A stretch of 34,724 nucleotides of DNA from SAR92 clade bacterium (GTDB lineage: Bacteria > Pseudomonadota > Gammaproteobacteria > Pseudomonadales > Porticoccaceae), in assembly GCA_014381985.1 (NCBI GenBank), contig JACNKP010000054.1:1-34724 (forward strand), read 5' to 3'. Every line of letters starts with the position of its first letter. Within the stretch, counting starts at the first letter, position 1. The notes beneath the pieces are model-generated. The model had not been told where the DNA came from. It saw only the letters and a program-made list of their open reading frames with translations, and made no database searches. The position numbers and the translations under genes are program-made. Positions 1 to 34,724 of this stretch are shown in pieces.

Positions 1-1184
1 CCATTATCAACATTAATAACTGTTATTTTATCAATGTTTTTTGGAGAGTTATTTCCTAGTATTCTCATGGCTAAGTCAATGGCTTTGATCGGTTCCCTAA
101 ACCTGCTCTGGCTTATCTCTGCTTGCAATTCATTACCTTGAAATATAATACTATGGGTCACGATTCCTACATTCCCCATTTGCCACATTATTAACTCAGA
201 TTGATATTTTTTCCACCCATCATCAAGCTCACCAAAAGGAGCTAAATATGGTTGATTTAATATCTCTTTTGGAGCAGTATATTTTTGCTTTCCTTCAAAA
301 TTTAAATTTGAATGTAGTGATGCATTTAAAAAAAATGTGTTTCCTCTCTCAATACCCATTTGTAGGTCAAGTTTATCTCTATCATAGAGATTCAACCTAT
401 AGTTGATACCAATATTTATAGGTGAATCAACATTAAATAAATCTTCCTCTTCATTGTCATTGAAGAGAAGTTTTTTACCTATTTCTCTATCGTAATCATC
501 GCCATCATATTCTATTTTTAGGGATAAATTAGGTATAGGTGTAAAATATTCAATACCACCAAATATTCCAGCTTTTTCTCCAGTAAAAAATCTACTAAAA
601 CCAATAGTTCCTCCCAAACCGGTAGATTTATTTCCCCCTCTTATGTTATATGAATCACTTAAATTTGCGAAAGGATTATCAATTTGTCCATTGCCAGCAA
701 GTCTCCCCCATCCAATTCCTAGACTAAAATCTATATTTTGTAATCTTTTATTAGCAACAATATATTCTCCAGCATAGGCTCCTGTACCTCCAAAGTCTAA
801 AAGTCCTAGAGCTATTTGAGGTTTATATTTACCTTCTTTAAGAAGCCTAAGCTTAATATCAATACCTTTATCTTTCCAAGTTTGACGAGAACCAGGGTTA
901 TAAGGAACAGTAGTATTCTCTGTGTACCTAACTGATGACTCCAACCAAGGAAAAAACTGTATCTTTGCATATATTCTATTAAAAGGAGAAGCTACGGAGA
1001 GTCCAAATGAAAGCTCTCCATCATCTGAAAATCGTGCAGTAGGATTTTGAATTAAACCCGTTCCACCAGATGAATTTGAAGACAATGCAAACTCTTCAAG
1101 ACCATAAATCTCATCACTTGATAAAAGTAATTGGACTGGTAGAAAAGCCAACAAGAATAAGATTATAAGTCTTAGAGTCAACAC
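1..1184 (-). CDS. YjbH-type exopolysaccharide outer-membrane protein (3' end missing)
   Basis: The minus strand is open from about 1184 to the left edge with no stop, giving about 394 residues of an unfinished protein. It begins with a hydrophobic signal-like stretch (LRLIILFLLAFLPVQLLL). The family signature follows: GTGLIQNPTARF, then SFGLSVASPFNRIYAK, and FGGTGAYAGEYIVANKR, all typical of YjbH/YmcA (DUF940) beta-barrel proteins of the YjbEFGH and group 4 capsule systems. These proteins sit in the outer membrane and act in exopolysaccharide export; the exact role is not settled. No ATG is available in frame before the upstream stop near 1217. GTG at 1184 (or TTG at 1181) is chosen, with a modest AAAG upstream. 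It lies 58 bases behind the YjbE-like gene on the same strand, so the two are probably co-transcribed. Base composition is much more AT-rich than the rest of the window. Confidence 0.85.
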   Translation of the reverse strand, partial: MLTLRLIILFLLAFLPVQLLLSSDEIYGLEEFALSSNSSGGTGLIQNPTARFSDDGELSFGLSVASPFNRIYAKIQFFPWLESSVRYTENTTVPYNPGSRQTWKDKGIDIKLRLLKEGKYKPQIALGLLDFGGTGAYAGEYIVANKRLQNIDFSLGIGWGRLAGNGQIDNPFANLSDSYNIRGGNKSTGLGGTIGFSRFFTGEKAGIFGGIEYFTPIPNLSLKIEYDGDDYDREIGKKLLFNDNEEEDLFNVDSPINIGINYRLNLYDRDKLDLQMGIERGNTFFLNASLHSNLNFEGKQKYTAPKEILNQPYLAPFGELDDGWKKYQSELIMWQMGNVGIVTHSIIFQGNELQAEISQSRFREPIKAIDLAMRILGNNSPKNIDKITVINVDN

Positions 1185-1242
1185 TGTGTGCTTTAGAAAA
1201 GCAGTACTATTAAGCTACATCAACAAATACAATCAATTATTA

Positions 1243-2265
1243 CTAGCCAGAACTACTTGTTGTAGTAGTTGTAGTCGTTGTAGTCGTTGTTGTTCCTGTT
1301 GTAGATGTTGTTTCTTCTTCCTCAGTAGTACCAGTAGTACCAGTAGTAGTGGTAGTAGCTGTTTCCTTAACTGGAACTGTAGTTGTAGTGCCAGTAGTAG
1401 TGGTAGTAGCTGTTTCCTTAACTGGAACTGTAGTTGTAGTGCCAGTAGTAGTGGTAGTAGCTGTTTCCTTAACTGGAACTGTAGTTGTAGTGCCAGTAGT
1501 AGTGGTAGTAGCTGTTTCCTTAACTGGAACTGTAGTTGTAGTGCCAGTAGTAGTGGTAGTAGCTGTTTCCTTAACTGGAACTGTAGTTGTAGTGCCAGTA
1601 GTAGTGGTAGTAGCTGTTTCCTTAACTGGAACTGTAGTTGTAGTGCCAGTAGTAGTGGTAGTAGCTGTTTCCTTAACTGGAACTGTAGTTGTAGTGCCAG
1701 TAGTAGTGGTAGTAGCTGTTTCCTTAACTGGAACTGTAGTTGTAGTGCCAGTAGTAGTGGTAGTAGCTGTTTCCTTAACTGGAACTGTAGTTGTAGTGCC
1801 AGTAGTAGTGGTAGTAGCTGTTTCCTTAACTGGTGGAACAGTAGTAGTAGTAGCAGTTGTAGTTGTAACAGCAGGCGTAGGCGTAGGCGTAGGCGTAGGC
1901 GTAGGCGTAGGCGTTGGCGTTGGCGTTGGCGTCGGCGTTGGCGTTGGCGTTGGCGTCGGCGTTGGCGTTGGCGTTGGCGTTGGCGTTGGCGTTGGCGTTG
2001 GCGTAGGCGTAGGCGTTGGCTCAGGCGTTGGCCTGGAATCTTTAGATATAACGTTGCCTAATATAGCTGCCCCAATAACACCTACTGCAATTGCTGTAGC
2101 TGCCGATACACCCGCAACCGTTCCTGCAGCTTCTGGGGCTACCGGTACTTCTGCTACCGGTACTTCTGCTACCGGTGCTGGTGCCTCTTCTGTTTGACTG
2201 AACCCAACTTGAGATACTGACATAGCTAAAGCTATTGCTATTGCTAGATCTTTTTTCTTGAACAT
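1243..2265 (-). CDS. Secreted YjbE-like Thr/Pro-rich repeat protein
   Basis: This encodes a 340-residue exported protein. The ATG at 2265 is chosen because it has GAGGAA eight bases upstream and starts a clean signal peptide (MFKKKDLAIAIALAMSVSQ, cut near GFSQ). A longer in-frame start at 2313 would place 16 charged residues before that signal. Domains in order: signal peptide; a short Ala/Pro/Val region; an Ala/Gly/Val hydrophobic stretch (AAGTVAGVSAATAIAVGVIG); about 26 Pro-Thr dipeptides; ten 17-residue repeats (VKETATTTTTGTTTTVP); an EEEE spot; and a poly-Thr tail ending SSSG. E. coli YjbE is a small secreted protein with a similar AA/SV middle and a GTTTTTTT tail, and it sits in the same operon as YjbH. 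This therefore looks like an enlarged YjbE analogue, perhaps an O-glycosylated matrix or wall-spanning component. The homology is inferred from layout and composition; low complexity makes it uncertain. Confidence 0.75.
   Translation of the reverse strand: MFKKKDLAIAIALAMSVSQVGFSQTEEAPAPVAEVPVAEVPVAPEAAGTVAGVSAATAIAVGVIGAAILGNVISKDSRPTPEPTPTPTPTPTPTPTPTPTPTPTPTPTPTPTPTPTPTPTPTPTPTPTPTPAVTTTTATTTTVPPVKETATTTTTGTTTTVPVKETATTTTTGTTTTVPVKETATTTTTGTTTTVPVKETATTTTTGTTTTVPVKETATTTTTGTTTTVPVKETATTTTTGTTTTVPVKETATTTTTGTTTTVPVKETATTTTTGTTTTVPVKETATTTTTGTTTTVPVKETATTTTTGTTGTTEEEETTSTTGTTTTTTTTTTTTSSSG
1340..1857 (-). repeat. Ten-copy 51-bp in-frame tandem repeat
   Basis: The anchor string gctgtttccttaactgg recurs every 51 bases at 1358, 1409, 1460 and so on to 1817 (ten copies). 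Copies are identical or nearly so; the last, at the N-terminal end of the encoded array, changes to actggtgg. Each unit encodes 17 residues (VKETATTTTTGTTTTVP) of the secreted YjbE-like protein. The exact period and multiple of three mean copy-number change would lengthen or shorten the protein without breaking the frame. Confidence 0.97.
1874..2031 (-). repeat. Hexanucleotide (Pro-Thr) microsatellite
   Basis: About 26 units of ggcgtt, ggcgta or ggcgtc run without interruption, apart from one ggctca near the right end. On the minus strand they encode (Pro-Thr)n with a single Pro-Glu. The units differ only in the third codon position of Thr. The left end is uniformly ggcgta and the centre mostly ggcgtt, a pattern expected from local slippage. 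Length change stays in frame. Confidence 0.97.
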
Positions 2266-2322
2266 TCTATATTCCTCATATTCGACCTTGGGCTTCTCGA
2301 CATCAAAAAGCATACAATAAGA

Positions 2323-2348
2323 CCTAAAGTTTAACAGTTAATTTTAGG
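2323..2348 (-). promoter_or_regulatory. Leader stem-loop before the YjbE-like gene
   Basis: CCTAAAGTTTAA, loop CAG, TTAATTTTAGG can fold into an 11-12 bp stem with one bulge. It lies about 60 bases upstream of the ATG at 2265, inside the probable 5' leader. It is not followed by a clear U-run on the minus strand, so it is not a convincing terminator. It may affect translation or transcript stability. Confidence 0.4.
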
Positions 2349-2640
2349 ACCTACTAACAAATTTGTTATGCAGTTACATTATTAGTGCATAAACTGTAGC
2401 ACAGTGCCGACAAGGGATGCAATATAGTATTTACGCCGCCTTTGTCTACCCTGCAGTAATTCTAGAGCCGCATTATTATTGCTTATTTAATTTTATATAA
2501 TATGGTATACGCTACTGGCGGATATTATAGCACTAAGCTTAGATATAGCAACATAACAACCATTACTAGCTATGCTTTTTTGTATATTACTACCTTAGAA
2601 TGCCAACTAGATCACATTGAAGCAGTAAAATAGCCTGCAG
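2349..2640. other. AT-rich intergenic stretch, probable promoter/leader of the yjb-like genes
   Basis: There is no convincing coding region here. On the minus strand there are AT-rich hexamers (TATATA, TATAAA) near 2490-2510 that could serve as a -10 element. Downstream, near 2450-2430, is GGTAGACAAAGGCGGCGTAA, weakly reminiscent of a JUMPstart/ops leader. None of these is strong enough to call as a defined site. Confidence 0.35.
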
Positions 2641-2642
2641 TC

Positions 2643-2860
2643 GCGACTAATGGGGGATTTCTAACCCTAAGTAAGCAGCCCAAGCATATGGCTATGCTTT
2701 CACCTTTAATCCCTCTTGGACCCACCGATGAAAGGAGGTTGTGGCGCGACGAATGGGAAATGTCTAGTCATAAGTAAGTAGCCCAAGTATATGACTATGC
2801 TTTAACCTTTAATCTGTTGCCGGCGCACCGATGAAAGGGGATTACGGCAGGAGCGAATGA
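2643..2860. repeat. Tandem duplicated ~103-nt element with conserved hairpin
   Basis: Two copies start at 2643 and 2746 (period 103), each opening GCGACnAATGGG. They share TAAGTAAGnAGCCCAAG, a hairpin, ACCTTTAATC and CACCGATGAAAGG. A vestigial third start (GCGAATGAG) follows at 2853. The hairpin is AAGCATA-TGGC-TATGCTT in copy 1 and AAGTATA-TGAC-TATGCTT in copy 2, so the one stem change is C-G to U-G and pairing is kept. CCTTT and AAAGG, present in both copies, can also pair across a variable insert. It does not match any riboswitch consensus I know. It could be a tandem structured RNA upstream of the oxygenase gene at 2935, or an intergenic repeat element. Confidence 0.8.
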
Positions 2861-2934
2861 GTTATTTGATTGATGCATCGAATAAATCTTCTTTAATCGT
2901 AGACCATTTTGATTTATGTTAAGACCTGATCACT

Positions 2935-4407
2935 ATGAAACTCATTAATCACGGAATATCAATGAAGACAGAGTTCAGCGCTGACTGGAAAATTTGGATA
3001 AAGACCAATGTGGATAATGGTCAAGATAAAAATGGGCTTTTCAAAGTATTATTAGACGAAGGTTATAGCGTCGACTCTATAACCACGCAAATGGACTATT
3101 ACCCTGACATTCCTCTCGATCAACTGGTCAACCCGTTCACCAACCAAAGTAACCCGCCAAAAGAGTCTACGCTGTCGGTTCATGGCGCCGCAATCGACAG
3201 AGCGTTGTTCATTCCTAATGCGACCTCTCTTAACTCAGACAGATTACAACTTATTGTCCTTGAAAGCTTTTTAAACACCCAGGAATGCGAGCACATCGTT
3301 GAGGCTATCAAAACACAACTTAGACCTTCTGAGCTGTCAAGCTTTGAGGCGGACGCAGGCTTTCGCACCAGTAAAACCTGCGATCTGGGTAATTTAAGCG
3401 ACCCCCTGATTAAACATGTCGATGAGCGTATCTGTCGCTTAATAGGCGTTGATGAATCCTATTCTGAAACTATTCAGGGTCAATATTATGAGATAGGGCA
3501 GGAGTTCAAACCTCACACTGACTATTTTGAAGCTAACGAGCTTGCCAGCAATACGACCAACTGTGGCCAGCGCACTTACACCGTGATGGTTTATCTCAAT
3601 ACTGTTGAGGAAGGAGGTGTTACTCGCTTCCCCAAAATCGACAGTGATGTTCATCCACAGCAGGGAATGGCTGTTATTTGGTCAAGCCTAAATCCCGATG
3701 GCTCTCCTAATGACAACAGCCTTCATCAAGCACAGCCAGTATTAAAGGGTTATAAAGCGGTTATCACTAAGTGGTTTCGTACTCGCAGTCGACTCTCTGA
3801 GCAGCCGCCCATGTTTTGCCGGCAGGCCAACGACTTTATCCCTAACTACACCAAAATAGGCTTCGCTAAAACGCAACTAGCCGCACCCCTACTTAAAAAA
3901 ATACAGGCGTTCTATGGGGACAACCTCAGCGATCAGGAGCATGAGACGGTTCCTGGTGACTTTATTTTTAATAGTGCCGGTGGAGATAAGAAAAGCAGCA
4001 CCCTAGTCAACTTAAATGACGACCTAAGAAAAGAAATACATGACGCACTAAAAATCATGATGGAAGACTGGTGTGGTCATTCCTTAATGCCCACCTTTGT
4101 CTATGGTATTCGTGTCTACCATCGTGGGGCTGTGTTGCGGTGCCATCAAGACAGGCTAGAAACACACATTATCAGCGCTATTATAAACGTCGATCAGCAC
4201 GTCGACTCAGACTGGCCACTGGTGATTGATGACAACTATTATCGACGCCACGAAGTCATCCTTAAACCTGGGGAGATAATATTTTATGAGGGCGGTAGGC
4301 TCAGCCATGGGCGACCTCACCCTTTAGACGGCGAGTTCTTTGCGAATATTTTTTGTCACTTTAAACCCACAGGCTATGTGCCAAGGACGGTTACGCAAGA
4401 TAACTAG
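2935..4407 (+). CDS. Two-domain 2-oxoglutarate/Fe(II) oxygenase (prolyl 4-hydroxylase-like)
   Basis: This is a 490-residue protein with two oxygenase-like halves. Domain 1 (about residues 105-285) has the classic prolyl-4-hydroxylase motif: H194-T-D196, distal H264 and 2-oxoglutarate-binding K274 (GYKAVITKWF). Domain 2 (about 380-478) has a second possible facial triad, H404-Q-D406 and H458 (SHGRPHPLDG), in a more divergent fold. Residues 10-60 form a small helical N-terminal region often seen in bacterial members. Reactions of this family hydroxylate a side chain using O2 and 2-oxoglutarate; the target is unknown here. ATG 2935 is the longest start. ATG 2962 is equally plausible, with GGA eight bases upstream. 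The gene runs opposite to the yjb-like genes and convergently with the rfaH-like gene (19-base gap). Usual family members have one catalytic domain of about 200 residues, so the duplication is noteworthy. Confidence 0.85.
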   Translation: MKLINHGISMKTEFSADWKIWIKTNVDNGQDKNGLFKVLLDEGYSVDSITTQMDYYPDIPLDQLVNPFTNQSNPPKESTLSVHGAAIDRALFIPNATSLNSDRLQLIVLESFLNTQECEHIVEAIKTQLRPSELSSFEADAGFRTSKTCDLGNLSDPLIKHVDERICRLIGVDESYSETIQGQYYEIGQEFKPHTDYFEANELASNTTNCGQRTYTVMVYLNTVEEGGVTRFPKIDSDVHPQQGMAVIWSSLNPDGSPNDNSLHQAQPVLKGYKAVITKWFRTRSRLSEQPPMFCRQANDFIPNYTKIGFAKTQLAAPLLKKIQAFYGDNLSDQEHETVPGDFIFNSAGGDKKSSTLVNLNDDLRKEIHDALKIMMEDWCGHSLMPTFVYGIRVYHRGAVLRCHQDRLETHIISAIINVDQHVDSDWPLVIDDNYYRRHEVILKPGEIIFYEGGRLSHGRPHPLDGEFFANIFCHFKPTGYVPRTVTQDN

Positions 4408-4426
4408 AAGCGATGATTTATCAGGT

Positions 4427-4933
4427 TTAAATGACTGAATCGTTGACTGCAGCAAGGCTTGAAAACGCAATAGACGCCTTAACCTGTTGATTTAACATGG
4501 TCACCAAAACTAAGGCTCTATTGTTACCATCTGGCTGATAAAAGACCGCGTCAAGGCCTCGAAACGGGCCATCCATAATAGTCATTTTCTCACCCGCCTT
4601 GGGCACGCTAGACATAACCTGATCTTCTTGTTCCGACACCCGACGCTGTAACTGGTCAATTAAGCCTGAAGGCACCTTGATTGGCCTGCCACCACTGCTC
4701 ACAAAATGACTAACCCCACGCGTGGATCGAATGCTGGTTGCTGAGACCGACGTGTCCCCTATCTGAACAAAAAGGTACCCGGGAAACAAAACCTCTAAGG
4801 CCTCGATTCTTTTGCCACGGGCTATCTTTTCCACACGGATCATCGGACAAAATGTCTCAACCTCTTGGCGGCCCAAATTTTCAGCCGCTCGTAGCTCTTC
4901 TCTCGACTTTGTCTGTAACAAAAACCAATCCAC
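4427..4933 (-). CDS. rfaH: RfaH-like transcription antiterminator (NusG paralogue)
   Basis: The 168-residue protein has an N-terminal NGN domain (WFLLQTKSREELRAAENLGRQ, then FPGYLFVQI) and a C-terminal KOW-type region (GEKMTIMDGPFRGLDAVF). This matches RfaH better than housekeeping NusG, which is longer and has different spacing. RfaH joins RNA polymerase paused at an ops site and suppresses termination in long surface-polysaccharide operons. The start is GTG at 4933, with AAGGTGA a few bases upstream. It lies 25 bases behind the phosphomannomutase gene on the same strand, so the two are probably one transcript. The location beside polysaccharide genes supports a role as a dedicated activator of that locus. 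Confidence 0.85.
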   Translation of the reverse strand: MDWFLLQTKSREELRAAENLGRQEVETFCPMIRVEKIARGKRIEALEVLFPGYLFVQIGDTSVSATSIRSTRGVSHFVSSGGRPIKVPSGLIDQLQRRVSEQEDQVMSSVPKAGEKMTIMDGPFRGLDAVFYQPDGNNRALVLVTMLNQQVKASIAFSSLAAVNDSVI

Positions 4934-4958
4934 TTATATCACCTTCGATATTGGCTAA

Positions 4959-6332
4959 TTATTGTGCTTCTAGTATAGCAAGCACTTCATTTTGCCGTTG
5001 TTCCAGCAATTCCCTGTCACCTCGGGTTTCCACATTAAAACGCACTACCGGCTCGGTATTACTCATACGTAAATTAAACCGCCAATCTGTAAATTCCATG
5101 GAGATACCGTCGATTTCTTCGATGACCAAGGCTTCTGCTTCATAGTGTTGTTTAACCTGTCTAATCGCCTTGGCAGGGTCCGCTATGGTGCGATTAATCT
5201 CGCCAGGGGATGGGTAGGCCTCGACCATGGCTCTGACTAAATCAGACAGCGGTTGACCAGAGCTACTGATAAGTTCCATCACTAATAACCATGGAATCAT
5301 TCCACTGTCACAGTAAAAGAAGTCTCTAAAATAGTGATGGGCGCTCATCTCTCCGCCATAGACCGCGTCTTCAGCCCGCATGCGCTCTTTAATAAACGCA
5401 TGGCCAGTCTTTGACTGAATGGCCTGACCCCCATTTTTAGCCGCCACGTCGATGGTGTTCCAGGTCAATCGAGGGTCATGAATGATTTTAGCACCCGGGG
5501 TTTTTAACAAAAAAGCCTCTGCTAAAAGGCCGACGATATAGTAACCCTCAATAAAGTTACCTTTTTCATCAACCATAAAACAGCGGTCAAAATCGCCGTC
5601 CCAGGCAATACCCATATCCGCGCCATGTTGCAACACGGCGTCGATGGTTGATCCGCGGTTTTCAGGCAACAAGGGATTAGGAATGCCGTTTGGAAAAGAC
5701 CCGTCGGGGGTATTATGAATTTTAATGATCTCGATGGGCAACTGAAGACTCTTGAAGCGCGCCTCTATGGCATCAACCACGGGCCCTGCGGCGCCATTGC
5801 CTGCATTCATCACCAATTTAATAGGTTTGATAGCCGGCAAATCAACATAACCGCACAGATGGTCTAGGTACTCTTGCATGATAGAAACCTGCGTATATCC
5901 ACCCCGACGTGCAGCATCTATGGGGGAGAAATCGTTCTCTTCAGCCATGCGCTTGATATCTAACAAACCCGTGTCAGAGCTAATAGGGCGAGACCCCTCT
6001 CGAATAGGCTTCATGCCGTTATAGTCGATGGGGTTATGACTGGCTGTTACTTCAATGCCGCCATCGGCCTGTAAATGCGACGTGGCAAAATAGACCTGCT
6101 CTGTTCCCACCATGCCGATATCCAGAACATCTGCACCAGCATCTCGAATACCCTCACTGAGCGCTGCCTTAAGCGACTCACTGGTCAATCGAATATCACC
6201 ACCAAGAACGACATTTTTCGGTTTGAGAAATTCGGCATAAGCTCGGCCAATGCGATAGGCCACTGACTCATCGAGTTCGGTACCCAGTTGTCCGCGAATA
6301 TCATAGGCCTTAAAACAGGTCAGTTTGTCCAT
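4959..6332 (-). CDS. manB: Phosphomannomutase (CpsG/ManB type)
   Basis: The 457-residue enzyme has the length and near-collinear sequence of E. coli CpsG. It interconverts mannose-6-phosphate and mannose-1-phosphate, the step before GDP-mannose. The active phosphoserine loop is TASHNP (S98). The metal-binding loop is DGDFDR near residue 245. The sugar-binding region has GEMSAHHYF, and the C-terminal phosphate loop has [10 protein letters not shown]. The start ATG at 6332 gives the conserved N-terminus [11 protein letters not shown]; its Shine-Dalgarno sequence is poor. It is the first gene of a two-gene unit with rfaH and would supply precursor to an exopolysaccharide or O-antigen. A phosphoglucomutase side activity (as in AlgC) cannot be excluded. 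Confidence 0.93.
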
Positions 6333-6480
6333 AAAGTAGGTTCTCTGAGATTTTTTTGATCGTGTGACCCCAAGTCATGGCAGTTTTAGCCAAGTTTGCC
6401 AAGGTCTTTGTGCGTAAAGGTATAGTTTAATAGAATGGCAAGGCCATTGGTACCAGTATGGCTGCCATTTTGTGGTTTAT

Positions 6481-6506
6481 AAAAAAACGGCCGCATTGCG
6501 GCCGTT
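6481..6506 (-). terminator. Rho-independent terminator of the ComEA-like gene
   Basis: A perfect 9-bp inverted repeat, AACGGCCGC-att-GCGGCCGTT (6486-6506), is followed on the minus strand by a run of seven T (6487-6481). It lies 22 bases beyond the stop of the small secreted protein and insulates it from the manB unit. Confidence 0.93.
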
Positions 6507-6528
6507 ACAGCTTACAGTTTGATGATCA

Positions 6529-6861
6529 TTATTCGACAACAATCGCCTCTTTATTAGCTTGAAACGTAACGTCACCCACGCCTTTAACCATCATAATATC
6601 TTCTGCACTGGCAAAAGGGCCATTAGCCTCCCGGTGTTTAATAATTGCTCCAGCAATCATTGGGCCAACACCTTTGAGTGCCTCAGACATTTCTTCAGAT
6701 GTGGCCGTGTTGATATTAACCATCATCGGCTCTAACTTCATCATCATAGCCATGGAGTCATCCATGCCAGGCTTGTCCATTGCATCTGCCATTGAGACTG
6801 ATGATGTAAACAGTAAAAATAGCACTGCGGTGCTTACTATCGTTTTATAGGTAATGTTCAT
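6529..6861 (-). CDS. ComEA-like secreted helix-hairpin-helix protein, Met-rich
   Basis: This is a 110-residue exported protein. Residues 1-25 are a signal peptide (TAVLFLLFTSSVSMADA). Residues 26-46 are very methionine-rich (MDKPGMDDSMAMMMKLEPMM). Residues 47-110 carry the ComEA-type helix-hairpin-helix pair: VNINTATSEEM, LKGVGPMIAGAII and MVKGVGDVTF. ComEA proteins bind double-stranded DNA in the periplasm during uptake for natural transformation. Many short proteobacterial homologues lie outside competence operons, as this one does. The start ATG has AAGGA upstream. A strong terminator follows. The Met-rich linker is not typical and might bind copper or another soft metal; that is inference. 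Confidence 0.88.
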   Translation of the reverse strand: MNITYKTIVSTAVLFLLFTSSVSMADAMDKPGMDDSMAMMMKLEPMMVNINTATSEEMSEALKGVGPMIAGAIIKHREANGPFASAEDIMMVKGVGDVTFQANKEAIVVE

Positions 6862-7061
6862 ATGCGAGTTCCTTATCAGATCGATTAAAAGAGATGACTA
6901 AGTGCTGGCAATACGGGTAATACGGGTAATACTTCCGTCAAATTAATCACCCTCTAGAAAAGCATTAGCACACAGCACTACTAAGACAGTAAACCTGAAA
7001 TAAAAGCGGCTCGCATTGACCAAGGTCACACTACTGAAAGGTTTTAACGTATTTAACCTCA

Positions 7062-7090
7062 TTGACAAAAATACCCGCGATTACTATAGT
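7062..7090 (+). promoter_or_regulatory. Sigma-70 promoter of tRNA-Leu
   Basis: TTGACA (7062-7067) and TATAGT (7085-7090) are separated by exactly 17 bases, close to consensus. The -10 is followed directly by GCGCGCC, a GC-rich discriminator of the kind found at stable-RNA promoters under stringent (ppGpp) control. The mature tRNA begins 64 bases later. Confidence 0.88.
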
Positions 7091-7154
7091 GCGCGCCGCT
7101 GTTTAGAGGTAACATTTCTGTGTAACCAGAGGTTCGATCAGCGCAAACGAGAAA

Positions 7155-7241
7155 GCCCAGGTGGTGAAATTGGTAGACACGCTAGCTTCAGGTGCTAGTG
7201 CTCTTACGGGCGTGGAGGTTCAAGTCCTCTCCTGGGCACCA
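7155..7241 (+). tRNA. tRNA-Leu (anticodon CAG)
   Basis: The 87-base class II tRNA has acceptor arms GCCCAGG and CCTGGGC followed by an encoded ACCA end. The anticodon arm is CTAGC-TTCAGGT-GCTAG, giving anticodon CAG (reads CUG). It has a long variable arm typical of leucine tRNAs and a T-arm GGAGGTTCAAGTCCTCT. It stands alone between a strong promoter and a convergent MFS gene. No obvious integrated element starts at its 3' end within this window. Confidence 0.97.
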
Positions 7242-7351
7242 ACTAGATTAGTCGGCAACACCATTTAAAACCTTAAAGTACTGTATTTATGAATAGCCTG
7301 CAAAGGCATCGTATAGCTGCATATTAATGCCAAGGATCATTGAGCTTGTGC

Positions 7352-8566
7352 CTAAGTCGCATAGGCCAACGCTGGAATGGTTTGTTTAAAGCGAAAGTAC
7401 ATAAAGCCGTATATCAATAGGGCAATAAAGGCTGCGGCAGCGCACATTAAAAACACGCCGGAATAACCCAAATTTAGAGCCAGGATAGATGCCGCTACGT
7501 TTGGCCCAATAATTTGCCCTAAACCTTGGGCTCCAGGCAATAAGGCCGCAAAGCGCCCTGATTTATCAACATTGGCAACAATAGACATCTGATAGACATC
7601 GTTAAAAATCCACAAGAAGTTGAAGGCGAAAACACTGACAAAGAAAGTTGTGTCGGTAATGCCATTGGCTAACATGCCTACAATCACCGAAACGGTTAAC
7701 AGTGTCACCAGTAATGGTCTCAACAAGCCATACCGATTACTTAGTACTGTGGCAAATAAACAGCCTACTATGCTACACAATGATGACCAGGTTAAGACTT
7801 GGCCTATCCACTCTGGGTCAGCCTTGTCCGCCAGCGCGGCAAGCTCAATATAGGTCCAGTAGGCACCTATATTAATATAGGCAACCACTATCGCAAATAA
7901 GCATAGCCATGGGACATAGGCAGGAATGTTCTGCAGGGCCGCGGCTTCAGGTGAGGACTCTTGTGCCATGGACTCTGACTGCCGAGCGCTGGCGCTAGAA
8001 TAAACTGGAATCCATTTAAGAAAGGGTATGGTCAATAAAAAACACACGATGAACACCTTATAAATCCCGGCCATCGACAGTAAGGGTAAAAAGTGCATTT
8101 CTAGCGCTTGAGAAAAGGCAAACGCAAACAGCATTGCATTATAAGCTCTTGCTGGTTTAGAGCTTGCCCCCAAAGATGACACTGCAACCGCGGTATAGAT
8201 ACCACTACCGAAACCGGCCAGTGCTCGAAGCCATAGCACTTGGTCGTAATCCACAATGGTAATACACAAAAAATTAGCCATTACTGCCAGGCTAAGGCCT
8301 ACGATTGCCAGCAAGCGGCGACTCACCCTAGTCACAAAAATAGCCGTCACCACCGCACCTATGGACAACCCGCCTAGATCAGCACCCGCCACTCGGCCCA
8401 CTTCAACTTCAGAAAACCCCAGCAAGGTGACCCAGGCTGTACTAATAACAGGAATACCCACCAACACACCATAACCAATTAGCGTCATGTATAAACTGAT
8501 CACTATAGATTTCCAGCTATCAAAGGGGTTTTTAAAGTCCATGGTCTGTGCATTAGTGACGTTCAT
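7352..8566 (-). CDS. MFS transporter
   Basis: The 404-residue protein has about 12 hydrophobic helices in two halves, split by a hydrophilic loop near residues 190-215 (SSASARQSESMAQESSPEAA). This is the layout of the major facilitator superfamily. The loop between helices 2 and 3 has TRVSRR. Start ATG 8566 has GAGGT seven bases upstream. It is the last gene of the five-gene minus-strand operon that starts at 14137, 30 bases behind the BCCP-carboxyltransferase gene. It probably imports the substrate or exports a product of that operon. The substrate cannot be read from the sequence. Confidence 0.85.
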   Translation of the reverse strand: MNVTNAQTMDFKNPFDSWKSIVISLYMTLIGYGVLVGIPVISTAWVTLLGFSEVEVGRVAGADLGGLSIGAVVTAIFVTRVSRRLLAIVGLSLAVMANFLCITIVDYDQVLWLRALAGFGSGIYTAVAVSSLGASSKPARAYNAMLFAFAFSQALEMHFLPLLSMAGIYKVFIVCFLLTIPFLKWIPVYSSASARQSESMAQESSPEAAALQNIPAYVPWLCLFAIVVAYINIGAYWTYIELAALADKADPEWIGQVLTWSSLCSIVGCLFATVLSNRYGLLRPLLVTLLTVSVIVGMLANGITDTTFFVSVFAFNFLWIFNDVYQMSIVANVDKSGRFAALLPGAQGLGQIIGPNVAASILALNLGYSGVFLMCAAAAFIALLIYGFMYFRFKQTIPALAYAT

Positions 8567-8596
8567 AGCATTACCTCAGTTTATTGGCCCTACATT

Positions 8597-10462
8597 TCAG
8601 CTAGTTCGGCTATTAAACGCCTTGATGATAAGATCCCGAGTATTGGCGGGGTCAATTACCGCGTCAATCTCCAAGTGGGCAGCTGCCTCAGTGGCTTTGC
8701 CTTGTTCATACATTTTCTCAACGAGCTCTGTAAATAGGGCCTCTCTTTGAGCGTCATCTGGCATTGCCGCAAGCTCTTTTTTAAAGCCTAAACGAACAGC
8801 ACCCTCTAGACCCATACCACCGAACTCACCGCGAGGCCAAGCTGCACTGTAGATCGGCTTATGAAAACTGCCGCCAGCCATGGCCATGGCCCCTAGACCA
8901 TAACCTTTGCGTAAGAAAATCGTCACCAGAGATGTATTTAATTTAGCACCAGCAACAAATAACTGAGCCATGCGGCGCACCGCGCCCTGTTCTTCGCTGG
9001 CAGGCCCGACCATAAAGCCTGGGCTATCGCATAATGACAGAATAGGAATATCAAAATTATCACACAGGGTTATAAATCTTGCGGTTTTCTCAGCAGCTTC
9101 TGCGTCTACCGCACCCCCTAACATTTGGCAGTCATTAGCAATTAAACCGATCGCCCTGCCCTCAACACGAGCAAACCCAGTCACCACCGCGCAGCCATAG
9201 GCTGGAGTAAGCTCGAGAAAACTGTGTGTATCCACAAGGTGCTTAATAATCAACCGTACCTCATACACATAGCGCCTGTCTGCAGGCATCATATCGCGCA
9301 ACTCAACTTGATCAGCACACTGCCAAGCATCTTGGATACCCTGAAAATAACCCAAACACTGCTGAGTTAACTGTGTCGCATGGGCCTCGTCATCGGCCAC
9401 CAAATCGACTACGCCGTTTTCTGCCTGTACACCAATGGGGCCTATGTCTGTCGGTGCAAAACTGCCCAGACCTCCACCTTCGATCATGGCGGGCCCAGCC
9501 ATGCCGATCCATGATGTCTTGGTTGCAATGCGGATGTCAGCGCAACCAAAGAGGGCTGCATTACCGGCAAAACAATACCCATTGTTAACTGCGATCATCG
9601 GCACCTGCCCACTAAGGCCAGCCCAGCTAGCAAAGGTGGGTACGTCTAATCCTGCGATCTGAGTTTTGACGTCAGTATCTCCAGGCCGTCCGCCCCCGCC
9701 CTCGGTATACATAACTACGGGCAGAAACGACTCCTGAACTTGCTTTAACATTCGGTCGATTTTGCGGTGGTGGAAATAACCCTGTGTGCCCGCCAGCACG
9801 GTGTAATCATTAACAATAACAGCAACCTGTGTGGCCGCACTGCCAAATTGCTCGCTATTAATAGTGGCTAAACCTGTGATCACACCATCGGCCGCGGTTT
9901 GAACTTTTAAATCTTCAGCACTGATTCTATCGCGCTGGGCGGCCACAGCAAGCTGGCCATATTCAACAAAAGAGTCGGTATCACATAGCTGGGCAAGGTT
10001 CTCCCGAGCCGTTCGATAACCTTTGGCATGACGTTTATTAACGGCCGTTTGGCGTCCGCTATCGAGGCTGTAATGTAGCTGCTGATTAAGTTTTTCAAGG
10101 GGGCCATCAGATTGTGACTGCTGATCAATAGGCGTTTTGTCTTCTTCGGGTGGCGCATCGACTTCGGTAATCTTGCAAACCACATGCCCTGTCTGAACCG
10201 TCTGGCCCACCGTCACCCCGATCTCCAAAACAACCCCAGAGACAGGCGCAACAAGAGCGGTCTGCATTTTCATTGATTCTACGGTGGCGATTATCTGCTT
10301 TGCTACCACCGCCTGACCTAGCTCAACATCAACGCTAATTACCGCCGCGGCAAGTGGCGACACAACAGACTGGGCAGAGCCCTTCAGGCTTTTTTTCACA
10401 GGTTTAGTCCATGATGATTCGTTAATATTTTTAGGCTGGATCAGAGCTAGCAGCGGCCTCAC
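8597..10462 (-). CDS. Biotin carrier-carboxyltransferase fusion (acyl-CoA carboxylase subunit)
   Basis: The 621-residue protein has a biotinyl domain at residues 28-98 with the modification motif ESMKMQT (biotinyl lysine K65). After an acidic linker (100-125) comes a complete carboxyltransferase domain (about 140-610), with GGGGRPGD, AGPAMIEGGG, CDSPGFMVGP and FGGMGLEGAV. The enzyme would move carboxyl from biotin to an acyl-CoA such as propionyl-, methylcrotonyl- or another branched or long acyl-CoA. The usual partition is BC+BCCP in one subunit and CT in the other; here BCCP is fused to CT and no biotin carboxylase lies nearby. The start is GTG at 10462, overlapping the upstream hydroxylase gene by 32 bases, which implies translational coupling. 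A later GTG at 10399 is possible but lacks a ribosome site. Confidence 0.9.
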   Translation of the reverse strand: MRPLLALIQPKNINESSWTKPVKKSLKGSAQSVVSPLAAAVISVDVELGQAVVAKQIIATVESMKMQTALVAPVSGVVLEIGVTVGQTVQTGHVVCKITEVDAPPEEDKTPIDQQSQSDGPLEKLNQQLHYSLDSGRQTAVNKRHAKGYRTARENLAQLCDTDSFVEYGQLAVAAQRDRISAEDLKVQTAADGVITGLATINSEQFGSAATQVAVIVNDYTVLAGTQGYFHHRKIDRMLKQVQESFLPVVMYTEGGGGRPGDTDVKTQIAGLDVPTFASWAGLSGQVPMIAVNNGYCFAGNAALFGCADIRIATKTSWIGMAGPAMIEGGGLGSFAPTDIGPIGVQAENGVVDLVADDEAHATQLTQQCLGYFQGIQDAWQCADQVELRDMMPADRRYVYEVRLIIKHLVDTHSFLELTPAYGCAVVTGFARVEGRAIGLIANDCQMLGGAVDAEAAEKTARFITLCDNFDIPILSLCDSPGFMVGPASEEQGAVRRMAQLFVAGAKLNTSLVTIFLRKGYGLGAMAMAGGSFHKPIYSAAWPRGEFGGMGLEGAVRLGFKKELAAMPDDAQREALFTELVEKMYEQGKATEAAAHLEIDAVIDPANTRDLIIKAFNSRTS

Positions 10463-11681
10463 TACTCGACTCGTTTTTAATACAAACCCACATTAAACTG
10501 GCGCTAACAACAAGATAGACAATAGCGTAATACAGCCAGTCCATACTAATTAAATTTGCAGTGAAGGTACTGTAAAGGATTCCTGTCATCACAACCAATC
10601 GGGATAACTCCAGCCCCCTAACAAAAGGCTTACCATCTAGTACGGCACCAATAACCATTATCGTGAGAAGCTGTGCTATCACCACCGCCCATAACAACTC
10701 ATAAGGAAGCTTTGTCACCTGCCCCGCGCTCCAAAGATGGAAAAAGGTCAACAACAGATATTGCCCTACCATCGCATACTTAGCCCTTGTGCTGAGCTTG
10801 GGGTCATATTTAGTAAAATGATTTAAATCGGATTTGTTCGCCGGATAACGCTGGGCTACGTCGGCGGGGCGCCAGCCAGTTTTAGACCAGAGCACTCTAA
10901 GTTTGTCCTTCCAAGCATTAGTCCGCCAAGCATCCCGTGCCATATTGACAAATATATGCAGGTTGGCCCACAACGGATTCCAACTTGATAGGGGTACTCG
11001 AATGCCATAGATCGGTTTTTGCTGTTCATCTTCTTCTTGGAAGGTACCAAATAGCCGGTCCCACACGATGAACAAACCGCCATAATTTTTATCGATGTAG
11101 TCAGGATTTTGCGCATGGTGTACACGATGATTAGACGGCGATACGATAAACCACTCTAAAAACCCCAATTTACCAATATGCTGAGTATGTACCCAAAACT
11201 GGTAAACCAGATGAGCGGTCGCAATGCTGACATACATATAGATCGGCATACCCAAAAAGAAACAGGGAATGAAAAACACCCAGGTGGTTAAAAAGCTAGT
11301 ACTCGTCTGGCGCAGTGCCGTACTTAAGTTATAGTCTTCACTCTGATGGTGGACCACGTGAGAGCCCCAAAAGAGTTGACGCTCGTGACTGATTCGGTGG
11401 TACCAGTAATAGAGAAAATCATAGAGTAAAATCCCCAATAACCAGTGGCTGGTAGACATTATGTTAAAGGACCAGAGGGCGTGATTTTGCCCAATATTAG
11501 AAAACACAAGTAATCCAATATTCAAAAACACAAACTTAGTTACAGTACTCAATAGCCCTAGACTCAGACTGTTTAAGCTGTCATTAATACGATAGGTATT
11601 GTTCCCTTTTAGCCAACCCCAAGCCAATTCGACAAGGATCAGTAGTAAGAAAAAGGGCACTGCGTAAGGTACAAAATTCAT
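10431..11681 (-). CDS. Alkylglycerol monooxygenase-like membrane hydroxylase
   Basis: The 416-residue integral membrane protein belongs to the fatty acid hydroxylase/sterol desaturase superfamily. It has hydrophobic helices near residues 5-22, 40-62, 80-95, 130-160 and at the C-terminus. The di-iron histidine clusters are H95-x3-H99, H108-x2-HH (111-112), H165 and H185-x2-HH (188-189). The strings SEDYNLSTALRQ and DKNYGGLFIVWDRLFGTF are close to animal alkylglycerol monooxygenase (TMEM195/AGMO). AGMO cleaves ether lipids using O2 and tetrahydrobiopterin. Other bacterial members hydroxylate sterols, hopanoids or fatty acids, so the substrate is not certain. It is the third gene of the five-gene operon, and its end overlaps the next start. 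Confidence 0.87.
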   Translation of the reverse strand: MNFVPYAVPFFLLLILVELAWGWLKGNNTYRINDSLNSLSLGLLSTVTKFVFLNIGLLVFSNIGQNHALWSFNIMSTSHWLLGILLYDFLYYWYHRISHERQLFWGSHVVHHQSEDYNLSTALRQTSTSFLTTWVFFIPCFFLGMPIYMYVSIATAHLVYQFWVHTQHIGKLGFLEWFIVSPSNHRVHHAQNPDYIDKNYGGLFIVWDRLFGTFQEEDEQQKPIYGIRVPLSSWNPLWANLHIFVNMARDAWRTNAWKDKLRVLWSKTGWRPADVAQRYPANKSDLNHFTKYDPKLSTRAKYAMVGQYLLLTFFHLWSAGQVTKLPYELLWAVVIAQLLTIMVIGAVLDGKPFVRGLELSRLVVMTGILYSTFTANLISMDWLYYAIVYLVVSASLMWVCIKNESSSEAAASSDPA

Positions 11682-11724
11682 AAAAATCTCTTATAAACTT
11701 GAAACAAGGTGTAGTAGAGACAAT

Positions 11725-12816
11725 TTAGGGCAATAGAGCATTAATGGCAAACGACCCCAGCCAATGACCACCCTCGTAACTGTCACCCACCAAATTAGGG
11801 TACGAATACGCAACATGACGATCAGCGAGATTATTAAGGTGTCCAAGTTCAGGGTACTGTTCGGCCAATGCATAAAATACCCAGGCGCGACTAAAGTTAA
11901 GCCCATCTAAGTGCACTAATTTACCATCGGTTCGATCAAACACCTGCCCTACAGGCAAGTCAAAACTCGGCGACATTAACTCGGGCAAAAAGTCATTGAG
12001 CCATACCATAAACTTTTCTTTAGGCAATACCCGCCGCATCAAGTCCACCTCTTCTAGGCAGGGAGATAGAAAGTCATAGCCACTAGGCTCCCAGCCAATG
12101 GGACAATTTTTATCCTGTAGATAGAAATCGTGTGCCCGCTGCTTTATCGCCATTTGCAATGGAATATCGTCAAACTGTAACGCGTAATCCCACGCAAAGG
12201 TGAGGCCAAATGCAGTATTAGCGTGCTCGCCAACTCTAATGGGGTACGCTAACTTTGGTAAATGGGCAATGTACATCTGTGATAATTCTTCCGCCAGGGG
12301 CTCTAGGGCTGCGATTAATGGGCCGGCCATGGGGTCATCCCAACCCTGTAATTCATGCGTTAACTTTAACAACCAAGCCCAACCATAAGGGCGTTCCCAT
12401 GCGGTATTAGCTCTAAGATATTCAATATCTTTAGCGACATTTTCTGGGGTTATGTGCCGCTGCAAAATCGCTCTAGCTTGAGTGTTTCCATCCACCTCGG
12501 GAAATTGCTTTAGAAGACGTACCATTGACCAATGACCATGCACCGCTGAATGCCAATCAAAACACCCATAAAAAGCCGGGTGTAATTCCATCGGTGATGC
12601 AAGATCCTCATCACTGCGCAACGTCTGACTTAACTTATTGGGGTATTCTGTTTCGGCGCAGGCCAACGGCAACTGCATTAAATTGGCCGCTTGCCCAATA
12701 GAGAGGTCTGTGCGCCCCGTTTCTTGGGCAGCCGCCATGGTACCGGCGCTTAAAGTAAATCCAGCAATGGCCAAGATAGCGGTTGATGAAAAATGAGCAA
12801 AGAGGCGATTCTTCAT
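11725..12816 (-). CDS. DUF2891 family exported protein
   Basis: The 363-residue protein has an N-terminal signal peptide (about residues 1-29, ending GTMAAA). The family hallmark HPAFYGCFDWHSAVHGHW lies near residues 79-96, followed by ERPYGWAWLLKL and a late GGHWLGSFA. DUF2891 members look like alpha/alpha barrel proteins with conserved His, Trp and Asp residues, but no reaction is established that I know. It begins seven bases after the stop of the serine hydrolase gene and probably works with it in the periplasm. Confidence 0.85.
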   Translation of the reverse strand: MKNRLFAHFSSTAILAIAGFTLSAGTMAAAQETGRTDLSIGQAANLMQLPLACAETEYPNKLSQTLRSDEDLASPMELHPAFYGCFDWHSAVHGHWSMVRLLKQFPEVDGNTQARAILQRHITPENVAKDIEYLRANTAWERPYGWAWLLKLTHELQGWDDPMAGPLIAALEPLAEELSQMYIAHLPKLAYPIRVGEHANTAFGLTFAWDYALQFDDIPLQMAIKQRAHDFYLQDKNCPIGWEPSGYDFLSPCLEEVDLMRRVLPKEKFMVWLNDFLPELMSPSFDLPVGQVFDRTDGKLVHLDGLNFSRAWVFYALAEQYPELGHLNNLADRHVAYSYPNLVGDSYEGGHWLGSFAINALLP

Positions 12817-12823
12817 TAAGTGA

Positions 12824-14137
12824 TTACTCAGTTAAATGAGCAGCCAAGAGTCTGGCGGCTTTTAGTTTAGATTGAAAATTGGGATCTCTAGCAGCCGAGG
12901 CTCCCGGCTGGCTTGAGAACCACACCATCACGGTATCGGCTTTGCGGTTAATATAAATCACCTGCCCATGAATACCCACTGCACAATATTCGCCGATAGT
13001 TTCGTCCAGTACCCACCACATATTGTGATAGGCGCTCCAAGGGTCGTCGCTGTACTTTGTGTTTGCCTTCATGTTAGATCGTAACCGGTCGGTAATAACC
13101 ACATTAGCGTCGACCCATGCTTGGGGTATTATCTGCTGGCCGTTGTATTCTCCGCGGTCTCGAATCATCATGCCAAAACGTGCCGCATCTCGGGTGGTAC
13201 TGTTCATTCCTCCGGTCACAGCTGGCATATAAGCACGGTCAACGGCAATATAAGCGTCGTGCTCAGCCCCTAGTTTAGACCAGATATTTTGCTGAATAAA
13301 ATCTTGAAATGGCTGACCGCTAACGCGGGCAATAATCCACCCCAGCACATCCGCATTGCTTGAATTGTAATCAAAATTACCCCCTGGCTCACGCTGGGGG
13401 TCAGGCTTTATAAAATTGGCCAAAAAATCATGGACGCCATATATTGGGGTATTTTCTGGCTGCACATCTGCCGCTCCCTGCAACCAACCTAAATTAAGTG
13501 CCGGTGCATAATGGATAGCAAAGTCAGAGTCGAGATTAGTATAGGTTTCGTGGAAATCTACCGAGCTAGCCATATCTAGTACGTTCTGCACCGTCACCCT
13601 CTCAAAGCCGCTGCCCTTAAGCTCTGGAACATAGGCCGCTGGAGATTCAGAAAGGTCAACCTTACCCTGCGCCACCAACAAGCCTAAGGCAGTACTGGCC
13701 AATGATTTACTCATAGAAAACCACAGGTGCTGGGCATGAGCATTGAACTGATGAAAGTAATGCTCATAAAGTAGTTCATCACCCTGAACTACCACGACGC
13801 CATCGGCATGATTAGCGGCAAACAGCGCCTGGAATCCCATCGTTTTGCCGGCCGTATCGCTTACATTATGATTGGCCAGTCCAGGTTGAGTAGGCCCAAG
13901 TAACTCTCTAATTTTACCCTCTCGAGGTATCATCACTACATTTAGAGGTGCACCGGCATTGCGGAAGGTCCACTGGTTAAGCGGATGCTCGCGATAATTT
14001 TTCATGGTTGCTTGCGTCTCACGAGCAGGTGGAAAGCCCTGCATTACACCTGACTCTGCTTGCTCGCCCGCAACAACGGCAAAACCAATGGCAAGTAAAT
14101 ATATAGCTGTAAACCAGCCTAAGAAAGCGATCTTCAT
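12824..14137 (-). CDS. Beta-lactamase-family serine hydrolase (class C fold), exported
   Basis: The protein has about 437 residues with an N-terminal hydrophobic signal (AFLGWFTAIYLLAIGFAVVA). The class C beta-lactamase/esterase signature is present: the SxxK motif FSMSKSLAS, with nucleophile S148 and K151 counted from the longest possible start at 14158, and a YNSSN motif matching the Tyr-x-Asn box. A late GIHGQVIYI resembles the KTG-like third box. Such proteins are usually esterases, amidases or peptidases rather than true lactamases. ATG 14137 is preferred over 14158 because AAGGGA lies nine bases before it. It heads the five-gene operon and may release a substrate fragment outside the cytoplasm. 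Confidence 0.85.
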   Translation of the reverse strand: MKIAFLGWFTAIYLLAIGFAVVAGEQAESGVMQGFPPARETQATMKNYREHPLNQWTFRNAGAPLNVVMIPREGKIRELLGPTQPGLANHNVSDTAGKTMGFQALFAANHADGVVVVQGDELLYEHYFHQFNAHAQHLWFSMSKSLASTALGLLVAQGKVDLSESPAAYVPELKGSGFERVTVQNVLDMASSVDFHETYTNLDSDFAIHYAPALNLGWLQGAADVQPENTPIYGVHDFLANFIKPDPQREPGGNFDYNSSNADVLGWIIARVSGQPFQDFIQQNIWSKLGAEHDAYIAVDRAYMPAVTGGMNSTTRDAARFGMMIRDRGEYNGQQIIPQAWVDANVVITDRLRSNMKANTKYSDDPWSAYHNMWWVLDETIGEYCAVGIHGQVIYINRKADTVMVWFSSQPGASAARDPNFQSKLKAARLLAAHLTE

Positions 14138-14330
14138 TACCATACATCCCTTAGTCATTTAGCCCTGTTATTTAGAGCCTTATAGTTAGCCTTTATAACT
14201 AGCGTAGAATCGAAAAACCTTTAGAGTCTAAACTACCTTATTTAAAAGTAAAACCAAACTAGCTAAGGGGGTTGCCGATTGGCACACCTCAGTCCCCAAG
14301 ACCTTAATTTTGAGACAGAAACACCCACTG

Positions 14331-16511
14331 CTAATAAACAATATCCATTTCGTCTAGCAAATTGTCGGCATTATCTAAATATTTCATCACCCAAAGCATG
14401 TAGCGACTGTCGACTTGAATGGACCGATTAGTCTGTGGGTCATAACCCCAGTCTCCGATAATACTCTCATACACTCCATCAAAGAGTAGACCGACCAATT
14501 CTGCGCGGCCGTTAAGCGTTGGTGAACCTGAGTTTCCCCCTGTGGTGTCCAATGTAGACAAAAAGTTAACCGGCACCGAATCAATAGACTTCACATAAAA
14601 ATCGCCATATTGCTTTTGCTTAATGAGTTCAAGCTGCTTACTGGGTGATTCAAAGGGATCGATCCCTGTGTCTTTGGCTAAAATTCCCTCAAGACGAGTG
14701 AAGGGTTCAGCTCGCAGGCCATCTTCAGGTGCATAGCCTTTAACATGGCCAAAGGCAACACGTAGGCTTGAGTTAGCGTCGGCATAGACAGGCTTACCCT
14801 GATCACGGTTAAAGGCAATAATAGCTTGCATATACTGGGGGCGAACCTTCATCAACTTTCCCGACAGAGCCTTGCTCTTTTTCTCTTGTTGCATGTCGGT
14901 GTCGTACATTGCAACTGCAAATTTAATGAAAGGATCCTTAGATAGTTTAAAATCTTCGACTGATTTTTCTAACCAGGCTAACCGAGAGTCCATGTCTCCA
15001 AGAGTAGTCTTGGCATACATTCGGTCTAATATTCGACTGAGTCTAGCTTCATTGAGAACCGTACCAAGACCAAACACCTTGTCTAGTGCATCAATATGCT
15101 CATTTTGAGGCAACACAGCGTATCGCTTAAGTATTTCAAGCAGCAACGCTTTGTCCACACTGGCTGCATAACGCCGGTCAATGCGTTCCATGCTAGATTT
15201 AAAGCGAATCATGTCACGCTGTTGATAACCCGGTTCACGATCAATATCAGCCAGACTTTTTTCATTGGCCAGTCTATATAGTCGGCGGGCGGTAGGCAGC
15301 ATTGTTGTGTAACGGATATAGCCCAAGATAATATCTCGAGCTTGGTCTTCCTGGCCCTCAGCAATCAGCTCATCAAGCATGGCGAGTGTTTTTCCGTATT
15401 GTTTCTGGCGCTGAGTATCTTTGCTTATCCAGTCGGCTAGATCATTTTCGCGGCTTTTTCGGTCTGCAAGCATTGGTGATTTAGCATAAAATTCTATCAT
15501 CGACGTGAAATTTTTGGCGTAATTAGCTAACCCGGCGAGGAGGCTTTCATATTTAATACGCTCGTCACTGCCCTCTTGAGCAGTTTTATTAATGATTTTT
15601 ATAAACCGCTCGCGCAGCATCTTCGCCTCTGGATAGGCCCACTCAAACTGGTTCTCAACTTCGCTAGCTGTTCGATAACGATTTGTACGACCTGGGTAAC
15701 CAGTTACCATAACAAAATCACCTTCAAACACGCCTTTGGCCGATACCTTTAAAAAATTCTTTGGCTGGTATGGCACGTTGTCCACATTATAGTCGGCTGG
15801 CAGACCCCCTTTAGACACATAGGCACGATAAAAGGAAAAATCACCCGTGTGGCGGGGCCACATCCAATTATCAATATCGCCTCCGTACTTGCCTATGCTT
15901 CCAGCGGGGTTATACGCCAATCGTACATCACGAATCTCTAGCTGTTTAACCAAGTAATATTCAAGCCCTCCATGAAAGCTATAGACTTGGCATCGGTAGC
16001 CGTCCGCAGTCTCGCACTCGGCTATTAAGGACTTCTCTTTAACTTCAATAGCATGATAATAATCATTGCCGACTTTACCCTCTGAACCCGACACTACCTG
16101 TTCTGTCACCTCTGTCACCGCTTCGGTCACATACACACGTGAACCCGGCGCCGCAGGTAGCTCTTCAGCGTAGGACTTAGCCAGAAACCCATCTTTTAAT
16201 AGGTTTTTCTCAGGCGTTGAATTGTGCAAAATAGAGCCGTAGGCGCAATGATGATTGGTGACCACCAATCCCTGCGACGATACAAATGAAGCGGTACAAC
16301 CACCAAGGCTAATCACCGCATTCATTGGAAATTCCGTCAACGACGAAATAGACACCGCATCAATCTCTAGGCCTTTTGCAGCAAGTTCATCAGACATGGC
16401 TGGCAATTGGTGTGGCTGCCACATCCCTTCATCAGCTTGGGCCGTGAGCGTGAGTGTAGAAAAAATTATGAGGAAGGCTACGATAGTCGCTAGAGTGTTT
16501 TTCATTGTCAT
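14331..16511 (-). CDS. S46 family dipeptidyl-peptidase (DPP7-like)
   Basis: The 726-residue exported serine peptidase has a signal peptide ending near TAQA (residue 26) followed by the typical DEGMW start. The catalytic His is in TNHHCAYG (H88), the Asp region is GGDIDNWMWPRHTGD, and the nucleophile is S661 in GGNSGSP. S46 enzymes remove dipeptides from peptide N-termini in the periplasm. The residue after FD downstream of the Ser (FDG, G679) matches the Gly of DPP7. DPP11 has Arg there and prefers acidic P1. A preference for hydrophobic P1 is therefore predicted. Length fits the family. It stands alone, 193 bases behind the serine hydrolase operon start, and is probably transcribed separately. 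Confidence 0.93.
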   Translation of the reverse strand: MTMKNTLATIVAFLIIFSTLTLTAQADEGMWQPHQLPAMSDELAAKGLEIDAVSISSLTEFPMNAVISLGGCTASFVSSQGLVVTNHHCAYGSILHNSTPEKNLLKDGFLAKSYAEELPAAPGSRVYVTEAVTEVTEQVVSGSEGKVGNDYYHAIEVKEKSLIAECETADGYRCQVYSFHGGLEYYLVKQLEIRDVRLAYNPAGSIGKYGGDIDNWMWPRHTGDFSFYRAYVSKGGLPADYNVDNVPYQPKNFLKVSAKGVFEGDFVMVTGYPGRTNRYRTASEVENQFEWAYPEAKMLRERFIKIINKTAQEGSDERIKYESLLAGLANYAKNFTSMIEFYAKSPMLADRKSRENDLADWISKDTQRQKQYGKTLAMLDELIAEGQEDQARDIILGYIRYTTMLPTARRLYRLANEKSLADIDREPGYQQRDMIRFKSSMERIDRRYAASVDKALLLEILKRYAVLPQNEHIDALDKVFGLGTVLNEARLSRILDRMYAKTTLGDMDSRLAWLEKSVEDFKLSKDPFIKFAVAMYDTDMQQEKKSKALSGKLMKVRPQYMQAIIAFNRDQGKPVYADANSSLRVAFGHVKGYAPEDGLRAEPFTRLEGILAKDTGIDPFESPSKQLELIKQKQYGDFYVKSIDSVPVNFLSTLDTTGGNSGSPTLNGRAELVGLLFDGVYESIIGDWGYDPQTNRSIQVDSRYMLWVMKYLDNADNLLDEMDIVY

Positions 16512-16793
16512 TAAGTCCGTTTAAATTGTTCATCAAGAATACCATTTTCTATAGCGCTAGGTCTTAACATTGCTGCATAGTTTCAATGATCAAATGTAAG
16601 TCTTCATAGGGTTATTTCACCGGAAGCTCTTTAGGTGTAAGATTATAGTCGTTGTCCAATACGAGTTGCAGGCGAGCGCTCAATCTGAGGGCCGGGGTAT
16701 CGGCTCTGAAACACGTCCAGACCACTCATCAACTATGACTGTTTTGTGCCTAGTTGAGAACAATGGTCTTGGTAGCAGTTCAAGGAAATATGC

Positions 16794-19607
16794 ATGGCTA
16801 TAATGTCGAGATTACTCAATAAAATAAACCCCAAAACCATCGAAGAGCGAGTGGCTGAAATCAGCCACTTATCGATGGACTCTTTAATCGCCGTCACCAC
16901 CAGTGAAGAGCCTGAAATTGTGCGGGCCGCAGCGATTAACCACCTCGATTATGGCACCCCATTAACCGACCTCGCTCTAACCTGTGAGACTCAGACTCTG
17001 CAACAGCAAGCTCGGCATCGCATTGCTGAACTCATTGATAGCGACTGTATTAGCTTAAAACAGTTGACCGCTGATGGCATGGACATCATGGCTCAGTTCT
17101 CCATAGTAGGATTCTGTCAGCGGCCAGAGTTACTAGAACAATTGTTGAACGTAAGTGCTGATGCAGATTTTTTCTACAAAATAGCCATCGAAGGGGTTTC
17201 TGCTCGTCTTCGTGAATTAGCGGCAGACAAAATTAATGATCTTGCAACGCTAAAAAAACTGCTTAAAGACACTAAAGGTAAAGACAAGCTGGTCTACAAC
17301 ATTGCCAAAGAAAAATGCGACGTATTTCGCGAGACTGAAAAACAAGCCGCGAAAACCAAAGTCGACATTGAGGCTCTCTGTGAACGTTTGGAAGTCCACA
17401 GCAAAAGACCTTTCGATGAGCAATTTACTCGTAAAGCACGCCGTTTAATCAAACAATGGCAATTACTGGAATCACAAAGTGCCAAAGCCACCACTGCAAG
17501 AGCTCAAAAAGCCATATTAGATTGCCAGCAAAGCATCGAAGATGATGCGCAACAATGCGCAGCGCGCGCAGCGCAGAACGAGGCAATAGACTCAGCTGCA
17601 AAAAGTCTTCAAGATATTATCGCTGAACTGTTTAGCTATTTAGCCCAACTTTATGAAATAGAGGGTACAGATGAGCAGTGTAAAACGATCGAATTGGCAC
17701 GCGCCAAATGCCAACAACGTCACAATGATGCTCTTAAATTAGTACCTTCTAGTCCTGACGATGAAAAGATATTTGCCCAGTTAAATGAAAGCATTGCATT
17801 TCAACTACAACAACTGGCTAACCACGGAAGCCTAACCGTGCACGCTGCATTATTGATAACCCCGCAGCAAGACGATAGTGACGTGCCGAGTAATGAACCG
17901 CTGTATGGCGAAATAAAGGCAAGACTCAAATCGGTCCAATTACTGCCAGCGGCAATAGTTCCCCAAGCGGTTAAGGATGCTCAGGGGTTAATGGCCAACA
18001 AAGAGAAGTTCTGGGCCAATCAAAAAAAGACGTTTACTAATCAGTTGCATCACATAAATGCATTAATTGGCAAAGCCAATGGCGCCCTTAAAACAGGCGA
18101 GTCTAGACAAGCGGCAGGCATAAGACGCTCTCTGGATAAAAAACTGCTAGAACTATCCAAAATACCAACCTCAGTGTCTACCCAGTTGGAGCAATTAGAC
18201 GCAGCATTAGATAAATTACTCGACTGGAAAAACTACGCAGTAGAGCCAAAGCAACAACAACTGATTGATCAGATGGGAGTATTAGTTGATAGCCAGGAAA
18301 GCCCAGAGGCGCTGGCAACCAAAATTAAGCGATTGCAAGAGGAATGGAAAACTCTGAGCAAAGGGTCTCAGGACCAAGCGCAATGGGCGACTTTTCACCA
18401 ATTGGCCGAGCAAGCTTACCAACCCTGCAAGGAATATTTTACCGCGCAGTCTGAGATTCGTCGCACTAATCTGGAAAAACGTCGCCAGCTAGTTACTCAA
18501 CTAACCGAGTATTTTGACGCTCAACATTTGGAAGGCGAGGGGTCCGAAAATACAGACTGGAATTTTTTTGAGAAGTTAATCGGTACTGGCATTAGAGAAT
18601 GGCAGAGTTATGCGCCTACGGACCGAAAGGCCAATAAATCTGTGCAGCGGGATTTCGACCGTATGCTAGATGCCATGCGAGAAAAGCTCAGCCAACAACA
18701 GCAGAAAAATGCGCTAGCAAAGCAAGAATTAATCAACCAAGTCACTGCGCTGGCCGAACAGCATGATAACCGGAGAGCTGTTGAAAAGGTCAAAGACCTG
18801 CAGGCCCAGTGGAAAAATAGCGGAAATGCATCACGTAGAGATGATCAAAAACTATGGCAAACATTCAGAGTTGGATGTGATGCTGTTTTTGAAAAACGCC
18901 GACAGCAAGCCAAGGAATTTAAATCTGAGCTCCAAGTGCATAAAACTCAAGCCCAAGCATTGCTAGCTGAAGTTGAAAACTCAGCTAAGTTAACCGGCAA
19001 AGCACTACTTAATGCGCGCACTCGAGTGACTGAGTGTCAGCAAGAATTTCGAATGATAGGTAACTTACCTAAAAATGCCTCAACCACTTTAAACGAGCGC
19101 CTCTACACGGCAATCAAACACTTTGATGCTGCTGTGATAACACAATTAAAGGCTGCGAAGGCTCAGGTATGGGTAGATCTATTAAAGGCGGCCGATAAAA
19201 TTCGCTTGTCCCAGCTAACCACCAAAGAAGCGGAAAGAGCTGCCCTGCAGCAACAGGTAACGGAATTTATGGATAGCGTTACTCAATGGCCCAAGAATGG
19301 CCTAGCAGCACTAGAGCAAAAAATCGCGATGGAGCATCCTGTCGACGCACAACAACAGAATAACAATGAGCAAACACTTAAAACGCTGTGTATCCGTGCA
19401 GAGATTCTCACCAACCAAGAAACCCCTGCCGAGGATAAAGCCTTGCGTATGCAGTATCAGGTATCTCGTCTACAACAGGGTTTTGGTCAGGCTACTTCTG
19501 CTAGTGATTCCAATATTCAGAGTCTCACTCTCGAATGGGTCATGGTCGGGCCTGTCCCCACCGATCTCTACCAGCCATTGTTAGAACGCTTCCAAAAGTG
19601 TCGCTAA
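16794..19607 (+). CDS. Large DUF349 coiled-coil protein
   Basis: The 937-residue, Gln/Ala/Lys-rich, highly helical cytoplasmic protein has no signal peptide. It contains several copies of the DUF349 pattern (LQEEWKTLSKGS near 518, DLQAQWKNSGNASRRDDQKLWQTFRVGCDAVFEKRR near 665-700), in which a helical Trp-containing hairpin precedes a basic stretch. Residues 1-170 look like a helical HEAT-like region. DUF349 proteins occur widely in proteobacteria and Bacteroidetes without an established function known to me. The ATG has AAGGA eight bases upstream (16783-16786). It is monocistronic, divergent from the S46 gene across a 282-base gap in which I see no clear site, and convergent with the DCC-family gene. 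Confidence 0.85.
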   Translation: MAIMSRLLNKINPKTIEERVAEISHLSMDSLIAVTTSEEPEIVRAAAINHLDYGTPLTDLALTCETQTLQQQARHRIAELIDSDCISLKQLTADGMDIMAQFSIVGFCQRPELLEQLLNVSADADFFYKIAIEGVSARLRELAADKINDLATLKKLLKDTKGKDKLVYNIAKEKCDVFRETEKQAAKTKVDIEALCERLEVHSKRPFDEQFTRKARRLIKQWQLLESQSAKATTARAQKAILDCQQSIEDDAQQCAARAAQNEAIDSAAKSLQDIIAELFSYLAQLYEIEGTDEQCKTIELARAKCQQRHNDALKLVPSSPDDEKIFAQLNESIAFQLQQLANHGSLTVHAALLITPQQDDSDVPSNEPLYGEIKARLKSVQLLPAAIVPQAVKDAQGLMANKEKFWANQKKTFTNQLHHINALIGKANGALKTGESRQAAGIRRSLDKKLLELSKIPTSVSTQLEQLDAALDKLLDWKNYAVEPKQQQLIDQMGVLVDSQESPEALATKIKRLQEEWKTLSKGSQDQAQWATFHQLAEQAYQPCKEYFTAQSEIRRTNLEKRRQLVTQLTEYFDAQHLEGEGSENTDWNFFEKLIGTGIREWQSYAPTDRKANKSVQRDFDRMLDAMREKLSQQQQKNALAKQELINQVTALAEQHDNRRAVEKVKDLQAQWKNSGNASRRDDQKLWQTFRVGCDAVFEKRRQQAKEFKSELQVHKTQAQALLAEVENSAKLTGKALLNARTRVTECQQEFRMIGNLPKNASTTLNERLYTAIKHFDAAVITQLKAAKAQVWVDLLKAADKIRLSQLTTKEAERAALQQQVTEFMDSVTQWPKNGLAALEQKIAMEHPVDAQQQNNNEQTLKTLCIRAEILTNQETPAEDKALRMQYQVSRLQQGFGQATSASDSNIQSLTLEWVMVGPVPTDLYQPLLERFQKCR

Positions 19608-19637
19608 AAGTCGTTGTTAGTGCACCACAATAGCCGG

Positions 19638-20057
19638 CTAAAACCTTTCATTGCCGCTGGCGTCCAAGTTGTTGATCTTGGTTCTGCCTAAACTCTTTAG
19701 CAACAAACTTCGGCACACCTTTAGTAGTGGGTATAACAGTCGTGAGGCGATCGCCGAGCGAAACACCCAATAATTTAGACGATTGAAAATTCCAGTACGG
19801 CTGCTCATTAGAGCCAGTGTTTGCATGGCATCAGCACCGTAATACAACTGACCCTTCATTTTTACTACCATGCCCTGATCAACATCTAAACCCTGTGCAG
19901 TAATCTCTGCCAAAACATCACTGGACTGACGGGCATCAATAAGGATCAAAGGTCCCAGCGACTGTTTGATGTCCACAAGCTTACAATAGGTATCGCATGC
20001 GGGACACTGTTTGTCATAAACCAGCACAATTTCGTCAGTCAATTGATCATCTAACAT
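19638..20057 (-). CDS. DCC-family thiol-disulfide oxidoreductase (DUF393)
   Basis: The 139-residue protein has the DCC family start, VLVYDKQCPACDTYC. A CxxC redox pair (C18, C21) follows a Tyr-Asp motif; the family consensus is YDGxCPxC. The rest (IDARQSS, GADAMQTLAL, WVFRSAIASRLLYPLLK) matches the family's thioredoxin-like fold. The start ATG is strongly supported by GGAGGG five bases upstream. It lies 42 bases behind the DUF6122 gene in the oxidase/aminotransferase operon. Its electron partner is unknown. Confidence 0.87.
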   Translation of the reverse strand: MLDDQLTDEIVLVYDKQCPACDTYCKLVDIKQSLGPLILIDARQSSDVLAEITAQGLDVDQGMVVKMKGQLYYGADAMQTLALMSSRTGIFNRLNYWVFRSAIASRLLYPLLKVCRSLLLKSLGRTKINNLDASGNERF

Positions 20058-20099
20058 AACGCCCTCCTCTGCCGTCTGGCTTGCCTGAATAGAGAATAA

Positions 20100-20414
20100 T
20101 TAGTTAATCCAAATGCCATTGGTGACCTGGCAATCGATAGAATCCAAAACCATATGGATCATCAAACCAACACCCACTAAACGGGTTTTTGGTAAAAAAC
20201 AAAGCGCAATGTAAAGAGCGATAAACCAGGGCTGATGCAACGGATGAAATCCGATACTGCAACGACTGGCATCATAAATGGGAATGGCTAACAGGTGATC
20301 AAGATCAACCAACATAGTAGCCATCATCACCAGATAGGCGAACTGCCAGCGGGGTCGAAAGAACAGCGCTGCGATCAAAGCGGGAACAATAAAGTGTAAA
20401 CTTAAATGGAACAT
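20100..20414 (-). CDS. DUF6122 small membrane protein
   Basis: The 104-residue protein has three to four hydrophobic helices and conserved polar residues: DLDHLLA near 37-43, RCSIGFHPLH near 51-60, and IHMVLDSIDC near the end. His/Asp motifs of this spacing recall membrane-bound metal-dependent hydrolases of the YdjM type, and the sequence matches DUF6122. Its ATG overlaps the stop of the aminotransferase gene (TAATG), so translation is coupled. Function is unknown. Confidence 0.75.
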   Translation of the reverse strand: MFHLSLHFIVPALIAALFFRPRWQFAYLVMMATMLVDLDHLLAIPIYDASRCSIGFHPLHQPWFIALYIALCFLPKTRLVGVGLMIHMVLDSIDCQVTNGIWIN

Positions 20415-21829
20415 TAAAACCCAGTCACGCCGCTCGGAATGGCTGGGTAGTCACCCACCAGCGGTGCGCCACTTTCCACCGCCTGTATTGCTGCTTCGAT
20501 GATATCTAAGGCTTCAATAAACACGTTTTTGTCCATATTCAGGGCTGGATACATTCGCACTGTGGGCTCGGTGTCGCAAATAGCCCACACGCCGTTAATG
20601 AGCATTTCGTTACGTACTGTGCGGCCAACAAAGCTATCGTCATAGTCATCACCAAACTGCGCTTTATCTGGATGGGTAAATGAGATACCCATTAATAAAC
20701 CTAAGCAGCGGACATCACTGACAATGGCATACTTTTCAGGCCAATCGGCCATACGTTGCTCAGCGATGGCGGCAAGATCTGCGGCGTGGTCTATGACATT
20801 ATCGCGTTGGAAAATCTCCAGTGTTTTTAGACCAGCAGCACACCCAGCAGGCGTGCCGGCAAAGGTACTTCCCGCACTGGCTCGGGGGTTATCACCCAAG
20901 ACCTCGTCTCGCGCGGCAACCCCCGCACAGGGTTCCACACCCCCGGACAGGTTCTTACCAAACACCATCATGTCGGGTATGACATCATAGTGGTCAATAC
21001 CCCACATGCGACCCGTGCGACCAAGACCTGTAAGAACTTCATCAACAATCATCAGCCAGTCATGTTTATCGCAAATGCGCCGAATACCCTGAATAAAGTC
21101 TGGCGAGGGAATCCAGTTACCGCCTTCAGCCAGACCTGGCTCCACGATAATAGCGGCGATATTGTTTGCAGGAACAATATATTCAGGGATATGACTCTCT
21201 AAATACCACAGACAATAGTTAACGTATTGTTCTGGGGACATATCAGCAGGGATATTTTGTGAGTAAGGGTAAGGCGCCTTAATCACTGCTCCACTCCAGG
21301 GCTCCATGTACAAATTATGTTCGCTGGTGTAACCGCTAATGACCTTTGTGCCCATACCTGCGCCATGAAAAGAGGAGGTAAAACTAATAATATGGCGACG
21401 TTTTTTGTAGCAGAGCGCAGTGTGCACTGCCGACTCTACCGCCTCGGTACCAGAGACTTCAAAAGTGAGCCGCGGTAGCTGCTTACCCGGCATGATGTCG
21501 GCAAGTTTTTCTGCCAACTCAAAGCGCAGTGGATGTTCCCAGTGGTAACCATACCGCTGGTGGGCATCGTGTACCGCCTCTAACACCTCAGGATGACAAT
21601 TGCCCAGAGGGTTGGTAGCCCAACCATTTTGAAAGTCGATGTAGCTGTTGCCGTCAAGGTCCCAGACATAATCACCCTTGGCCCTATCAAGAATAATTTG
21701 TGCTGGTGGAATAAAGCCTTTAGCCGCAGACTTTTTTGCCTCGGCTTGGTAGGTTAGTCCATGACGGAAGAGTTTTTTACCTGACTCCAGTCTTTCAGCC
21801 GTTTTAGGTCCGGGTAAGGTGTAAGTCAT
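20414..21829 (-). CDS. Class III (PLP) omega-aminotransferase
   Basis: The 471-residue fold type I aminotransferase has the class III pattern: DLDGNSYIDFQNGWATNPLG near the N-terminus, FEVSGTEAVESAV, the PLP-holding IIVEPGLAEGG and IVDEVLTGLGRTG, and the Schiff-base lysine in MVFGKNLSGGVEP. It probably moves an omega-amino group (GABA, putrescine, taurine-like or beta-alanine type) to a keto acid. A TTG at 21832 is directly followed by ATG 21829, which is chosen; AGGAT lies ten bases upstream. It lies behind the first PuuB-like oxidase and in front of DUF6122. The real amine substrate is not determined. Confidence 0.88.
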   Translation of the reverse strand: MTYTLPGPKTAERLESGKKLFRHGLTYQAEAKKSAAKGFIPPAQIILDRAKGDYVWDLDGNSYIDFQNGWATNPLGNCHPEVLEAVHDAHQRYGYHWEHPLRFELAEKLADIMPGKQLPRLTFEVSGTEAVESAVHTALCYKKRRHIISFTSSFHGAGMGTKVISGYTSEHNLYMEPWSGAVIKAPYPYSQNIPADMSPEQYVNYCLWYLESHIPEYIVPANNIAAIIVEPGLAEGGNWIPSPDFIQGIRRICDKHDWLMIVDEVLTGLGRTGRMWGIDHYDVIPDMMVFGKNLSGGVEPCAGVAARDEVLGDNPRASAGSTFAGTPAGCAAGLKTLEIFQRDNVIDHAADLAAIAEQRMADWPEKYAIVSDVRCLGLLMGISFTHPDKAQFGDDYDDSFVGRTVRNEMLINGVWAICDTEPTVRMYPALNMDKNVFIEALDIIEAAIQAVESGAPLVGDYPAIPSGVTGF

Positions 21830-21899
21830 CAATAATTCATCCTGTTAATTATCTATGATAGTTGGCTGACCATGCACAATAAAAATGTTGGGGTCAATA

Positions 21900-23183
21900 T
21901 TAGAGTAAATCACGCATTTTGTAATAGAGCATACCAAGGGCAACCATGTTGCTGCCAAATTTCCTACCCAAGGGAATTTTCTGGTGTTTAATATTGGCAA
22001 AGATATCCATGCGTTCAAAGGTGCCCGAGACTGCATCGGCCATTATCTCACCGGCTAGATGGGTCATATTGACACCATGGCCTGAATAGCCAATTGAATA
22101 AAACACATTTTTACTGCTCCGCCCAAGCATGGGCACGCGATTTAACACGATACCGATATTGCCCCCCCACTGATAATCAATACGTTTGTTCGCTAATTGA
22201 GGGAATATTTTGGTCATACGGGGAAAAATACTGTCTTTTATATTCGTAGGCACTCGACCTGAATAATTGCAACGCCCGCCAAAAAGCATGCGCCGATCGG
22301 CAGATAATCGATAGTAGTTAAGCACCTCGTTCATATCACAAATAGCCATATCGAGGGGGTTTATGTCCGCCACCTCCCTGTCGGTCAATGGTTCTGTGGC
22401 AATGATGTAAGTCCCCGCCGGAAACACCTTGCCCGATAATGTTTTATTTTCAAGTTGGGTATAGGCATTGCCCGCCAATACAACAAAATCAGCAGTGACT
22501 TTACCCTGATCACTGATTACTTGGGGTTTGTCACCATGGGTGATACCCGTAACATGACTATTTTCAAAAAACTGTACACCCAGCTCAGCCGCTGCCCTGC
22601 CCTCACCAAGACATAAGTTTAGGGGATGCAAGTGACCATTGCGATTATTGATAAGACCACCCTTGTATGCGTCAGTCCCCAGTACTTCGCGCATTTCATG
22701 GCTGCTTATTCTGCGCAGGTGATCTGCCATACCATAGTCATTGAGCTCTGCCTGCCACTCATCGAGTGTCTGTAGATGGCGATTTTTAAACGCAACATCC
22801 ATGTAACCGTATTTGAGGTCACAGTCTATATTATAGCGCTTGATGCGTTGCTCGATAATTTCATGGCCACGATAGCCCATCTGGAATAGGTCTTTTGCGA
22901 TTCCTTCGCCATAGTGCTTGAGTATCGCAGCTTCACCTCCGCCAATACCGCCGATCATCTGACCGCCATTGCGACCAGAGGCACCCCACCCGATACAGTT
23001 TTGCTCTACAACCGCAACCTTATAACCGCGTTCAGCTAAGGTTAGTGCGGTAGCAACACCAGTAAAACCACCACCAACGACGCAAACATCAACGCGAACA
23101 TCGCCTTGCAATACCGGAAATGCAACGGTCTGGTTGGTGGTTGCAGCGTAATAGGAGGGACAATGTAATTCTGAACCAGGCAT
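21900..23183 (-). CDS. PuuB-like FAD amine oxidase, copy 1
   Basis: The 427-residue D-amino-acid-oxidase-fold flavoenzyme has the FAD-binding VCVVGGGFTGVATAL and the family strings IGWGASGRNGGQ, RIKRYNIDCDL, HLHPLNLCLGEG, YYRLSADRRMLFGG and YSGHGVNMTHLAG. These line up closely with E. coli PuuB (gamma-glutamylputrescine oxidase). ATG 23183 is preferred over the long start at 23237, because the usual N-terminus (CPSYYAAT) follows at once and GAGAA lies upstream. It would oxidise a secondary or glutamylated amine to an aldehyde with H2O2. It is the first gene of a four-gene minus-strand operon, divergent from the TetR-GNAT regulator. A close paralogue lies at 27538-28821. Confidence 0.9.
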   Translation of the reverse strand: MPGSELHCPSYYAATTNQTVAFPVLQGDVRVDVCVVGGGFTGVATALTLAERGYKVAVVEQNCIGWGASGRNGGQMIGGIGGGEAAILKHYGEGIAKDLFQMGYRGHEIIEQRIKRYNIDCDLKYGYMDVAFKNRHLQTLDEWQAELNDYGMADHLRRISSHEMREVLGTDAYKGGLINNRNGHLHPLNLCLGEGRAAAELGVQFFENSHVTGITHGDKPQVISDQGKVTADFVVLAGNAYTQLENKTLSGKVFPAGTYIIATEPLTDREVADINPLDMAICDMNEVLNYYRLSADRRMLFGGRCNYSGRVPTNIKDSIFPRMTKIFPQLANKRIDYQWGGNIGIVLNRVPMLGRSSKNVFYSIGYSGHGVNMTHLAGEIMADAVSGTFERMDIFANIKHQKIPLGRKFGSNMVALGMLYYKMRDLL

Positions 23184-23235
23184 AGAGTTCTCACTAAAAA
23201 TACAATAACTGTTGCTAATAAACTCTCTAAACAAC

Positions 23236-23261
23236 ACTATACAGGCATATAGGCAATTAAA
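23236..23261. promoter_or_regulatory. Candidate operator between the oxidase and TetR-GNAT genes
   Basis: The stretch holds a perfect inverted repeat, CTATA-N6-TATAG (23237-23252), overlapping GCATATAGGCAATTAAA (23245-23261). The latter recurs with 15 of 17 matches at 30181-30197 before the Rieske operon. It lies just upstream of a TATAAT (23268-23273) that could be the -10 of the regulator gene, and over ACTATA, which read on the minus strand (TATAGT) could be the -10 of the oxidase gene. Confidence 0.65.
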
Positions 23262-23267
23262 CAGACG

Positions 23268-23273
23268 TATAAT
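23268..23273 (+). promoter_or_regulatory. Likely -10 box of the TetR-GNAT gene
   Basis: A perfect TATAAT lies 40 bases before the ATG. No good -35 hexamer is at 16-18 bases; the expected position is covered by the candidate operator. This fits a weak, self-repressed promoter. Confidence 0.55.
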
Positions 23274-23312
23274 ATCGCGGCAGTAAGAGCGTAATAATTA
23301 GAGTACAAATCA

Positions 23313-24416
23313 ATGCCAATAACTAACCCGGCTATTCATCAAGAACGCCGTAAGCTCCTCATCGATGCTACGATCACCGCCATTGCTGAATTCGGTCTTT
23401 CAAAATTGACCTTAGCAAAAATCAGCTCTATTGCAGGTCTCACAGCTGGAACGGTTAACTTTCATTTTGACAGTAAAGAGTCCTTACTGCTGGAAACACT
23501 TAACTTTGTTTCCGAAGAATTTGATCACAGCATTGCCAAAGCCCTTAAAAATGCTGGCCCTGAACCTGCCAAGCGTCTGGCCGCCATTATGGATGCCTCT
23601 TTAGACCCTGATATTACTGAACACCGAAAAATGGCCGTGTGGCACGCCTTCGATTCAGAAAGCCGAGGTAGAGAAGACTATCAGCTTATACGCGGCAATC
23701 TAGATCAGCAAAATTTCAAGCTCATTCTCGGTCTCTGTGAAGATATCATTAACAGTGCGGACAAACAGATAGAGATCAACGCTCGGGCGATTGCCAATGC
23801 GATATCTGGGCTTACCGATGAGATGTGGAGCGAAATACTGTTTGCTGGAGAGGGTTACGATCGTGATGATGCCCGCCATATATGCAGTAGCTTTCTGGCC
23901 AGCATTTTCCCTTGGTGTTATGACATGCCGACCCCTAGGCCAAATAGAAACACCAAGGATACCCAGACAGTTATCAATGTCACCAGAGCCTCTTTGGAAG
24001 ACGCCGATAAAGCCAGTGTGTTATTTGATCTTTACCGGCGATTTTATGGCGAGGAACCAGACCTCACTTTGGCTAAGCAGTATATTGTGGATCGGCTAAA
24101 CACTAACACATCAGTGATCTTTATCGCTTGGGATACAGACAGTCAAGCCTTGGGGTTCACTCAGCTCTACCCGACATTCTGCAGCGTCGATGCGACACCT
24201 ATTGTCGTTCTGTATGATCTTTATGTAGACAGTAGTGCCAGACAAATGGGTATTGGTAAAGCACTTATGAATCACGCTATGGCCTACGCCAAGGAAACTG
24301 GTGCCTCACGCATTGACCTTGAAACGGCGATAGATAATATCCAGGCTCAGTCACTCTATGAGTCTTTAGGCTATGTGCGCGATACCAGCTTCTATAAATA
24401 CTCTTTAACACTATAA
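23313..24416 (+). CDS. BetI/TetR-type repressor fused to GNAT acetyltransferase
   Basis: The 367-residue protein has two domains. Residues 8-200 are a TetR-family repressor: helix-turn-helix at about 31-55 (KLTLAKISSIAGLTAGTVNF, then HFDSKESLL) and a C-terminal ligand domain most like BetI. Residues 220-367 are a GNAT N-acetyltransferase: acetyl-CoA motif R310-Q-M-G313-I-G315 after LYVDSSA, then NIQAQSLYESLGY. BetI-type repressors release DNA on binding small cationic or quaternary ligands. GNAT enzymes acetylate amines, polyamines included. The fusion may let the regulator sense, or acetylate and remove, the pathway amine. It is divergent from oxidase 1 and ends 19 bases before the agmatinase gene on the opposite strand. 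There is no stop or frameshift between the two halves, so it looks like one intended chain. Confidence 0.92.
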   Translation: MPITNPAIHQERRKLLIDATITAIAEFGLSKLTLAKISSIAGLTAGTVNFHFDSKESLLLETLNFVSEEFDHSIAKALKNAGPEPAKRLAAIMDASLDPDITEHRKMAVWHAFDSESRGREDYQLIRGNLDQQNFKLILGLCEDIINSADKQIEINARAIANAISGLTDEMWSEILFAGEGYDRDDARHICSSFLASIFPWCYDMPTPRPNRNTKDTQTVINVTRASLEDADKASVLFDLYRRFYGEEPDLTLAKQYIVDRLNTNTSVIFIAWDTDSQALGFTQLYPTFCSVDATPIVVLYDLYVDSSARQMGIGKALMNHAMAYAKETGASRIDLETAIDNIQAQSLYESLGYVRDTSFYKYSLTL

Positions 24417-24435
24417 ACGTTTCAGGGTGCCCGCT

Positions 24436-25362
24436 TTAGTCTACTTGAGAAGCCATCACATAAAGAATCTCTAGACCAATGGTCGCAGCTGCCAAGGCGG
24501 TAATTTCAGCATGGTCATAAGATGGCGCGACCTCTACAACATCAGCACCAACAATATTCAAACCCTGCAAACCACGAATTATCTTTAGAGCCCGGTCGGT
24601 AGTGATACCTCCCACTACCGGTGTGCCCGTTCCTGGGGCATAGGCAGGGTCAAGACAGTCAATATCAAAAGTAAGATAGACAGGCATACTGCCGACACGC
24701 CGTTTGATGGCAGCAACCACATCGGCACTCGACAAATCATTAGCGGCAGCTGCATCTACAACCTCAAATAGATGGCTTTGGGTATCGTATTCAGTACGAA
24801 TCCCCACCTGAATCGAGTGATCGGGATCAATAAGTCCCTCTTTGGGTGCGTGATAGAACATGCAGCCATGATCATAATTCTCCGCCCCGTCATCTTCTGG
24901 TGTGTAGGTGTCGGTATGGGCGTCAAAATGCACCAACGCCACAGGCCCATGATGCTGATGCGCCGCTCTTAACAGAGGTAGAGTGACGAAATGGTCGCCA
25001 CCAAAGCACAATGCCTTTTTACCCTTGGCGTGAACCGCTCCCACATGCTCAATAACGGTTTCAATCATAGAGTTTGATTCGCTGGGTTTGAACTCTAAAT
25101 CGCCATAGTCAATAACCTTGAGTCTGTCCATAACGCTAAATTGCCAGGGCCAGCGTTTTTCTTCCCAACGAAGATTTCCTGATGCCAACCGCACACCTTG
25201 TGGGCCGTGTCGTGTCCCAGCACGGCCAGTGGTGCCAATATCGTAGGGAATACCCATGACCACCACATCGGCAGACTCTACGTTGCGTGATAGTGGCAAA
25301 CCCATATAGCTGTATACATTGGCAAACATGGAATAGCTGTTGGGAACATCTTTATTAGCCAT
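24436..25362 (-). CDS. speB: Agmatinase (SpeB-type ureohydrolase)
   Basis: The 308-residue arginase-fold enzyme is collinear with E. coli SpeB. Manganese ligands are in FGGDHFVTLP, HFDAHTDTY and FDIDCLDPAYAPGTGTP. It would hydrolyse agmatine to putrescine and urea; related guanidinobutyrase or guanidinopropionase activity cannot be ruled out. ATG 25362 has AGGGG seven bases upstream. It is the last gene of the Rieske operon, 52 bases behind the aminotransferase gene. Its place beside Puu-type genes argues for feeding putrescine, or a guanidino analogue, into the cluster. Confidence 0.92.
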   Translation of the reverse strand: MANKDVPNSYSMFANVYSYMGLPLSRNVESADVVVMGIPYDIGTTGRAGTRHGPQGVRLASGNLRWEEKRWPWQFSVMDRLKVIDYGDLEFKPSESNSMIETVIEHVGAVHAKGKKALCFGGDHFVTLPLLRAAHQHHGPVALVHFDAHTDTYTPEDDGAENYDHGCMFYHAPKEGLIDPDHSIQVGIRTEYDTQSHLFEVVDAAAANDLSSADVVAAIKRRVGSMPVYLTFDIDCLDPAYAPGTGTPVVGGITTDRALKIIRGLQGLNIVGADVVEVAPSYDHAEITALAAATIGLEILYVMASQVD

Positions 25363-25414
25363 TTCAAACCCCTACTTTACTGCTGACCTTAGTCATAACA
25401 GTGATTATTTTGTT

Positions 25415-26800
25415 TTAGTCTACCCAGATACCCTGGTCGCGTAAATCAGTTAAGGTTAACTCAAGCCCATGGCGCAGTATCGAAACCAACTCGTCAACCT
25501 GCTCACGAGAGATAATCAGCGGCGGAGATATAATACAGATATTGATGAAAGGCCTAACTAGCAAGCCTAATGTTTGGCAGTGTTGGTCTACCATTTCACC
25601 AATGGCATAATCTTTTTCAAGCAAATCTTCCTCGTTGTGCCCCTCAATCGTCATTTCCACTGCGGCCATCAACCCCTCGCCTCGCACATTTCCGACCAAG
25701 GGAATGTCCAACAAGGACCTCAACTGTTCTTGAAAATAAGGCCCTATTTCTAAGACTCTGTCGAGCAACTTTTCTTTTTCAATAATATCCCAGCTGGCCA
25801 GCGCCGCAGCACAGGCAACGGGACTACCACCCCAAGTATAGCCATTAGAGTAAAGGCAATCCTCAGTATTTTCACCACTGAAGCTAGCCAGGAAGGACTC
25901 TGACACTGCATAGCCTCCCATGGGGATATAGCCAGAGGTGACGCCTTTGGCAAAGATAATAATGTCCGGCACGATACCAAACACTTTTTCTGAAGAAAAC
26001 CAGTGCCCAAGACGGCCGAAAGCGGTCACTACCTCATCAGCGATATAGGTAATCTCATGTTTTTTGACCATCTGCCAACAGCGATAGTTGTAGTCAGTTG
26101 GGGGTACGATAACACCGCCGCTGGCCAAAATCGGTTCGGCGATAAAGCACATAATGTTCTCTGGCCCCAACTCGAGAATCTTTTGCTCTAATTCATCCAC
26201 TAAAAAATCGCAAAACTCCGCCTCGGTGGAAAATTCAGGATGGTAAAAATGGCAGGGTGCGGAGAGAAAATGAATGCCATCACGCATAATATCCATAGCG
26301 GTTTTATCCCGCTCTTTACCCGTTATAGATGCAGATAAGTATGTGCTGCCATGGTAGGCTTTTTCACGAGTTAGTATATGTTTGCGATGGGGCTGACCCT
26401 TTATATTACTGGCCAATTGGCATAGTCTCAGGGCTGAATCGACTGCCGTGGAGCCACCTGTAGTGAAATAAATGCGATTTAGATCCCCTGGAGTCTTTGC
26501 GGCTATGCGCTCGGCTAATTCGACCTCACGGTTGTTAATCACCGTAAAAGAGGTGGCATAGCTCAAGGTCATAATTTGCTGGGACACTGCATCGGCAATT
26601 TCACGGCGACCATAACCTGTCTGCATACACCACATGCCGGCTGGCCCATCTAACAGCCTATTGCCCTCCGCATCATAGATGTAGACGCCCTCGCCTTTGA
26701 CAATCACCGAACTAGAATCATCATCTCCCAGAGTAGAAAGATCACCCCAGGGATGCAACAGGTGTTGGTTGTACTTGTCTCTATAACCTTCACTTTTCAC
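25415..26800 (-). CDS. Class III aminotransferase, SpuC-like (polyamine-pyruvate type)
   Basis: The 461-residue PLP enzyme opens with LHPWGDLSTLG and GEGVYIYDAEGNRLLDG-AGMWC, as in SpuC and other polyamine-pyruvate or omega-amino acid-pyruvate transaminases. It also has FTTGGSTAVDSALRL, the PLP region CFIAEPILASGG and YIADEVVTAFGRLG, and the Schiff-base lysine in IIFAKGVTSGY. The start is GTG 26800 with AAGG eight bases upstream; no ATG fits. It lies 18 bases behind the amidotransferase gene. It probably transaminates putrescine, cadaverine or a derived aminoaldehyde or amino acid. It is only distantly related to the aminotransferase at 20414. Confidence 0.88.
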   Translation of the reverse strand: MKSEGYRDKYNQHLLHPWGDLSTLGDDDSSSVIVKGEGVYIYDAEGNRLLDGPAGMWCMQTGYGRREIADAVSQQIMTLSYATSFTVINNREVELAERIAAKTPGDLNRIYFTTGGSTAVDSALRLCQLASNIKGQPHRKHILTREKAYHGSTYLSASITGKERDKTAMDIMRDGIHFLSAPCHFYHPEFSTEAEFCDFLVDELEQKILELGPENIMCFIAEPILASGGVIVPPTDYNYRCWQMVKKHEITYIADEVVTAFGRLGHWFSSEKVFGIVPDIIIFAKGVTSGYIPMGGYAVSESFLASFSGENTEDCLYSNGYTWGGSPVACAAALASWDIIEKEKLLDRVLEIGPYFQEQLRSLLDIPLVGNVRGEGLMAAVEMTIEGHNEEDLLEKDYAIGEMVDQHCQTLGLLVRPFINICIISPPLIISREQVDELVSILRHGLELTLTDLRDQGIWVD

Positions 26801-26818
26801 AGTATTTGCCTTGTTGTT

Positions 26819-27532
26819 TTACAGGGATAACCTCGATGTCCAACGTTGATAGAGTCGCTCCGCAACCTGATTTAAGGCTGCGACATTGGGCACCAGAGAC
26901 TCTTTGATTTGCTCATGATTCTGTGTGCTGGGCGTTGTATCTCTCAAATGATCTTGCCACTTTGTAATCCAATCCAATACAAGAGGCTCAGTCATCTCAA
27001 CATGTCCTTGCATAGCCAGCACATTATCACCATAACTATAGGCTTGGTTGTGGCAGTGCTTAGATGAAAATAAAAGCTGTGCCTCCGCCGGTAACGCAAA
27101 GGTCTCTAAATGCCAATGAAACATGATAAAAGGATCTTCAATATTACCCAACCAATCGTCTGCTGAAGCGCTATTTTGCCTATGGCAGTAGTGCCAACCC
27201 ACCTCTTCTACTAAGTTGGCAGTTACCTCATAACCCAAGGCCTTCGTGATTAGCTGTCCACCCAAGCAGTGGCCAAGTAACGGCACATTGCTATAAAGGG
27301 CCTGCTGAATTAGCTGAATTTCTTGATTAATCCAAGGAATATCATCATTGACGCTCATGACGCCCCCCATAAACACCAACCCCGCCATCGATTCGTCTAA
27401 TGCGGGTATGGGGTCACCCTGATAACCGCGAACAATTCGGTAGGGGATATTTTTTTTCTGGAGGTGATCGGCAATATACCCAGGATGCTCGTCATTCATA
27501 TGTAAGAATATCAGCACCTGTTTAGTCATCAT
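26819..27532 (-). CDS. Class I glutamine amidotransferase-type hydrolase
   Basis: The 237-residue protein has the class I GATase triad: nucleophile C89 in LLGHCLGGQL, H177 and E179 in QGHVEMT. Such stand-alone GATases (GuaA-like) hydrolyse gamma-glutamyl amides. Here, between a PuuB-like oxidase (5-base gap) and a transaminase, it is a good candidate for the hydrolase that removes the gamma-glutamyl group, the role of PuuD in E. coli. PuuD belongs to another branch of the superfamily, so this would be a functional analogue. The role is inferred from context. Confidence 0.82.
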   Translation of the reverse strand: MMTKQVLIFLHMNDEHPGYIADHLQKKNIPYRIVRGYQGDPIPALDESMAGLVFMGGVMSVNDDIPWINQEIQLIQQALYSNVPLLGHCLGGQLITKALGYEVTANLVEEVGWHYCHRQNSASADDWLGNIEDPFIMFHWHLETFALPAEAQLLFSSKHCHNQAYSYGDNVLAMQGHVEMTEPLVLDWITKWQDHLRDTTPSTQNHEQIKESLVPNVAALNQVAERLYQRWTSRLSL

Positions 27533-27537
27533 GGGGA

Positions 27538-28821
27538 TTATAACGCATCTCGTATTTTATAAAACATCATACCCGCAGCCATAGCGGGTCTGCGTAGTAA
27601 TTTACCGCCCGGCCAAGGTAGGTGGAACATTTTGTTCATAATATCAAAACGGTGAGTATTGCCATCAACCGCCTCAGCAAGTAGGCGCCCGGTCATGTGC
27701 GTAGGAGCAACGCCATGCCCCGAATATCCACTAGCGTAGAGAATATTACTATTTTTAATGCGCCCAATTTGCGGCATACGACGCACGCTGATGCCCATTC
27801 TTCCGGACCAGCTATAGTCAATTTTAACATTCTTCAGCGATGGAAATACCTTGGCCATCTTGTTCCGCATAACAGCCTCGGCATTAGCAGGTTCCAGTCC
27901 TGTATAGTTGGATAAACCACCAAATAAAAGCCTTTTGTCTGCTGACAACCGGTAATAGTCTAATGCTGTCCTGGAGTCACACACAGCAACATCTCGAACC
28001 ATCGTTTGCTGTAACTGCTCATCTGAAAGCGGTTCGGTACCAATAATACAGCTAGTCGCTGGCAGCACTCGGGCATCTAAGTATGGTACTAATTTACCCA
28101 TGTAGGCATTTCCGCACAAAATAACATGGCCTGCTTTTACGCTACCTTTTTGGGTGGTCACAACAGGGTTATCACCATAGGTAATGTTGGTCACTTGAGA
28201 ATTCTCAAAGATATTAGCGCCGAGCGACTGAGCAACCTTAGCCTCACCAATACATAAATTAAGGGGTTGAATATGCCCCCAATCTTCGCGGTAGTACCCG
28301 CCCAAATAGAGTTCAGAATTAACGTATTCTTTAATTTGATCTTGGTCTAACAGGCGCATGGCCGGATCGTCTTCAGCCCATTGTTGGTATGATTTTAGAT
28401 GACGTTTTTTTAAACCGACCTCGCAGTAACCCCATTTAAGATCGCAGTCGATGTTGTATTTTTCAATTCGTTGTTTAATGATATCAACGCACTCGACACC
28501 CATACCCTCTACGATATCAACACCCTCACTACCGATGGTCGAGCGAAAGGCCCCAGGGTTCTGCCCATACCCACCTATAATCTGCCCTCCATTGCGACCG
28601 CTGGCTCCCCAACCGATGCGATTTGACTCGAGGAGAACAACTTTATAACCACGCTCACTAAGCTCCACCGCTGTAGCAACACCGCTAAAGCCACCGCCGA
28701 CAATGGCAACATCCGCTTCTATTGCCCCCTCAAGCTCGGGGTAATCAGTTTGCCAGTTGGCAGTCGCCGCATAATAGGAGGGTGCGTGTTGTTTTGTGTC
28801 GGTATTGAATTTTAAAAACAT
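27538..28821 (-). CDS. PuuB-like FAD amine oxidase, copy 2
   Basis: The 427-residue flavoprotein is of the same subfamily and same length as the oxidase at 21900-23183. It shares SYYAATANWQTDYP, the FAD motif VAIVGGGFSGVATAV, IGWGASGRNGGQIIGG, HIQPLNLCIGEA, YYRLSADKRLLFGG and YASGYSGHGVAPTHMTG. It would oxidise a glutamylated or N-alkylated amine. It lies 23 bases behind the Rieske oxygenase and 5 bases before the amidotransferase. The two copies sit in separate operons that share the same candidate operator, which suggests different substrates or successive steps. Confidence 0.9.
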   Translation of the reverse strand: MFLKFNTDTKQHAPSYYAATANWQTDYPELEGAIEADVAIVGGGFSGVATAVELSERGYKVVLLESNRIGWGASGRNGGQIIGGYGQNPGAFRSTIGSEGVDIVEGMGVECVDIIKQRIEKYNIDCDLKWGYCEVGLKKRHLKSYQQWAEDDPAMRLLDQDQIKEYVNSELYLGGYYREDWGHIQPLNLCIGEAKVAQSLGANIFENSQVTNITYGDNPVVTTQKGSVKAGHVILCGNAYMGKLVPYLDARVLPATSCIIGTEPLSDEQLQQTMVRDVAVCDSRTALDYYRLSADKRLLFGGLSNYTGLEPANAEAVMRNKMAKVFPSLKNVKIDYSWSGRMGISVRRMPQIGRIKNSNILYASGYSGHGVAPTHMTGRLLAEAVDGNTHRFDIMNKMFHLPWPGGKLLRRPAMAAGMMFYKIRDAL

Positions 28822-28844
28822 AAATAGAGGCTCGTGTCTAAGGC

Positions 28845-30104
28845 TTACGCCTTCAATCCAGCAATGGCGGTGAGATACCAGCTGATAAACTCCATGAGGG
28901 TGGACTCATATTCAGGGTGGTAGGGTCCCGGCTCAAAGAACTGAGAATTCACTCCCTCGCTATTACGCGTAATAATGTATTCATCCTCTAGGCTGGTGTG
29001 ATGCCAAAGCCATGCGACTTTTTCTTTGTCGTAATCAACGCCTTCCTGTGCATCACCATTAACATACCAAACCAACTCCATATCTGTTTCGGTAATACTT
29101 CTTGGAATAAACCGGTACAGCACGCAATGATCAGGGTAATTGAGCATAAAGGTGAGCGGACCCATCTGGAAATCACCAGCCCCACCATCAAAGCCTTTCA
29201 TATGCCCCATTAATGGCGCAACTGGCTGACCATCTTTGCTCCCCGTTTTATAGCCTTCATAAAGGGCATAACGGCTGTGATACGAACAGGCGCCAAAGGC
29301 AGCGGCGTCGTTATAGTAACCATAGTATTCTGCGGCTATACCAGGCACGCCAGTCATCTCTGCAGCTCTAGCCCACATAGCCTCGTTAATCGGCTTTACC
29401 TTCTCAAAGGGAGCCTCAAGAGTATGTAGCTTGGCGTATTGACGGTGAGAACTAGCACAGTGATAGCACTCAAGGTAGTTTTCTAAAACGAGCTTCCAAT
29501 TGGCATGGATACGATAGGTCTTGCGCTCTGCGACCTTGGCATTTTCAAGATCATATGCACCCAACTGGGTCGTAATCTTTTCCAGTGGCGCCACAAAATC
29601 AGGAGCATCGGGGTCGCAGTTAATAAATATCATCCCCTGAAAAACCACAAAGCGTACTGGCTTTAAAGAATAGTCATCGCAATTAAAACCCTCTCGATGA
29701 TCCATATCTCGGGCCGACTTTAGCTTGCCATCATTGCCGTAGGCCCAACCATGATAAGGGCAAATAAAGGCTTTGCGGTTACCACTTGGTTCTTCACACA
29801 CTCGGGCTCCACGGTGCCTGCAAATATTGTGCATGACACAAATATCACCCTTATTATCACGACTAATGATGATCGAATCTTCACCAATATCGAATAAGAA
29901 ATAGTCGCCAGTTTTGGCAACCTGACTAATATGACCCGCATAAAGCCAGCTTTTGAAGACAATGTTTTCTAGTTCGGCTTGATAGGTAACATGTGAACGA
30001 TAGAAATAAGGATCTATAGCAAACCCTGGCTTGCCCAGTTGAGCGCTCGCCTTGTCGGTCATTTTTTCTCTAGTATCAGAAACATCAGTAGCGATAAATT
30101 TCAT
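28845..30104 (-). CDS. Rieske oxygenase alpha subunit (GbcA/CntA-like)
   Basis: The 419-residue ring-hydroxylating-type oxygenase has the Rieske 2Fe-2S ligands C95-R-H97 and C115-x2-H118 (ICPYHGWAYG). The catalytic iron motif is E212-x2-H215-x4-H220 in LECYHCASSH. The bridging position holds Glu (E212) instead of the Asp of aromatic dioxygenases, as in carnitine oxygenase CntA. Together with overall similarity to glycine betaine monooxygenase GbcA, this favours a quaternary or N-methylated amine as substrate. No reductase (GbcB/CntB) lies in the window. ATG 30104 is used; ATG 30062 is a possible shorter start. It heads the minus-strand operon that ends with the agmatinase, behind the candidate operator at 30181. 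Confidence 0.88.
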   Translation of the reverse strand: MKFIATDVSDTREKMTDKASAQLGKPGFAIDPYFYRSHVTYQAELENIVFKSWLYAGHISQVAKTGDYFLFDIGEDSIIISRDNKGDICVMHNICRHRGARVCEEPSGNRKAFICPYHGWAYGNDGKLKSARDMDHREGFNCDDYSLKPVRFVVFQGMIFINCDPDAPDFVAPLEKITTQLGAYDLENAKVAERKTYRIHANWKLVLENYLECYHCASSHRQYAKLHTLEAPFEKVKPINEAMWARAAEMTGVPGIAAEYYGYYNDAAAFGACSYHSRYALYEGYKTGSKDGQPVAPLMGHMKGFDGGAGDFQMGPLTFMLNYPDHCVLYRFIPRSITETDMELVWYVNGDAQEGVDYDKEKVAWLWHHTSLEDEYIITRNSEGVNSQFFEPGPYHPEYESTLMEFISWYLTAIAGLKA

Positions 30105-30155
30105 ATCAATACAGCCTAAAATATTACTCTAACAGGGATTTTACAGTGCTTATGC

Positions 30156-30210
30156 AACTATACAACAACTAACTAAATGAGCATATAGTTAATTAAATGA
30201 TTGTTTAATT
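30156..30210. promoter_or_regulatory. Candidate operator upstream of the Rieske operon
   Basis: GCATATAGTTAATTAAA (30181-30197) matches 23245-23261 at 15 of 17 positions. It overlaps a further palindrome, AATTAAA-TGATTG-TTTAATT (30191-30210), and is flanked by ACTATACA (30157-30164), also present near the first site. On the minus strand a TTGTAT, 16-base spacer, TAAAAT promoter can be read about 20 bases downstream. Confidence 0.65.
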
Positions 30211-30246
30211 TATCGTTTAGCATCCTGGGCCATCCCACCAACGAGA

Positions 30247-31626
30247 TCACATGGAGCGCAGATACCAGTCATAGTCTATGTTCGACACCTGCCCGGCGAA
30301 CTGCTCGCACTCTCCGCGACGAATCGTACCAAACAGGCGACAACAATCTTCACCCAAATATTGAGGTAGCACGGCGCTGCTATCAAACTCATCCAGCGCC
30401 AACGACCAGACTTTTGGTAGAGTAATCTCCGCTTCTAGATCAAGCCCTTCCGGCACCATCTCGCCAGGATCGCAACCCTGACTAATACCATGATGTACCC
30501 CAGCAACGAGAGCCGCCATGACAAGGTAGGGGTTGGCGTCAGCTCCTGCAAGTCTATGCTCAACCCGACGATCTTGATCGCCGGATACCGGAATCCGCAG
30601 CGCCACATCGCGGTGGTTATAGCCCCAACTGGGCGTTAACGGGACATAATCACCCGAAACAAGACGTCGATAGGAATTAGCATTAGGCGCGAATATAGCC
30701 ATAGCATCAGCCATGGTTTCGGCCAAACCACCAATGGCATGGCGCAGTGTGTCGGAAATCGCCGGCACCTCAGATGAGTCTGAGTCAGCAAAAACATTTG
30801 CACCATCGCTATCATATAAGCTGAAATGGACGTGTAATCCGCTACCTGGGATATCCGTAAAAGGCTTGGCCATAAAGGTTGCCGCCATACCGTGCTGTCG
30901 AGCCACCCCTTTGACAATACGCTTGAGGAGCACTGCGTGATCACAGGCAGAGACTGGATCAGCTACATGACCTAAATTAATTTCAAATTGACCCGGCGAA
31001 AACTCTGAATGCACCGTGGTCATGGGCACATTCTGAATCTCACAGGCTCTACGCACTTCTTCAAGAAAATCATCGTTGTCCCAAAGATCCTCAGGCATTG
31101 CATACTGCGTACCCGACTGATCAACATTAGTGCCTGGGACCTTAGCCAAAAGCGGCTCTGGCACGGCAGAGTCGCCACTCTTAATTAAATAAAATTCTAA
31201 CTCTGTAGCAACAACCGGTTTTAACCCCATCGCCTGTAAAGGCTCAAGTGCTTTAATCAGCATGTTTCGACAATCAAACAATGCCGGAGTGCCATCCAGT
31301 TCAGTGAAGGTAGCCAATACCTGAGCCGTATCAGATTTTAACCAGGTAATGGGCGCCAAGGTATGAGCGATGGGATGAATTAATTTATCTGGATCACCCT
31401 CTACATTGGCAAAGTCGACCTCGCTGCAAAACTCACCGCGCACATTCAGCAAGATAGTCGACGCCGGACCCTTAACGCCTTCGCGAAAAAAGGTTACAAA
31501 CTCGCTAGCCGGAATACGCTTGCAACGAATAATGCCGTTCAAGTCCGGCATCAAAATCTCCAGCATTGTGATCTCTGGGTGTTGCTTGGTGAATTGTTCT
31601 AGCTCTGACTCTACCGCAATATCCAT
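30247..31626 (-). CDS. Gamma-glutamylpolyamine synthetase (PuuA-like, GS family)
   Basis: The 459-residue member of the glutamine synthetase superfamily resembles PuuA more than GlnA. It has ILMPDLNGIIRCKRIP at the N-terminus, metal-binding ELEFYL, EFSPGQFEINL, FMAKPFTDIPGSGLHVHFSL, NSYRRLVSGDYVP and EHRLAGADANPYL. It would join glutamate to an amine (putrescine, ethanolamine or another) using ATP. ATG 31626 has AGGA nine bases before it. It lies 31 bases behind the NDP-forming acyl-CoA synthetase gene. The 142 bases after it hold the candidate operator of the next operon. Confidence 0.92.
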   Translation of the reverse strand: MDIAVESELEQFTKQHPEITMLEILMPDLNGIIRCKRIPASEFVTFFREGVKGPASTILLNVRGEFCSEVDFANVEGDPDKLIHPIAHTLAPITWLKSDTAQVLATFTELDGTPALFDCRNMLIKALEPLQAMGLKPVVATELEFYLIKSGDSAVPEPLLAKVPGTNVDQSGTQYAMPEDLWDNDDFLEEVRRACEIQNVPMTTVHSEFSPGQFEINLGHVADPVSACDHAVLLKRIVKGVARQHGMAATFMAKPFTDIPGSGLHVHFSLYDSDGANVFADSDSSEVPAISDTLRHAIGGLAETMADAMAIFAPNANSYRRLVSGDYVPLTPSWGYNHRDVALRIPVSGDQDRRVEHRLAGADANPYLVMAALVAGVHHGISQGCDPGEMVPEGLDLEAEITLPKVWSLALDEFDSSAVLPQYLGEDCCRLFGTIRRGECEQFAGQVSNIDYDWYLRSM

Positions 31627-31657
31627 TATGATTGTCCTGGCTTATAGCCATTTAGTC

Positions 31658-33742
31658 TTACTCTATTAACACCATCAAGGCATCCAAACCAACGCATCCA
31701 TCAACACTTAATTTTATTGGATTAATATCCACTTCCGATACTGTATCAGCCAAGATCAGAGCGATCTCAGATAATCTAGCAGCTGCCTCGCAGTAACTGC
31801 CAACATCTACTTTTGGTGCACCACGGACGCCCGCTAAAATCTCTGCCATCGACAGTCTTTGTAGCGCCCTTTTTACCGTAGCTGAATCAAATGGCGGCAT
31901 CAGCACCGCAATATCACCGAGCACCTCAGCGTAAATACCGCCAAAACCAACCACCACCGTGGGCCCAAACTGACTGTCTCGACTGACACCTAAAATCATT
32001 TCAACACCGTTTGACTGCACCATGGGAGCAATCATTGCCTGAGGGCCAAGTCTCTTTGCCATATCACTATAAGCAGCAAGTAGCTGCGCTTCGTCTAAGA
32101 TGTTTAAATTCACCCCACCGACATCAGACTTGTGCTCTATCCCAGGCTGAGCAGTTTTGAGTACCAACGGAAATCCTGTTGCCGCAGCCGCAGACTTTAA
32201 TTCATTCTGACTACCCACCAGCACACTCTGCAACATGGGCAGCCCTAAGTCTGCAAGACATTGACTGGCTAAGGTTTCTGACACCTTAGTTTCACCACCT
32301 AAACGCTCGCGCCAATAATCGCACTTATCCTGATCAACGCCTATAACTTGCATCGGCTCTCGTTGCTGAGAGTCTCGATAATTCATTAGACAACGAGCAC
32401 CAACCAAAAATTGACTGACGCCGTCAATCACGGGAAATCCCTGATGGGTAGACGTGATAGCCAATTCATCGGCACCACTACCTTGCCTGTTGGCCACGAG
32501 AAAAACCGGCTTTTCTGTGGCTCTCTGAGCTTGATGTAAGTAGGCCATATAAGATGAATAGACTTCACTACTAGGTCCTCGATCATGAACTACCGCGCCT
32601 AAGGCCGCGTTCTGATCATTTAGAATGGCGGTAAAACAAGCTGCCATCTTTTCGGGAGCATGAGGACCGCCAGCACCCCAAGCGTCCAGAGGATTAACCG
32701 CGGGTAACCCCGGATCTAACAATCCCTCAAGGCTGGTAACCGTTGGATCACTAAGCTGGGCCAGCGGTACGTCAGCACTATCAGCTAAGTCAATCAACAA
32801 TTGTCGCTCACCACCAGAATCGTGAAGACAAACAAGACCTCCCTCACTGACCACCTTGGGTTGAGCAAACATTATTAATGTCGTCGCCAATTGATCCATG
32901 TCTGCGACGCGCTGCACGCCATACTGATCGAACAGTGCGCTATAGCATTGATCACTACCTGCCAAGGCACCAGAATGAGAGATGGCCAGTTCAGCGGCCA
33001 AATCAGTGCGCCCCACCTTGAGTACAACGATGGGAATGTTGAGTTGATTGGCTTTCTTGAATGCTTGTATAAGCTTCTCCGGGTAGCGACTAGTTTCTAA
33101 AAACAAGCCTACAACTCGGGTTTCTGGAAGATCTAAGGCGTAGTCTAAATAATCCTCCATCGCTACGGTCAACTCATAACCACTAGACACCGCAAAATTG
33201 AATTGGATGCGTTGCTCACAATCGACAATGCCCGACATACCAGCGCCAGACTGACTTATTAAGGCAACATTACCGGGATAGGGGTGATCTCGAGTATCAA
33301 AACCACCCGCGAGCACACGATCGCGAACGTTATAAAAACCCATTCCGTTGGCACCTGCAATGAACAGGCCCGCTGACTGCGCTTTGATGGCAATGCGTTG
33401 CTTTAAATTTGGGGTACTATCATCAGAGAGGATTAACGCAGAAAAAATAGTACAAGCAGGAATCCCTAAGGCAATGACATCGTCCAGCGCGGCCTCAATA
33501 CGTTGGTCACTAATGGCAAAGATAACCTGATCGGGGCGCTCTGGAAGATCAGCTAAATTAGGATAACAAGGTATATCTTCAACCGTGGCATAACTCGGAT
33601 TAACCGCGTAAATTTCACCTTGGAAACCACCCCTGCGCAAATTAACAATGACCTCATTGCCGACGGTGCCACTCTTTTGAGACGCACCCAGCACCGCAAT
33701 CGACGTAGGGTTTAAAAGCGGTTGTAGCCGATGAGTCGTCAT
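31658..33742 (-). CDS. NDP-forming acyl-CoA synthetase (acetate-CoA ligase, ADP-forming type)
   Basis: The 694-residue single-chain enzyme has a CoA-binding domain (about 8-105, SIAVLGASQKSGTVGNEV), flavodoxin-like succinyl-CoA ligase domains (about 145-440) with the phospho-histidine in AISHSGALAGSD, and a C-terminal ATP-grasp region (about 480-690, FPLVLKTAQPG, HKSDVGGV, VVVGFGGIYAEV, DINPI). It would convert an acyl-CoA plus ADP and phosphate to acid and ATP, or the reverse. The ATG follows the stop of the GcvT-like gene directly (TAAATG). It suggests the pathway yields, or must activate, a carboxylic acid. Confidence 0.9.
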   Translation of the reverse strand: MTTHRLQPLLNPTSIAVLGASQKSGTVGNEVIVNLRRGGFQGEIYAVNPSYATVEDIPCYPNLADLPERPDQVIFAISDQRIEAALDDVIALGIPACTIFSALILSDDSTPNLKQRIAIKAQSAGLFIAGANGMGFYNVRDRVLAGGFDTRDHPYPGNVALISQSGAGMSGIVDCEQRIQFNFAVSSGYELTVAMEDYLDYALDLPETRVVGLFLETSRYPEKLIQAFKKANQLNIPIVVLKVGRTDLAAELAISHSGALAGSDQCYSALFDQYGVQRVADMDQLATTLIMFAQPKVVSEGGLVCLHDSGGERQLLIDLADSADVPLAQLSDPTVTSLEGLLDPGLPAVNPLDAWGAGGPHAPEKMAACFTAILNDQNAALGAVVHDRGPSSEVYSSYMAYLHQAQRATEKPVFLVANRQGSGADELAITSTHQGFPVIDGVSQFLVGARCLMNYRDSQQREPMQVIGVDQDKCDYWRERLGGETKVSETLASQCLADLGLPMLQSVLVGSQNELKSAAAATGFPLVLKTAQPGIEHKSDVGGVNLNILDEAQLLAAYSDMAKRLGPQAMIAPMVQSNGVEMILGVSRDSQFGPTVVVGFGGIYAEVLGDIAVLMPPFDSATVKRALQRLSMAEILAGVRGAPKVDVGSYCEAAARLSEIALILADTVSEVDINPIKLSVDGCVGLDALMVLIE

Positions 33743-34724
33743 TTAGAAGTCCGGTGCGGGGGTCTGCCTCTTGCGTGGTGGATTAAATACGGCACCCTCG
33801 ATGACGGTGCATTTAGCCATCACTCGAGTCCACTTTAATTCACGCTCATAGTAGATTTCAGCCACTAACTCTTGACCGACCTTACCATATTTGGCTTCCA
33901 CCTGAGCAAAAGCGACATTGGTTTTTGCTGTTGGGCACCAAGCCGCTGAAGTAACAGTGCCCACTGCTTTATCGCCAGAATAGATAAAGGCATGTTCCGC
34001 CGGCTTATTACCATCAACATCAAGATAAACAAAGGCATAGCGAGACCCCTCTTTCTTTTCTTTAAGGAGAGCTTTACGGCCATTAAATACCGGTTTATCA
34101 AAAGATACCAGCCACCCCAAGCCCAACTCAAAGGGCGAGCGCGATCGACCTGTGCGGATCGATTCTTCAGCTGGAATGAAGTCTACCCCTGCTTGAACAA
34201 AGCCTGCTTCGGTACGCAGCATATCTAGCGCATAGCCGCCAATTGGCCGAATCTCGCGGTGCTTTCCCGCTTCAAATAACTGATCCCAAAAGGTTTCTGC
34301 CAACGCAGGCTCAACCCAAATTTCATAACCTAAATCACCGGTAAATCCAGTACGGCTAATCATGACTTCTGACCCTTCAAAGGGAAAGCGAGTCAGACCA
34401 AAAGGCTTGAGATTTTCGATACCTTCAAAACCCATATTTTTGAAAATAGCGCTGGACGTAGGTCCCTGAACAGCAAGGGCCGCCACTTCAGCCGTTTCAT
34501 CAACAATGGTCACATCAAAACCTTCGGCTGACCACATCAACCAGTCAAGACAACGAGCATAAGCACACAGGCGGTAATCATTTTCAGCGAGATGAAAAAA
34601 AGGGCCATCATCCATAACCTGGCCATTATCGTCCCACCAAACGGGGTAAGCCACACGACCCACACCAATCTCTCCGACATACCTTGTTACCAGACGGCAG
34701 GGGGAGGTACCGCCGTCCCGACCC
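33743..34724 (-). CDS. GcvT-like folate-dependent aminomethyltransferase (5' end missing)
   Basis: The frame is open to the right edge of the window. The visible 327 residues begin mid-protein (GRDGGTSPCRLVTRYVGEIG), so the true start lies outside, and the GTG at 34663 is not the start. Family signs are PVWWDDNGQVMDDGP, ALAVQGPTS, SRTGFTGDLGYEIWV, LDMLRTEAGF and GRKALL, as in GcvT, sarcosine/dimethylglycine dehydrogenase C-termini and the DMSP demethylase DmdA. The enzyme would pass a one-carbon group from an N-methyl (or S-methyl) substrate to tetrahydrofolate. It directly precedes the acyl-CoA synthetase gene and probably belongs to the same transcript. Confidence 0.87.
   Translation of the reverse strand, partial: GRDGGTSPCRLVTRYVGEIGVGRVAYPVWWDDNGQVMDDGPFFHLAENDYRLCAYARCLDWLMWSAEGFDVTIVDETAEVAALAVQGPTSSAIFKNMGFEGIENLKPFGLTRFPFEGSEVMISRTGFTGDLGYEIWVEPALAETFWDQLFEAGKHREIRPIGGYALDMLRTEAGFVQAGVDFIPAEESIRTGRSRSPFELGLGWLVSFDKPVFNGRKALLKEKKEGSRYAFVYLDVDGNKPAEHAFIYSGDKAVGTVTSAAWCPTAKTNVAFAQVEAKYGKVGQELVAEIYYERELKWTRVMAKCTVIEGAVFNPPRKRQTPAPDF

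Follow-up and report, generated by a model that had tools for sequence, protein, structure and literature searches.

A conserved gene island of a SAR92 clade bacterium that joins a Puu-like module to a Rieske oxygenase and a GcvT-like protein, possibly for the catabolism of an N-methylated amine

Gene content and extent of the island

The window, that is, the whole stretch of DNA analysed here, covers positions 1–34,724 of contig JACNKP010000054.1, one contig of the SAR92 clade bacterium genome GCA_014381985.1. Eight ORFs that an earlier note on this DNA had reported were all found on the minus strand, at 24436–34723, in the order given there, and Pfam and NCBIfam assigned them to the same families (Table 1). 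The island, however, extends beyond the proposed boundaries. Within the window, the TetR-GNAT fusion, DAO2 and AT2 at 20414–24416 also belong to it, and on the other side it is interrupted by the contig end inside gcvT. We identified the missing half on contig C42, from the same genome; one end of C42 overlaps that of the window. C42 carries, before gcvT, a PotFGHI-type importer, an acyl-CoA dehydrogenase (ACAD), a BetI-like TetR regulator and two FAD proteins, referred to here as CrtO1 and CrtO2. Lying off the window, the two FAD proteins beside GcvT, the polyamine-type importer and the ACAD paired with the CoA ligase had been overlooked.

Table 1. Features of the island located within the window
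Feature	Positions	Strand	Supporting match
gcvT-like, 5′ part missing	33743..34723	-	PF01571 131.7 bits
ACD, NDP-forming acyl-CoA synthetase, 694 aa	31658..33742	-	ATP-grasp_5, Succ_CoA_lig, CoA_binding_2
GS, PuuA-like gamma-glutamyl amine ligase, 459 aa	30247..31626	-	37.5% to E. coli PuuA
Rieske oxygenase, Group V features, 419 aa	28845..30104	-	Rieske + Ring_hydroxyl_A
DAO1, PuuB-like FAD amine oxidase, 427 aa	27538..28821	-	DAO 231.5 bits
Class-I glutamine amidotransferase-type protein (GATase), 237 aa	26819..27532	-	PF00117 51 bits
AT1, class-III aminotransferase, 461 aa	25415..26800	-	NCBIfam PRK07036 636/618 bits
Agmatinase, 308 aa	24436..25362	-	PRK02190 429/302, TIGR01230 273/174 bits
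TetR (BetI-type C-terminus)-GNAT acetyltransferase fusion, 367 aa	23313..24416	+	TetR_N, TetR_C_6, Acetyltransf_1
DAO2, second PuuB-like FAD oxidase, 445 aa	21900..23237	-	42% to E. coli PuuB
AT2, second class-III aminotransferase, 472 aa	20414..21832	-	PF00202 298 bits

The Puu-like module

GS aligned with E. coli PuuA over 456 aa at 300 bits, compared with 98.6 bits for GlnA, and formed its own clade beside PuuA. At two of the three positions that we take to be substrate-site residues of GlnA (D50, E327 and Y179) it is changed as PuuA is, with Pro for D50 in the window and in 22 of 23 compared, and Tyr (window) or Phe for E327 in the window and in 23 of 23. The GGputSyn model was matched at 215 of 650 bits. 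Both the sequence type and the substrate-site residues bear out the PuuA-like ligase of the earlier note, as do DAO1 (41%, 336 bits) and DAO2 its PuuB-like oxidase, each aligning with E. coli PuuB over 423 aa. The agmatinase also held, exceeding two NCBIfam cut-offs (429/302 and 272.7/174.3 bits) and matching PDB chains 7lol and 7lba, both named Agmatinase, at 380 bits. AT1 matched 3i5t (473 bits) and the putrescine aminotransferase 6gwi (335 bits).

The GATase contains the motifs GHCLGG and GHVE and belongs to the class-I glutamine amidotransferase family as claimed, but a comparison with E. coli PuuD gave nothing at E 1e-3, and an identity as PuuD was rejected. It is a candidate for the gamma-glutamyl hydrolase role that PuuD would otherwise fill. 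A PuuC-like gene was detected in 4 of 80 named loci (sampling described below).

The island thus has in common with the E. coli Puu pathway (PuuABCDE, through gamma-glutamyl-putrescine) a ligase with both substitutions, PuuB-like oxidases and class-III aminotransferases. It differs in having another GATase type, in the lack of any PuuC or PuuD match in the window or 20 kb of C42 (tblastn with two PuuC and the E. coli PuuD queries, 1e-3), and in the addition of the Rieske oxygenase, GcvT, CrtO1/CrtO2, ACD/ACAD and the agmatinase.

The Rieske oxygenase

The best PDB chains for the Rieske protein were 3vca and 4qup (235 bits), which we take to be Stc2, and these scored about twice as high as CntA (121 bits). 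Against the NCBIfam GbcA equivalog it reached 269 bits of a 670-bit cut-off. It is a Rieske oxygenase, as proposed earlier, but the description as CntA-like was rejected on the chain scores. Residues E212, C213 and C216, invariant in all 12 sequences compared, match the features of the Group V (quaternary-ammonium) Rieske enzymes described in PMC10952381, namely a bridging Glu and, in some members, a Cys-X-X-Cys by the mononuclear iron site. The bridging Glu and the Cys-X-X-Cys beside an iron-binding His are shared with the Group V enzymes Stc2 (stachydrine), CntA (carnitine) and GbcA (glycine betaine), whereas the linkage to an aminotransferase and a gamma-glutamyl ligase, the score below the GbcA cut-off and the lack of a reductase gene nearby set the island protein apart. 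BLAST with four queries detected a reductase-like ORF in only one (L156) of the 80 loci, and none of the four FAD_binding_6 proteins of the same genome exceeded 97 of the 500 bits set for GbcB. Its ferric-reductase-like and NqrF proteins do not resemble a Rieske partner.

GcvT, CrtO1 and CrtO2

The earlier assignment of GcvT to its methyltransferase family was retained, though its frame is incomplete and runs off the contig; the first 126 residues lie on C42, and the complete protein of a congener has 393 aa. The Asp at E. coli GcvT D97, presumably the catalytic Asp, is present in 52 of 52 relatives and in the full-length congener. Dimethylglycine dehydrogenase/oxidase and the C-terminus of trimethylamine N-oxide (TMAO) demethylase, both with a GcvT domain carrying the conserved Asp, are among the PDB matches of the island GcvT. 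Unlike in these flavin and GcvT N-demethylases, the flavin partners in the island are two separate CrtO/phytoene-desaturase-like proteins. The full-length congener GcvT scored 263 of 1100 bits for the TMAO demethylase equivalog and matched model positions 384–760 of 763 only, with no fused N-terminal domain. The predicted CrtO1 model was weak (mean pLDDT 67), with carotenoid desaturases and then amine oxidases as its nearest folds; the search by fold could not tell a desaturase from an amine oxidase. We infer that CrtO1, CrtO2 and GcvT form one enzyme.

ACD and the acyl-CoA dehydrogenase

The closest solved chain to ACD was 7cm9, named DMSP lyase, which we take to be DddX. The two share the phospho-His loop (SHSGALAG, H256 in ACD). 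In DddX, Trp391 and Phe435 are the cation-pi residues; Trp355 of ACD, which falls where a plain number offset puts Trp391, recurs in all 15 other full-length ACDs of the island and in 2 of 3 outside ones. The match reached only 240 bits, however, and the catalytic Glu432 of DddX could not be securely placed; a nearby Glu393 of ACD is not conserved, being Leu, Gln and Ala in L107, L113 and L119, respectively. A DddX-like lyase activity was hence downgraded. ACD also differs from DddX in its company, with ACAD alongside in 14 of the 17 named loci that have ACD (two of them as short ORFs); ACAD occurs in 15 of the 80. The top ACAD models, acryloyl-CoA reductase (172/640 bits) and crotonobetainyl-CoA dehydrogenase (167/540), were both below cut-off.

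The importer and regulators

PotF of the window genome keeps W37, D39, W244 and D247 of the proximal/aromatic site, with exceptions among relatives in L166 (D39 and D247 changed) and in L171 and L174 (W244 to Y). At the distal/aromatic positions, where E. coli has A182, E185, F276 and L348, it has S182, D185, W276 and T348. We do not regard this as a strong argument, since the congener G023 differs again (S185, D182) and E185 is retained in L146, L171 and L174; F276W itself occurs in one in three PotF sequences of the survey in PMC8666671. The distal site appears reshaped, and nothing more. Both regulators matched BetI models best, below cut-off.

Conservation of the island

The order GcvT-ACD-GS-Rieske-DAO1 was kept in all 13 congeners compared, and is thus more than chance. 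As conserved order was wide among congeners and across families, the refutation that the earlier note had named, synteny found nowhere else, fails.

Among the 80 named loci, a sample chosen by the Rieske gene, the CrtO1-CrtO2-GcvT triad was present in 47, and all 49 CrtO1 copies in these lie in an unbroken triad on a single strand. GS directly precedes the Rieske gene in 24 of 24 GS copies, DAO1 of at least 40% identity was found only alongside GS (18/18), and TetR-GNAT occurs in 16 loci. For a second sample CrtO1 was the only criterion; it comprised ten further genomes, of which seven belong to one family. All ten had the triad and an island-related TetR, eight a Pot-type component and seven a class-III aminotransferase; a Rieske gene was nearby in only three, all of distantly related types. 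Conversely, the Rieske gene stands without the triad in 14 of 42 full-length named loci, and 6 of 15 stretches picked by GcvT had no Rieske protein of at least 50%. Rieske and triad are separable. Minimal CrtO1-CrtO2-GcvT-Rieske loci (L123, L125 and L145) gave no GS, AT1 or AGM matches. DAO2 is variable in congeners: L040 has it, and in L032 TetR-GNAT and AT2 lie too close together to leave space for it. In G124 AT2 adjoins PotFGHI and the agmatinase.

Proposed function and alternatives

The hybrid island of the earlier note stands in that a conserved Puu-like gamma-glutamylation module accompanies a Rieske oxygenase with Group V features and a folate-type GcvT; that all parts act on one substrate, and in what order, is a proposal. 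We read the gene content, order, conservation and family residues described above as those of one catabolic island for an imported cation that has N-methyl groups as well as a primary amine. A di- or polyamine with N-methylation is the likeliest such cation. We give this reading a probability of about one half (0.48). Of the substrates guessed earlier, the PotFGHI-type importer and the residues of the ligase seem to favour an N-methylated polyamine over a guanidine or a simple betaine. Polyamines from diatoms would be a likely source of N-methylated substrates.

PotFGHI would import the cation under the control of the BetI-like TetR, and the Group V-type Rieske oxygenase may remove a methyl group, or split a C–N bond, at a quaternary nitrogen. 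CrtO1/CrtO2 would oxidise further N-methyl groups, with GcvT passing the carbon to tetrahydrofolate. The PuuA-like ligase would cap the free amine with glutamate for a PuuB-like oxidase to convert to an aldehyde, and the GATase-type hydrolase would take the glutamate off, AT1 and AT2 transaminating the remainder. Agmatinase could feed in agmatine, and ACD would join the resulting acid to CoA for ACAD to take the acyl-CoA onward.

A Roseobacter locus (L165) was counted in favour of this reading, as it pairs Pot components (PotHIG), a Rieske protein (47%) and an AT1-like aminotransferase (49%) resembling those of the island with an OYE-family flavoprotein and an MTTB-family protein, which stand where the island has CrtO1-CrtO2-GcvT. 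The TetR of this locus resembles that of the island at only 26%. OYE and MTTB proteins are demethylase parallels to the reading proposed here. Counted against it were the lack of a dedicated Rieske reductase and of a PuuC/PuuD-like gene, the separability of Rieske and triad, the weak CrtO1 model, the Y179 that GS keeps as in GlnA where PuuA has Val, the PotF score (346 of 636 bits), the presence of Pot genes in only 15 of the 80 named loci, and the lack of a GATase match in locus L099 of the SAR92 isolate H231.

A somewhat unlikely alternative has a betaine or an onium amino acid as the substrate instead of a polyamine. Examples would be gamma-butyrobetaine, beta-alanine betaine and trimethyl-lysine, or some other betaine of a diamino acid. 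The Rieske oxygenase and the triad would demethylate it, and ACD and ACAD would process its betainyl-CoA. The kinship and kept Trp355 of ACD agree with this alternative, as DddX converts the onium acid DMSP to its CoA ester (PMC8163506), as do the top ACAD models and the BetI-like regulators, whereas the PuuA/PuuB-like module, agmatinase, two class-III aminotransferases and PotFGHI-type importer indicate amines, and ACD is confined to the 17 loci.

It is less probable still that two or three pathways (agmatine/putrescine, betaine demethylation and an acyl-CoA route) lie adjacent under shared control with no common substrate. The modules do vary independently, as in the three minimal loci, and the 14 loci with Rieske and no triad shifted weight towards this explanation from that of a single island. 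Yet GS always directly precedes the Rieske gene, in one co-directional run, and in Alphaproteobacteria where GS was not found the Pot-type importer still accompanies the triad. Ordinary polyamine or agmatine catabolism, with the Rieske enzyme hydroxylating the amine and GcvT serving housekeeping C1 metabolism, fits the nearness of the agmatinase and PuuA/PuuB-like parts to known enzymes but is very improbable, as the Rieske protein bears the Group V residues and the genome holds other GcvT-family genes, one at 283 bits on contig C52, so that the housekeeping role need not fall to the copy in the island.

Returning to a methylated di- or polyamine as substrate, neither such a pathway nor any bacterial breakdown of substrates of this type was found in the titles and abstracts of the open-access literature searched or in passages of PMC12478193. 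It is a rather doubtful proposal that CrtO1-CrtO2-GcvT, in which a folate transferase would be supplied by two flavoproteins of phytoene-desaturase-like type, is a new multi-subunit N-demethylase of diverse Pseudomonadota which, with the Rieske oxygenase and the Puu-like module, would give SAR92 the first pathway for breakdown of N-methylated polyamines, e.g. from diatom silica. The island also draws attention to this triad as widely conserved. According to PMC13390433, methylated amines are an important share of marine dissolved organic nitrogen, and PMC10746254 counts SAR92 among the abundant coastal groups. The island provides a concrete, testable gene set, which is largely present in isolate H231.

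Architecture of the island

The window comprises contig C12 in full, from a genome of 2.5 Mb whose closest named relatives are SAR92-clade / Porticoccaceae genomes; profile-library scans covered 22 of the window's 32 ORFs of at least 100 aa. Eight minus-strand ORFs encode, in order, GcvT (cut), an NDP-forming acyl-CoA synthetase (ACD), a PuuA-like gamma-glutamyl amine ligase (GS), a Rieske oxygenase, a PuuB-like FAD oxidase (DAO1), a class-I GATase, a class-III aminotransferase (AT1) and an agmatinase (AGM); beyond them lie a TetR-GNAT fusion, a second PuuB-like oxidase (DAO2) and a second class-III aminotransferase (AT2). The gcvT ORF is open at the contig end, and GcvT residues 1–126 were found at the end of another contig from this genome, C42, at which PotI-PotH-PotG-PotF, an acyl-CoA dehydrogenase (ACAD) and a TetR gene run in one direction and CrtO1-CrtO2 (FAD proteins) and the partial GcvT in the opposite one. 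The final 178 bases of C42 match the window end at 88.8%. Given this match of the two ends, and PotI through GATase being unbroken in the same-genus genome G023, the island order was deduced to be PotFGHI-ACAD-TetR / CrtO1-CrtO2-GcvT-ACD-GS-Rieske-DAO1-GATase-AT1-AGM / TetR-GNAT / (DAO2) AT2. Its gene content and linkage, like the family residues of its proteins, are shown by the sequences. Apart from the fusion in the window, a stand-alone GNAT gene lies near the CrtO1-CrtO2-GcvT triad in Parasedimentitalea.

Conservation of the island

The island is real and conserved. We searched 94 genomes including its own, 49 others being of the same genus and some incomplete, and detected full-length GS orthologues in 13/49 (73–92% identity), two GS fragments only in a fourteenth, which was left out of the layout, and no GS in the remaining 35. 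The order GcvT-ACD-GS-Rieske-DAO1 was preserved in all 13 congeners laid out. GATase was present in 12, with no match in G018 (isolate H231), AT1 in 11 and agmatinase in 8, the remaining stretches stopping short of the latter two genes.

Searching GcvT in 293 genomes of the order gave 16 matching genomes, own included; of the 15 others, 13 (all except G169 and G218) supplied the 15 stretches laid out. All 15 stretches carried CrtO1, CrtO2 and GcvT together, 9 a Rieske at 50% identity or higher and 4 Pot genes. In G124, from a different family, TetR, PotFGHI, AT2 and agmatinase lie opposite CrtO1-CrtO2-GcvT-GS-Rieske-AT1.

Among the best 80 of 568 relatives in a scan with the Rieske alignment, which all contain the Rieske by construction, CrtO1 was present in 49, CrtO2 in 52, GcvT in 57 (at least 40% identity each) and the full triad in 47, at which 49/49 CrtO1 copies were contiguous with CrtO2 and GcvT on the same strand. 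These are not independent counts: one clade supplies many of the loci, and some congeners counted above recur among them. Of the 42 loci among the best 80 that have full flanks, 28 hold the triad and 9 hold Pot genes. Across the best 80, GS was present in 24, directly followed by the Rieske in every case; DAO1 in 18, always with GS; and GATase in 17, with DAO1 alongside in 16. Of the 17 loci with ACD and the 15 with ACAD, 14 have the two together; ACD stands without ACAD at three, namely L100, whose contig is short, and two loci at which the ACD ORF itself is short.

Conserved residues

The Rieske residues E212, C213 and C216 were invariant in 12/12 sequences; E212 matches the bridging Glu of CntA, and C213 and C216 the Cys-X-X-Cys reported for CntA and Stc2 and described as a feature that only certain Group V members have (PMC10952381). 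As for an electron donor to the Rieske, just 1 of the best 80 loci yielded a reductase-like ORF by BLAST, and no canonical GbcB was seen in the own genome. In GS, the metal and glutamate residues are retained in nearly all sequences (E212 in 22/23); it shares with E. coli PuuA both D50 to Pro (window and 22/23) and E327 to Tyr/Phe (window and 23/23), whereas Y179 is as in GlnA and unlike PuuA. The island GS formed a clade beside PuuA (support 98/100, with a long-branch warning from the tree tool). D97 of GcvT was present in 52/52. PotF retained the proximal site, the distal one being altered in different ways among relatives. ACD retained the phospho-His loop, and its Trp355 falls where the numbering offset would put Trp391 of DddX; the placement of Glu432 is insecure.

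The triad in a search made without the Rieske

CrtO1 was also searched, independently of the Rieske, over 398 genomes of the phylum (cut-off E 1e-150; 20-kb stretches). Ten genomes besides the own passed, from four families, 7 of them in one. All ten contained the triad, and each had a TetR akin to that of the island (36–45%); 8 held at least one Pot-type component, 7 a class-III aminotransferase, 3 a Rieske, best matching the Shinella or Fuscovulum types, and 2 ACD. The same gene kit is seen on annotated plasmids from Shinella, Parasedimentitalea and Fuscovulum, including Rieske-family genes whose products share only 30–42% identity with the island Rieske. From these stretches and plasmids, the tightest association is therefore that of the triad, TetR, a polyamine-type importer and an aminotransferase; the Rieske, common as it is in Gammaproteobacteria, is separable from the triad kit. 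We infer that CrtO1, CrtO2 and GcvT would act jointly, as we do the substrate and step order.

Every island protein is a member of a known family, and the gene combination matches no system compared in this analysis; the island is a new variant of amine catabolism, and the putative demethylase at its core is possibly new. No pathway description was found in the open-access literature, where most subscription papers are absent, and the words "betaine" and "polyamine" do not occur in the main text of the SAR92 DMSP paper, with H231 as study strain (PMC10746254).

Other gene arrangements

A second, more distant triad was observed in several genomes; in G155, it adjoins a gene for an AraC-type QhpR-like regulator.

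Coordinates of the island ORFs and of other features in the window and in related loci
Sequence	Position	Feature	Remarks
Window	34723–24436	Eight island ORFs	Minus strand
Window	23313–24416	TetR-GNAT	BetI-type TetR regulator fused to GNAT acetyltransferase; kept along with island
Window	8597–10462	N-terminal biotin carrier domain + carboxyltransferase	Single ORF; mmdA-like, 255 of 999 bits
Window	10431–11681	OlsE-like fatty acid hydroxylase	Small overlap with preceding ORF
Window	14331–16511	Dpp7-like dipeptidyl peptidase	416 of 1200 bits; adjoins next
Window	12824–14158	Hydrolase	Weak class C beta-lactamase and esterase model matches
L112	17184–21242	Distant second triad	
L080	5791–10176	Distant second triad	
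L093	5122–9510	Distant second triad	
L165 (Roseobacter)	7884–14094	OYE-family flavoprotein, Rieske, MTTB-family protein, aminotransferase	After Pot-type importer genes
L145 (one Pseudomonadales genome)	11250–14786	DrmD-like SNF2 helicase	Immediately after Rieske; DISARM-type model, 357 of 610 bits
L179 (marine Paracoccaceae plasmid)	27156–30451	ACD (40%), then directly acyl-CoA dehydrogenase	PuuC-like, CrtO1-like and OYE-type genes also within 25 kb
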